DNA from: an uncultured Ruminococcus sp.
Lineage (GTDB): Bacteria; Bacillota; Clostridia; Oscillospirales; Ruminococcaceae
Length of the DNA stretch: 46,565 bases
Direction: 5' to 3'
Assembly (NCBI GenBank): GCA_947624295.1
Contig: CANQJV010000015.1
Span: forward strand, 1 to 46,565
A program made the position numbers and the translations under genes. Positions 1 to 46,565 of this stretch are shown here, in pieces. The stretch's first letter is position 1; each line of letters opens with the position of its first letter. Below the pieces are notes generated by a model. That model did no database searches. It had not been told where the DNA came from and saw nothing but the letters and a program-made list of their open reading frames with translations.

Positions 1-78
1 GATTCTACGCCAATTTGGCAATGTTTAATGATACTTGGTGATAAATGGCGATAAAGTGGTTTAGGTTTATCATATAAT
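1..78. repeat. Intergenic direct repeat, copy 1
   Basis: This stretch recurs in the same orientation at 7528-7590 with few mismatches and a roughly 9-10 base indel. It contains the short dyad CCAATTTGG and no convincing reading frame. Both copies lie close to a copy of the MITE-like repeat, so they may be pieces of one larger mobile or duplicated unit. Nothing else is recognised in the first 160 bases. Confidence 0.6.
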
Positions 79-160
79 CATGATTTTTACAATAGTTTTG
101 ATAAAATTAAATGTGCAAATTAACTTATTGAAAACAAATCGCCATTGGTGGCTCGCCGGT

Positions 161-322
161 TGTATCATAAAATACTGAAAATGCAGATACATAAACAAAT
201 TTTTCGTAAAATTGTATAAAAGCAGTACATTTTAACTGAAATTCAGCAAGGAATTTTAGTGTAAAATAACGAAAAATACAAGCAGATATGCTGTCAAGCG
301 GACTTTGTGCGGTGTTGCCTTA
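161..322 (+). repeat. MITE-like repeat, copy a
   Basis: Copy of a ~165 bp family found six times in the first 21 kb. This copy reads in the same orientation as those at 3421 and 20902. Its right end carries the family terminus (GTGCGGTGTTGCCTTA) but its left end is degraded. It lies downstream of the PfkB-type kinase gene, and copy b, in the opposite orientation, lies on the other side of that gene. No protein is encoded. Confidence 0.75.
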
Positions 323-428
323 ATCTAATACTGCTGTAAATAGGCATTTTCTCTAAATGTAGATGAGTTAAGAAATTTCAAGAATATACATAATAATAAA
401 AATGTCCGGCAGATTGAATCGTTGAAAC

Positions 429-447
429 TTTTACATTAACTGTAAAA
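429..447 (-). terminator. Weak hairpin at 3' end of the kinase gene
   Basis: On the minus strand TTTTACA pairs with TGTAAAA around a five-base loop that contains the stop codon of the kinase gene. The stem is AT-only and the following U-tract is poor, so termination here is uncertain. Confidence 0.3.
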
Positions 448-1347
448 ACTGTTGAAAAGCTTGAAAATATCGTCTTTTTTTGCAAGTCCGTCCGAAAAAG
501 CAGTAGCACTTCCAGCAGAAAGCCCTAACTTAAAAGCGTAATCATAGTCATCATTACTAAGCTGACAGCCTGCAATAAATCCCGCAAGCATTGAGTCACC
601 TGCTCCAACGGAATTTTTCAATTCACCGGTACAGGGGCGAAGTATATGACTTTCTCCGTCCGCATCAACAAAAACAGCCTCATCACCTGCTCTCGACACA
701 AGAACACTGACTGCTCCCATTGCTTTAAGCTGTACGGCACATTCAAGAATATCAGTAGTTTTTTCAAGTTTCTTGCCAAATATATCCTCGATTTCAGCCT
801 GATTCGGCTTGATAAGAAAAGGCTTGTATTTCAATGTATCTATAAGCAGATTTTTTTCAGCGTCAACAAAAGTACGCATGTTTTTATTGCTAATCCGCTT
901 AAGAATACATTCATAGATATTATCAGGCAGGGATTTCGGGACACTTCCCGAAAGTACAAGCGTATCGCCGTCACTAAGCGTATCTATTTTACTGAAAAAC
1001 TCATTTAACTTATTTTCAGAAATATCTGCACCTCGCCCGTTTATTTCAGTTTCCTCGCCTGACTTTATTTTAACATTGATTCTCGAAAAACCATTGTCAA
1101 GGCGAATGAAATCAGTCTGTATCCCTTGCGTTTTCAAGTAATTCTCTATTGCCTCGCCCGTGAATCCTGCTGTAAATCCAAGTGCCGTTGATTCAATACC
1201 GAGTTCAGCAAGTATAAGCGAAACGTTTATTCCTTTTCCGCCGAAATACAGTTCTTCTTTTTCAGTGCGGTTGACAACTCCGGCTGTTATTTTGTCAATA
1301 TGTATAACATAATCAACTGACGGATTCAATGTAACTGTATAAATCAT
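436..1347 (-). CDS. pfkB: 1-phosphofructokinase-like PfkB sugar kinase
   Basis: A 303-residue cytoplasmic kinase of the PfkB/ribokinase family, expected to phosphorylate fructose 1-phosphate (or tagatose 6-phosphate) with ATP. It begins with the family N-terminus MIYTVTLNPSVDYV, has the substrate-binding GGKGINVS motif near residue 37 and the catalytic GAGDSMLAGF motif near residue 248, where the Asp is the base. The reading frame extends 17 codons upstream, but the ATG at 1347 has the ribosome site AGGAGAT at proper spacing and matches the family start. The gene stands alone: no fructose PTS gene is adjacent, so the sugar is not settled. The leader is only about 15 bases from a consensus promoter. 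Confidence 0.85.
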   Translation of the reverse strand: MIYTVTLNPSVDYVIHIDKITAGVVNRTEKEELYFGGKGINVSLILAELGIESTALGFTAGFTGEAIENYLKTQGIQTDFIRLDNGFSRINVKIKSGEETEINGRGADISENKLNEFFSKIDTLSDGDTLVLSGSVPKSLPDNIYECILKRISNKNMRTFVDAEKNLLIDTLKYKPFLIKPNQAEIEDIFGKKLEKTTDILECAVQLKAMGAVSVLVSRAGDEAVFVDADGESHILRPCTGELKNSVGAGDSMLAGFIAGCQLSNDDYDYAFKLGLSAGSATAFSDGLAKKDDIFKLFNSFYS

Positions 1348-1369
1348 TATTATCATCTCCTGTAATTTG

Positions 1370-1398
1370 ATTATACCACATTTCAAGTATTCTGTCAA
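1370..1398 (-). promoter_or_regulatory. Consensus promoter of the PfkB-type kinase
   Basis: On the minus strand TTGACA (1393-1398) and TATAAT (1370-1375) are separated by 17 bases, a perfect sigma-A match. The -35 box lies two bases from the end of MITE copy b, so the insertion set the upstream DNA of this promoter. Confidence 0.8.
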
Positions 1399-1399
1399 T

Positions 1400-1565
1400 T
1401 AAGGCAATACCGCACAAAGTCGCTTGACAGCATATATGCCTGTATTTTTCGTTATTTTGCACTAAAATTCTTTGCTGAACGTCAGCTAAAATGTACTATT
1501 TTATACAACTTGATGAAAAATTTGTTTATGTATCTGTATTTTCAGTTCTATGCGGTATTGCCTTA
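1400..1565 (-). repeat. MITE-like repeat, copy b
   Basis: A complete copy with terminal inverted repeats TAAGGCAATACCGCA and its complement, flanked by TA, which suggests target-site duplication of the Tc1/IS630 kind. It fills the space between two divergent consensus promoters, two bases from the -35 of the kinase and twelve bases from the -35 of the ACT-protein operon. Confidence 0.8.
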
Positions 1566-1576
1566 AATAAAATTGC

Positions 1577-1605
1577 TTGACAAATCATAAAAAAAGTGTT
1601 ATAGT
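1577..1605 (+). promoter_or_regulatory. Promoter of the ACT protein-hom operon
   Basis: TTGACA (1577-1582), 17 bases, TATAGT (1600-1605). The transcript would have a leader of about 55 bases with no obvious riboswitch or T-box. Confidence 0.75.
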
Positions 1606-1666
1606 ATTATATGAAGATACAATTGTATTTCTGTGACGGACGATTTTATAATATGAGGTGATTGAT

Positions 1667-2113
1667 ATGGAAAAAAATAATCAGCTTATTGTTATTGATT
1701 CAAAAATTTTACCTGATGTGTTTATGCGTGTTCTCGAAGTCAAAAAACTCATCGCCCGCAAAGGTGAAAAAAGTTTTGCTTCCGCCTGTAAACGTGTCGG
1801 TATTTCACGCAGTACTTACTATAAGTACAAAGACAGTGTTTTTTCATATGAAGAACTTTTCAACAGAAAGATTGTCAATCTGTATCTTCTGCTGAATGAC
1901 AATCCCGGAGTACTTGCGAGTGTGCTTGTATTCCTGCATAATCTTCACGCAAATATAATGACCGTCAATCAAAGTGTGCCTATTGATAGTGTGGCAGCAG
2001 TTAATATTTCCCTGCGCCTTACTGATGATTCGTCATCAAACGAACTTATCTCACTTGACTCTATTTCAGAGCTTGACGGCGTGCTTGAAGTAAAAATTTT
2101 ATCAGCAGAATAA
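1667..2113 (+). CDS. ACT domain protein (UPF0735/PheB-like)
   Basis: A 148-residue protein of the UPF0735/PheB kind. An N-terminal segment looks like a helix-turn-helix (ACKRVGISRSTYYKYK, about residues 43-58), followed by a C-terminal ACT domain beginning near NDNPGVLASVLVFL and ending at residue 148. ACT domains bind amino acids and regulate enzymes. The ATG at 1667 is chosen over the in-frame GTG at 1658 because GAGGTGA is spaced correctly only for the ATG. It sits 18 bases upstream of homoserine dehydrogenase, which lacks its own ACT domain, so I infer that this protein supplies feedback sensing in trans or represses the operon. Confidence 0.8.
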   Translation: MEKNNQLIVIDSKILPDVFMRVLEVKKLIARKGEKSFASACKRVGISRSTYYKYKDSVFSYEELFNRKIVNLYLLLNDNPGVLASVLVFLHNLHANIMTVNQSVPIDSVAAVNISLRLTDDSSSNELISLDSISELDGVLEVKILSAE

Positions 2114-2131
2114 AAAAAGGAGTTTATAATT

Positions 2132-3322
2132 ATGGTTAAAATTGCAATTTTAGGTCACGGAGTTGTCGGTTCAGGTGTTGCCGAACTATTCTACAAAAAC
2201 AAAAAAAGTATCGAAAAACACGCCGGCTGTGAACTTGATATAAAGTATATTCTTGATTTGCGTGACTTTCCTGACTTGCCTTACAGCGACAAATTCACAA
2301 AAAATTTCGATGATATTCTCAATGACAGCGAAATCACTGCTGTTGCGGAATGTATGGGCGGTGTTGAACCTGCTTTCACATTTGTAAAGGCTTGCCTTGA
2401 AAACGGAAAAAGTGTTTCCACTTCAAATAAAGAACTTGTTGCGAAAAAAGGTGATATACTTCTTGCAGCTGCAAAAGAACATAACTGCAATTTCTTTTTT
2501 GAGGCAAGTGTCGGCGGTGCAATCCCGATTATACGACCTCTGCACCGTTGTCTTGCCGCAAATGATATTGATAAAGTTGCTGGTATCTTGAACGGTACTA
2601 CAAACTTCATACTTACGAAAATGTACAATGACAATATGTCATTTGACGATGCGCTTAAACTTGCTCAGGAACTCGGTTACGCTGAAAAAGACCCTACTGC
2701 TGATGTTGAGGGACACGATGCCTGCCGTAAAATCTGCATTATTTCCTCGCTTGTTTTCGGGAAACACGTCTACCCTGAAAACGTCTATACAAAGGGCATT
2801 TCCGAAATACAGCTATGTGACGTTGCCGATGCTGATATTCTCGGTCATTCCGTGAAACTTGTTGCATCTGTGAGACGGCTTGACGATAATCGCATTCTTC
2901 CTGCTGTAATGCCTATGCTTGTACCGCACGAAAATATAATGGCAGGTGTAAGCGATGTGTTCAATGCTGTTCTTGTTTACGGTGACGGCATTGACAAAGC
3001 TATGTTCTACGGGCGTGGAGCAGGTAAATTACCTACAGCAAGTGCAGTTTTAGGCGATGTCATCGAGGCTGTAAAACATAAAGTAACTGTATTTTCGCAG
3101 TCGTGGGAATCTTCATCGGACAGCAGTTTCATTGCTCCTGTTGAAGAATTTTCCGCAAAATGGTACTTCCGTGTTCCTGCTGATTGCCCTGAAATCGGTG
3201 AAGGTGCGTATACTGATGATAACGGCACGGCATTTATCACATCAGACGAACTTTCTTTTGAACAGGCGACTTCAAAAGCAAAGGAATTATCTGCATTAGC
3301 TTATTTCCCTGTTCTTGAATAA
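2132..3322 (+). CDS. hom: Homoserine dehydrogenase (no ACT domain)
   Basis: Reduces aspartate semialdehyde to homoserine with NAD(P)H, the branch to threonine and methionine. The 396-residue protein starts with the Rossmann motif GHGVVGSG (residues 8-15), has the family signature GILNGTTNFILT in the middle and GRGAGKLPTASAVLGDV near residue 300. The usual C-terminal ACT domain of Gram-positive Hom proteins is missing: only about 70 residues without the ACT pattern follow the catalytic part. An ACT protein is encoded directly upstream in the same operon. The start has AAAAGGAG in good position. Confidence 0.92.
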   Translation: MVKIAILGHGVVGSGVAELFYKNKKSIEKHAGCELDIKYILDLRDFPDLPYSDKFTKNFDDILNDSEITAVAECMGGVEPAFTFVKACLENGKSVSTSNKELVAKKGDILLAAAKEHNCNFFFEASVGGAIPIIRPLHRCLAANDIDKVAGILNGTTNFILTKMYNDNMSFDDALKLAQELGYAEKDPTADVEGHDACRKICIISSLVFGKHVYPENVYTKGISEIQLCDVADADILGHSVKLVASVRRLDDNRILPAVMPMLVPHENIMAGVSDVFNAVLVYGDGIDKAMFYGRGAGKLPTASAVLGDVIEAVKHKVTVFSQSWESSSDSSFIAPVEEFSAKWYFRVPADCPEIGEGAYTDDNGTAFITSDELSFEQATSKAKELSALAYFPVLE

Positions 3323-3356
3323 TTTTCCTGAACAAATCCGTATAATTTTCAATAAA

Positions 3357-3407
3357 AACACTCAAAGGAAAACCATTTCATCAAAGATAGGTATTCCGAT
3401 GAGTGTT
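3357..3407 (+). terminator. Hairpin terminator after hom
   Basis: AACACTCA (3357-3364) pairs with TGAGTGTT (3400-3407). Inside it, GGAAAACC and GGTATTCC extend the stem with a mismatch. A weak U-rich tract (ATTTTATAT) follows. It ends the ACT protein-hom transcript. Confidence 0.6.
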
Positions 3408-3420
3408 ATTTTATATATTT

Positions 3421-3587
3421 AAGGCAACACCGCACAAAACCTGCAATAAAGATGCGCAATCAGATTTTTCGCAAAATTTTATAAAAAGTAGTACATCTTA
3501 GCTGACATTCAGCAAAGAATTTTGTACAAAACAACGAGAAGTACAATCGAATTTGCCATAAGATTGGCTTTGTGCGGTATTAACTTA
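3421..3587 (+). repeat. MITE-like repeat, copy c
   Basis: A diverged family copy in the same orientation as copy a, between the 3' ends of convergent genes. Its left end reads AAGGCAACACCGCACAAA and its right end TTTGTGCGGTATT. The interior keeps the conserved TTCGCAAAATTTTATAAAAA and GTACATCTTAGCTGACATTC stretches. Confidence 0.7.
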
Positions 3588-3589
3588 AC

Positions 3590-4807
3590 TTATTTACTAT
3601 GCTCCTCAAGCCATTTCATAGCAATATACGCATAAGCTGAACTGCCAAGGTAAAGCACTGAATCATCAAAACGTACTTTCGGGTGATGCTGTCCAAATTC
3701 ATAGCCGTCAAGGGAACTGCCTGCCGTGAGGAACATACTTACAGTAGGGACAAGATGACTTACAAACGCAAAATCTTCACTGCCACCGCCTGCTTTTCCG
3801 CCCGAAATCACTGACAAATCAATTGCTTTATCATTGAACATTTCTTTCATATAGCGGAGAGTATCACTTGCGAGGTCTTTATCCGTCACCATACACGGGC
3901 AAAAGTCAAAAAATTCAACTTCAGCCTCACACCGCATTGCGGCAGCTATCCCCTTGCAAATCTGTTCCATACGTGTTTTTATAAGCTCACCGACTTTATT
4001 TTCGGGGTCAGTTGTGCGGATAGTCCCCCACATTTCGGCTGTATCGGGGATTACGTTGGAAGCCGTACCTGCCTGAAATTTCCCCGTTGTGAACACGCCG
4101 AACTGATTCCCCTCAAGTTCACGGCTGTTTATTTCCTGCAATGCGATGTGGATATGTGCGGCGGCTGTAATCGGGTCTATAGCCTCGTGAGGTGCTGAAC
4201 CGTGTCCGCCCTTGCCTTTTATTGTTATGTGGTACTGTTCGCACGATGTGGACGATATACCGCCTTGAGCAACCATAAACGTTCCCGATGGCAGAGGCAT
4301 ACCTGCTGTTACGTGAATCATTACAGCGGAGTCAACTTTCGGATTCTCAAGAAGTCCCGACTTTATCATATCGGGCGACCCCTGAAAAATCTCCTCAGCA
4401 GGCTGAAACTCCAGTTTAACAGTTCCGCAGAGTTCATTCTCGTGTTTTTTCAGAATTTCCGCTGCACCAATCAGCATAGCGGTGTGCATATCGTGACCGC
4501 AGCCGTGCATTTTCCCCTGAATTTTACTGCAATAATCAACGCCGGACTGTTCCTGCATAGGGAGAGCGTCCATATCAGCACGGAGGAGAATTGTTTTCCC
4601 GGAAACATTGTTCCCAATAGTTGCGACAAGACCTGCTTTGCCGATTTCCTGCGGTTCTAAGCCGATTTTTTCAAGTTCGCTTTTCACATACGACTTTGTT
4701 TTATCGAGTTCAAAACCGACTTCGGGATATTGGTGAATATTCCTCCTTATCCCCTGAATTTTGGGCTGTATTGCTTTTGCCTCGTCAAGAATTTTTTCGA
4801 TATTCAT
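3590..4807 (-). CDS. M20 family amidohydrolase
   Basis: A 405-residue metallo-amidohydrolase of the M20 family (HipO/ILR1-like, N-acyl amino acid or aminobenzoyl hydrolases). Metal ligands and catalytic residues are visible in LRADMDALPMQE (about residue 80), GCGHDMHTAM (about 102) and EFQPAEE (about 132). SGGKAGGGSEDFAF is the C-terminal His/Glu region. It probably cleaves an N-acyl group from an amino acid in the cytoplasm, with unknown substrate. ATG 4807 is preferred because GAGGTTA precedes it; the ATG 15 bases upstream has no ribosome site. It may share a transcript with the cyclophilin upstream, but a strong hairpin at 4866-4889 separates them. Confidence 0.88.
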   Translation of the reverse strand: MNIEKILDEAKAIQPKIQGIRRNIHQYPEVGFELDKTKSYVKSELEKIGLEPQEIGKAGLVATIGNNVSGKTILLRADMDALPMQEQSGVDYCSKIQGKMHGCGHDMHTAMLIGAAEILKKHENELCGTVKLEFQPAEEIFQGSPDMIKSGLLENPKVDSAVMIHVTAGMPLPSGTFMVAQGGISSTSCEQYHITIKGKGGHGSAPHEAIDPITAAAHIHIALQEINSRELEGNQFGVFTTGKFQAGTASNVIPDTAEMWGTIRTTDPENKVGELIKTRMEQICKGIAAAMRCEAEVEFFDFCPCMVTDKDLASDTLRYMKEMFNDKAIDLSVISGGKAGGGSEDFAFVSHLVPTVSMFLTAGSSLDGYEFGQHHPKVRFDDSVLYLGSSAYAYIAMKWLEEHSK

Positions 4808-4865
4808 TTTAACTAACCTCATTTCGTAAAATTAAAAATAAAAATCAATTTTCAGATGATTTGTG

Positions 4866-4889
4866 AAAAAGGGACTGATTACCAGCCCC
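4866..4889 (-). terminator. Terminator of the cyclophilin gene
   Basis: On the minus strand GGGGCTG pairs with CAGTCCC around GTAAT, followed directly by five U. It lies nine bases past the cyclophilin stop codon. Confidence 0.85.
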
Positions 4890-4897
4890 TTAATTAT

Positions 4898-5368
4898 TTA
4901 TTCAATTGTTACTTTTTTCATTACTTGCGGAGTAATCGGCTTGTCATTGAAATTAGTCTGAACACTTGCGATTTCGTCAACAACGTCCATACCCTCTACT
5001 ACTTTACCGAAAGCAGCATATTGTCCGTCGAGATACGGAGCATCTTCGTGCATAATAAAGAACTGCGAGCCTGCAGAATCGGGATTTTGCGCACGAGCCA
5101 TTGAAAGCACTCCTCTTGTGTGTTTCAGGTCATTTTTTACGCCGTTAGCGGAAAATTCCCCTTTGATATGCCAGCCGGGACCGCCCATGCCTGTACCTTC
5201 GGGACAACCGCCCTGAATCATAAAACCGCTGATTACCCTATGAAAAATAAGTCCGTCATAAAAACCGCTTTTCACGAGTTTCTCGAAGTTTTCGCAGGAA
5301 ATAGGTGCTATTTCGGGGTAAAGTTCGAGCTTGATTTTCTTACCGTTTTCCATTTCAATTACAACCAT
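4898..5368 (-). CDS. Peptidyl-prolyl isomerase, cyclophilin type
   Basis: A 156-residue cytoplasmic cyclophilin that catalyses cis-trans isomerisation at proline. It is close to the minimal length of the bacterial family. The core pattern is intact: FHRVISGFMIQGG (active-site Arg and Phe), GVLSMARAQNPDSAGSQFFI, then YAAFGKVVEGMDVVDEI. There is no signal peptide. The ATG has AAGGAG seven bases upstream. The next gene on the same strand, a membrane-anchored protein, ends 26 bases before it, so the two are probably co-transcribed. Confidence 0.95.
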   Translation of the reverse strand: MVVIEMENGKKIKLELYPEIAPISCENFEKLVKSGFYDGLIFHRVISGFMIQGGCPEGTGMGGPGWHIKGEFSANGVKNDLKHTRGVLSMARAQNPDSAGSQFFIMHEDAPYLDGQYAAFGKVVEGMDVVDEIASVQTNFNDKPITPQVMKKVTIE

Positions 5369-5394
5369 TTTTATACTCCTTTTAGTTAATTATT

Positions 5395-5976
5395 TTAGTT
5401 AATTACTATAGTAAAATCAGAGGGAAGTGTTGGGACAGGGTTGCCGTCCTCGTCATATTGCCCGTGATTGAAACCGCCTATTGAATGCGGGTCTTTCAAA
5501 TCCTGTTCATACTGTTCTATAGGCGACAAAGTTGTTTCTTCAGTTGCGGGTTCTGTAACAATTCCGCCGTTCTCATCAGTTACAGGTTCAGCGTTCTCAT
5601 CAACTACAGCTTCAGTTGTCGTATCAGTTGAAACTGCACCTACTTCAGTGCCGGAAATATCCGTATCGCCTGTAGTTGCTGTTATCGTGTTACCGAAAAC
5701 ATCTGTTTCGAAAGTCACCGTTGTTGTTTCCGTGGAAACTTCCATATCAGTTTCAGCAGTCTGGAAAGTTGTAGTAACAGGTCTGCCGAAAATATCGAGT
5801 TCAGGCGGTTCAGTTACGGGTTTCCCCGTCTGTATGCTTATGTCAACTTGAGAAGATTCTGCTTTTTTAGGCTTTTTCAGACCGCTTGTATCAGGATTTC
5901 TGTCGCAGCACAACATAATAATCACAAGCATAACAATTAAACCGCAAGCTATTGCAATAAGCCTGATATTATCCAT
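5395..5976 (-). CDS. Membrane-anchored Thr-rich protein, unknown
   Basis: No family is recognised. The 193-residue product has one N-terminal membrane helix (about residues 4-22) with a short cytoplasmic end. A charged Lys segment follows, then a long low-complexity region rich in Thr, Glu, Val and Asp (TTTVTFET, TDTTTEAV and similar), consistent with an extended extracellular stalk. The last 40 residues are more ordered and end in PTLPSDFTIVIN. It is not a clear lipoprotein: cysteines lie at the end of the helix but without a lipobox. The second ATG (5976) is chosen because AGGAG is only two bases from the first. Its promoter lies about 150 bases upstream, and it precedes the cyclophilin gene. 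Confidence 0.65.
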   Translation of the reverse strand: MDNIRLIAIACGLIVMLVIIMLCCDRNPDTSGLKKPKKAESSQVDISIQTGKPVTEPPELDIFGRPVTTTFQTAETDMEVSTETTTVTFETDVFGNTITATTGDTDISGTEVGAVSTDTTTEAVVDENAEPVTDENGGIVTEPATEETTLSPIEQYEQDLKDPHSIGGFNHGQYDEDGNPVPTLPSDFTIVIN

Positions 5977-6056
5977 TTTCATTTCTCCTCTCAGTGTATA
6001 ATTTACTTGTCTTTGTATGAAATATACACAAATTTTCGTGATATTTTCATATAATT

Positions 6057-6125
6057 TTACTTAAATAGTTTATTGCATTCATTAGGTGCTACTGATACTT
6101 CCCTTAAATCTAAACTTTTACTCAT
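6057..6125 (-). CDS. Possible leaderless 22-residue upstream peptide
   Basis: An ATG lies exactly where transcription should start, six bases after the -10 box of the 6132-6160 promoter, and opens a 22-codon frame (MSKSLDLREVSVAPNECNKL...). There is no ribosome site, so it would be read as a leaderless mRNA. It lies in the 150-base leader of the Thr-rich membrane protein. It may be chance. Confidence 0.2.
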   Translation of the reverse strand: MSKSLDLREVSVAPNECNKLFK

Positions 6126-6131
6126 ATTTTT

Positions 6132-6160
6132 ATTATATCACTTCTCTTTACTTTTGTCAA
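6132..6160 (-). promoter_or_regulatory. Promoter of membrane protein-cyclophilin unit
   Basis: Minus-strand TTGACA (6155-6160), 17 bases, TATAAT (6132-6137): a perfect consensus with predicted start near 6125. The leader to the gene start at 5976 is about 150 bases. Confidence 0.8.
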
Positions 6161-6203
6161 GTATTATTGACAATTTCACTCACGGCAAAAGCATTTACTT
6201 TTT

Positions 6204-6350
6204 AGAGCAATACCGCACAAAGCCCGTATTATGACAAATTTAATTGCACTTTTGATTATTTTATACAAAAATTTTTGTTAAAAGACAGCTAATATGTACT
6301 ATTTTTATGCAATTTTACGAAAAATTTGATTTCACATCTGTATTGTCTTA
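6204..6350 (-). repeat. MITE-like repeat, copy d
   Basis: A diverged and slightly shorter family copy in the orientation of copies b and e. It begins AGAGCAATACCGCACAAAG and ends ATCTGTATTGTCTTA. It again lies between two divergent consensus promoters. The rest of the 5977-6647 gap holds those promoters, a possible peptide and an inverted repeat; nothing else is seen. Confidence 0.7.
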
Positions 6351-6397
6351 AGTTTTATTACACACCATTAAGATTAAGGAATTTTATAAAAATTTAC

Positions 6398-6426
6398 TTG
6401 ACAAAATAAGAAACATATAATATAAT
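6398..6426 (+). promoter_or_regulatory. Promoter of the beta-helix protein gene
   Basis: TTGACA (6398-6403), 17 bases, TATAAT (6421-6426): a perfect consensus. The leader is long, about 215 bases. Confidence 0.8.
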
Positions 6427-6437
6427 AAAATTGAGGT

Positions 6438-6465
6438 AAAAATACAATCAAAATATTGTATTTTT
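6438..6465. promoter_or_regulatory. 28 bp inverted repeat at the transcription start
   Basis: AAAAATACAAT and its exact complement are separated by six bases, just downstream of the -10 box. This could be a repressor operator, or in RNA an 11 bp leader hairpin. It is too AT-rich to be a convincing terminator. Confidence 0.5.
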
Positions 6466-6647
6466 GTTGTCTGTACCATTATCAAGTTGGAATATAAAAG
6501 TCAGTTTTGCAGACAACTCACAAAAACATAAGACATACAAAACTATTGCGCTGATATGTATTTATTTGAATACTTTAATGAGAAACACTACCTCTATGCG
6601 CAGCATAAGCGGTGTAAGTATGTCACTTATAGATAGGAGATTTTATT

Positions 6648-7313
6648 ATGGAAAATATTAAGATTACAAAACTTTTTGACCTTTCACATACTCTTGCTGA
6701 TAATTATCTTAAAAATTTTACTTATCCTTGGGAAGCACTCAAAGGTATAAGCAACTTCATAATTGAACTTGGCAAAAGTCTCAATGCAGATGAGTATGAT
6801 AATCCATGTGAAAATGTGTGGATACATAAGACAGCTAAAGTTTTTCCAAGTGCTTATATTGGTGCACCTTGCATAATAGGAGCAGGCACTGAAGTACGTC
6901 ACTGTGCATTTATCAGAGGAAGTGCTTTAATAGGTAAAAATTGTGTTGTTGGAAATTCTGTTGAACTCAAAAACGTTATTATTTTTGATAATGTTCAGAC
7001 TCCTCATTATAATTATGTCGGTGACAGTATTCTGGGGTATAAATCACATATGGGAGCAGGTTCAATAACTTCAAATGTAAAGTCTGATAAAACAAATGTT
7101 GTAATTAAATTAGGAAATGAACAGATTGAAACCGGTATAAAAAAAATAGGTGCAATGCTTGGCGATAATGTCGAGGTAGGCTGTAACAGTGTTCTGAATC
7201 CCGGGACAATAATTGGCAGGTTTTCAAATATTTATCCGACAAGCTGTGTGAGAGGCGTTGTCCCAGAATCAAGTATCTGGAAAACAGGCGGAATTATTGT
7301 TAAAAAAAATTAA
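6648..7313 (+). CDS. Left-handed beta-helix (GlmU C-domain-like) protein
   Basis: A 221-residue protein of the hexapeptide-repeat acyltransferase fold, related to the C-terminal acetyltransferase domain of GlmU and to proteins named UDP-GlcNAc pyrophosphorylase-like. An N-terminal helical part (about 1-60) is followed by repeats such as VWIHKTAKVFPSAYIGAPC and CIIGAGTEVRHCAFI. NYVGDSILG and MGAGSITSNV resemble the GlmU active-site loop. No uridyltransferase domain is present. It probably transfers an acyl group to a sugar nucleotide, but the substrate is unknown. AGGAG precedes the ATG. The stop codon TAA is formed by the first bases of MITE copy e, so the original C-terminus may have been changed by the insertion. 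Confidence 0.75.
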   Translation: MENIKITKLFDLSHTLADNYLKNFTYPWEALKGISNFIIELGKSLNADEYDNPCENVWIHKTAKVFPSAYIGAPCIIGAGTEVRHCAFIRGSALIGKNCVVGNSVELKNVIIFDNVQTPHYNYVGDSILGYKSHMGAGSITSNVKSDKTNVVIKLGNEQIETGIKKIGAMLGDNVEVGCNSVLNPGTIIGRFSNIYPTSCVRGVVPESSIWKTGGIIVKKN

Positions 7314-7478
7314 GGCAACACCGCACAAAGTCCGCTTGACAGCATTTCCACTTGTGTTTTTCGTTATTTTGCACTAAAATTTCTTGCTAAACGTCAGCTA
7401 AGATGTACTGTTTTTATACAATTTGACGAAAAATTTGTTTATGTATCTGCATTTTCAATTCTATGCGGTATTGCCTTA
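7312..7478 (-). repeat. MITE-like repeat, copy e
   Basis: A complete copy, very similar to copy b, with ends TAAGGCAACACCGCAC and GCGGTATTGCCTTA. It abuts the beta-helix gene and provides its stop codon. Just downstream, CAGCGA and TCGCTG (7483-7498) form a small hairpin followed by a U-rich stretch, which may terminate that gene. Confidence 0.8.
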
Positions 7479-7527
7479 AGAACAGCGAAAACTCGCTGAT
7501 TTCCTCATTTCTACCAACTCAAACGGC

Positions 7528-7590
7528 GATTCTACACCAATTTGGCAACATTTAATGATACTTAGTGATAAAGTGGTTTAGTTTTATAAT
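7528..7590. repeat. Intergenic direct repeat, copy 2
   Basis: Second copy of the sequence at 1-78, beginning GATTCTACACCAATTTGGCA, with one small deletion relative to copy 1. It lies about 50 bases after MITE copy e. Confidence 0.6.
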
Positions 7591-7600
7591 ATATATTAAG

Positions 7601-7629
7601 AGAGTGCAATCAGTTATAACTGACACTCT
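7601..7629. terminator. Hairpin upstream of the pilus operon
   Basis: AGAGTG and CACTCT enclose the palindrome TCAGTTATAACTGA, followed by TTAATTT. It can isolate the pilus promoter from transcription coming from the left. Confidence 0.55.
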
Positions 7630-7686
7630 TTAATTTATGGATTTATAAACTTTTTCACTGTATATTTATTTGTGCAATATATACAG

Positions 7687-7708
7687 TTTTTTTTTTTTTT
7701 TTTTTTTT
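7687..7708. repeat. Homopolymer run of 22 T
   Basis: Twenty-two consecutive T, 83 bases upstream of the pilus -35 box. Runs of this length are prone to slippage. Its flanks are a short repeat with related bases (tgtgcaatatataca and tgtgcaatgtgtaca). Confidence 0.9.
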
Positions 7709-7791
7709 AATATTTTATATATTTTGTGCAATGTGTACAAAACTTTTCAAATTTTTTCTATGCTGTAAGTACGATTTCTCAAATTTATGCC

Positions 7792-7820
7792 TTGACATTC
7801 CTTGAAAATTATGGTATACT
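7792..7820 (+). promoter_or_regulatory. Pilus operon promoter
   Basis: TTGACA (7792-7797), 17 bases, TATACT (7815-7820), with a predicted start near 7827 and a leader of about 117 bases before the tip gene. Confidence 0.8.
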
Positions 7821-7842
7821 AATATCCAGTTAAAGATACATT

Positions 7843-7898
7843 TTTCCTGAATCGATTTTTGAAATCCGAAACATCAGAAATTATTGCCCTTCAGGAAA
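7843..7898 (+). promoter_or_regulatory. Leader RNA inverted repeat, pilus operon
   Basis: TTTCCTGAA (7843-7851) pairs exactly with TTCAGGAAA (7890-7898). Inside it GATTT and AAATC form a smaller hairpin. There is no U-tract, so this is a candidate RNA structure or protein-binding leader and not a terminator. Confidence 0.4.
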
Positions 7899-7943
7899 CA
7901 GAATTCAATATGTTCATTTTAATTAACAAGGAGCGTGCAGATA

Positions 7944-10900
7944 ATGAAGCAGATTTTCAAAAGAATCATCGCCGGTACTTCGGCAGTTATATTGTCTTTG
8001 TCTGCGGTCGGAACTGATGCGTTTACAAATATGTTTGCAGGAATCGTGTCTGCGGAAGATACAAACAGAAAAGGTAAGTCAACAGGATTTACTAATCTTG
8101 AACAGGATACGAGTGGTGAATATTACAACACCGGCTACGGTCTGCATACAAATAAAACTGCTACAGCGTTAGCAGACGGCAGAACGTTCGATGTGAACCT
8201 TGAGTCGTGGTATGTCGGCGAAAATCCCGTGGACGTGGCAACAATTCTCGATGCCTCCGGTTCTATGGCGTGGACTGTTGATACACTTGACCCGATGAAA
8301 GTAAGCGAACAGCTTACAGATGAAGAAATAGAAACATTAAAAAGTAAATACGGAACAGATGATTTAACAGCAATTCAAAACGCAAACGGCGGTTATCTCC
8401 CTCAGGACGTTGTTGACCTCATCTTAGACCCCACTAAAACCGATAACACAAAGTTGGAATACGACGGCTATAAGTACTATGTCTATGAGGGACGCTCGAC
8501 AGTTTCAGAGTTCGTTCCGCTCGGCTACTGGGACGGCGGTACTGACCCGAAAACTGACCCTGCTTTGATTGGTTACTACCCGTTCAGCGGCGATTTGAAG
8601 AATAAAGCACCAAATGCAGTGAATGACGAAAATGCAAAGGGTATTCTGATAAATCACCCTGAAAAAGACGGTACATATAACCCCGAAGAACAGGCAACAT
8701 TTGTGCCGAAAGCAGTATTTGATACTGCTGTTGATTCAAAAGGTAAGGCACTAAACAGAGGTTTGAATATTGCAAAAACAGCTGCTTTAGGTGGAATTTT
8801 GATTGATAGTCCAAAAACAAATAAGTTCAAAATATCATTTGATTTAACTGTAGAAAATAGCAAAAACGGCTTTTACGAGGCAACTATTCTTTATTTTACT
8901 GACGGTGAAAATAATTTTAGACTGTATCGTGGCGGTGAGGAATCTGCGAGCAGATTAACGGCTACAATAAATGGCAAGACTATATTAAATACAAAAGAAG
9001 CTGTAAGTTCAAAAAAAAGAAACTGGAAATTTACTTTTGACTTTGATAAAAAACAATTGATAGTATATACAGATACAACAACAATAGAATGGCCAGATGG
9101 AACTACAGGAAAAAAAGAATATACTATTGATTTGTCTTCTAACCCTGTATTTAATATTGACAGTCTTGCAACTTACATTGGCGGAAATACTGAAAAGCCT
9201 ACTAAAACAGTCAATGATATTTATATTAAAAATTTATCAATATCAGAATATCCAACAGAAGCAGTTGCATCGGCTGAATCAGTCGCCCTACCTGAAATCT
9301 TTGAACCTGAAACAGTTCCCACAACCGAAGAAGTCACAGAATCTGAAACACTTCCTGCAACCGAAGAAGTCACTGAGCCGGAAACAGTTCCCGAAACTGA
9401 AGAAATCACAGAGCCTGAAACAGAGCCAGAGACCGAGGGAGTCATTGAACTCGAAACAATTGCAGGACCTGAACCGCTTGTAATAGCTGCTGAAGAAGAA
9501 AAAGTAATTGCAAAGTATCCGCTTACTAAAGATTTAAGCAATACAACAACACCGGAAGAACCTGCCAAATTTGTATATCAGTTATACGAAAGTGCAGACA
9601 AAGCCGGAAAAGAAATTGAATCTTTACCGCTTGAACCTGTATTCAAAGAGAGTAAATATTTAGATGTAAAATCAACCTCTCAAAACGGCGCAGTAAGAAT
9701 TGACGCAGTACCGGAAATCGATGATGACGGCTTTACAATTTCGATGAAATTAAGCAGAAATAGTAAAAGTCTTAAAAATAGAAAACAAAATATTTTCTAT
9801 TTAGGTGATAGCAATAAAAACAACAGTTATTATCAATTTTTCAGATCTGCTGTAGCAGGAGGATATTTAGGGCTTGCTAATAGCGTTGTAAACGATTTGG
9901 CAACTAAACCACCCACACAAACAGATATGGTGTATTATCAGGGCGGTATGCAATCCGGTAAAGATGATGAAGATGTTTGGTACACAAATACTCTTGTATT
10001 TGAAACAAACCCTGAAAATACAGATCAATATATTGTTACACCTTATATAAACGGTAAAGCGGAATATCAAAAAGACAGTGTAAATAATTTTACGATAAAT
10101 AAAATATCTGTAGACGAAAATCTCGTATTCCTGCTTGGCGCATTAAAGAAAAACGGTGATAACGATTCGAAACTATACCTCGATGACCTCTATGTATTTG
10201 ACAAAGCACTGTCAGGTGACAAAGTAAGCTTGTATTTTGGTGACAATACAATTTCGTGCGATGCTGATGGCACAACTCATGCAGTTTCTTACATAAAAGA
10301 CGATAAAGGCAATTTTGAGAAAAACGAAGACGGCACATTCAAAACCATTGAAATTGCGCAGATAAGCAACGGCGAAAAGCGTCTTGGTCAGAATAAGAAT
10401 TTTGACCAGCGCAGAGGTTGGTACTATGTAAACTCAAATTCAAACTGGAAAGATATTGAGGGCTGTCTGGCAAGCGGTAAGGAGTATATCGGTATTTTTA
10501 CCGATATAGGGATTGATGATTATCCTGATATGGTGAAAGATACCGCTACTGAACCTAACGGGTATAAGTATGAAGATAAAGGGGAGATATTAAAACAAAT
10601 TGCAGCCGGAAATAATGAACACGCCGACTACAAACCACCTACAACCGAACGCAGTATTCGCTTTTATGTTGATAGTCAGAATCATTTGCGCTGTTTCGTA
10701 TGGAGCGGAAACGATTCTAAAAAAGAAGATGACAAAAGAACATTCTGCTCGTTAGTTTACGAAAAGCAAGACAAGCAAAAAACCAAATACGAGGAGCTTA
10801 ACAATGCTCTGAATACGTTCTATAGCAAGATTGCAGAAAAATCCGACCTTACAAACAGTGCAGTTGTCCGTTTCAGTACAGATAAATTATTAGATTCTGC

Positions 10901-13900
10901 TTACACTAAAGAAAACCACGAAAAACTCGATGAAAACCTGAAAAAACTCATCATGAAAGACTGGACTAACTGGTCAGATGTGTATCAAGCAGGAGAAACA
11001 GATAAAAATAATTATTTGCATGACTTGCTGATACCGGAAGAGGGCGAAGATGCTACAGATACCACGGAGTCATTGACACGAGGAGATGAAATACAAGAAT
11101 ACCCTTATGTAATGACCGGCGGTACGTACACATGGACGGGTCTGAAAGCGTTCTATGATAACATGGTAAAGAAGGACGGTTTGGAAAGCGGTGACAGAGT
11201 TTATGATGTGGCTAACAATGCCCGTGATAAGTATCTGATTATCTTCACGGACGGCCGTGACAATACGCAGGATTATGATGTTTCAGATGTTGTGTCCACG
11301 GAAGAGGGCAAAAAACTGGCAGGCTCTCCAAATTATAGTACCGGCAGTTTCTTTAGTAAAACAGATTATGTAAATAAGTATAATCCGTATAAAGACGTTG
11401 AACCTAAGCATAAGGTTGGTTTCAGTATTCAAAATTATGATAATAATTATGGTGGTACGGTTGATTCTGAGTATCAAGTACAGCAATTCAAAACAGAAGA
11501 CCATGAAATTAAAACAGACGGCGACCTTGCGGAGGCATGGGCAGATAAGCTGAAAGATGAGGGCTATACTATCTACTGCGTAATGTTGGCTACAGGTTCA
11601 ATTTCTGAAAATACAAATCCTGGTGAATATAATAAGGCATATAATTTCCTGAAATCTCTTGCAGGCGGTAAAGATGTTGATGAAGAGATTGCTGAAAAGC
11701 AAGCAGATATGGATAGCTGGAGTACTGGTACTAAGCCTGACGAATATGCTAAAGTCCAAAAAGAAATCGAAGCACTGAAAGACAATTATGTTATGGTTGT
11801 TGACCCGTCAAAAGGAGGTTCAAGCAGTCTTACAGCTGCATTTGAGGAGATACTTGAACAGATTCAGCAACCTCGTGAAGACTACATAGTACAGGACTAT
11901 ATTGACCCACGTTTTGACCTTGTTGACAAAGAAAAAGGCTTGCTGAAACTCGGTGCAGGCGGTGTGATTACAGACAGTACAGGTATAACTCTTGCAACTG
12001 TTGGTAACTTTATAGACAACCCCGACACTGCAGAAGGCTACCCCTATACACCGATAGCAAGCGAAATGGTAAACCGCACGATAGATACCAAAGAGACAAA
12101 CTCTAAAAACGTAGGTAATTATAACAACGGCGACGGAATCGGCACGGGCTACATATATTATGACAATGTGAAAGATATGTATTACCTGCGCTGGGAAAAT
12201 CAAGTTATCCCTATGACAGATAAATCGTTTGACACTGATACAAGTACCCCTATAAAATACCTCGATGTCTGGAGCGCAACAATCCGTCTGAAAGCTAAAG
12301 ATGATTTCATCGGCGGTAACAATATCCTCACTAACGGTAACGAAGCAGGCGAAAATCTCGTTTACAGTGATGCGACTATTGATAATATGGAGAAAAATCC
12401 TGAATTATATGGATTGAAAGATGATAGTACATACCGTGAAAAACTTGAAGTACTGTCAGGCGCAAACCGAAAAATCAATGCTGTTGATGCGGGCGGTGTT
12501 TCACAAGCAATTTATGGCGACGGTATCGACATTCCGTCCTCAGGTTTCCCACGAACTACTGTTAATGTAAAATTATTACCTCTTAATGCAAAAAATCTGA
12601 ACGATGTTATATACATGGGCGAACTTGTTTCCCCGACGATGATGTTGGTTGACCTCGAAAATGACTATATGACGGGCTCGTATTATCTGGAATATCTCGA
12701 AAGGTATGCATATAGACTTTATGGCTACGAGGCAGGCGACACGCCGCTGATTGAATTGCTTAATCGTTGGCTGAAAATCAATGAAGAAGATGAAACGGCA
12801 AAAACATTCACTATACCTTATATATATTTGCCTGACCCGGAATATGACAAAGACGGCAAACTTGTAACAGATGAAGATGATAAAGTCAAAGTTCAAAATA
12901 ATACGGGCTGGGATTCAGATTTAAGAGCTGATGATAATAATTTTGATGACCTGAATTTGCGTGATGTGACCGGATTTATTACTTATACATGGAAACGTGA
13001 TGATACAAACAAAGAACCACAACAGTTAAAAGACGGTTCAACTGATGAGTACGACATAACTAAAGAATATGTTGTAAAAAATACTAATCAAATCAAGTAT
13101 AATTTGCAATTGACGTTTACTCCATTGAAAGAGGGAGATTTGACAGATTTCAAACTTGACAATAATTTCATTGAAGGTGAAAAATTCTTTAATATTGTTG
13201 GTGACGAATTTGAAACTGCTGAAGAATGGACTTTCACCAACCGTGCAGATTATCTGAAAGCAATGGTATATGAAAAGAAAAACTATACATTATATGCTAA
13301 TTATGTTGAAGGAAAATTGACATCATTACCTACACCTGAAGTACATACAAACGAAAATGTATATAACTGGGATACTTCATACAAACCCGTCGCAGGCAAT
13401 GTGCAGATTGAAAATGATTTGACTAAATATACCAATACACTAAATAATGTAGGTTTCGCTGATAAGAACGGAAATACAATCACCGATAAAACAGGCGCAT
13501 TCATAGAAGGCAAGAGTGCAAAAGATGTATATTCGCTGGTAGCAAATACCACATACATCAAAGACGTTGTAAACGGTGCGCTTGCTCTGGAGCTTGTCGT
13601 AAAGGGGCAATATCTGAAACCCGGTTCTGAAATCAATCTTGATAACGGAACTAAAAAGACATTCCAATTGATAGCCCAACGTTACTACGATGACCCGCTT
13701 GACCCTCTGCCTTATGGTGGAAAAAGAATGGATGCTGATGTTGAACTTCTACGTTATTATCAGCTGACTTTTGAAGTAGATGCCGGTTCTATACCGAAAA
13801 ATCCGCAGGATGACCAATTATATACAGTCTGGGCGAAATTGACAAAGGTTGAAATTGGAGATAGTAGATTAGGTGGTTTTAAGAGCATTAAAGAGTACGG

Positions 13901-14972
13901 CTATGCTGTTGAAGACGCTCTCCCAATAGGCACTTATACGATTACAGCTGCTGAAACTTCGAGTGCGGACAATTGCTGGAATAATGAACAGTTCAAAATT
14001 GCAGATAGCACTACAACGGGAGCAAATGCTTTATACTTCCAATACCTGAAAACCGACAATGCACCCGCAAGCTATACTTATAACAGATTCCCCGACAGCG
14101 TCTACAAAGTCAGCAAAACAGCACCTGAAAGCACCGGCGACAGCGAATATCTCATCAAAGACGGCGCAAAAGATAACTCCCCGAAAAATATCGCCGAAAG
14201 CAGCAGAAGTGCTCCGGGTGGTACATTAAATGAGCAAAATATTACATTCTATTTCGGAACTGTTGAAAGAGAAGAAGATCATAATGAGGGTGAAAAGGGC
14301 AAAACCGACCCGAAAAATAACTACACAAAAGACCGCCTCGGAATCATACTCCTCTCAGCCGACAGCAATTCCCTTGCAATCTCAAAAACGGTGACAAACG
14401 TTGAAAAAGATGACCCGAATTTGGAACATCCTTGGAAATTTACCATTACTTTCAAGCCCGATACTGCTGTTTTGGAAGGTTTTACAGAAACAAATGAAAC
14501 AGGCTTTGATTTGAAGTGGTATAAACTTGATGATGACGGCAACTGGATAGATAATAGCAGCGGTCATGCTGAAAAAATCACATTTGACGAATCGGGTAGC
14601 GGTGTATATACTAAAACAATTGAGTTAAAACACAACGAAAAAGTTTTAATCAGTAATTTGCCGGAGGGTACATGGCAAGTCACCGAAACAGACGAAACTT
14701 CAGAAATTTTCTATTCCGCACATAACAATATGGACGATGTTGACGAATATCGTTTTTCAAATAAAACATCTGAAAATATTGTTATGAATCCTAATTCACA
14801 TGTTGATTTTATCAACGAATTTCCGCACGCACTCCCGTCAGCAGGCGGAACAGGCGGAACAGATATAGATATCACGCTCTACTGTAGTATTATGCTTGTA
14901 GTAGCAGCCGCATTATATTTCACAAAACTTTTCAGCAAAAAATGCAAAATCAGTGATGAGCAGAAGAGTTGA
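7944..14972 (+). CDS. Giant vWA pilus tip adhesin, LPxTG-anchored
   Basis: A 2342-residue secreted protein, probably the adhesive pilus tip (RrgA/SpaC-like role). A signal peptide (about 1-38, ending near VSAED) is followed by the start of a von Willebrand A domain with the metal-site motif DASGS at residues 103-107. The rest of that domain resumes only near residue 950: the conserved Thr lies near 1060 and LIIFTDGRD near 1100. The ~830-residue insertion holds two LamG/concanavalin-like modules (about 195-445 and 520-770). They are separated by a Glu/Pro/Thr repeat linker with units like TEEVTEPETVPE. Pilin-like beta domains follow, then a Cna_B-type domain, and the sorting signal LPSAGG at about 2297 with a membrane helix and Lys-rich tail. 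ATG 7944 has AAGGAG ten bases upstream; the GTG at 7935 is too close to it. Confidence 0.88.
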   Translation: MKQIFKRIIAGTSAVILSLSAVGTDAFTNMFAGIVSAEDTNRKGKSTGFTNLEQDTSGEYYNTGYGLHTNKTATALADGRTFDVNLESWYVGENPVDVATILDASGSMAWTVDTLDPMKVSEQLTDEEIETLKSKYGTDDLTAIQNANGGYLPQDVVDLILDPTKTDNTKLEYDGYKYYVYEGRSTVSEFVPLGYWDGGTDPKTDPALIGYYPFSGDLKNKAPNAVNDENAKGILINHPEKDGTYNPEEQATFVPKAVFDTAVDSKGKALNRGLNIAKTAALGGILIDSPKTNKFKISFDLTVENSKNGFYEATILYFTDGENNFRLYRGGEESASRLTATINGKTILNTKEAVSSKKRNWKFTFDFDKKQLIVYTDTTTIEWPDGTTGKKEYTIDLSSNPVFNIDSLATYIGGNTEKPTKTVNDIYIKNLSISEYPTEAVASAESVALPEIFEPETVPTTEEVTESETLPATEEVTEPETVPETEEITEPETEPETEGVIELETIAGPEPLVIAAEEEKVIAKYPLTKDLSNTTTPEEPAKFVYQLYESADKAGKEIESLPLEPVFKESKYLDVKSTSQNGAVRIDAVPEIDDDGFTISMKLSRNSKSLKNRKQNIFYLGDSNKNNSYYQFFRSAVAGGYLGLANSVVNDLATKPPTQTDMVYYQGGMQSGKDDEDVWYTNTLVFETNPENTDQYIVTPYINGKAEYQKDSVNNFTINKISVDENLVFLLGALKKNGDNDSKLYLDDLYVFDKALSGDKVSLYFGDNTISCDADGTTHAVSYIKDDKGNFEKNEDGTFKTIEIAQISNGEKRLGQNKNFDQRRGWYYVNSNSNWKDIEGCLASGKEYIGIFTDIGIDDYPDMVKDTATEPNGYKYEDKGEILKQIAAGNNEHADYKPPTTERSIRFYVDSQNHLRCFVWSGNDSKKEDDKRTFCSLVYEKQDKQKTKYEELNNALNTFYSKIAEKSDLTNSAVVRFSTDKLLDSAYTKENHEKLDENLKKLIMKDWTNWSDVYQAGETDKNNYLHDLLIPEEGEDATDTTESLTRGDEIQEYPYVMTGGTYTWTGLKAFYDNMVKKDGLESGDRVYDVANNARDKYLIIFTDGRDNTQDYDVSDVVSTEEGKKLAGSPNYSTGSFFSKTDYVNKYNPYKDVEPKHKVGFSIQNYDNNYGGTVDSEYQVQQFKTEDHEIKTDGDLAEAWADKLKDEGYTIYCVMLATGSISENTNPGEYNKAYNFLKSLAGGKDVDEEIAEKQADMDSWSTGTKPDEYAKVQKEIEALKDNYVMVVDPSKGGSSSLTAAFEEILEQIQQPREDYIVQDYIDPRFDLVDKEKGLLKLGAGGVITDSTGITLATVGNFIDNPDTAEGYPYTPIASEMVNRTIDTKETNSKNVGNYNNGDGIGTGYIYYDNVKDMYYLRWENQVIPMTDKSFDTDTSTPIKYLDVWSATIRLKAKDDFIGGNNILTNGNEAGENLVYSDATIDNMEKNPELYGLKDDSTYREKLEVLSGANRKINAVDAGGVSQAIYGDGIDIPSSGFPRTTVNVKLLPLNAKNLNDVIYMGELVSPTMMLVDLENDYMTGSYYLEYLERYAYRLYGYEAGDTPLIELLNRWLKINEEDETAKTFTIPYIYLPDPEYDKDGKLVTDEDDKVKVQNNTGWDSDLRADDNNFDDLNLRDVTGFITYTWKRDDTNKEPQQLKDGSTDEYDITKEYVVKNTNQIKYNLQLTFTPLKEGDLTDFKLDNNFIEGEKFFNIVGDEFETAEEWTFTNRADYLKAMVYEKKNYTLYANYVEGKLTSLPTPEVHTNENVYNWDTSYKPVAGNVQIENDLTKYTNTLNNVGFADKNGNTITDKTGAFIEGKSAKDVYSLVANTTYIKDVVNGALALELVVKGQYLKPGSEINLDNGTKKTFQLIAQRYYDDPLDPLPYGGKRMDADVELLRYYQLTFEVDAGSIPKNPQDDQLYTVWAKLTKVEIGDSRLGGFKSIKEYGYAVEDALPIGTYTITAAETSSADNCWNNEQFKIADSTTTGANALYFQYLKTDNAPASYTYNRFPDSVYKVSKTAPESTGDSEYLIKDGAKDNSPKNIAESSRSAPGGTLNEQNITFYFGTVEREEDHNEGEKGKTDPKNNYTKDRLGIILLSADSNSLAISKTVTNVEKDDPNLEHPWKFTITFKPDTAVLEGFTETNETGFDLKWYKLDDDGNWIDNSSGHAEKITFDESGSGVYTKTIELKHNEKVLISNLPEGTWQVTETDETSEIFYSAHNNMDDVDEYRFSNKTSENIVMNPNSHVDFINEFPHALPSAGGTGGTDIDITLYCSIMLVVAAALYFTKLFSKKCKISDEQKS

Positions 14973-15029
14973 GAAAGGAGAGAGTGAAATATCCGAAAAA
15001 ATAAATTTTTCAAGGTCTTTTGTACAGCG

Positions 15030-15503
15030 GTGACAAGTGCGCTGATAACATTTGCAGTTGTCATCTTGCTGTTGACCTATGTATTTTCAGTGATGCGTAT
15101 TTATGGCGACTCGATGAGCCCGACACTTTTTGACGGCGATATCGTGATTGCACGGAAAACATCATTATTGGAAAGAGGTGATATCTGTATATTTTCAAAA
15201 GACGGAAATTTCCTTTGTAAACGTGTTATAGGGCTTAGCGGTGACAAGATTTCAGTCGATGAAAACGGCGTTGTAAGCGTGAACGGTGAAAAACTCGATG
15301 AACCGTATCTGAATACTCTGAACGCAGGAAACAATACTGTTGAATATCCCGTGACAGTGCCCGAAAATAGCTATTTTGTAATGGGTGACAACCGGCGCAC
15401 ATCAATTGATTCACGGAGTACAGTTGTCGGCTGTATTGATTCACGTCAAATCAAAGGAAAATTGCTGATAAAAATTTTGCCTACTCCGTCAATTTTGGAG
15501 TGA
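15030..15503 (+). CDS. Pilus-associated type I signal peptidase
   Basis: A membrane protease that probably processes the pilins of this operon. Visible motifs are the catalytic Ser in YGDSMSPTL, the catalytic Lys in CKRVIGLSGD, and the Gram-positive signature MGDNRRTSIDSR. The membrane helix lies at residues 5-25. The start is a problem. The only in-frame standard start is the GTG at 15030, with a weak ribosome site. A GTG at 14984 follows AAGGAG but runs into a stop after an A6 run. Removing one A would join it in frame to give a natural N-terminus, MKYPKNKFFKVF. So this is either an indel, slippage or a true internal start. It lies between the tip and backbone genes. Confidence 0.82.
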   Translation: MTSALITFAVVILLLTYVFSVMRIYGDSMSPTLFDGDIVIARKTSLLERGDICIFSKDGNFLCKRVIGLSGDKISVDENGVVSVNGEKLDEPYLNTLNAGNNTVEYPVTVPENSYFVMGDNRRTSIDSRSTVVGCIDSRQIKGKLLIKILPTPSILE

Positions 15504-15529
15504 CAATAGATAAGAAAGGAATGATTTTT

Positions 15530-17932
15530 ATGAAAAAACTCCTGAAAAGAGTTTTTGGAATAACTGCCTCTGCAATGCTTTTCACAACAACAGCTATGCC
15601 TGCATTTGCAGCTGGAGGACATTCGCACCATAGTGGCGATACAAAGCTTAAAGTTGACGGTGAGGACGGTTATAAAGTTACATTGAAAACAGACACGGAG
15701 AAATATAATGTTGCATCTCCGGCATTTGGTGCATATCAGATTTTTACAGGTACTGTTGACAAAAATGCTACTATTCCTGAAAGTCCCGGAAACAATCTTG
15801 AAAAAATTTCACTTGCTGATATAAGGTGGGGTAATGCATTCGGTGATGCAAGTGATACTGTAAAACCTGCTGAGGGCGGTAAATCAGGAAAAGAAATATG
15901 GCAAGATAATATTGTTAATTTTGTTATTGCCCTTGCTACAACTTCCGAAAAAGCAGACCCTGCATATAAAGCTGCTTTTGCAAATTTCCATGGTTTTGAC
16001 GGAAAAGACGACGATGGTGTTGAAGATACTAAAAATCCGACTTTTGCAGGTGAAACTGAAAATACACTTGCTGACAGATTCTATGTTGATTTAGATGAAA
16101 TTCCAGACGGCATTCAAGATGATGAAAGAAGAAACGATAATGTAAACTTTGAAATACTTGCAACAGAAGTAGCTGATGTAATAAGTGAGCATAATGACCG
16201 CATATGGTTACAGGCATTTACCGATATTCTCGGCGGATATGGCGAGGATTACAGCGGAGAGGGAGCGCATACAGGCTATGTAACGCAGTGCTATGATAGC
16301 GAGGCTAAATGGGACAAAGATGCAGGTACATATACAATGAAAGTCCCTGCAGGCTACTACATGATACTTGATACAAGTGAATTAGGCGGTGAAGCAGACG
16401 AGTCATATTCCGCACGTATGCTTTTTGTTGCTAACGATGTAACGCAAGAAATCAAACAGGACGTTCCGACGCTTGACAAGAAGATTCTGAGGGCTGACGG
16501 CGAACACAAGACAGATGCTGTAGGTGTTGGCGATGAAGTAAATTTCCAGCTTAAAGGTACACTCCCGAGCAACTACAACCAGTACACACTCGGCTATCAG
16601 TTTACATTTACCGATAAACTCAGCAAGGGTCTTACTCTGAAAGGTACGGAAGATGTAGACTTTGCTACTACTTACAAGGACACACCTTATAATTATGACA
16701 CTGAAAAAGTTGCAGAAAACTTCAAGGTAAGCGTAAAAGGCGTATATAATGGTAAAGATTGGCAACCTGAAAAAGAAATAACACTTACTAAAGGTAGTTA
16801 TGATACAACTACAGGTCATACTACACACATTACAGACAGTGCTTATACTGCACAAGTAACAGAAACAGACGGAATACAGACTTTGACGGTTAATTTCCCT
16901 TGCCTGAAAGAAATTGCAATTAAAGAGGACGGCGCAACCTACACACTTGGCGGAGATAGTACTAATAAATCCGAAATCCTCATTGATTATACAGCAGTCG
17001 TTGATTCAGATGCAATTGTAAGCCCTGCAACAGGTGGCGCAGATGACACTTCTATAAATCTGAACGGTAACAAAAATACCGCAAAACTTACATATTCCGA
17101 CAACCCGCAGTCTTACAGCGATACTGACGACACAACAGAGCAAGAGGCAACAGTTTACACATTTGGTCTTGATATGGTGAAAGTTGATGCGACTAATTTC
17201 CTTAAAGATAAAGATACTGCTGCTCTTAGTGGTGCAAAATTCGTACTTATTCGCCCAACAGAAACAGAAAATGAATATCAAATTGCAAAATTTGTAGAAG
17301 TAAAAGCAATAGAAGAAGAAACAGAAAAAGAAACAGCTCCATTTAAGGGTGAAAAATATTATTCTATTGACAGTTGGGAGGAACTTGGAACATTAGACAA
17401 AGACGGCACAACAACTCCTGAAGATAAAACAGATGATACATTAGAAGACTTGTTGAATAGTTTTATTACTGAAGAAACCGGAGCAAACTATGAATTAGAA
17501 ACATATTCAGAAGATGGTGTAAAGGGACATTTGAACATTTCAGGTCTTGACAGCGATATAACATATACAATTGCTGAAACAAAAACACCTGATGACACGA
17601 AATATGCGAAAATAGAACCATTTACCGTTACACTTACAGCAAATCAAGATGAAACTACTTCAGAATATGATGGCACACTTAAAAGCGCAGAATCTGATAA
17701 GGAAGTATTAGCTGGTGCTTCATTCAGTTTTGACAATCCTGTAGAAATTACAGATAACTTTGAAAGTGGTGCTGAATCTGACGGCAGTGCAAATATGATT
17801 GTTGCAAATTTCAAATATATCGACCTCCCGTCAACAGGCGGAGTTGGTACATACTGGTTCTACATACTCGGCTCAGGCGGTCTTGTAATATCGTTCATTC
17901 TGTTCAGAATGTCCAGAAAAAAGACAGCGTAA
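15530..17932 (+). CDS. Backbone pilin, isopeptide D2 type, LPSTG
   Basis: An 800-residue secreted pilin, probably the polymerised shaft subunit. The signal peptide ends near PAFAAGG (about residue 28). The middle part (about residues 310-500) begins DVPTLDKKI and continues GVGDEVNFQL, the pattern of fimbrial isopeptide-forming D2 domains. A later Cna_B-like domain has the E-box form YTIAETKTP, the Glu expected to promote a Lys-Asn isopeptide bond. The sorting signal LPSTGG lies near residue 766, then a membrane helix and RKK tail. I did not find a classic YPK pilin motif; a Lys before DVPTL could serve. The ATG at 15530 has AAAGGAATG upstream; longer in-frame starts lack a site. Only 26 bases follow the signal peptidase gene. 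Confidence 0.9.
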   Translation: MKKLLKRVFGITASAMLFTTTAMPAFAAGGHSHHSGDTKLKVDGEDGYKVTLKTDTEKYNVASPAFGAYQIFTGTVDKNATIPESPGNNLEKISLADIRWGNAFGDASDTVKPAEGGKSGKEIWQDNIVNFVIALATTSEKADPAYKAAFANFHGFDGKDDDGVEDTKNPTFAGETENTLADRFYVDLDEIPDGIQDDERRNDNVNFEILATEVADVISEHNDRIWLQAFTDILGGYGEDYSGEGAHTGYVTQCYDSEAKWDKDAGTYTMKVPAGYYMILDTSELGGEADESYSARMLFVANDVTQEIKQDVPTLDKKILRADGEHKTDAVGVGDEVNFQLKGTLPSNYNQYTLGYQFTFTDKLSKGLTLKGTEDVDFATTYKDTPYNYDTEKVAENFKVSVKGVYNGKDWQPEKEITLTKGSYDTTTGHTTHITDSAYTAQVTETDGIQTLTVNFPCLKEIAIKEDGATYTLGGDSTNKSEILIDYTAVVDSDAIVSPATGGADDTSINLNGNKNTAKLTYSDNPQSYSDTDDTTEQEATVYTFGLDMVKVDATNFLKDKDTAALSGAKFVLIRPTETENEYQIAKFVEVKAIEEETEKETAPFKGEKYYSIDSWEELGTLDKDGTTTPEDKTDDTLEDLLNSFITEETGANYELETYSEDGVKGHLNISGLDSDITYTIAETKTPDDTKYAKIEPFTVTLTANQDETTSEYDGTLKSAESDKEVLAGASFSFDNPVEITDNFESGAESDGSANMIVANFKYIDLPSTGGVGTYWFYILGSGGLVISFILFRMSRKKTA

Positions 17933-17951
17933 TAAATTTTAACCATTTGTT

Positions 17952-17975
17952 GCGATGAGGGGAAACCCTCACCGC
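17952..17975 (+). promoter_or_regulatory. Stable intercistronic hairpin after backbone pilin
   Basis: GCGATGAGGG pairs with CCCTCACCGC (one mismatch) around a GAAA tetraloop. No U-tract follows; 11 bases later is the sortase ribosome site. It looks like an mRNA-stabilising or processing hairpin that would favour pilin over sortase message, not a terminator. Confidence 0.6.
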
Positions 17976-17995
17976 AGCAGCAAGGAGAGACTCAT

Positions 17996-18817
17996 ATGAA
18001 ACAGCGTATTTTGTCATTTTTAGCGTTTGTAATGCTGGTTGTGGGTCTGTCCCTGCTGCTGTATCCGTCAGTCAGCAACTATATAAATTCTCAACGGCAA
18101 AGACGGGCAATTTTCAACTATATAGCATCAGCGGAAAGTATTCCGGAAGAAGATTATTCGGCTTACCTCGAAAAAGCGTCTGCTTTCAATAAAAAATTGA
18201 TTACAGGTCAATATTTGCTGATGAACCTTCCCCCTGATTTACTGGAAGAATATTATTCAGTCCTTGATATTACAGGGAACGGCATAATCGGCTATATCAG
18301 CGTACCTGTAGCGGATATTATGTTACCGCTTTATCACGGCACAAGTGAGGCAGTTTTGCAGGACGGCGCAGGTCACATAGAAGGGTCATCTTTTCCGATT
18401 GACGGGGAAACTGTTCATGCGGTAGTTTCAGGTCATCGTGGTTTGCCGTCAGCGTTATTGTTCACGGATTTGGACAAAGTGAATGTTGGCGATACATTTA
18501 TTTTCTACGTCCTGAACGAATCATATGTTTACAAAGTGAACAGCATTGAAACGGTTGAACCGACAGATGTGCAGTCATTGCGCCTGTTTGAGGGGAAAAA
18601 TTACTGTACACTGGTTACTTGCACGCCCTACGGAATAAACACACATCGACTTCTGATTCACGGAGAATTGCTGAAAGAAGAAGAGGCTGAAAAAGAACTT
18701 GTTATTCAATCGGGAGCAAAGCCTGTTGATACAAAAATAATTTTAATCATTTGTGAAATACCGGTGATATTGCTTGCTGTAGTAATTTCCGCACGCCGTT
18801 CACAAAAAAAGAGGTGA
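17996..18817 (+). CDS. Class C sortase (pilin polymerase)
   Basis: A 273-residue membrane transpeptidase expected to link the pilins through their LPxTG motifs. An N-terminal membrane helix (about 5-25) and a C-terminal helix (about 248-265) followed by a basic tail are typical of class C. The catalytic His lies in VSGHRGLPSA, the Cys in TLVTCTPYGINTHRLLI, and the catalytic Arg is in the same segment. The lid region before the core (about 60-85) lacks a clear DPF/W motif. The ATG has AAGGAG nine bases upstream. Confidence 0.93.
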   Translation: MKQRILSFLAFVMLVVGLSLLLYPSVSNYINSQRQRRAIFNYIASAESIPEEDYSAYLEKASAFNKKLITGQYLLMNLPPDLLEEYYSVLDITGNGIIGYISVPVADIMLPLYHGTSEAVLQDGAGHIEGSSFPIDGETVHAVVSGHRGLPSALLFTDLDKVNVGDTFIFYVLNESYVYKVNSIETVEPTDVQSLRLFEGKNYCTLVTCTPYGINTHRLLIHGELLKEEEAEKELVIQSGAKPVDTKIILIICEIPVILLAVVISARRSQKKR

Positions 18818-18823
18818 TATATT

Positions 18824-19969
18824 TTGTCAATCAAGCGTTTATGTAAATATTTTACAATAATTATTTCAGTAGTATGTCTGATGTGTTTCAGTATCGTCGG
18901 TCATGCGGAAACTGAAAACTATTCAATAAGAATACAGTTTACTGTCGAATCAAAACCGGCTTCAGGCTCATCGTTCAAAATATATTATGCTATGAATACA
19001 AGCGGTGAATTGTCTGGAGGTTTTGCAAATCTCAATGTTGAAACGGGTGACCTTTCCGACAGCAAAAATGTCAATCGCCTTGCATCTACGCTTGCCGCAT
19101 ACACCATGACAGGCGTTGCAAAGCCTGTTTCTGTTGCAAAAACTGACGGTTTAGGTTGTGCGACTTTCGCAGGGCTTTCCGACGGAATTTACCTTGTTAC
19201 AGGGACTTCCGTGATTATAGATAACGTTGTGTACACGCCAAAGCCGACATTGATTGATTTCAAAAACGCTACGGGCTCCACGGTCACGGCAGGCATAAAA
19301 TACGCAATTACTGCCGATGCATCTGATGTGAATACTCCTATTTCACGTACTGTCAAGAAAATATGGGACGACGGCAACAGCAGTTCACGCCCTGAATCCG
19401 TAACAGTTCAGCTATATCAAAACGAAACTTTATATGATGAGGAAATTCTTTCTGCTGAAAACAATTGGGAGTACACGTGGGATAGCCTTAATCCACGCTA
19501 TGACTGGAATGTTGTGGAAACATCAGTTCCTGACGGCTATACAGTTTCCCTGACTCTCGATGACAAAATATTTACTGTTGAAAATAAAGGACAATCTATC
19601 GGTACATTTGTGACGAACACAGGCACATCAACTCCCACAACTGCTTATGTTTCGGGAGCTGATACGAGTACTGCCACTGTAGATACGGCGGTTACGGGTA
19701 CGGAAACTACAGATACAGCAATTACGGGAAATGGCACATCTTCGTCAACTGTTTTAACAAATGCGACAAATCCAAAAAATTCCTCACCAAAATCAAATGT
19801 TACAACTTACAGAAATCCATACATTCCGACACCTACAAACAATAATACAAATCAGTCGAAATTACCGCAAACAGGGCAATTATGGTATCCTGTACCGATT
19901 CTTTTTGTACTGGGATTGATTTTGTTTTTCATCGGAATTGCTTTCGGAGATGAAAATGAAAAAGGGTAA
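18824..19969 (+). CDS. Minor pilin with Cna_B domain, LPQTG
   Basis: A 381-residue secreted protein, probably the pilus base or ancillary subunit. The signal peptide runs to about residue 29 (GHAET). A first beta domain (about 30-165) is followed by a Cna_B domain beginning TVKKIWDDGNSSSRPESVTV, with the E-box-like VVETSVPDGYTV. A Thr/Ser/Asn-rich wall-spanning linker leads to LPQTGQ, a membrane helix and a short charged tail. It starts with TTG at 18824, supported by GAGGTGAT at good spacing. The gene lies seven bases after the sortase C gene. Confidence 0.87.
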   Translation: MSIKRLCKYFTIIISVVCLMCFSIVGHAETENYSIRIQFTVESKPASGSSFKIYYAMNTSGELSGGFANLNVETGDLSDSKNVNRLASTLAAYTMTGVAKPVSVAKTDGLGCATFAGLSDGIYLVTGTSVIIDNVVYTPKPTLIDFKNATGSTVTAGIKYAITADASDVNTPISRTVKKIWDDGNSSSRPESVTVQLYQNETLYDEEILSAENNWEYTWDSLNPRYDWNVVETSVPDGYTVSLTLDDKIFTVENKGQSIGTFVTNTGTSTPTTAYVSGADTSTATVDTAVTGTETTDTAITGNGTSSSTVLTNATNPKNSSPKSNVTTYRNPYIPTPTNNNTNQSKLPQTGQLWYPVPILFVLGLILFFIGIAFGDENEKG

Positions 19970-20591
19970 AAGAATAGCGTTCATATTGTCGGGAATAGTG
20001 CTTATGGTTTCGGCAGCAGGGCTTGCCTCGCATAATCTCCATGAGGACACGCTTGCTTCTGAATCGGCATCGTCTGTTCTGGAGAGGTTCAGCGATGAGC
20101 GTGAAAAACAGATAGAATCCACTGAAAAACCGTCACTTCCTACGGGGATTACAGGCGAAATTGTTGAAGAAACAACGATTTCGCCCGATATGCCTATGCC
20201 GACAATCTTAATAGACGGTGTGCCATATATTGGTACATTGACCATTCCTGCACTTGGAATTGAACTTCCTGTTGCGGAAAACTGGGATTATGCACAGATG
20301 AAAATCTCACCTTGTCGGTATGAAGGTTCAGTTTACAAAAATAATCTGGTTATTTGCGCCCACAATTACAGTACTCACTTCAGAAATATAAAAGATTTAC
20401 AAAATGGCGATGATGTGATTTTCGTTGATGCAGTTGGAAATGAGTTTAATTATCATGTTGAACTTGTTGAAACTCTCTCGCCTACTGCAATCAGTGAAAT
20501 GATTTCATCAAAATACGATTTAAGCCTGTTTACCTGCAATTACGCCGGAAATGCTCGTGTGACAGTACGGTGCAATCAGGTGAAGGAATAA
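19956..20591 (+). CDS. Second sortase, possible pilus anchor
   Basis: A 211-residue sortase-fold protein with one N-terminal membrane helix. The catalytic His is in VICAHNYSTHF, the Cys in LFTCNYAGNARVTVRC, and the Arg is in the same segment. The class is not settled: it lacks the C-terminal helix of class C and is not a standard class A or B sequence. It may attach the finished pilus to the wall via the minor pilin. ATG 19956 is preferred because GGAG lies six bases upstream. Its start overlaps the end of the minor pilin by 14 bases, so the two are translationally coupled. Confidence 0.82.
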   Translation: MKKGKRIAFILSGIVLMVSAAGLASHNLHEDTLASESASSVLERFSDEREKQIESTEKPSLPTGITGEIVEETTISPDMPMPTILIDGVPYIGTLTIPALGIELPVAENWDYAQMKISPCRYEGSVYKNNLVICAHNYSTHFRNIKDLQNGDDVIFVDAVGNEFNYHVELVETLSPTAISEMISSKYDLSLFTCNYAGNARVTVRCNQVKE

Positions 20592-20608
20592 ATTCAAGGT
20601 GGTGCAAT

Positions 20609-20773
20609 ATGGTTATTTTGCATCAGCATAGTGCAGAAACATATCAGAAAATGATGCCTTTGTTTGCGAAAAATGACTGTGTTTGTGCTGTTCATCTCAC
20701 ACGAACACCTTACGAACACCACAAAAATGCGATTTACAGACAATCATACTACAAAAAGTGCTGTCCAATTTAA
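20609..20773 (+). CDS. Possible 54-residue Cys/His-rich protein
   Basis: An ATG with AAGGTGGT at good spacing opens a 54-codon frame 17 bases after the second sortase and ends inside the loop of the operon terminator. The product is rich in His, Tyr and Cys, has no signal peptide or membrane helix and matches no family I know. Its position and ribosome site favour a real last gene of the pilus operon, but it could be chance. Confidence 0.35.
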   Translation: MVILHQHSAETYQKMMPLFAKNDCVCAVHLTRTPYEHHKNAIYRQSYYKKCCPI

Positions 20774-20791
20774 CTGATAGGACAGCACTTT
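20755..20791 (+). terminator. Pilus operon terminator
   Basis: AAAGTGCTGTCC and GGACAGCACTTT form a perfect 12 bp stem with a 13-base loop, followed by ATCTATTTTAT. Strong hairpin, moderate U-tract. Confidence 0.85.
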
Positions 20792-20800
20792 ATCTATTTT

Positions 20801-20871
20801 ATACTAATTTCGTTCTAAAAAATGTGCAGGATATTCGCAAAGATTATCAGGTTTTAGAATGAAATTAGTAT
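20801..20871. repeat. Inverted repeat element, 71 bp
   Basis: ATACTAATTTCGTTCTAAAA and its near-exact complement (one G-T position) flank a 31-base centre. This may be a tiny MITE or a hairpin. A shorter related stretch (TTTTGAATGAAATTA) occurs near 21132-21146. Confidence 0.6.
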
Positions 20872-20901
20872 TATACTATTTTATTAAAAGGAGTGGACAT
20901 T

Positions 20902-21046
20902 TAGGGCAATATCGCATAGAACTGAAAATACAGATACATAAACAAATTTTTCGTAAGATTGTATAAAAATAGTACATTTTAGCTGACGTTCAACAAGAAA
21001 TTTTAGTGTAAAATAACGAAAAATACAAGCGAACTTTGTGCGGTGT
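20902..21046 (+). repeat. MITE-like repeat, copy f
   Basis: Family copy in the orientation of copy a. Its left end is TTAGGGCAATATCGCATAG. The usual right end TTGCCTTA is missing and is replaced at 21046 by the start of another inverted-repeat element. The bases AGGAGTGGACA, also found at the IS1-like element end at 46162, lie just before it. Confidence 0.75.
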
Positions 21047-21207
21047 CACGGAAATCAATTTTGTTGATAAAATCATTTAACTAATATAATTTTATATGGT
21101 CTATGTTAGAATTAGAATCATTTTCAGGTGATTTTGAATGAAATTACTCTTCAAAATGCTATAAAACACTGTTACAAATCAGATTTTTTGAAAATTGATT
21201 TCCGTGA
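21046..21207. repeat. 162 bp element with perfect 17 bp inverted ends
   Basis: TCACGGAAATCAATTTT (21046-21062) is exactly complementary to 21191-21207. The interior is AT-rich and non-coding. It adjoins the truncated end of MITE copy f, so it may have inserted into it. Together with the neighbouring promoters and a short frame this accounts for the 20.8-21.65 kb gap. Confidence 0.65.
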
Positions 21208-21224
21208 ATTTTCATATAATGTTA

Positions 21225-21253
21225 TTGACTTTATCAGCATAATGTGATATAAT
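21225..21253 (+). promoter_or_regulatory. Promoter upstream of repeat-protein gene (distal)
   Basis: TTGACT (21225-21230), 17 bases, TATAAT (21248-21253). The next large gene begins 400 bases later, so the transcript would have a very long leader or be a small RNA. An AACAAAAT/ATTTTGTT hairpin lies about 50 bases downstream. Confidence 0.6.
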
Positions 21254-21429
21254 ATTATTATAGTAAACAACATAAACAATTCTATATTAACAAGTTGAAA
21301 CAAAATTAGTATACTATTTATTTTGTTGCTCCTGCATTATATCTTTTCATTTAATTTTAGCAAAATAGCTGAATCATTTGTGTATTTCATTCCATTCACA
21401 GATAACATCTATATGAATAATAAAATTAT

Positions 21430-21457
21430 TTGCAAAAGTGTTTAAATGTGATATAAT
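21430..21457 (+). promoter_or_regulatory. Promoter upstream of repeat-protein gene (proximal)
   Basis: TTGCAA (21430-21435), 16 bases, TATAAT (21452-21457). The dyad CTCATAA/TTATGAG (21461-21484) overlaps the predicted start, a possible operator. Confidence 0.55.
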
Positions 21458-21496
21458 ACACTCATAAATAAGTGAGCTTATGAGTAATTATAAACT

Positions 21497-21601
21497 ATGG
21501 CAACATCATTTACTTTTACACGAAAACATGGTAAATATAGTACAAAGATTAACGGAAAAACTTTCGAATCTCGCAGATTTGAGAAGAAAATCAACTGTTG
21601 A
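21497..21601 (+). CDS. Possible 34-residue peptide
   Basis: A short frame (MATSFTFTRKHGKYSTKING...) follows the proximal promoter and its dyad. It has no visible ribosome site. The basic sequence could be a decayed piece of a larger gene. Weakly supported. Confidence 0.18.
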   Translation: MATSFTFTRKHGKYSTKINGKTFESRRFEKKINC

Positions 21602-21653
21602 TAATGTTTTTGTAATTTGCTATGAATAAAAATTTGAAAGTACGGTGTTTTAT

Positions 21654-22811
21654 ATGTCTATCAGTTCACTTTATGATATTGCTAAACAATATGCAGATAA
21701 AATTATGCTCGAACAGCCGAGTTTCTTTTCCGGAAGCGGCGGTTCTCTTACTCTTATCACCTGCGAAAATGATGAGATTATTTTCGGCATAACAAGCATA
21801 AGAGTTACAGACGGCAGAATTATAACAATCCCGTCTGAATATAATGCTATTGCCTCTATGGTTGTCGAAAACAAGGGCAGAGCATTTGAAATGGTAACAA
21901 TTTCATTCTACGACTACAGCGTGACACTCCCCACGCCTTACTGCCTTAATCTTCTCCTGCGTGCAAATGATGCAAATAACAGCTGTCGTATTGCCACTTC
22001 AACAGAGGAAAGCATTTCGGCATTACAACTCAAAAAGCAGTTTATTGCTGAACAGTCCGACACTGATAATAACGATATACCTTCGGAATTTATGGACGGT
22101 TTTGATTTTGGTTCGGGTAATCCGTTCGATGATACAAGTTTTGATGAAGAACCTGTTGCTGAAACTCAAACAGAAGAAGAAACTGGTGCTTTCGAGTACA
22201 CTGACCCCGTCCCCGATACGAATTACCAACAGCCTTATATGAATCAGCCCTATGGACAGCCACAGCAATTCCCAAACTCGCCTTATCAGAATCCCAACTC
22301 TGCACCTGCTGCAAATCAGCCTTACGGTTATCCGCAACAACAGCCTTACGGTTACCCACAACAACAACCTTATGGTTATCCACAGCAACCTTATGTCTAT
22401 CCACAACAACCTTATGGATACTCACAACAACCCTACGGTTATCCGCAACAGCAACCTTACGGCTACCCGCAGCAACAGCCCTACGGTTATCCGCAACAAC
22501 AGCCTTATGGTTATCCTCAGCAACAGCCGACTCAAAGCGTTTATGTTGACAATGCTAACCCCTATAACGTCAATCCACAAGGTTCTGTACAAAATTCAAT
22601 TCCGGTACAGGATACAAGCGCACCAAATTACGAAACAGAACAGAATATGATGCAGAAAAAACTTGCTGACCTTATCGGCAACACTTCAAATCCTGCTGAT
22701 AATACGGATAATCCTGCTCCCGAACACGAAATCTCAAAAGAGGAAATGCTCCGCAGAATGAATCAGGAAAAGAAATCAGCTAAAGGTGGTTTCTTTGGCA
22801 GGAAATCTTAA
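21654..22811 (+). CDS. PYGYPQQ-repeat protein, degenerate deaminase-like head
   Basis: A 385-residue protein with no signal peptide. The first ~120 residues form a globular domain. The spacing of [11 protein letters not shown] and [11 protein letters not shown] recalls the two zinc-binding motifs of cytidine deaminases, but most ligand cysteines are absent, so any such domain would be inactive; this resemblance is tentative. A linker rich in Asp/Glu follows. Nine tandem [15 protein letters not shown] units fill residues 223-291, then a disordered tail with a basic end ([11 protein letters not shown]). ATG 21654 follows a weak site. The lipoprotein gene begins 27 bases later and is probably in the same transcript. 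The function is unknown; the repeat may be an assembly or phase-separating region. Confidence 0.7.
22320..22526 (+). repeat. Nine tandem PYGYPQQ-coding repeats
   Basis: In-frame 21 and 24 bp units (7 or 8 codons) within the repeat-protein gene: two 8s, three 7s, four 8s. Codon third positions vary between units (CCT/CCC, GGT/GGC, CAA/CAG), so the array is not freshly expanded except possibly at its end. Confidence 0.9.
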
Positions 22812-22875
22812 ATCAGTAAACAATTAAGGAGATTTATAATGAAAAAAATTTTTAACTTTACTCTTGCTTTAACAC
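22772..22875 (+). repeat. Direct duplication, copy 1
   Basis: About 100 bases covering the 3' end of the repeat-protein gene and the 5' end of the lipoprotein gene. It recurs at 23601-23700 with scattered changes. Confidence 0.75.
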
Positions 22876-23612
22876 TTGCGGTTTCTCTTGTGGGCTGCGG
22901 AAACAGTTCAAATGAAAGCGGTTCTGAAATCGAAAATACACCGTCTTCTGTTGAGTCAGAATCGGAATCAGAAAACAGTTCAGCAGGAGAATCAGAAGAA
23001 GAACAAGAGGAAACAACTTCTGCTGAATCACCATTCCTGCTTATTGACGGACTATATATGCCTCTCCCTAAGGGTTTTACCCGTGAGGAAGATGATAAAA
23101 TGCTTGACGCTTTTTATTACTATGTTCATAGTGGTTTATCTTCTGCAAATGATAAGATATACTATAATTTTTATGATGATATTTCTTATGGTACATGGGA
23201 TAGCGATCTTGAAAATTTCACCTGCAAAGATGTTGTTGATATGGGGATAATGAGTACAGATCAGGAAGGGCTTATAAGAGTTGTTTTTGATAATTTCCTT
23301 GAAAAAACTGTTGAAACAGAAGAAGATGTTGAAGTCAACGGTTATCCGTTTATCAAGCAGACAGGTACAATCAAAGCTGCTTATGATGACGAATCTACTT
23401 TTGCTTCCAAAGACCCTGCTGACCAGGTTACAGTATACTACATAACATATTATGGTGCAATGAATCTTAAGGAAGCGAATGACCGTAATATTCCTATGAT
23501 GTGGTACTGCTTTTCAGAGGCAAAAGACGAATCAACAAAAACAGAAATGGCAGATATTATGACAGAATGTATGGCTGGAGTGAAATTCAGCGAAGAGGAA
23601 GAAATCAGCTAA
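22839..23612 (+). CDS. Lipoprotein of unknown function
   Basis: A 257-residue secreted lipoprotein. The signal peptide ends in the lipobox LVGC (Cys about residue 20), followed by a Ser/Glu-rich linker (about 21-65). A globular domain of about 190 residues rich in aromatic residues then begins SPFLLIDGLYMPLPKGFTRE. No family is recognised. The ATG has AAGGAG seven bases upstream. The last codons (EEIS and the stop) lie in the duplicated sequence, read in a different frame from the upstream copy. The C-terminus was therefore probably created by a recombination junction. Confidence 0.8.
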   Translation: MKKIFNFTLALTLAVSLVGCGNSSNESGSEIENTPSSVESESESENSSAGESEEEQEETTSAESPFLLIDGLYMPLPKGFTREEDDKMLDAFYYYVHSGLSSANDKIYYNFYDDISYGTWDSDLENFTCKDVVDMGIMSTDQEGLIRVVFDNFLEKTVETEEDVEVNGYPFIKQTGTIKAAYDDESTFASKDPADQVTVYYITYYGAMNLKEANDRNIPMMWYCFSEAKDESTKTEMADIMTECMAGVKFSEEEEIS

Positions 23613-23700
23613 AGGCGGTTTCTTTGGCAGAAAATCTTAAATCAATAAATATTAAAAAAATTTTAATGAGAAAAATTTATAACTTTGCTATTGCAAAACT
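23601..23700 (+). repeat. Direct duplication, copy 2 with decayed gene start
   Basis: Second copy of the 22772-22875 sequence. It preserves the coding for the repeat-protein tail out of frame and then a decayed start of the lipoprotein signal peptide (MRKIYNFAIAKL compared with MKKIFNFTLALT). It marks a former tandem copy of the lipoprotein gene. Confidence 0.75.
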
Positions 23701-23730
23701 ATTGAAACAGAAGAATAGGAATGATATAAA

Positions 23731-23955
23731 ATGAAAAATGATAAAAAATATGATTTTATATGTAACTTTTTACCCTGTTTAAGTTCAATTTTTATTGCAA
23801 TAAATTCGGCTTATGTGATAAATTACAAGCCGAAAGTAGGTTCTTATCATATATTTCTATGTGCAGCTTTTGGAATATTACTTGTTTTGTTTTCAGTATG
23901 GGCGATTATAAATTGCATAATAATTTTGAGAAAAAAAGAAAAAATTTTATTATAG
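23731..23955 (+). CDS. Small two-helix membrane protein, possibly frameshifted
   Basis: A 74-residue protein with membrane helices at about 11-30 and 42-66 and a basic tail, with AGGA upstream of the ATG. No family is recognised. Directly after A7 and A6 runs at its end, the -1 frame continues as a hydrophobic stretch (FIIVLLILTILLFILGAKS) to a stop at 24032. A single-base change would therefore give a ~99-residue protein with a third helix. The rest of the 23956-24150 gap is AT-rich; a weak hairpin with seven T lies at 23996-24030. Confidence 0.5.
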   Translation: MKNDKKYDFICNFLPCLSSIFIAINSAYVINYKPKVGSYHIFLCAAFGILLVLFSVWAIINCIIILRKKEKILL

Positions 23956-24152
23956 TATTATTGATATTGACAATTTTGTTGTTCATACTGGGAGCAAAAA
24001 GTACTTTACCTTATTGCAGGGACTTTTTTTAAGGCAGAAAAACAATTACTATGCAAATTAACTCTTTGAGAAATCATCTTTATATCATTTTATTAAAAAA
24101 TCAATGAAATATTTGTCAGATTTAGTTATAATATTATTTTTTTATTTTCCTA

Positions 24153-24181
24153 TTGATTTTTTCTGAAATGTGTGGTATAAT
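24153..24181 (+). promoter_or_regulatory. tRNA-Ser promoter
   Basis: TTGATT (24153-24158), 17 bases, TATAAT (24176-24181). The predicted start lies a few bases before the tRNA. Confidence 0.75.
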
Positions 24182-24190
24182 TAAAATGTT

Positions 24191-24281
24191 GGAGACGTAT
24201 CGAAGTGGTCATAACGAGCCTGACTCGAAATCAGGTTGCCCCTCAAAAGGCACGTGGGTTCAAATCCCACCGTCTCCGCCA
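24191..24281 (+). tRNA. tRNA-Ser, anticodon CGA
   Basis: Ninety-one bases with a 7 bp acceptor stem (GGAGACG/CGTCTCC), discriminator G and an encoded CCA end. The anticodon stem CCTGA/TCAGG carries the loop CTCGAAA, giving CGA (reads UCG). A long variable arm (GCCCCTCAAAAGGC) confirms serine class, and the T arm GTGGG-TTCAAAT-CCCAC is intact. Confidence 0.97.
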
Positions 24282-24284
24282 ACC

Positions 24285-24315
24285 AAAGCCCGTAGATTCC
24301 GTGTCTATGGGTTTT
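24285..24315 (+). terminator. tRNA-Ser terminator
   Basis: AAAGCCCGTAGA pairs with TCTATGGGTTTT (12 bp with two G-U pairs) around a seven-base loop, just after the tRNA. Confidence 0.7.
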
Positions 24316-24385
24316 CTTGATTTTCAGGCAAATTTAGTGGAAATAATAATTTATAAGGTAATTTATTTATTTTCACTGAACTCTA

Positions 24386-24414
24386 TTGCAAATTTGTAAA
24401 AAATGTGTTATAAT
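24386..24414 (+). promoter_or_regulatory. Rrf2 regulator promoter
   Basis: TTGCAA (24386-24391), 17 bases, TATAAT (24409-24414), only 21 bases before the start codon. Confidence 0.7.
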
Positions 24415-24435
24415 AGCTGAAAAGGAAGTGATTTT

Positions 24436-24864
24436 ATGAAAATTTCAACAAAAGGAAGATATGCATTAAGAATGATTGCTGAACTCGCATTAAATCAGGA
24501 AAATGCTTTTGTATCGCTGAAAGATATTGCTGAACATCAGAATATATCAAAAAAATATCTTGAACAAATTGTCCCTATGCTTAACAAAAGCGGTATTCTC
24601 CGCACAAATCGTGGCAATAAAGGCGGATATATGCTTGCAAGACCTGCCGGTGAAATCACTGTAGGCGATATTTTAAGGGCTACTGAAGGTTCTCTCGCAC
24701 CTGTTGCCTGCCTTGAATTTGAACCAAATACCTGCAAAAGAGCAAACGAATGTTCTACGCTGTTTGTGTGGGAAGGTCTTTACAAGGCAGTTACTGATTA
24801 CCTTGACAGTATCACTGTTCAGGATATTATCGACAGGAAACTTAATCTTGACAATTCTGACTGA
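24436..24864 (+). CDS. Rrf2 family transcriptional regulator, IscR-like cysteines
   Basis: A 142-residue DNA-binding regulator of the Rrf2 family (IscR, CymR). The N-terminus MKISTKGRYALRMI and the winged helix-turn-helix (SLKDIAEHQNISKKYLEQI) are standard. Three cysteines (Cys92, Cys100, Cys106) sit in the region where IscR binds its iron-sulfur cluster, with spacing CX7CX5C, slightly wider than in E. coli IscR. It may sense Fe-S or redox state, or cysteine metabolism like CymR. No isc or cys genes are adjacent, so it acts elsewhere or on itself. AAGGAAGTGA lies upstream of the ATG. Confidence 0.9.
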   Translation: MKISTKGRYALRMIAELALNQENAFVSLKDIAEHQNISKKYLEQIVPMLNKSGILRTNRGNKGGYMLARPAGEITVGDILRATEGSLAPVACLEFEPNTCKRANECSTLFVWEGLYKAVTDYLDSITVQDIIDRKLNLDNSD

Positions 24865-25028
24865 AATAGACTTACTCAGAATCAGTTTGTGACAAATGGC
24901 AAAATATTTTATCAAATGTTATGTATCATTTTCCGGGAAATCGAATATGTTATCCATGTTTAACATCTGATTACGCCTGTTTTTCACCGTGTTAGTACAG
25001 ATTAACAAAAAAATTCAAATTATTTCGT

Positions 25029-25078
25029 CTTTTCGTGCCTCTAAATTCACTTATATATAGAAAGACTTGCACGAAAGG
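25029..25078. promoter_or_regulatory. Dyad upstream of sigma factor gene
   Basis: CTTTTCGTGC and GCACGAAAGG can pair over 10 bp with one G-U. The right arm includes part of the ribosome site AAAGGAG. If transcription starts upstream, the site would be hidden in the RNA. If the TATATA in the loop is the -10, the arms are DNA operator half-sites instead. Confidence 0.45.
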
Positions 25079-25089
25079 AGTTTTTGACA

Positions 25090-25686
25090 ATGATTAGCGT
25101 TCCAAAAATATGCAAAGGTGGTGACACTACAATTCTTAACATTTTTACTCAAAACGATACTTCACATGACGAAAGCACTATCAACAGACTTATTGAAACG
25201 TGTCCGTATTCAAAAGAAAGTCTTGGTACGCTTTACAATATGTTCAAAAATGATGTTTTCGCCGTTGCGTACAGTATCACATCGGACTACCAACTTGCTG
25301 AGGATTGTGTCGCTGAAACTTTTATAAGGCTTACGCAAGTTAAAAATTTCAATTCCGCTAAAGGGGACGGGAAAGGTTACATATACAAAACAGCAAGAAA
25401 TGTCGCCCTTGAAATCAAAAGAAGTCACCATAAAGATATTGACAATGTGTATGTAGCAAATTACGGTGAATCGGACAATACGGTTGAAAACAGTATATGG
25501 CTGAACGCACTCCTTGCGAATCTCAACGATAAGCAAAGGCAGATTGTTGTTATGAAATGCTGTAATGAACTTACTTTCAAGGAAATCGCTGAAATTATGA
25601 AATGTCCCGTATCTACGGTGAAATCAAGGTACAAAAAAGCAATATCCATATTACAGAAAAAGGCAGGTGTTGACGGTGAAAAATAA
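25090..25686 (+). CDS. ECF-type RNA polymerase sigma factor
   Basis: A 198-residue sigma-70 family factor of the extracytoplasmic-function type. Region 2 spans about residues 45-110 (LYNMFKNDVFAVAYSI, YQLAEDCVAETFIRL). Region 4 spans about 140-190 (LNDKQRQIVVMKC, then FKEIAEIMKCPVSTVKSRY). An N-terminal extension of about 40 residues is longer than usual. ATG 25090 is chosen because AAAGGAG is spaced for it; an in-frame TTG at 25084 is too close. It overlaps the next gene by 11 bases, the usual pairing of an ECF factor with its regulator. Confidence 0.9.
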   Translation: MISVPKICKGGDTTILNIFTQNDTSHDESTINRLIETCPYSKESLGTLYNMFKNDVFAVAYSITSDYQLAEDCVAETFIRLTQVKNFNSAKGDGKGYIYKTARNVALEIKRSHHKDIDNVYVANYGESDNTVENSIWLNALLANLNDKQRQIVVMKCCNELTFKEIAEIMKCPVSTVKSRYKKAISILQKKAGVDGEK

Positions 25687-26983
25687 AAATAACAATATTG
25701 AGATTGAAAAACTCCTGAAAGAAAAAATGAACGAACTTTCTGAATCTGTTGACTGCTTTGACAGAATTTCCACAAAAGTTTTCCCCGAAAAAAGCAATAA
25801 TTTTTCCGAAAATGACTGTTCCGTGAGTGACCTCGAAAACGTCACCGGCAAGGCGAAAAAAATCAGCATTGTGAAATGGTCTGCAATTGCTGTTGCTGTT
25901 GTTGCCTGCGTAACTGCAATCCCGCAAACTAATATTATCAGTGATATAGCGCAAAATATAGGTTCGAACTGTACGCTGAAAAATTACAGGGATATTATTG
26001 CTGAAATCGATTCTGAAACTCAAAACGGCGATTATAATATTGCAGACTATCCGCTTGACTACTATATAGAAAACGACGTGCTTGTTACACCGCTTTTCGT
26101 GTGTCCGTTTGAGGATTGCGGGAAAGAAAATGCAAATGTAAGGCTGTACATAAGGCAAATCAACGGAATAAATACTAATCAGGTCTATGCGGTTGAATAT
26201 GAGGGCGATTTTGCGGAGGAAAATATAATAGCTGCTGCACAATCGGAATACAGATTTTCAGACGAAGACGTTGAAACTGCAAAAGATTTAACTTCAGACG
26301 GCTTCGAAAATATAAATTATTCAACTACTGTCGGCTTGAATTTCGATACTGATTCAGACGGGATTTTTGTTGACGAAAATGATGTACCTGTATCGCTTGC
26401 ATCATTCAAAACATTCACGATTATGAAATGCGACAACGGTATAATTCCCGTTGAAAGCACAATTATTTACGGTCACGAAACAAAGTCAGATGATTCGTAT
26501 TTCTACGATATCGCCAATATTTCGGGCTATGAGAATATACAGATTACCGAACGGGAAAATGCATGGGGAGTATCAGTATATTTCAATAATACCACGGCAA
26601 TGCCTGAAGAAAATCAATCCATATTTTCGCAGGAACTTTTATTTGACAGCGATTTATCATATGAAACTGAATGCTTATGTGTTGCCTGCCCTGACGATTC
26701 CCATAACAACGAATTTTCCACGACAGCAAGCATTTATGCGGAGGATTCAAAAAAGCAGCTATGTGAAATTGATGTACCGTATGATTTGGACTACCGTTCA
26801 ATGACTGTTTTCTATATTCCACAATCAGCTGTTGAAAATACTGACTCTGTTGCTATACATTTATCGGACAGACCGTTATATGATTACACTGCTAACGAAA
26901 TATTCACTGAAATCGAATATGAGGGCAATTATGCTGAACTTGCCGAATATGGTGAATATACAACAAACAAAGCCGCTCAATAA
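25676..26983 (+). CDS. Membrane-anchored putative anti-sigma partner
   Basis: A 435-residue protein with a charged N-terminal cytoplasmic part (about 1-65) and one membrane helix (about 68-85, IVKWSAIAVAVVACV). An extracellular region of roughly 350 residues follows, rich in Asp, Asn and Tyr. The topology and the 11-base overlap with the sigma gene fit an anti-sigma factor that holds the sigma at the membrane and senses an outside signal. No zinc-finger HxxxCxxC anti-sigma motif is visible, so the mechanism is unknown. The start is GTG 25676, with AGGCAGG upstream. The stop codon lies inside the loop of the terminator. Confidence 0.72.
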   Translation: MKNKNNNIEIEKLLKEKMNELSESVDCFDRISTKVFPEKSNNFSENDCSVSDLENVTGKAKKISIVKWSAIAVAVVACVTAIPQTNIISDIAQNIGSNCTLKNYRDIIAEIDSETQNGDYNIADYPLDYYIENDVLVTPLFVCPFEDCGKENANVRLYIRQINGINTNQVYAVEYEGDFAEENIIAAAQSEYRFSDEDVETAKDLTSDGFENINYSTTVGLNFDTDSDGIFVDENDVPVSLASFKTFTIMKCDNGIIPVESTIIYGHETKSDDSYFYDIANISGYENIQITERENAWGVSVYFNNTTAMPEENQSIFSQELLFDSDLSYETECLCVACPDDSHNNEFSTTASIYAEDSKKQLCEIDVPYDLDYRSMTVFYIPQSAVENTDSVAIHLSDRPLYDYTANEIFTEIEYEGNYAELAEYGEYTTNKAAQ

Positions 26984-27000
26984 TTAAGAGCGGCTTTTTT
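26970..27000. terminator. Bidirectional terminator
   Basis: AAGCCGCTC and GAGCGGCTT (perfect 9 bp, loop of nine bases) with six T on the plus side. It ends the sigma/anti-sigma transcript and can also end the minus-strand ligase operon. Confidence 0.92.
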
Positions 27001-27017
27001 AACTTATCTTAAATTAT

Positions 27018-28568
27018 TTAATCAAGCAATCTGCCTGTTGTTTCCTGCATACGTTTTATTTTCTTTGAAGTCGTCTTTGCAAATTCATCGTCACGTATTC
27101 TCATACGGCGTATAGCCTTTGCAGTCGATACAGTCTTGTTTACTTCAGCAACGTGCGCCCTGAAAAGTTCCTCTATTTTCTCTATACCGTTTTCATTTAG
27201 ATACTCCTGATTAGGGTAAATTTCAGCCGTAATCATACCTTCTTCTGCATAGATAAGGATTTCCGCAAGCCAGTCAAGACCTGAAAATTTATTCTCAAGT
27301 TCTTCCGGTGAAACGTTTTCGCCGTTACTGAGGATAATGAGATTCTTTTTTCTGCCGGTAATATACAGATGATTCGTATTGTCAACAAATCCAAGGTCAC
27401 CAGTTCTGAGCCAGCCGTCCTCTGTCAATGCCTCTGCTGTTGCTTCGGGATTTTTGTAATACCCTGCCATTACAGACGGACTTTTCGCCCATATTTCGCC
27501 GTCAACTACCTTGACTTGACAACCGTTGACGATAGTTCCTATACTTTCTGAATTTGTATCGCTGAGATTACCTGTTGAAATTCTCGGCGAACATTCAGTC
27601 ATACCGTAGCCTTGTGCAATCGGTATCCCGAAACCTCTGTAAACTTCGGCAAGTTTCGGATTAAGATAAGCACCTCCGCTGTATATTCCACGGAGATTTC
27701 CACCAAAAACAGCTTTTGCAACTTCGTTTATATCAAGTGACGGGTCTGCCTCAACAGCGGATTTTATTTTCTTGTAAATTGTTTCAGCAATCATCGGTAC
27801 AAGAAGTATAATTGTCGGCTTGAAAAACTTCAGATTTTGTGCAATATGCATCATTGAATCATTTACACAAACTGTTGTTCCGTACCTCAATGAGAGCAGA
27901 ATATCGCAAGTAAAGCAATATACGTGATGAATCGGCAAAACTGAAAGAAGTACGTCGTCGGGGGTACTCTCGTTATCCTGACACATTGTGTTGTCAATGA
28001 GATTGCTATGACGGAGCATAACGCCCTTACTCAAGCCTGTTGTGCCTGACGTGAAAAGTATAGCAGCTAAACTGTCGGGGTCAAGCGGCTGCCATTCCAT
28101 AGGCTTGTAACTTGCAATTATGCTGTCAATACTTGTTTCGCCGTCAACTTCCTGCAATGAAACAAATGTTTTGACTTGCGGACAACCCTCTTTTACAGCA
28201 TCAAGCATAGGTTGGAATTTCTTGTCAAAAAACAGGATTTCCGCATCAGAACGCCTTAAATGGTCACACAAATCAGCTTCTTTCATTTGTGCGTCAAGCG
28301 GTACAATTACATTGCCACTGCACGAAACTCCAAAATATGCCGTAAGATAGGCACTTGACGTTGCTCCGATGAGAGCGCAGTGGATTTTGTTGCCGTTTGC
28401 CTTTTCAGTAACAAAACTGCCGATTTTTTTAGCTCTCTCGCAAATCTGACTGAAAGAAGTTTCGATTACATTTTTACCTTTTTTCTCTTTCAGGAATGCT
28501 TTATCGCCGTAAAGTACAGCTGATTCTGCAACCAAATCCTGTAAAGTCTTTACATTTTCTTTAATCAT
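27018..28568 (-). CDS. AMP-forming acyl/amino-acid ligase (freestanding A domain)
   Basis: A 516-residue adenylate-forming enzyme of the acyl-CoA synthetase/NRPS adenylation superfamily. It should activate a carboxylic acid with ATP and load it onto the carrier protein encoded ten bases upstream. Motifs: AILFTSGTTGLSKGVM (about 169-184, ATP binding), QGYGMTECSP, WLRTGDLGFVDN, ITGRKKNLIILSNGENV, and the C-terminal KTTSKKIKR with the catalytic Lys. The hydrophobic neighbours of GYGMTE suggest a fatty or aryl acid, but specificity cannot be read reliably. The ATG has AAGGT eight bases upstream. It is the last gene of the four-gene operon. Confidence 0.88.
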   Translation of the reverse strand: MIKENVKTLQDLVAESAVLYGDKAFLKEKKGKNVIETSFSQICERAKKIGSFVTEKANGNKIHCALIGATSSAYLTAYFGVSCSGNVIVPLDAQMKEADLCDHLRRSDAEILFFDKKFQPMLDAVKEGCPQVKTFVSLQEVDGETSIDSIIASYKPMEWQPLDPDSLAAILFTSGTTGLSKGVMLRHSNLIDNTMCQDNESTPDDVLLSVLPIHHVYCFTCDILLSLRYGTTVCVNDSMMHIAQNLKFFKPTIILLVPMIAETIYKKIKSAVEADPSLDINEVAKAVFGGNLRGIYSGGAYLNPKLAEVYRGFGIPIAQGYGMTECSPRISTGNLSDTNSESIGTIVNGCQVKVVDGEIWAKSPSVMAGYYKNPEATAEALTEDGWLRTGDLGFVDNTNHLYITGRKKNLIILSNGENVSPEELENKFSGLDWLAEILIYAEEGMITAEIYPNQEYLNENGIEKIEELFRAHVAEVNKTVSTAKAIRRMRIRDDEFAKTTSKKIKRMQETTGRLLD

Positions 28569-28578
28569 ATCATTTACC

Positions 28579-28806
28579 TTAATCCTTAAGTTTCTCGATG
28601 TAAGCGATAGCCTCGCCTACTGTTGTAAGCGTAAGAACGTCATCTTCCTCAACGGCAATTTCAAAAGTTTCCTCAACTTCGCCGAGAAAACTCATAAAAT
28701 CATAGGAGTTAAACTTCAAATCCTCGATAAAACGTGAATTTTCTGTTATTTCGTCCTCCTCAACGTCAACGTAATTCATAATAATTTCCTTCATCTGCTC
28801 CAACAT
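28579..28806 (-). CDS. Freestanding acyl/peptidyl carrier protein
   Basis: A 75-residue carrier protein. The phosphopantetheine site is Ser34 in DLKFNSYDFMSF, where the usual DSL is NSY. The acidic four-helix pattern is otherwise normal. It should carry the acyl group between the ligase and the condensation protein. ATG 28806 is chosen because GGAGG lies eight bases upstream; the ATG at 28821 overlaps that site. It lies 37 bases after the condensation gene and 10 bases before the ligase. It is not the fatty acid synthesis ACP by context. Confidence 0.88.
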   Translation of the reverse strand: MLEQMKEIIMNYVDVEEDEITENSRFIEDLKFNSYDFMSFLGEVEETFEIAVEEDDVLTLTTVGEAIAYIEKLKD

Positions 28807-28843
28807 AACAATATCCTCCATAAATTTATTTTATTTGATTTAA

Positions 28844-30253
28844 TCAAATCATATCAAGAATTTCGCCGATAGTCCTGTTGCTGTTTTCGATTCCTCTGAA
28901 AAGTACCCGGCAAAGGTAATAATAGAAGTACTCCATTTCGTAATCAGTAACAGCAGCTTTCTGATACTCGAAATTGAAGTTAAGACCGTTATCTTCAACA
29001 CGGTGCATAACTGTAAGATACAGAGGCTGAGCGGCTACACCGTTCGTATACCAGAAACTTTTATACGGAATATCGGGTATTTTTTCAGCGTCCTGTTGTT
29101 TCATAGACATAGGCTGATAAGTCACACTCAAGCTCTCGTAAGTCTTGCCCATAGTATTCCAGTATTTCGATGACATAATCATTTGTGCGACAGAATCAAA
29201 ATTAGCGTGGCGGAAAATAGCGTTTTGTTTTTCCTGATACATTCTCAGACCATCGATAAAAGTCATATCAGGTGACATAATTGTACGAATCGGGAAAAAG
29301 TGTATTCTTGTACCGCCCGAACGCTTTTCGAGGAGCGTTCCACGCCTTGCAACGCACGTTTTAAGTGATACGTCCTGTTCATTGTCGTTGAATTTAGAGA
29401 GGACTGTCCTCAAGCCCATAAGCAACAGGCATACAAAAGGTACGTGATTTTCCTCGCAGAATTTCAGCAGACGTTCAGACGGCTCTTTTTCGAGTTTGAA
29501 AACTGAAATAGATGCCTCTGTATTTGTGGAAGTCGTACAAGCTGCACGGAGATTCGGGTTATTTTCGGCACGTCTTTGCGTGATAAGTCTGCCCATACCG
29601 TTGAAATCCGTGAACATAGGTTCGCTTTCCTCGACTATATCCCTCCAGAATTTCTCATCTTTCTTGTACGCAGGGGAATTTGCCTCATAAGCAAGGTCTT
29701 TTTTCAAGCATTTTATATATGACTGCATCGGCTTAGGGTAATCATTACCGTAACGCTTATTGCAGTAGATTTGCAGTACATCGGAGTAGAAAGTGATGAT
29801 TGAACTTGAATCCATAGTCATATGGTCTACTTTGCTGTAGATTCCGTTGAAACCGTTCGGCAACTTAATCATTTTGATGAGGTGCATAGGCGAATTGAAT
29901 CTCTCAAACGGTACAGCAGTCCATCTTCTCATTTCGTCGTGGGCATCATCTTCATTCCAGTTAGAAAAATCAACCAATTCAATATCTCTGTCATCGAACG
30001 GCACAAGATACTGGTAAACATCGTCATTTTCGTCTTTTATAAATCTCAGGCGCATTGACTCGAATCTGTTGATTGACTCTTTTATGGATTCTTTCAGCAA
30101 ATCAAAGTCAGTTTCCTGCTGAATATACAAGCCTGTACCTATATTCAGGAGTTGATGGAACGGGCATGACATTCTCGAAAAATTGTGTATTCTTTGTGCG
30201 GCTGTAAGCGGATATGCCTCAACTTTTACGCCGTTTACAATAAATTCTTTCAT
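28844..30253 (-). CDS. Freestanding NRPS-type condensation domain
   Basis: A 469-residue protein of the condensation/alcohol O-acetyltransferase superfamily. The catalytic HHxxxD motif appears as DHMTMD (residues 143-148), keeping the second His and the Asp. Other features are PLTAAQRIHNFS at the N-terminus and SGGTRIHFFPIRT, matching the later core motif of C domains. It should transfer an acyl group from the carrier protein to an amine or alcohol. No carrier, adenylation or thioesterase domain is fused. AAAGGAG overlaps the end of the hydrolase gene upstream. Confidence 0.85.
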   Translation of the reverse strand: MKEFIVNGVKVEAYPLTAAQRIHNFSRMSCPFHQLLNIGTGLYIQQETDFDLLKESIKESINRFESMRLRFIKDENDDVYQYLVPFDDRDIELVDFSNWNEDDAHDEMRRWTAVPFERFNSPMHLIKMIKLPNGFNGIYSKVDHMTMDSSSIITFYSDVLQIYCNKRYGNDYPKPMQSYIKCLKKDLAYEANSPAYKKDEKFWRDIVEESEPMFTDFNGMGRLITQRRAENNPNLRAACTTSTNTEASISVFKLEKEPSERLLKFCEENHVPFVCLLLMGLRTVLSKFNDNEQDVSLKTCVARRGTLLEKRSGGTRIHFFPIRTIMSPDMTFIDGLRMYQEKQNAIFRHANFDSVAQMIMSSKYWNTMGKTYESLSVTYQPMSMKQQDAEKIPDIPYKSFWYTNGVAAQPLYLTVMHRVEDNGLNFNFEYQKAAVTDYEMEYFYYYLCRVLFRGIENSNRTIGEILDMI

Positions 30254-30266
30254 AATTAAGACTCCT

Positions 30267-31226
30267 TTAATTTTTAGGGATATACTTTTCTATGAATTTT
30301 TCTTCTGTACTCTCGTAAAGTGCATTATCTTCATATGCACTTGCACCGTGACCGGCATTTTGCACAATAAGAATCTCTTTAGGGGCACGGCAAGCGGAAT
30401 AATTTTCATAGACCATTCTTGTCGGTACGAAATTATCATCTCCGCCGTGAATGAAAAGAACAGGGCATTTATTCGACTCCATAGCAGTGAGAGTTGAGTA
30501 ATCATTGAAACCGTATCCCGCTTTTTTCCTGCACATAGCTGAATTTATGTTCATTATAGGAAATTCGGGGAGATGATAGTCACGCTTGAGGATATGCGCA
30601 AAAACGTCATGCGGTGAAGTAAAAGCGCAGTCGCTTATCATGCACTTCACATTGTCAGGGAAATCAGGCAGACCTGATGCCATAAGGATAGTTGTTGCGC
30701 CCATAGACGTACCGTGCAGGAGAATTTCAACATCATCGCCGAAACGTTCCATAGTGTAGTCAATCCACGAAATACAGTCATATCTGTCAAGTATACCGAA
30801 TCCCACATAATCGCCTTCGCTGTCACCGTGCGCTCTATGGTCAGGCATAATCACGTCAAATCCCTGATTATGGAAGAAATAGGCGTGTGAAGCGGAATCA
30901 ATCCCCTTGCTTGTGTAGCCGTGTTCGATTATTGCAACTCTGCCCGTTGAATTTTCAGCAGGAAGATACCACGCATGGAGCTTTATTCCGTCATTTGCGG
31001 TGATATATATTTCCTCAAGCTCTTGCGAATGCACCCATTCACTGCGAGGAGCAATAATTTTCTTGTATTCCTCCCATTTCGCCATATCAGCCATTTCGTT
31101 GAGGTCAACCTGTACACCGTCCTGACGTGGTATAGTCATATTGAACAGTTTGTTTGCGGCATATAGCGACACACCGCCTGCAACAGCAGCAGTTCCGGCA
31201 ATTGCGCCGATAATATTGAATTTCAT
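30267..31226 (-). CDS. Membrane-anchored alpha/beta hydrolase
   Basis: A 319-residue serine hydrolase with an N-terminal membrane helix (about 4-24). The nucleophile is in HGTSMGATTIL, the oxyanion region in IEHGYTSKGID, and the acid and His in HGGDDNFVP and NAGHGASAYE. It could release the product from the carrier (thioesterase role), hydrolyse it, or modify it at the membrane. It is the first gene of the operon, with 13 bases to the condensation gene. The ATG at 31226 is taken; an in-frame GTG at 31238 lies right on the purine-rich site. Confidence 0.85.
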   Translation of the reverse strand: MKFNIIGAIAGTAAVAGGVSLYAANKLFNMTIPRQDGVQVDLNEMADMAKWEEYKKIIAPRSEWVHSQELEEIYITANDGIKLHAWYLPAENSTGRVAIIEHGYTSKGIDSASHAYFFHNQGFDVIMPDHRAHGDSEGDYVGFGILDRYDCISWIDYTMERFGDDVEILLHGTSMGATTILMASGLPDFPDNVKCMISDCAFTSPHDVFAHILKRDYHLPEFPIMNINSAMCRKKAGYGFNDYSTLTAMESNKCPVLFIHGGDDNFVPTRMVYENYSACRAPKEILIVQNAGHGASAYEDNALYESTEEKFIEKYIPKN

Positions 31227-31253
31227 TGACAAAAACACTCTCTTTCTGAAATA

Positions 31254-31312
31254 TGACCTGCGGTCAATTTCTTTGTTTTTTATATTCTAACACGTTTTTG
31301 ACCGCCGGTCAA
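31254..31312 (-). promoter_or_regulatory. Hydrolase-operon promoter with two TetR-type operators
   Basis: Two near-identical palindromes, TGACCTGCGGTCA (31254-31266) and TTGACCGCCGGTCAA (31298-31312), have centres 45 bases apart. On the minus strand the upper one contains the -35 TTGACC, which is 17 bases from TAGAAT (31284-31289). The lower one lies in the first transcribed bases. A repressor on both sites would block the operon. I infer that it is the adjacent TetR protein. Confidence 0.82.
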
Positions 31313-31331
31313 GTATTTTTTGAAAAAAATA

Positions 31332-31360
31332 TTGATTTTTCTGAAAATTTGTGATATAAT
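31332..31360 (+). promoter_or_regulatory. TetR gene promoter
   Basis: TTGATT (31332-31337), 17 bases, TATAAT (31355-31360). It starts 20 bases from the nearest operator, so autoregulation is possible but not by direct overlap. Confidence 0.7.
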
Positions 31361-31391
31361 TAAAAAAATGCAACTGAAAAGAGAGATTATT

Positions 31392-32009
31392 ATGAAAAAT
31401 GATAAAAAAGAACTGATTCTTGAAACCGCTCAGGAACTTATGTGTCAGATGCCCGGAAAAGATATTTCCGTAAATCTTATTGCTCAAAAAGCCGGTATTG
31501 CTAAGGGAAGTATATACTATTACTTCGAAAGCAAAGAACAAATTCTTGACGCTGTCGTGGAAAAATGCTACAAAAACGCTATTCACGAATTTTTCAGGGA
31601 ACTCGACTCCGAAAAATCAGCGTTACAGAAAATAAATCTCCTGTTTAACTCAATCATCAAGAGCGAGTTCAGCAATAAGAAAAAAAATTTAATCATAAGT
31701 CTGCACTTGAGTGACGATTTGCTCCTGCATAACAAAATGAAAATGATTGCTGTACAGGAAATTTCCCCTGTTCTGACTGCCCTGCTCCGTCAAGGGTGCG
31801 CTGAGGGAAGCATACAGACTGATTACCCGAAAGAAAGTGCTGAAATGATTGTTGCTGTACTGACGTTCTTTATTGACGATACGTCTTTCCCGTCAACAAG
31901 CGTTTCTATGGAATACAAACTGAAATTTTTCTCGTACTGCCTTGAACTCTGCCTAAAAGCCTCCCCCGGAAGTTTCGATTTCCTGCATAAGCAGATTGAT
32001 AAAAATTAA
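31392..32009 (+). CDS. TetR family regulator
   Basis: A 205-residue repressor. The N-terminal helix-turn-helix reads VNLIAQKAGIAKGSIYYYFE (about residues 26-45), followed by a ligand-binding helical domain without recognisable specificity. ATG 31392 is used because GAGAG lies upstream and the longer in-frame start at 31320 lies before the promoter. It is divergent from the ligase-carrier-condensation operon and lies upstream of a MATE exporter. It probably controls both through the paired palindromes, sensing the product or a toxic lipid. Confidence 0.9.
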   Translation: MKNDKKELILETAQELMCQMPGKDISVNLIAQKAGIAKGSIYYYFESKEQILDAVVEKCYKNAIHEFFRELDSEKSALQKINLLFNSIIKSEFSNKKKNLIISLHLSDDLLLHNKMKMIAVQEISPVLTALLRQGCAEGSIQTDYPKESAEMIVAVLTFFIDDTSFPSTSVSMEYKLKFFSYCLELCLKASPGSFDFLHKQIDKN

Positions 32010-32092
32010 GCCGTTATTATTGATAAAATTCTGTCAAACTGCATATTTACAAATATCTGTTACGGGTGTAAAATATAATTATTGTAACTAAT

Positions 32093-32145
32093 ATACTAAA
32101 CTCTGTTGTAATTTATTTTAACAATTTAACAATAGAGTTTAGTAT
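32093..32145. repeat. Inverted repeat in the MATE leader
   Basis: ATACTAAACTCT and AGAGTTTAGTAT are exact complements 29 bases apart; with one mismatch the pairing extends inward by TTGT/ACAA. It is close to the start of the MATE gene. No U-tract follows. It may be a tiny mobile repeat (it begins ATACTAA like the repeat at 20801) or a leader structure. Confidence 0.55.
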
Positions 32146-32169
32146 AAATTTATGGGGAGTGATTATTTT

Positions 32170-33573
32170 ATGAACAGTAAATCGGCAGACCTCACACAAG
32201 GTCCTCTGCTGAAAAGAATTATCCTTTACACTATTCCGATAATATTAACAGGTATACTGCAACTCCTGTTCAATGCCGCTGACCTTATTGTTGTCGGGCA
32301 GTATTGCGGAAGTATATCTGTTGGGGCAGTCGGTGCTACAGGTCCTGTAATAAACCTTCTTGTTAATCTTTTTATCGGGCTTTCAGTCGGTGCAGGTGTT
32401 GCTGTTGCTCACGGAATAGGCGCAGGTAAAAGTGAAGATGTCAGACGTGTCGTGCATACCTCAATCCCGTTATCCGTTATATGCGGTATAGTCCTCACTG
32501 CTATAGGCATTGCAGGAGCTAAAACAATTCTCCGTCTTATGGATACGCCTGAAGATGCCCTGAAACTCTCATTATCCTATATGCGTATTTATTTCTGCGG
32601 TATTACCGCAAGTATGCTGTATAATTTCGGTGCGGCTATTCTGCGTGCGGCAGGCGATACAAAATCACCTCTTATTTACCTTATGACCGCAGGTATCCTC
32701 AATGTAATACTCAACCTCTTTTTCGTAATTGTGCTTAAAATGGACGTTTCAGGCGTTGCGCTCGCTACAACAATATCACAATGTGTATCTGCTTTTCTGA
32801 TAATACGTGCTTTGATGAAACGTGAAGATGCGTGCAGACTAAAGTTAAATGAAATAAAAATATACAAGCGTCAACTTTTAAGGATTCTGCAAATAGGTTT
32901 CCCGGCAGGTATTCAAGGCTCACTTTTTTCGATTTCTAACGTAATTATACAGTCCTCCGTCAATTCGTTCGGGCTTGCTGTCATGTCAGGGAATGCCGCT
33001 GCACAAAATATTGAGGGATTCGTATACACTTCAATGAACTCCGTAAGTCAGACTGCTCTTAATTTCATCGGGCAAAATCACGGTGCGGGGAAATTCGACA
33101 GAGTACGGAAAATAATGTTCATTTGCCTCGGATTCGTCTTTGTAACAGGTATCACCCTCGGTCTTATCGCTTTTACTTTCGGCAGACCGCTTTTGTCAAT
33201 ATATATATCTGATTCGGACGAAGCTATAAAATACGGTATAGTACGTCTTACTTATATCTGTATCCCCTATTTTTTATGCGGTCTTATGGACGTTGCAACA
33301 GGTTCACTCCGTGGTATAGGCAGCAGCGTAACTCCGCTTATAATTACAGTGGCAGGTGTGTGCGGATTCAGAATTGTATGGATTTACACTATATTCAGGA
33401 AATTCCACTCGCTTGAAACGCTGTATATTTCCTATACTGTATCATGGGCAATGACTTTCATAACAGAAGCAATCGTATTTATATTACTTTTACGTCATCA
33501 GCAGAAAAAATTTGTACCTTTTACGGATAATATAGTAAGCCCACTTGAAAAGCGGACAAAAGGAACTGAATAA
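32170..33573 (+). CDS. MATE family multidrug/metabolite exporter
   Basis: A 467-residue membrane protein with about twelve helices, of the MATE family (Na+ or H+ antiport of organic compounds). Typical features are GPLLKRIILYTIPIIL at the N-terminus, GAVGATGPVINLL, and AAILRAAGDTKSPL in the first half. The second half repeats the pattern with GNAAAQNIEGFVY. ATG 32170 has GGGGAGTGA upstream; an earlier in-frame start is less likely. As the gene after TetR and next to the biosynthetic operon, it is a reasonable exporter for that product, but this is inference. Confidence 0.9.
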   Translation: MNSKSADLTQGPLLKRIILYTIPIILTGILQLLFNAADLIVVGQYCGSISVGAVGATGPVINLLVNLFIGLSVGAGVAVAHGIGAGKSEDVRRVVHTSIPLSVICGIVLTAIGIAGAKTILRLMDTPEDALKLSLSYMRIYFCGITASMLYNFGAAILRAAGDTKSPLIYLMTAGILNVILNLFFVIVLKMDVSGVALATTISQCVSAFLIIRALMKREDACRLKLNEIKIYKRQLLRILQIGFPAGIQGSLFSISNVIIQSSVNSFGLAVMSGNAAAQNIEGFVYTSMNSVSQTALNFIGQNHGAGKFDRVRKIMFICLGFVFVTGITLGLIAFTFGRPLLSIYISDSDEAIKYGIVRLTYICIPYFLCGLMDVATGSLRGIGSSVTPLIITVAGVCGFRIVWIYTIFRKFHSLETLYISYTVSWAMTFITEAIVFILLLRHQQKKFVPFTDNIVSPLEKRTKGTE

Positions 33574-33651
33574 AAATTTTTCATAGCAAGGCGGAGGAGG
33601 AAAGCGTGCTGTCGCACGGTGACAACGACAACGTAGCTATGGGAAATTTTT
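33572..33651 (+). ncRNA. 80-base structured element at the MATE 3' end
   Basis: The outer stem AAAAATTTTTCATAGC pairs with GCTATGGGAAATTTTT (16 bp with two G-U), enclosing a GC-richer centre with the hairpin CGTGC-TGTC-GCACG and the direct repeat ACAACGACAACG. It starts at the MATE stop codon. The centre is much more GC-rich than the surroundings. It may be an extragenic repeat element, a terminator or a small RNA; no known RNA family is recognised. Confidence 0.5.
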
Positions 33652-33702
33652 ATCAGTGAACTTGTTTGATTTTCAAGTAGGGTTACTATAAGTAACACAA
33701 TT

Positions 33703-33751
33703 CCTTTATTCGGCATATTATATAAAAAATGCTGAGTAAAGGAGCTTTTTT
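33703..33751 (+). terminator. Terminator-like hairpin covering a ribosome site
   Basis: CCTTTATTCGGCAT pairs with ATGCTGAGTAAAGG (14 bp with two G-U), followed by AGC and six T, then directly by the ATG of the next gene. The 3' arm contains the AAAGG of the ribosome site AAAGGAG. Confidence 0.7.
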
Positions 33752-34075
33752 ATGGACATGATTATAGTAATATCAGCTTTTATACTTGCTTTTATAGCAA
33801 TGATTGAAATTATATCGCTTTTTTCGCTGCCTGCTAACAATGCACCGCCTTATGTTGCAGTTTTACCAGTTTTCGCTGATGACAAATATTTCGGGCAAAG
33901 ACTTGAATTTATCCTGCAAAAAGGTTGTGGAAGAACTAATATTATAATTGTTGACTATTCCGCTGACGACGTTCAGCAGGAACTTTGCAGGCAGTTCGTC
34001 CGTGATAATCCCGATGCTGTTTTTATTTCCCACGAAGAACTTGAAAAATATTTTGCCGAAACATTTGCAATTTGA
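33752..34075 (+). CDS. Small membrane-anchored protein, unknown
   Basis: A 107-residue protein with one N-terminal membrane helix (about residues 3-25) and a soluble domain of about 75 residues. That domain has an alternating beta-alpha pattern (APPYVAVLPVFADD, TNIIIVDYSADD, PDAVFISHEELEKYF). No family is recognised. AAAGGAG is seven bases from the ATG but lies in the 3' arm of a hairpin, so translation may depend on opening it. The promoter of recD2 overlaps its 3' end. Confidence 0.7.
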   Translation: MDMIIVISAFILAFIAMIEIISLFSLPANNAPPYVAVLPVFADDKYFGQRLEFILQKGCGRTNIIIVDYSADDVQQELCRQFVRDNPDAVFISHEELEKYFAETFAI

Positions 34076-34093
34076 ACAAAAATATAGTATAAT
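34065..34093 (+). promoter_or_regulatory. recD2-mreB promoter
   Basis: TTGCAA (34065-34070), 17 bases, TATAAT (34088-34093), overlapping the last codons of the preceding gene. Confidence 0.7.
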
Positions 34094-34130
34094 ATATTAA
34101 GCAAGTAAAAAATCAGAGAGGTGTACCGAA

Positions 34131-36344
34131 ATGTCAAATGAACTTTTACATATTGAGGGTTCTGTTGAAAATATTATTTATACAAATGAAGATAACGGCT
34201 ATATTGTCCTTGACCTCAAATCAAAAGACGAAAAAATTACAGTTGTAGGGTTACTCGGTAATATAGAAGAAGGCGAAATCCTTATTCTTGAGGGCAATTA
34301 TACCACTCATAAAAAATACGGTATTCAATTCAGTGCCGAATACTGCGAAAGAAAATTGCCTGATAAAGCCGTGAATATTGAAAAATACCTTGCATCAGGC
34401 GCAATAAAAGGAATAGGTCCAGGTCTTGCAAAGAAAATTGTTAAATTTTTTGGCGATAATACTCTTAATATTATGGAGAAAAATCCTGACAAACTTTGCC
34501 AAATAAAAGGCATTTCCCCTAAAAAATGCAGGGAAATTACTAACGAATCGCAAAAAATATTCCTGCTCAGAATTATTACATCATACCTCGCACAATATGA
34601 AATAAAAGCACAATATGCTATGAAACTCTATCGCAAATACGGTACTGATTCTATGAATCTCTTAAAAGTAAACCCCTATATCCTATGCAGTGAGGGTATT
34701 GAACTCGAATTTGAAAAGGTTGACATTATCGCAAATGACCTTAATATAGCTAAAAACGCTGACTGCCGTGTTATTGCGGGTATACAGCGTATCCTCTGTA
34801 AAAATCTTGATGACGGTCATTCCTGCCTGCCTGTTGAGAATATCATCGAAACTATTATGCCTGAACTCGATATAACTCAAAAGGATTTTCTTAATTCTTA
34901 TAACAATGCCGTTAAAAATAAAGAACTTTTTTCTTACAAAATAAATGACAAGGAATATGTTTACCTGCCTGATTACTACAACGCTGAAAACTTTATTGCT
35001 AAAAAAATTAACGCTTTATGTAAATCTTCCTCCTCAACTGAAAATGTTGACTGCGATGCTCTCATTGATATTGAGGAGCAGGAACATAATATAAAATACG
35101 AGGGTAAACAACGTCTTGCAATTGCAACCGCCGTTTCAAAGGGAATCATGGTGCTTACGGGTTCACCCGGTACAGGTAAAACTACTACACTGAACGCTAT
35201 AATCTCAATCCTTGAAAAAAAAGGCGACAAAGTACTTCTTTCCGCACCTACGGGGCGTGCCGCAAAACGTATGTCCGAACTCACCGGACGTGAGGCGAAA
35301 ACTATTCACCGCTTACTGGAAGTCGCTTACAGTACTGATGACAAACTCGTATTTATTCACAACGAAAACAATCCGCTTGAATGCGATGCTATCGTTATCG
35401 ACGAAATGTCAATGGTTGACTGCATTCTTTTCGAGAAACTTCTTCGGGCTCTACGTCATAACTGCAAAATTATTATGGTAGGTGATTTTCACCAGTTGCC
35501 GTCAGTCGGTGCAGGTAATCTCCTCAAAGATATTATCCGCAGTAATGCAGTCCCTGTTATTGAACTCACGGAAATTTTCAGGCAGGCTCAGGAAAGCTGT
35601 ATAATTATGAACGCACATAGGATAGTTTCAGGAAAATACCCCGATATTTCACAAAAAAGAAATGATTTTTTCTTTTTGGCAGTCGATGACCACGAAACAG
35701 CTGCCGGTCTTATTGTATATTTAACAAAAACAAGACTTCCAAATCACTATGAATATTCTCCTGTTGACGATATTCAGATAATTACACCGTCCCACAAGGG
35801 CAGTGTCGGTACTGAAGAAATGAACATAAGATTACAGCTTGAACTTAATCCGCCTGATGATAACAAAAAAGAATACAAATTATTCGGCAATACTTACAGA
35901 GTTGGCGATAAAGTTATGCAGATGCAGAATAATTACGATATTGTCTGGAAAAAAGGCACTGAAGAAGGTACAGGTATTTTCAACGGTGATATAGGCAAAA
36001 TAACTGATATAAACGAAAATACACAGTCTGTTTTTGTTAATTTTGACGGACGACGTGCAGTATATTCATTTGATACACTCGCACAAATCGAACTCGCTTA
36101 CGCTATTACAGTACATAAAAGTCAGGGTTGTGAATTTGAAGCTGTTATTATGCCTGTTATGGACGGTTTCGATAGACTCTGCTACAGAAATCTGCTGTAT
36201 ACCGCTGTAACTCGTGCTAAAAAACTGCTTATACTTGTCGGTTCGGAAGAACAAATCCACAATATGGTTGACAACAACCAACAAACTAAACGTTATACTT
36301 GCCTGAGAGATATGTTGCAAAGAAAGGAAAATCAAAATGGCTAA
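34131..36344 (+). CDS. recD2: RecD2-type DNA helicase
   Basis: A 737-residue superfamily 1B 5'-3' helicase of the RecD2 kind, found in bacteria outside RecBCD and tied to replication-fork repair. An N-terminal OB-like domain is followed by tandem helix-hairpin-helix motifs (AIKGIGPGLAKKIV, QIKGISPKKC). The helicase core has Walker A GSPGTGKTTT, Walker B IVIDEMSM, then GDFHQLPSVGAG, ELTEIFRQA and the late motif ITVHKSQGCEFE with YTAVTRAK. Length is normal for the family. GAGAGGTG precedes the ATG. It overlaps mreB by eight bases. Confidence 0.93.
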   Translation: MSNELLHIEGSVENIIYTNEDNGYIVLDLKSKDEKITVVGLLGNIEEGEILILEGNYTTHKKYGIQFSAEYCERKLPDKAVNIEKYLASGAIKGIGPGLAKKIVKFFGDNTLNIMEKNPDKLCQIKGISPKKCREITNESQKIFLLRIITSYLAQYEIKAQYAMKLYRKYGTDSMNLLKVNPYILCSEGIELEFEKVDIIANDLNIAKNADCRVIAGIQRILCKNLDDGHSCLPVENIIETIMPELDITQKDFLNSYNNAVKNKELFSYKINDKEYVYLPDYYNAENFIAKKINALCKSSSSTENVDCDALIDIEEQEHNIKYEGKQRLAIATAVSKGIMVLTGSPGTGKTTTLNAIISILEKKGDKVLLSAPTGRAAKRMSELTGREAKTIHRLLEVAYSTDDKLVFIHNENNPLECDAIVIDEMSMVDCILFEKLLRALRHNCKIIMVGDFHQLPSVGAGNLLKDIIRSNAVPVIELTEIFRQAQESCIIMNAHRIVSGKYPDISQKRNDFFFLAVDDHETAAGLIVYLTKTRLPNHYEYSPVDDIQIITPSHKGSVGTEEMNIRLQLELNPPDDNKKEYKLFGNTYRVGDKVMQMQNNYDIVWKKGTEEGTGIFNGDIGKITDINENTQSVFVNFDGRRAVYSFDTLAQIELAYAITVHKSQGCEFEAVIMPVMDGFDRLCYRNLLYTAVTRAKKLLILVGSEEQIHNMVDNNQQTKRYTCLRDMLQRKENQNG

Positions 36345-37356
36345 TACGGATATAGGAATCGATTTGGGTACTTCAAATATCGCTATAACTACGGGCGGCA
36401 GAGGTGTCGTCCTCAATGAACCTTCTGTTATCGCTTACAATACAAGGACTGAAAGGGTCCTCGCTGTCGGGAAAGCCGCTTACGAAATGATTGGCCGTAA
36501 CCCTGAATACATATGCGTTGCAAGACCTATAATAAACGGTGTTATTTCAGATGATGACCTCGCCCATAGTATGATACGTGAATTTATTCTCAAAGTAAAC
36601 AAACATCAGCTCGTTAAACCTCGTCTTATAATTTGCGTGCCGTCTTTTATTACAGATATTCAGAGCCGTGCTGTTGTTGATGCCGCTAAAAGTGCAGGCT
36701 CACGTCAGGTTTTCCTCATTCAGCAGCCTATTGCCGCTATGATTGGCGCAGGTATCAATATTTCAAAGGCAAAAGGTCATATGATTGTCGATATTGGCGG
36801 AGGTACTACAGATGTCGCTATTGTTTCAATGAATGGCGTTGTTACGTCGCATACAATACAAACCGCAGGAAATGCTATAGACCGTGCGATTATACGGTAT
36901 ATGCAGAATAAGTATAAACTTCTCATAGGCGAAAGGACTGCCGAAAGAGTAAAAATTGAACTTTGCAATCTATATGACCCGAATGACGAAGTTACATACA
37001 CGGTAAAGGGCAGGAGTTTGTTAAAAGGTTTACCTGCACAAGTCGATTTGAGTGAAATCGAACTTTTCAAGGCGATTGAGGACGAAACTTTCATCATAAT
37101 GGAGGCTATCAGGAAAGTACTTGAGGACGCTCCTCCTGAACTCGTCGGCGATATCTATGATAACGGCTTGCTCCTCACCGGAGGAGGTGCTTTATTGGGC
37201 GGATTCACCAAACTCATCAAGCGTACTCTCGGCATAAGGTGCGTTGTCGCAAAAGATGCTATAAATTGCGTTGCTAAAGGTACGGGCAAGGCATTCAAAA
37301 ATACGGCGACTTTGCTTGACGGTTTCGAGGCTGTTACCCTATACAAATACAGATAA
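36337..37356 (+). CDS. mreB: MreB/Mbl-like actin
   Basis: A 339-residue bacterial actin that organises lateral wall synthesis under the membrane. Nucleotide-binding motifs are DIGIDLGTSNIAI, VDIGGGTTDVAIV and LLLTGGGALLGG. The Met-Ala-Asn-Thr start lacks a clear amphipathic N-terminal helix. mreC and mreD are absent, so this is probably an additional paralogue (Mbl/MreBH-like) rather than the main mre locus. It overlaps recD2 by eight bases and so is translationally coupled to a repair helicase, which is unusual company. AAAGG precedes the ATG. Confidence 0.88.
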   Translation: MANTDIGIDLGTSNIAITTGGRGVVLNEPSVIAYNTRTERVLAVGKAAYEMIGRNPEYICVARPIINGVISDDDLAHSMIREFILKVNKHQLVKPRLIICVPSFITDIQSRAVVDAAKSAGSRQVFLIQQPIAAMIGAGINISKAKGHMIVDIGGGTTDVAIVSMNGVVTSHTIQTAGNAIDRAIIRYMQNKYKLLIGERTAERVKIELCNLYDPNDEVTYTVKGRSLLKGLPAQVDLSEIELFKAIEDETFIIMEAIRKVLEDAPPELVGDIYDNGLLLTGGGALLGGFTKLIKRTLGIRCVVAKDAINCVAKGTGKAFKNTATLLDGFEAVTLYKYR

Positions 37357-37363
37357 TTCAAAA

Positions 37364-37394
37364 AAACCTGCCTGAAATAATTTCAAGCAGGTTT
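37364..37394. terminator. Bidirectional terminator after mreB
   Basis: AAACCTGC and GCAGGTTT enclose TGAAAT/ATTTCA, a long, nearly continuous stem. It serves mreB on the plus strand and the four-helix protein gene on the minus strand. Confidence 0.88.
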
Positions 37395-37403
37395 CGCTGT
37401 TTT

Positions 37404-37838
37404 CTACAAAAATTGCCTCATATTCTGCGAAAGTTTCTCCTCCGCTTTTATAAGACGTTTTGTTAAATCTTTTGAACGTTCATCGGCTGCCTGATACTGA
37501 TTCAGATAACGGCTGAGGGACTTTATTCCCATATTACAGCCGTCCGTCATAAGTTCAGCAATTGTGCTGTCGGATTCGTCCATTTTCAGCTTGAAATTGG
37601 TCTTTATCCACGACATTCCCGATGCAATCGGATTAGGCTCTTTGCCGTTGTCGTGGTAATCCGCAAGCACTTTCTGCAAATCGTCCTGTAATTTCTGATT
37701 TTCCTCAGTGCTGTCCTGTAAATACTTCCTCATATCCGTGCTGTGTGCGTACTCCATAACTTCGTCAATGGCGGAAATCCCCATTTTTATACCTGAATCG
37801 CATTCACGGAGCAGTTTTATCGTATCCTGTTCAACCAT
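37404..37838 (-). CDS. All-helical protein, unknown
   Basis: A 144-residue cytoplasmic protein predicted to be entirely helical, with periodic charged residues (LLRECDSGIKMGISAIDEVM, EENQKLQDDLQKVL). The pattern suggests a four-helix, ferritin-like bundle, but no metal-binding motif is clear and no family is recognised. ATG 37838 is chosen over an upstream GTG. Its ribosome site AAAGGAAG lies in the 3' arm of a hairpin that also serves as the probable terminator of the lysine operon. Confidence 0.7.
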   Translation of the reverse strand: MVEQDTIKLLRECDSGIKMGISAIDEVMEYAHSTDMRKYLQDSTEENQKLQDDLQKVLADYHDNGKEPNPIASGMSWIKTNFKLKMDESDSTIAELMTDGCNMGIKSLSRYLNQYQAADERSKDLTKRLIKAEEKLSQNMRQFL

Positions 37839-37840
37839 AA

Positions 37841-37886
37841 AAATCACTTCCTTTCAGAGATATTCTGCCCTGAAAAGAAGTGATTT
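37841..37886 (-). terminator. Lysine operon terminator overlapping a ribosome site
   Basis: A 17 bp stem with one mismatch and a 12-base loop. On the minus strand the 3' arm carries AAAGGAAG, followed by five U and the ATG of the helical protein. It would terminate the operon upstream and hide the ribosome site of any read-through message. Confidence 0.75.
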
Positions 37887-37892
37887 ATTCTT

Positions 37893-38171
37893 TTATTCTG
37901 ATTTTTTCTTACGCAATAGTACAGCCGAAACAACTACGCAGATAATCCCCGTAATTAAGCCTGCAATCGCTATTAACAGAGGTATTGCAACTCCTGATGA
38001 TGCAATAAATACCGTTGTCGGAGCGTCCGCACCTCCTATAATTCCGATACTGTTATCGTTTTTCGAGGAAATTTCATAAAATGCAATTGCAAATCTTATC
38101 AGGAATAATGCTGAACTTAAAGACAGCAATGCACCGAAAACTCCTATAATCAATCCGATAATTCTTTTCAA
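37893..38171 (-). CDS. Mini membrane protein with OadB-like signature
   Basis: A 92-residue protein with two membrane helices (about 3-33 and 60-85). Between them lies SIGIIGGADAPTTVFIAS, which matches the highly conserved Na+-site region of the beta subunit of Na+-transporting decarboxylases (OadB/GcdB). The rest of that ~400-residue subunit is absent, so it cannot be a decarboxylase pump by itself. It starts with TTG, whose site GAGGTGA overlaps the dapB stop codon, placing it as the fourth gene of the lysine-controlled operon. Similar short proteins are often annotated as decarboxylase subunit beta; the function is unknown. Confidence 0.72.
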   Translation of the reverse strand: MKRIIGLIIGVFGALLSLSSALFLIRFAIAFYEISSKNDNSIGIIGGADAPTTVFIASSGVAIPLLIAIAGLITGIICVVVSAVLLRKKKSE

Positions 38172-38180
38172 GCAATCACC

Positions 38181-38930
38181 TCATATCAACATTTGCATAT
38201 CATAAAGTCCTGCCGGCTTATCTTTCAGGAATATCGCCGCTTTTATTGAACCTTCCGCAAAAACAGTCTTTGATGCGGCGGAGTGCGAAAGCGTAATTAC
38301 CTCGTCATTTCCGGCGAAAATCACATCGTGTTCCCCGACAATTGTACCGCCTCTTATAGCGTGCATTCCGATTTCAGACTTTTCACGTTTCTGACGGCGT
38401 GAGTGACGGTCGTAAACATAATGCTTTGAATTGTCAAGCGTTTCGTTGATTGCATTCGCAAGCATTATAGCTGTACCGCTTGGCGCATCAAGTTTCTGAT
38501 TATGGTGCTTTTCAACAATTTCAATGTCAAATCTGTCACCTAAAACTTCAGCGGCTTTTTTAGCAAGTTGCACAAGAAGATTTATTCCCAGTGACATATT
38601 AAATGTGAAAAATAACGGAATTTGTTCAGAAGCAGACTTTATTTTTGTAATCTGCTCATCGCTGTACCCTGTTGAGGCGATAACTACAGGCGTACCTGTT
38701 GAAAGGCAGTACTCAAGCAGTCCGTCAAGTGATGCGGGATTTGAGAAATCTATAATAACATCGGGCTTTTCAGGGAGTTCAGACGGACTTGCAACAATCG
38801 GGAAGTCCGCATATTGTTCGGTATACAGGTCTATTCCTGCAATAACTTTGCAGTCATCACGGTCTTTCACACAATTGTAAATTGTTTTACCCATTTTACC
38901 GTTTGCACCGCATATAGCAATATTTGTCAT
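38181..38930 (-). CDS. dapB: 4-hydroxy-tetrahydrodipicolinate reductase
   Basis: Reduces the DapA product with NAD(P)H in lysine/diaminopimelate synthesis. The 249-residue protein has the Rossmann motif GANGKMGKT (residues 8-16), IDFSNPASL, and the catalytic signature VEKHHNQKLDAPSGTA. Length is normal. GGAAGTG precedes the ATG, 23 bases after dapA. It is the third gene of the lysine riboswitch operon. Confidence 0.96.
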   Translation of the reverse strand: MTNIAICGANGKMGKTIYNCVKDRDDCKVIAGIDLYTEQYADFPIVASPSELPEKPDVIIDFSNPASLDGLLEYCLSTGTPVVIASTGYSDEQITKIKSASEQIPLFFTFNMSLGINLLVQLAKKAAEVLGDRFDIEIVEKHHNQKLDAPSGTAIMLANAINETLDNSKHYVYDRHSRRQKREKSEIGMHAIRGGTIVGEHDVIFAGNDEVITLSHSAASKTVFAEGSIKAAIFLKDKPAGLYDMQMLI

Positions 38931-38953
38931 TTTTACACTTCCAGTTCTTTAAT

Positions 38954-39844
38954 TTACTTAATCAAACCGTGCTTTTCGAGGGAGGCACGAAGTACAGCCT
39001 TATGTTCAGCGGACATCTCACAAAGAGGTAATCTGCACGGTCCTGCATTGACACCCATCATATTTACAGCCTCTTTTACAGGTATCGGATTCACTTCAAT
39101 AAACAGGTTATTGATTAAATCAAGATACTTAATCTGCAATTCGGTTGCTTTTGCAAAATTGTTATCAAGGCAATACTGCACCATATTATGGGTTTCCGTC
39201 GGGATAACGTGCGAAAGTACTGATATTACGCCTTTTGCGCCGAGTGACATAAGCGGTACAATCATATCATCGTTACCGCTGTAAACGTCAATCATATCTC
39301 CGCATTCCGCAATAAGTTTAGCAGCGTAACTTATATTACCACTTGCCTCTTTTACAGCACATATGTTCTTATGCTTTGCGAGTTCCTTTATTGTTGCAAT
39401 TTCTATATTCATGCCTGTTCTTCCGGGAATATTATAAAGCACAAGCGGAATATTTACAGCATCGGCAATAGCAGTAAAATGACTGATAAGTCCACGCTGA
39501 GTAGTTTTGTTGTAATACGGCGTAACTACAAGAAGTGCATCTGCTCCGGCTTCTTCAGCCTCTTTTGACAATTTCACGGCATATGAAGTGTCATTGCTAC
39601 CCGTACCCGCAATAACAGGTACTTTTTTTGCTGTACGGTCAACTGCAAACTTTATGCATTCAAGGTGTTCTGCATCTGTCATTGTAGACGATTCGCCAGT
39701 AGTACCGCATATAACGATAGCATCAGTGCCGTTTTCGATTTGTGAATCTATCATTTCGCCGAGTACACTGTAATTTATAGAGCCGTCAGCGTTCATAGGC
39801 GTTATAATTGCAATAGCTGCGCCTGTAAAAATAGTATTTTTCAT
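38954..39844 (-). CDS. dapA: 4-hydroxy-tetrahydrodipicolinate synthase
   Basis: Condenses pyruvate with aspartate semialdehyde, the first step specific to lysine and diaminopimelate. The 296-residue TIM barrel has the substrate loop ICGTTGESSTMT (about residue 46), LYNIPGRTGMNI with the catalytic Tyr, and the Schiff-base Lys in CAVKEASG (about residue 163). AAAGGAG is well placed before the ATG. Confidence 0.97.
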   Translation of the reverse strand: MKNTIFTGAAIAIITPMNADGSINYSVLGEMIDSQIENGTDAIVICGTTGESSTMTDAEHLECIKFAVDRTAKKVPVIAGTGSNDTSYAVKLSKEAEEAGADALLVVTPYYNKTTQRGLISHFTAIADAVNIPLVLYNIPGRTGMNIEIATIKELAKHKNICAVKEASGNISYAAKLIAECGDMIDVYSGNDDMIVPLMSLGAKGVISVLSHVIPTETHNMVQYCLDNNFAKATELQIKYLDLINNLFIEVNPIPVKEAVNMMGVNAGPCRLPLCEMSAEHKAVLRASLEKHGLIK

Positions 39845-39862
39845 AAAATCGCTCCTTTCGGA

Positions 39863-40942
39863 TTAGTCGAAATATCCCTTTGCGGCAAGAAGTTCAGCAA
39901 GGAGTACTCCTCCGCCTGCCGCACCTCTCAATGTATTATGCGAAAGACATACAAATTTATAGTCATATTGCGTATCTTCACGCAAACGTCCTGTTGAGAC
40001 TGCCATACCGTTTTCGAGATTCCTGTCAAGTTTAGCTTGCGGACGGTTATCGTCCTCGAAATAGTGAATAAACTGCTTAGGTGCTGAAGGCAACTCCAAT
40101 TCCTGCGGTACTCCTCTGAAATCTGCCCACAACTGTAAAATTTCCTCTTTTGAGGGCTTATTGTCGAAACTTACAAATACAGCTGCTGTATGACCGTCGG
40201 AAACAGGTACTCTTAAACATTGCGTTGTAATTGACGGAGTTTCAGCTTTTACAATTTCATTGCCCTTGATTTCACCCCATACTTTCAGTGGTTCCTGTTC
40301 GGATTTTTCTTCTTCTCCGCCGATGTAGGGAATGAGATTATCAACCATTTCAGGCCATGTTTCAAAATTCTTTCCTGCTCCGGAAATAGCCTGATATGTG
40401 CAGGCAAGGACTTTTTTCAAGCCGAATTTCCTCAAAGGGTGAAGTGCCGGCACATAGCTCTGTATTGAACAGTTGGATTTTACCGCAATAAATCCACGTT
40501 TTGTGCCTAAACGTTCTCTTTGTGCCTTGATAATCTCGATATGTTCGGGATTGATTTCGGGGACTACCATAGGAACGTCGGGAGTAAATCTATGTGCGGA
40601 ATTATTCGAAACTATCGGGCATTCAGCTTTTGCGTAAGCCTCCTCAAGTGCCTTTATTTCGTCTTTTTTCATATCAACGGCACAAAAACAGAAGTCTACC
40701 ATTGATGCGATTTTCTCAATATCAGCAGTTGCGTCAAGAAGTACCATATTTTTCATTGATTCAGGCATAGGTACTGCCATTTTCCAGCGATTCCCTGCAA
40801 CTTCCTCGTATGTTTTGCCTGCACTTCTCGGTGAAGCCGCAAGAACTTTCACGTTAAACCACGGATGATTTTCGAGTAAAGTTGCGAAACGCTGACCTAC
40901 CATACCTGTTGCGCCAATTATTCCGACATTGTACTGTTTCAT
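39863..40942 (-). CDS. asd: Aspartate-semialdehyde dehydrogenase, archaeal/fungal type
   Basis: Makes aspartate semialdehyde from aspartyl phosphate, the shared precursor of lysine, threonine and methionine. The 359-residue protein starts with the NADP-binding motif GIIGATGMVGQRF. The catalytic Cys is in AVKSNCSIQSYVPAL, followed by YQAISGAGK and, near the C-terminus, LSHNTLRGAAGGGVLLAE. The length and these motifs place it in the longer archaeal/fungal class rather than the short bacterial one. It is the first gene of the operon, directly under lysine riboswitch control, with AAAAGGAG upstream of the ATG. Confidence 0.95.
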   Translation of the reverse strand: MKQYNVGIIGATGMVGQRFATLLENHPWFNVKVLAASPRSAGKTYEEVAGNRWKMAVPMPESMKNMVLLDATADIEKIASMVDFCFCAVDMKKDEIKALEEAYAKAECPIVSNNSAHRFTPDVPMVVPEINPEHIEIIKAQRERLGTKRGFIAVKSNCSIQSYVPALHPLRKFGLKKVLACTYQAISGAGKNFETWPEMVDNLIPYIGGEEEKSEQEPLKVWGEIKGNEIVKAETPSITTQCLRVPVSDGHTAAVFVSFDNKPSKEEILQLWADFRGVPQELELPSAPKQFIHYFEDDNRPQAKLDRNLENGMAVSTGRLREDTQYDYKFVCLSHNTLRGAAGGGVLLAELLAAKGYFD

Positions 40943-40975
40943 AAAATAAAACTCCTTTTTTTGAAAAAATATTAT

Positions 40976-41007
40976 AAAAAAATAAGAAAACCGGTTGCAA
41001 ACCGGTT
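40976..41007 (-). terminator. Riboswitch expression-platform terminator
   Basis: AACCGGTT-TGC-AACCGGTT followed on the minus strand by TTTTCTTATTTTTTT, between the lysine aptamer and asd. Lysine binding should favour this hairpin and stop transcription. Confidence 0.88.
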
Positions 41008-41040
41008 CATCATGAGTTATAATAGAAGTATTGGCAATGC

Positions 41041-41202
41041 CGATAGCTCTCCATCAAATCATGATGACAGCCATAAGCCTGTTAGACTTACAGCCGGAAC
41101 AGAATTTACCGGAAACTGTTCCTCGGCGGAATTGCCTTTCATCATGATTCAACGGATTGGTTATCCTCTGCAATGACTACTTATCTCATCCGCACCTCTA
41201 TC
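41041..41202 (-). promoter_or_regulatory. Lysine riboswitch (L box) aptamer
   Basis: The minus strand carries the L-box core: GATAGAGGTGCGG at the 5' end, GAAAGGCAATTCCGCCGAGG, CGGCTGTAAGTCTAACAGGC, and GGAGAGCTATC at the 3' end. The 5' GATAG and 3' CTATC form P1. It lies about 60 bases past the promoter start and upstream of asd-dapA-dapB, where this riboswitch is expected. Confidence 0.95.
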
Positions 41203-41209
41203 TGTTATA

Positions 41210-41238
41210 ATAATATCACTTTATTTTGATTATGTCAA
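41210..41238 (-). promoter_or_regulatory. Lysine operon promoter
   Basis: Minus-strand TTGACA (41233-41238), 17 bases, TATTAT (41210-41215), with the predicted start at the first base of the riboswitch. Confidence 0.8.
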
Positions 41239-41273
41239 TAGTTTTTTGAAAAAATTTTTTAAGGAGTGTTTTT

Positions 41274-42305
41274 ATGGAATTACTTAAATCAGATTTCTAT
41301 TACGATTTACCTGAAGAACTAATTGCTCAGACACCTGTTGAACCTCGTAACGCTTCACGTATGATGTGCGTGAACAGGCAGACGGGTGAAATTACTCACG
41401 ACCATTTCTATAATTTATGCAGGCACCTCAAAAAAGGTGATTTGCTTGTTATGAACGACTCAAGAGTTATCCCTGCACGGCTTTACGGCGAAAGAGAGGA
41501 TACACATACTTTTATTGAATTTCTGTTACTCGAACAAAAAGGCGATAAATTATGGGAAATTATATGCCGTCCCGGTAAAAAGGCTAAAACAGGCAGAAGA
41601 TTCACTTTCGGCAACGGCAGACTTACCGCTGAAGTCGTGGAAGTAAAAGACGACGGCAACAGAATTGTGCAGTTTGAATGCGACGGTAATTTTTTCACTG
41701 CTCTCGAAGATGTCGGGCAAATGCCTCTACCGCCCTATATTAAGACGAAACTCGAAAACAAAGAACGCTATCAGACTGTATATTCCCACGAACTCGGTTC
41801 AGCTGCCGCACCTACAGCAGGTCTGCATTTTACAGCGGAAATGCTTGACGAATTACGTGATATGGGCGTTAATACGGCATTTGTCACACTTCATGTAGGT
41901 CTTGGTACCTTCAGACCCGTCAAGGAAAATAACGTCCTCAACCACAAAATGCATAGCGAACACTATTTCTTACCGCAGGAAACTGCCGATTTAATCAACA
42001 AAACTAAATCTAATGGCGGACGTGTTATTGCGGTCGGGACTACTACCTGCCGTACCCTCGAAAGCGTTGCGACTTTTTACAATGAAATCGCTGAACATGA
42101 GGGTTACACGGATATTTTCATATACCCGTCTTATAAATTCAAATGCATTGACGGTCTTATCACTAATTTTCATCTCCCCGAAAGTACGCTGATTATGCTT
42201 GTTTCGGCTTTTATGGGGTACGATAACACTATGAATGCTTACAAAGTTGCGGTTCAGGAAAAATACAGGTTTTTCAGTTTCGGCGACAGTATGTGCATTC
42301 TTTAA
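41274..42305 (+). CDS. queA: tRNA preQ1(34) ribosyltransferase-isomerase
   Basis: Transfers and isomerises the ribosyl part of S-adenosylmethionine onto 7-aminomethyl-7-deazaguanine in tRNA, giving epoxyqueuosine. The 343-residue protein has the family features [16 protein letters not shown] at the N-terminus, DSRVIPARL, the central [27 protein letters not shown] and a C-terminal [16 protein letters not shown]. Length is typical. AAGGAG precedes the ATG. No tgt or other queuosine gene is adjacent. A short AAGCG/CGCTT hairpin follows the stop. Confidence 0.96.
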
Positions 42306-42310
42306 GCGAC

Positions 42311-42343
42311 ACGCTTGCATTTTCAGTTTTATGCAGTTTTACT
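42311..42343 (-). repeat. Possible remnant end of the MITE-like repeat
   Basis: CTTGCATTTTCAGTTTTATG resembles the right end of copies b and e (CTGTATTTTCAGTTCTATGC) but the terminal bases are changed. It may be a decayed fragment or chance. Confidence 0.25.
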
Positions 42344-42361
42344 TTTAATTAAAAAAATTAA

Positions 42362-42405
42362 GACTTCCCCGTAAACTCGGATTATCCGCTGTTTCCGGTG
42401 AAGTC
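42362..42405 (+). promoter_or_regulatory. Leader hairpin before the PAS protein gene
   Basis: GACTTCCCCG pairs with CGGTGAAGTC (one mismatch), with an inner CGGAT/ATCCG pair. No U-tract follows. It lies about 30 bases before the PAS gene and may be a terminator for queA or a leader structure. Confidence 0.45.
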
Positions 42406-42438
42406 ATCTATAGAAATCATCTAAAGGAGATTTTTGTT

Positions 42439-42822
42439 ATGAATTTATCAATCTTTTTCAAAAGCATAATTGACAGCGATATTGCGCCTGTTGTTGTCTG
42501 CAATACAAATCACGAGATTATCTATATGAATCCCTCCGCAATACGCCACTACGCTAAAAGAGGCGGTGCAGAACTCATCGGTAAATCGCTTCTTGACTGC
42601 CATAATCCTGTTTCGTGCGGGAAAATTAAGGAAGTGCTTGAGTGGTTCAGCAAATCACCCGAAAATAACAGGATTTTTACTTTCCATAACCCGAAAGAAA
42701 ACAAAGATGTCTATATGATTGCGCTGAGGGACGATAATAACGCTCTCATAGGCTACTACGAAAAACACGAGTACAGAACTCCCGAAACAGCAACGCCTTA
42801 CAAGTATTTTTCAAGTATCTGA
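42439..42822 (+). CDS. Stand-alone PAS domain protein
   Basis: A 127-residue single PAS domain. The fold is visible as IAPVVVCNTNHEIIYMNPSA (first strands), then LIGKSLLDCHNPVSC, FTFHNPKENKDVYMIALRD and IGYYEKHEY. The segment around CHNP resembles the PAS domain of DUF438-like proteins. There is no output domain, so it would act by binding a partner. Its 3' end overlaps the 3' end of the convergent hybrid kinase by 25 bases. AAAGGAG precedes the ATG. Confidence 0.82.
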   Translation: MNLSIFFKSIIDSDIAPVVVCNTNHEIIYMNPSAIRHYAKRGGAELIGKSLLDCHNPVSCGKIKEVLEWFSKSPENNRIFTFHNPKENKDVYMIALRDDNNALIGYYEKHEYRTPETATPYKYFSSI

Positions 42823-45800
42823 TTTAATTTTGCAAAATCAATCGGTTTTGAGAGATGTTCATTCATTCCTGCCGATTTCGAAGCCTTGATGTCCTCAACA
42901 AATGCGTTTGCAGTCATAGCAACAATGGGGATATTTTCCGCATAACGGTGACGGAGATTGCGTATAGCACGAGTTGCATCGTAACCGTTCAGATTGGGCA
43001 TCTGAATGTCCATAAAAATCATATCATAGTAGTTGTCATCAGATTCAGCAAATTTATTGAACGCATCTTGTCCGTCTACAGCCTCCTCCACAATAAGCCC
43101 CGACATTTCAAAGATTTCCTTTGCAATTTCTCTGTTGAGGTCATTGTCCTCCGCAAGAAGTATCCTCTTACCGCTGAAATCGCCTGTATGGATTTTGTTC
43201 TTATCATCGGCGTTTCCGGAATCACCTGAATCCTTAGCTTTGTTTTGCAGTACAAGGAAAATTGTAACTAAAAATGTTGAGCCTTTTTTGGGTTCGCTTT
43301 CTATTTCAATTGAACCGTTCATCATATGAATGATATTCTTTGTAATCGACAAGCCGAGCCCTGTACCTTGTGTTTTGCTGATACGTAAATCTTCAGCACG
43401 GACGAACGGTTCGAATATATGTTCTAACAAATCTTTTGACATTCCTATGCCGTTATCCTTGAAAATAAATTCAAAACAAGCTGCTGATTGGGAGTTAATT
43501 GTTTTTTCATTTACACTGAACGATATTTTTCCGCCGTCAGGAGTATATTTTATTGCATTGCTCATCAGGTTCATAAATACCTGCTGTATCCTGAGTTTAT
43601 CGCCGACTACATCATTATGTTTAATATTTTTTATATCTACGGTGAATGTGTGATTATGCTGTTTTATCTGTTGCTGAACCATTTCAATGAGGTCATTCAG
43701 GAGCGAAGTCATATTGATATTCTCATTCGTCAGCTTGAATTTACCCGATTCTATTTTGCTCATATCAAGCACATCGTTTATCAGGCTGAGAAGATACTGG
43801 CTGGAGCTTGCAATTTTACTCAGTGCATCACGTACTCGCTGAGGGTCCTCTGCGTGAGCCGATGCAATAGCTGTCATACCTATGATAGCGTTCATAGGAG
43901 TGCGTATATCGTGCGACATCATCGACAAAAAGTCCGATTTTGCGGCATTCGCACGGTTTGCGCTTTTCAGGGCATCTTCCAGTACCTGACGCTGTTTTTT
44001 CTCAGTGTTGACGAGTTCATCTATACAGCGTATACCGAAAACCATTCTGTTCTTATCGCCTTCACTGATATTCGCAAAACACATCTCATAGTAATTTGTA
44101 TTCAGTTCAGACGGCAATACCTGATAGCGGATATAGAAAGTTTTTTCTTTCTTAAATCTTTCAATTATATTTTTCGGGTCACATAAAGGCTTTATTTCGT
44201 CGTGATATTCAGGCTTTATGCATTCATGCATATATACATCAAGTGCCTCTGAATGCTTACTTTTCTGGTATACTTTCGAAACAGTCTTCTCCGGGAAACG
44301 GACAATTGTACACTTATCCGAATCAAGGTCAGTGAAATATATAGCAGAATAATCTTCACTCAACGCCGCAAGGATACGCAATGTATCCTGTTCTTTTTTA
44401 TGGGCTTCTTCTTTGATTTTCTGCTTGCTTATGTAATAGGAAATTGAAATAATAATAATTATAATCACACCGCATATAATCAGCAACATCACACGGTAAT
44501 TATACACATAGTCGCTGAATGAGTACGAATGATAGGCGATATTAAGCGATTCGTCTGTTATTGAATTAACATAGTCCGAGTCCGCAACTCCAATCATCTT
44601 GTTCAACGCCGAAAATATGTTCGGGTCAATATCAGCTGATGCAGCTATGCTTATTTTAGTCGGGTAACGGTATTGATTCGAATATGTCAGCGACGCAAAA
44701 CGTGGATTTTTCTTATGGTAATTGTACTCAAGATTATTGATGAGTGCAGCATCAGCTGTACCATTTGTAACTGCCATCATACATTCTCTTGTTGTGAGGT
44801 AGTACACAAATTCAATGTTTTTATCAAATTTCTCCTCAAGATATTTCGCCCAGCTTGTCCGTCCGTAAGTCATCGAAATAACGGGCTTTTCTATCTGATT
44901 AAGCATACAGTTGCTTTTCGTCACGAGAAAATTGGAGTACTCCATAAATGAGCGTGTAGTACATATATCGCTGTCCTGCTGTACGACAATATCAGATGCG
45001 CCTATATACAGGTCAATTTCGCCGTTCTTAATCAAATCCTGCCATCTTTCATATCTTGTTATAGGGTACGTCTTGAATTTTACGCCCGATTTTTCCGTAA
45101 TATATGACAAAACGTCAATATATATACCTTTATATTCGCCGTCATCGTCAACATATGCAAGCGGTTCGCTTTCCTCGTAAAATCCGACAACAAGTTCCCT
45201 GTCCGATTCCGCAAAAGCTTGTTCTTCGGAGGTGAAAGCACTTATACTGCCGTTTTCGCCGACAAGTGTCTTTTTCATTGTTTCTGACACGAGGTCAATA
45301 TTTTCCCTTATAATTTCCTGCATACCGCTGTCAATTTCAGACATAACTTCAGTATTGCCCTCTTTTACGGTGAAATATACAGGTGCGGAGCTGAAAGTCG
45401 CAACAAGTTTTGAACCTGCAAACTGATTTGCGGCACTGAATACAGCAAGGTCAGCTTCACCGTCCCTGACAGCCTGTATCATTTCGTCGTTCGTAACACA
45501 CGGGATGAGTTCATAGGAAAAGCCGTTTGTTTCGGCATATACAGCAAGTTCTTCAGAGTTAGTGGAGTTCGCTGCACAAGCTATCCTTGCTCCGTCAAAA
45601 GATTCATAGTCCTCGTAATTATAAACGCTGTCCTCAAGCGCAAAAATACCGACAGATGTATAGCCTATGGGAATAGATGCAAAATCCATGGTTTTATCAC
45701 GTTCTTCGCTGTAATTCGTCGGAAACAGGAAATCTATATCTCCGCTTTCGAGCATATCTACAGCTTCCGTCCACGTAGCATTGACGTACTCATATTCCCA

Positions 45801-46016
45801 ATTATTGATGTTTGCGAGTTCCTCAAGGTAATCCGCATAGTAACCTGATACTTTACCGTCTCTGTCTACAATCAGAAATGTATTGAAACCGTACGGTATA
45901 CGCATAATTTTCTTAGATACGCCTGAAACGGTCATAAGCAGTGAATTTTCAAGGCATAGTGCAATTGTAAGTACGGCAGTGATTATTGTTATAATTTTAT
46001 CGGAAATTTTCTTCAT
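42798..46016 (-). CDS. Hybrid sensor kinase with two periplasmic binding domains
   Basis: A 1072-residue membrane kinase of BvgS/EvgS layout. An N-terminal membrane segment (about 8-30) is followed by two tandem SBP_bac_3-like solute-binding domains (about 35-265 and 290-500). A second membrane helix (about 508-530) leads to a PAS-like linker (about 550-680). The HisKA domain has the phosphorylated His in SMMSHDIRTPMNA (about 699). The ATPase domain has NLMSNAIKYTPDGG and GTGLGLSITKNI. The C-terminal receiver has Asp in DMIFMDIQMPNLNGYD (about 1001). The binding domains probably sense amino acids or similar solutes. No Hpt domain or response regulator is adjacent. ATG 46016 has GGCGG upstream; the frame continues 29 codons further without a site. 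Confidence 0.92.
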   Translation of the reverse strand: MKKISDKIITIITAVLTIALCLENSLLMTVSGVSKKIMRIPYGFNTFLIVDRDGKVSGYYADYLEELANINNWEYEYVNATWTEAVDMLESGDIDFLFPTNYSEERDKTMDFASIPIGYTSVGIFALEDSVYNYEDYESFDGARIACAANSTNSEELAVYAETNGFSYELIPCVTNDEMIQAVRDGEADLAVFSAANQFAGSKLVATFSSAPVYFTVKEGNTEVMSEIDSGMQEIIRENIDLVSETMKKTLVGENGSISAFTSEEQAFAESDRELVVGFYEESEPLAYVDDDGEYKGIYIDVLSYITEKSGVKFKTYPITRYERWQDLIKNGEIDLYIGASDIVVQQDSDICTTRSFMEYSNFLVTKSNCMLNQIEKPVISMTYGRTSWAKYLEEKFDKNIEFVYYLTTRECMMAVTNGTADAALINNLEYNYHKKNPRFASLTYSNQYRYPTKISIAASADIDPNIFSALNKMIGVADSDYVNSITDESLNIAYHSYSFSDYVYNYRVMLLIICGVIIIIIISISYYISKQKIKEEAHKKEQDTLRILAALSEDYSAIYFTDLDSDKCTIVRFPEKTVSKVYQKSKHSEALDVYMHECIKPEYHDEIKPLCDPKNIIERFKKEKTFYIRYQVLPSELNTNYYEMCFANISEGDKNRMVFGIRCIDELVNTEKKQRQVLEDALKSANRANAAKSDFLSMMSHDIRTPMNAIIGMTAIASAHAEDPQRVRDALSKIASSSQYLLSLINDVLDMSKIESGKFKLTNENINMTSLLNDLIEMVQQQIKQHNHTFTVDIKNIKHNDVVGDKLRIQQVFMNLMSNAIKYTPDGGKISFSVNEKTINSQSAACFEFIFKDNGIGMSKDLLEHIFEPFVRAEDLRISKTQGTGLGLSITKNIIHMMNGSIEIESEPKKGSTFLVTIFLVLQNKAKDSGDSGNADDKNKIHTGDFSGKRILLAEDNDLNREIAKEIFEMSGLIVEEAVDGQDAFNKFAESDDNYYDMIFMDIQMPNLNGYDATRAIRNLRHRYAENIPIVAMTANAFVEDIKASKSAGMNEHLSKPIDFAKLNQILEKYL

Positions 46017-46117
46017 ATTCAATCCGCCTTTCCTTAAAAGTAAAAAGTAAAAGGCAGTAATTTCTCGTTTACAGGTTTTCTCATCACGGGAAAACACCCC
46101 CATAATATTTTTATCTA

Positions 46118-46146
46118 ATTATAACATAAAATACTGACAAAGTCAA
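46118..46146 (-). promoter_or_regulatory. Hybrid kinase promoter
   Basis: Minus-strand TTGACT (46141-46146), 17 bases, TATAAT (46118-46123). The -35 lies about 15 bases from the probable end of the IS1-like element. The leader of about 95 bases has a small GTTTTC/GAAAAC hairpin. Confidence 0.7.
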
Positions 46147-46161
46147 TAGTATTTTTATTTT

Positions 46162-46565
46162 AGGAGTGGACAATAGCGTTGTTAAAAAAAATCAACGATA
46201 GAGAAAGGGAGTTCACGGTTTTTCTTACGTTGACGGTATTTATATTTAGCTAAGCCAAAGCGATTGTAAGCATCAATGAATACAGCCACAACAGCATAAA
46301 GTGTTTCAATTTTTCGGGCAAAGCATCTGCTTTTTCTTGCGAGAACGGGAATATAATGACGTAAATCAGCATTTATGCTTTCAACATTATGTGTATCTTT
46401 TTTATCTCGTACATTACGAATATGCTTGCCGGGAAAAACAACATCCATGTATCCGAAGTATCCATCAGTATAATAAAAATCAGCTTCAGGTGAACTGTCA
46501 ACAATCTTTTGTATTCGTTCACTCGATTTATCAAACGCAACATCAAAACCGACAATCAAATGTGG
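46162..46565 (-). mobile_element. IS1-family insertion sequence, right end, cut by window
   Basis: The transposase gene runs out of the window, and its probable terminal bases begin near AGGAGTGGACAATAGCG at 46162. The same first 11 bases occur at 20889-20899 next to MITE copy f. The other end is not visible. Confidence 0.6.
46182..46565 (-). CDS. IS1-family transposase, C-terminal part
   Basis: The last 127 residues of a DDE transposase of the IS1 (InsB) family; the frame is open to the window edge. Features are FYYTDGYFGYMD (catalytic Asp region) and NVESINADLRHYIP (catalytic Glu). LARKSRCFARKIETLYAVVA matches the InsB C-terminal signature around RLxRKTxCFSRS. It ends with a Lys/Arg-rich tail. 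It lies directly upstream of the hybrid kinase gene, in the same orientation. Confidence 0.88.
   Translation of the reverse strand, partial: PHLIVGFDVAFDKSSERIQKIVDSSPEADFYYTDGYFGYMDVVFPGKHIRNVRDKKDTHNVESINADLRHYIPVLARKSRCFARKIETLYAVVAVFIDAYNRFGLAKYKYRQRKKNRELPFSIVDFF

Follow-up and report, generated by a model that had tools for sequence, protein, structure and literature searches.

Gene organization of the locus

The window, that is, the whole 46,565-nt stretch of DNA analyzed here (contig C15 of a 2.06-Mb genome that is 85% complete), carries separate genes for an acyl ligase (A), a carrier protein (T), and a condensation protein (C), with genes for a hydrolase, a regulator, and a transporter beside them. 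The locus raises the question of what these proteins make together and which of the neighbors belong to the unit. Fatty-acid-amide (FAA) or CTA operons of gut bacteria join fatty acids to small amines, giving signal-like lipids that act on human receptors; the founding paper on such clusters in gut clostridia is reportedly Chang 2021.

On the minus strand, the genes are ordered hydrolase, C, T, and A. The hydrolase gene (HYD, 30267-31238), the first gene of the operon, encodes an alpha/beta-hydrolase (Abhydrolase_1, 53.6 bits); it is followed by the genes for a stand-alone FAA-type condensation protein (C, 28844-30253; PF00668, 131 bits), a stand-alone acyl carrier protein (T, 28579-28821; PF00550, 38.5 bits), and a stand-alone, adenylate-forming acyl ligase (A, 27018-28568; PF00501, 203 bits). 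The genes for a TetR-type regulator (frame open from 31320, likely ATG at 31392, end at 32009; TetR_N PF00440, 42.7 bits) and for a MATE transporter that adjoins the unit (32152-33573; MatE, 153 bits) are divergent, on the plus strand. All six domain matches exceeded the Pfam cut-offs, and C was the sole condensation-domain match in its own genome (85% complete).

The intergenic gaps are 13 b (hydrolase-C), 22 b (C-T), and 10 b (T-A), a spacing that suggests co-transcription of the four genes. An earlier note on this DNA had described separate A, T, and C proteins in one operon, as our Pfam matches on the minus strand bear out; the C-T gap of 37 b given there applies if T begins at its second ATG. 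A canonical nonribosomal peptide synthetase (NRPS) has fused C, A, and PCP domains and an HHxxxDG motif, whereas the genes here are separate and the motif reads DHMTMDS; discrete A, carrier, and C genes in the order C-T-A, as found here, characterize the FAA/CTA family. The hydrolase-C-T-A order was repeated in relatives with C proteins 60-87% identical, so the layout goes beyond chance. Close relatives of the window C protein bear the genus name Ruminococcus.

Condensation protein, ligase, and carrier

A comparison of C with all solved structures gave a single strong match (12kh_A; E 1e-113, 383.6 bits), the next one scoring 23.8 bits. According to the available part of PMC13142362, PDB 12KH is OaaC, the fatty-acid-amide condensation enzyme of Coprococcus eutactus, a homodimer that opens upon binding the holo or acyl carrier. 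Pairwise alignment of C with OaaC showed 39.3% identity over 453 residues, and because the identity is only 39%, the amine used by C is not readable from OaaC.

A maximum-likelihood tree was built from 58 rows; in it, 51 stand-alone C proteins chosen out of 106 loci, the window's among them, grouped with OaaC and separated from six NRPS C domains with 100/100 support. The phylogeny that the earlier note had proposed as a check thus places C in the FAA clade, against a limited outgroup of six untyped clostridial NRPS C domains, with starter C domains not knowingly among them. Since the rows were chosen, the outgroup was untyped, and one branch (L148) was very long, the tree gives membership rather than the exact root. 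Within it, OaaC grouped with L143-L147 (52-57% identical to OaaC), and the window C sat in a large, mostly Oscillospiraceae group.

The motif of the window C is D143-H-M-T-M-D148-S149. A (D/H)HxxxDS-type motif, in which the second D is often followed by S or A, is published for the FAA family (PMC13142362, available part). The form [DH]HxxxD[SA] was found in 102 of the 106 C proteins, the other four being three with NHxTMDS and L148; the motif, which had been called variant, is therefore the family norm. By structure match, clade, and motif, the suspected kinship with the fatty-acid-amide enzymes of gut clostridia held, and no known unrelated pathway turned up for which C would be an acyltransferase. 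On these sequence comparisons, we assign the core of the window to the known FAA "CTA" family.

The best NCBIfam model for A was the long-chain-fatty-acid--CoA ligase PRK06187 (229.8 bits, below the cut-off of 476). Its nearest solved match was 4-coumarate--CoA ligase (128.7 bits), so an aromatic acid is also a possible substrate. The nearest NCBIfam models for T were acyl carrier proteins, below their cut-offs; its motif is FNSYD, in which Ser39 is the phosphopantetheine site by position. NS[YF] occurred in 91 of 102 T proteins, the window's included, and so the carrier motif, also thought variant before, is likewise normal for the family. By prediction, A charges T with a fatty acid.

Conservation in relatives

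A scan of genome contigs yielded 173 relatives, and the analysis covered the 80 best of them; because only these were used, the linkage counts tilt to near kin. The kept loci are partly redundant (L094 and L128 are the same locus, and a long stretch is identical between L047 and L049). Among those of the best 80 of 173 with room for a neighbor (at least 0.9 kb beside C), the T gene came next in 77 of 78 loci and an A gene followed in 70 of 71, L090 being without both. The hydrolase gene lay directly upstream of C in 77 of 77 such loci, 76 by automated count and L035, whose C frame had been called long, upon inspection; the median hydrolase-C gap in relatives was 19 b. The cluster search with C as the query thus found hydrolase, C, T, and A together in related genomes, the point on which the earlier note had let its reading stand or fall. 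A divergent TetR gene, also correctly seen beside the operon, was a recurrent partner, present in 34 of 65 relatives with room and absent from 31.

Other neighbors recurred less often. An SCP2 lipid-carrier gene lay behind A in 28 of 69 relatives with room, and one neighbor family occurred in nine loci, its tested example (L028) being a phosphopantetheinyl transferase (PPTase) by sequence. At L132, where the C frame is split in two pieces, the hydrolase upstream of C is replaced by a gene resembling oleate hydratases (MCRA, 425 bits; the NCBIfam cut-off for oleate hydratase is higher, at 567). The SCP2, PPTase-like, and oleate hydratase-like neighbors would agree with fatty-acid or carrier handling. 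There is no SCP2 gene beside the window A, the one SCP2 gene of its own genome being unlinked on another contig (C13); as for a dedicated PPTase, this genome (85% complete) gave only one PF01648 match.

The hydrolase

The hydrolase carries a predicted N-terminal membrane helix, in line with the membrane-anchored hydrolase that had been placed ahead of C-T-A, and is a recurrent partner of these genes. Its catalytic triad (S174, D264, and H293 in the numbering of A2) was invariant in 28 of 28 aligned rows. The nearest folds of its AlphaFold2 model (mean pLDDT 90.4) were the esterase Pf2001, then several esterases, a thioesterase, and monoglyceride lipases (MGL). An alpha/beta-hydrolase fold with a Ser-Asp-His triad, as in monoglyceride-lipase-like enzymes, is thus present. 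Compared with Pf2001 of Pyrococcus furiosus and with the mycobacterial and human MGL, the hydrolase has a similar fold at 14-22% identity; unlike them, it has a predicted membrane anchor and is tied to a biosynthetic operon.

Full or near-full stand-alone C proteins were found in 22 of 391 genomes of the class, the window's included (those of G374 and G357 are truncated, and that of G329 is recorded as having two internal TGA codons). The hydrolase adjoined C in 13 of these 22 and was absent in nine, including the OaaC-like L143-L147, and so it is dispensable for the chemistry as such. Its absence near L130, one of these nine, and near L017 is weak evidence, only about 0.7 kb being present upstream; L017 lies outside the 22 class genes. 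A search with the hydrolase alignment gave matches in 130 of the 391 genomes at E 1e-30, and the 13 top hydrolases (at least 409.7 bits; next 357.8) were the 13 adjoining a CTA C gene, in a search whose model was built from linked members and favors them.

In the hydrolase tree, the linked Oscillospiraceae forms and L128 fell in one group (98/99); the linked forms as a whole made no single clean clade, long-branched unlinked ones standing among other linked groups. A single ancestral linkage event is a possibility that this tree does not bear out. Pairwise distances over 85 loci correlated at 0.89 between hydrolase and C and at 0.92 between A and C, values that shared descent alone can yield.

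Candidate promoters, palindromes, and the TetR regulator

Consensus matching placed a likely operon promoter at 31284-31312 on the minus strand (TTGACC, 17 nt, and TAGAAT, with TG before the second hexamer) and a likely tetR promoter at 31332-31360 on the plus strand (TTGATT, 17 nt, and TATAAT); sites like the former numbered 25 in the window versus 19.4 expected. The palindrome TGACCNNNGGTCA occurs twice, at 31254 and 31299. The likely TetR operator O1 (TGACCGCCGGTCA, 31299-31311) overlaps the operon promoter at its -35 hexamer, and the likely operator O2 (TGACCTGCGGTCA, 31254-31266) lies between this promoter and the hydrolase gene.

With up to one mismatch, TGACCNNNGGTCA had three matches in the whole window versus 0.78 expected; four of 100 shuffles also reached three, so the evidence from the window alone is weak. 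The relatives add to it. The window form, again with up to one mismatch, was present in 27 of 39 loci with a divergent TetR gene and a hydrolase gene (shuffles: mean 0.19, at most 1). The pattern YGACCNNNGGTCR, whose Y and R were picked after the relatives had been inspected, was exact in 34 of 39 TetR-bearing regions, the window included, and in none of 100 shuffled sets; where TetR was lacking, four of 33 loci had it, with 390 b searched in each. These regions are related by descent, and the loci are thus not independent. The locus combines a divergent TetR gene with conserved palindromes at the promoter, as expected of a TetR-controlled operon. The likeness of this TetR to Bacillus FadR was weak (48.5 bits; cut-off 200).

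A wider regulon was considered and set aside: four extra one-mismatch sites in the genome (on C5, C34, C11, and C29) were all inside open frames, and in the own-genome pattern scan the reversed control pattern gave two matches versus six. The C29 site lies between genes that we take to be fabH-like and fabK-like.

The MATE transporter

The MATE gene is the next gene after tetR, in the same orientation and at a distance of 142 b, an arrangement that speaks for a dedicated product exporter, as the earlier note had supposed. Relatives speak against this. Of the relatives that have both TetR and the hydrolase, 31 extend for 1.6 kb or more past tetR, and no MATE match was found there in any of them; at L022, tetR is followed, as in the window, by presumably RecD2-like and then MreB-like genes, named from sequence likeness, without a MATE gene between; and the only two MATE matches in the 105 other loci (L088 and L148) are convergent and beyond A. 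We therefore ruled out the MATE gene as a member of the unit and regard an export role dedicated to the product as very improbable.

Proposed pathway and alternatives

By analogy with OaaA/OaaACP/OaaC, A would turn a fatty acid into an adenylate and load the phosphopantetheine of T, and C would couple the acyl chain with a small free amine, thereby releasing the N-acyl amide. The membrane-anchored hydrolase, acting as an esterase or lipase, would supply A with acyl chains that it cleaves from glycerolipids at the membrane. TetR would most likely repress the operon through the two conserved promoter palindromes, and a fatty acid or acyl-thioester would most likely lift the repression. The likely purpose would be to cap toxic free fatty acids, host-active lipids being the product or a by-product. 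Taken as a whole, a TetR-controlled FAA (CTA) operon that makes N-acyl amides, with the hydrolase supplying acyl chains and fatty-acid capping as its purpose, is probable in our judgment. Supply of A from glycerolipids is the most likely role of the hydrolase, with a chance slightly short of even, and the ligand of TetR and detoxification are likewise proposed with less confidence than the core chemistry, detoxification by analogy with Blautia. When Blautia wexlerae is exposed to toxic fatty acid, amines restore its growth, and species with CTA genes produce more acyl amines (PMC13060934, available part).

The hydrolase had also been thought to release or process the product. In the FAA family, C itself releases the product (PMC13142362, available part), so a separate hydrolase step for release is superfluous. 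Alternatively, the hydrolase may be a counter-enzyme. It would then either break down or recycle the product, as a fatty-acid-amide hydrolase or deacylase, or strip wrongly loaded T, as a proofreading thioesterase; we hold this to be unlikely. The core itself could be an ordinary broken-up NRPS yielding a small peptide or aryl amide instead of a fatty-acid amide, given that C is a true condensation-fold protein and that 4-coumarate--CoA ligase is the nearest solved relative of A. Against such a system, C joins OaaC apart from the six NRPS C domains, T is nearest to acyl carrier protein models, the six genes tested include a single A, and SCP2 and oleate hydratase genes are neighbors in relatives, which makes it highly improbable. 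Of the earlier overall reading, FAA kinship, the hydrolase, and TetR stand, and membership of MATE, the odd motifs, and a separate release enzyme fall.

Unsaturated fatty acids are toxic to fiber-digesting bacteria in herbivores. Extending the preferred FAA reading, we tentatively propose, as a possibility and not as the probable case, a capture-and-cap device in gut Ruminococcus and its kin: a membrane lipase would cut diet or host glycerolipids and hand the chains directly to A, T, and C for amine capping, with TetR sensing the free fatty acid or acyl-thioester. If true, it would be an inducible fatty-acid defense of fiber-digesting gut bacteria that turns toxic lipids into host-active acyl amides. 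The available part of PMC7339423, on rumen fatty-acid toxicity, contains no growth test of Ruminococcus with fatty acids.

Comparison with known CTA systems and distribution

The chemistry and the core genes are already known. The OAA cluster of Coprococcus eutactus, OaaA/OaaACP/OaaC, consists of three proteins according to PMC13142362 (available part). The window shares with it separate C, T, and A, an acyl-carrier-like T, DHxxxDS, and the C clade, and its C-T-A order is that of the OaaC-like loci L143-L147. Unlike the OaaC system, it belongs to another branch of the family, with a hydrolase as the first gene, a divergent TetR with conserved palindromes, and an Oscillospiraceae host. The three-gene core is also shared with the CTA operon of Blautia wexlerae and other Lachnospiraceae, in which acyl-amine synthesis is tied to fatty-acid detoxification (PMC13060934, available part). 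The isolate survey in that source placed CTA in 36 species, all Lachnospiraceae, with 70% identity across 80% of the protein as the cut-off; such a threshold would pass over a protein that has 39% identity to OaaC if it is equally far from the other queries.

The literature searched, including the available parts of PMC13142362 and PMC13060934, linked CTA genes with no hydrolase, esterase, or lipase and described no palindrome at CTA operons; Chang 2021 may mention such a hydrolase. Chang 2021 aside, the hydrolase partner and the palindrome thus appear to be new for CTA operons. Judged by sequence, the window is a member of a large second CTA branch, mostly Oscillospiraceae, with the hydrolase as a constant fourth gene. 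It extends CTA beyond the Lachnospiraceae and offers a readable candidate switch, the palindromes being a route to the inducer and the hydrolase a route to the source of acyl chains.

Within the window's own family, 55 of 397 genomes contained a match, counting that of the window, with a patchy distribution, and a long match was found in four of 23 same-genus relatives. According to the record titles, at least 33 of the 80 kept relatives are of herbivore origin (deer, goat, sheep, and 'Lapin', which we read as rabbit).

An SCP2-type lipid-carrier gene was found behind the acyl ligase gene (A) in 28 of the 69 loci with room at that position among the best 80 of 173 relatives, including L014 (11156-11503) and L015 (967-1344). 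The genome containing the window has a single SCP2 match, which is located on a different contig, C13.

At locus L132 of genome G374, an oleate hydratase-like gene of the MCRA family (2803-4497, minus strand; 425 bits) lies immediately 5' of the condensation gene (C), the position of the hydrolase gene in other branches; it perhaps represents a second fatty-acid detoxification route alongside the same core of separate C, carrier (T) and A genes. At L090 (5134-6540), the hydrolase and C genes are followed by neither T nor A; these partners may be located elsewhere, or the unit may be decaying.

Window positions 7935-20588 look like a sortase-type pilus operon, encoding a 2345-aa surface protein with DUF7601 and a pilin backbone bearing a Cna-B-like domain, together with genes that we take, by sequence likeness, to be signal-peptidase-like and sortase-like. 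The minus-strand gene at 42801-46103 encodes a hybrid histidine kinase of 1101 aa that carries solute-binding domains; beside it, at the window's edge, lies an IS1-type transposase fragment.
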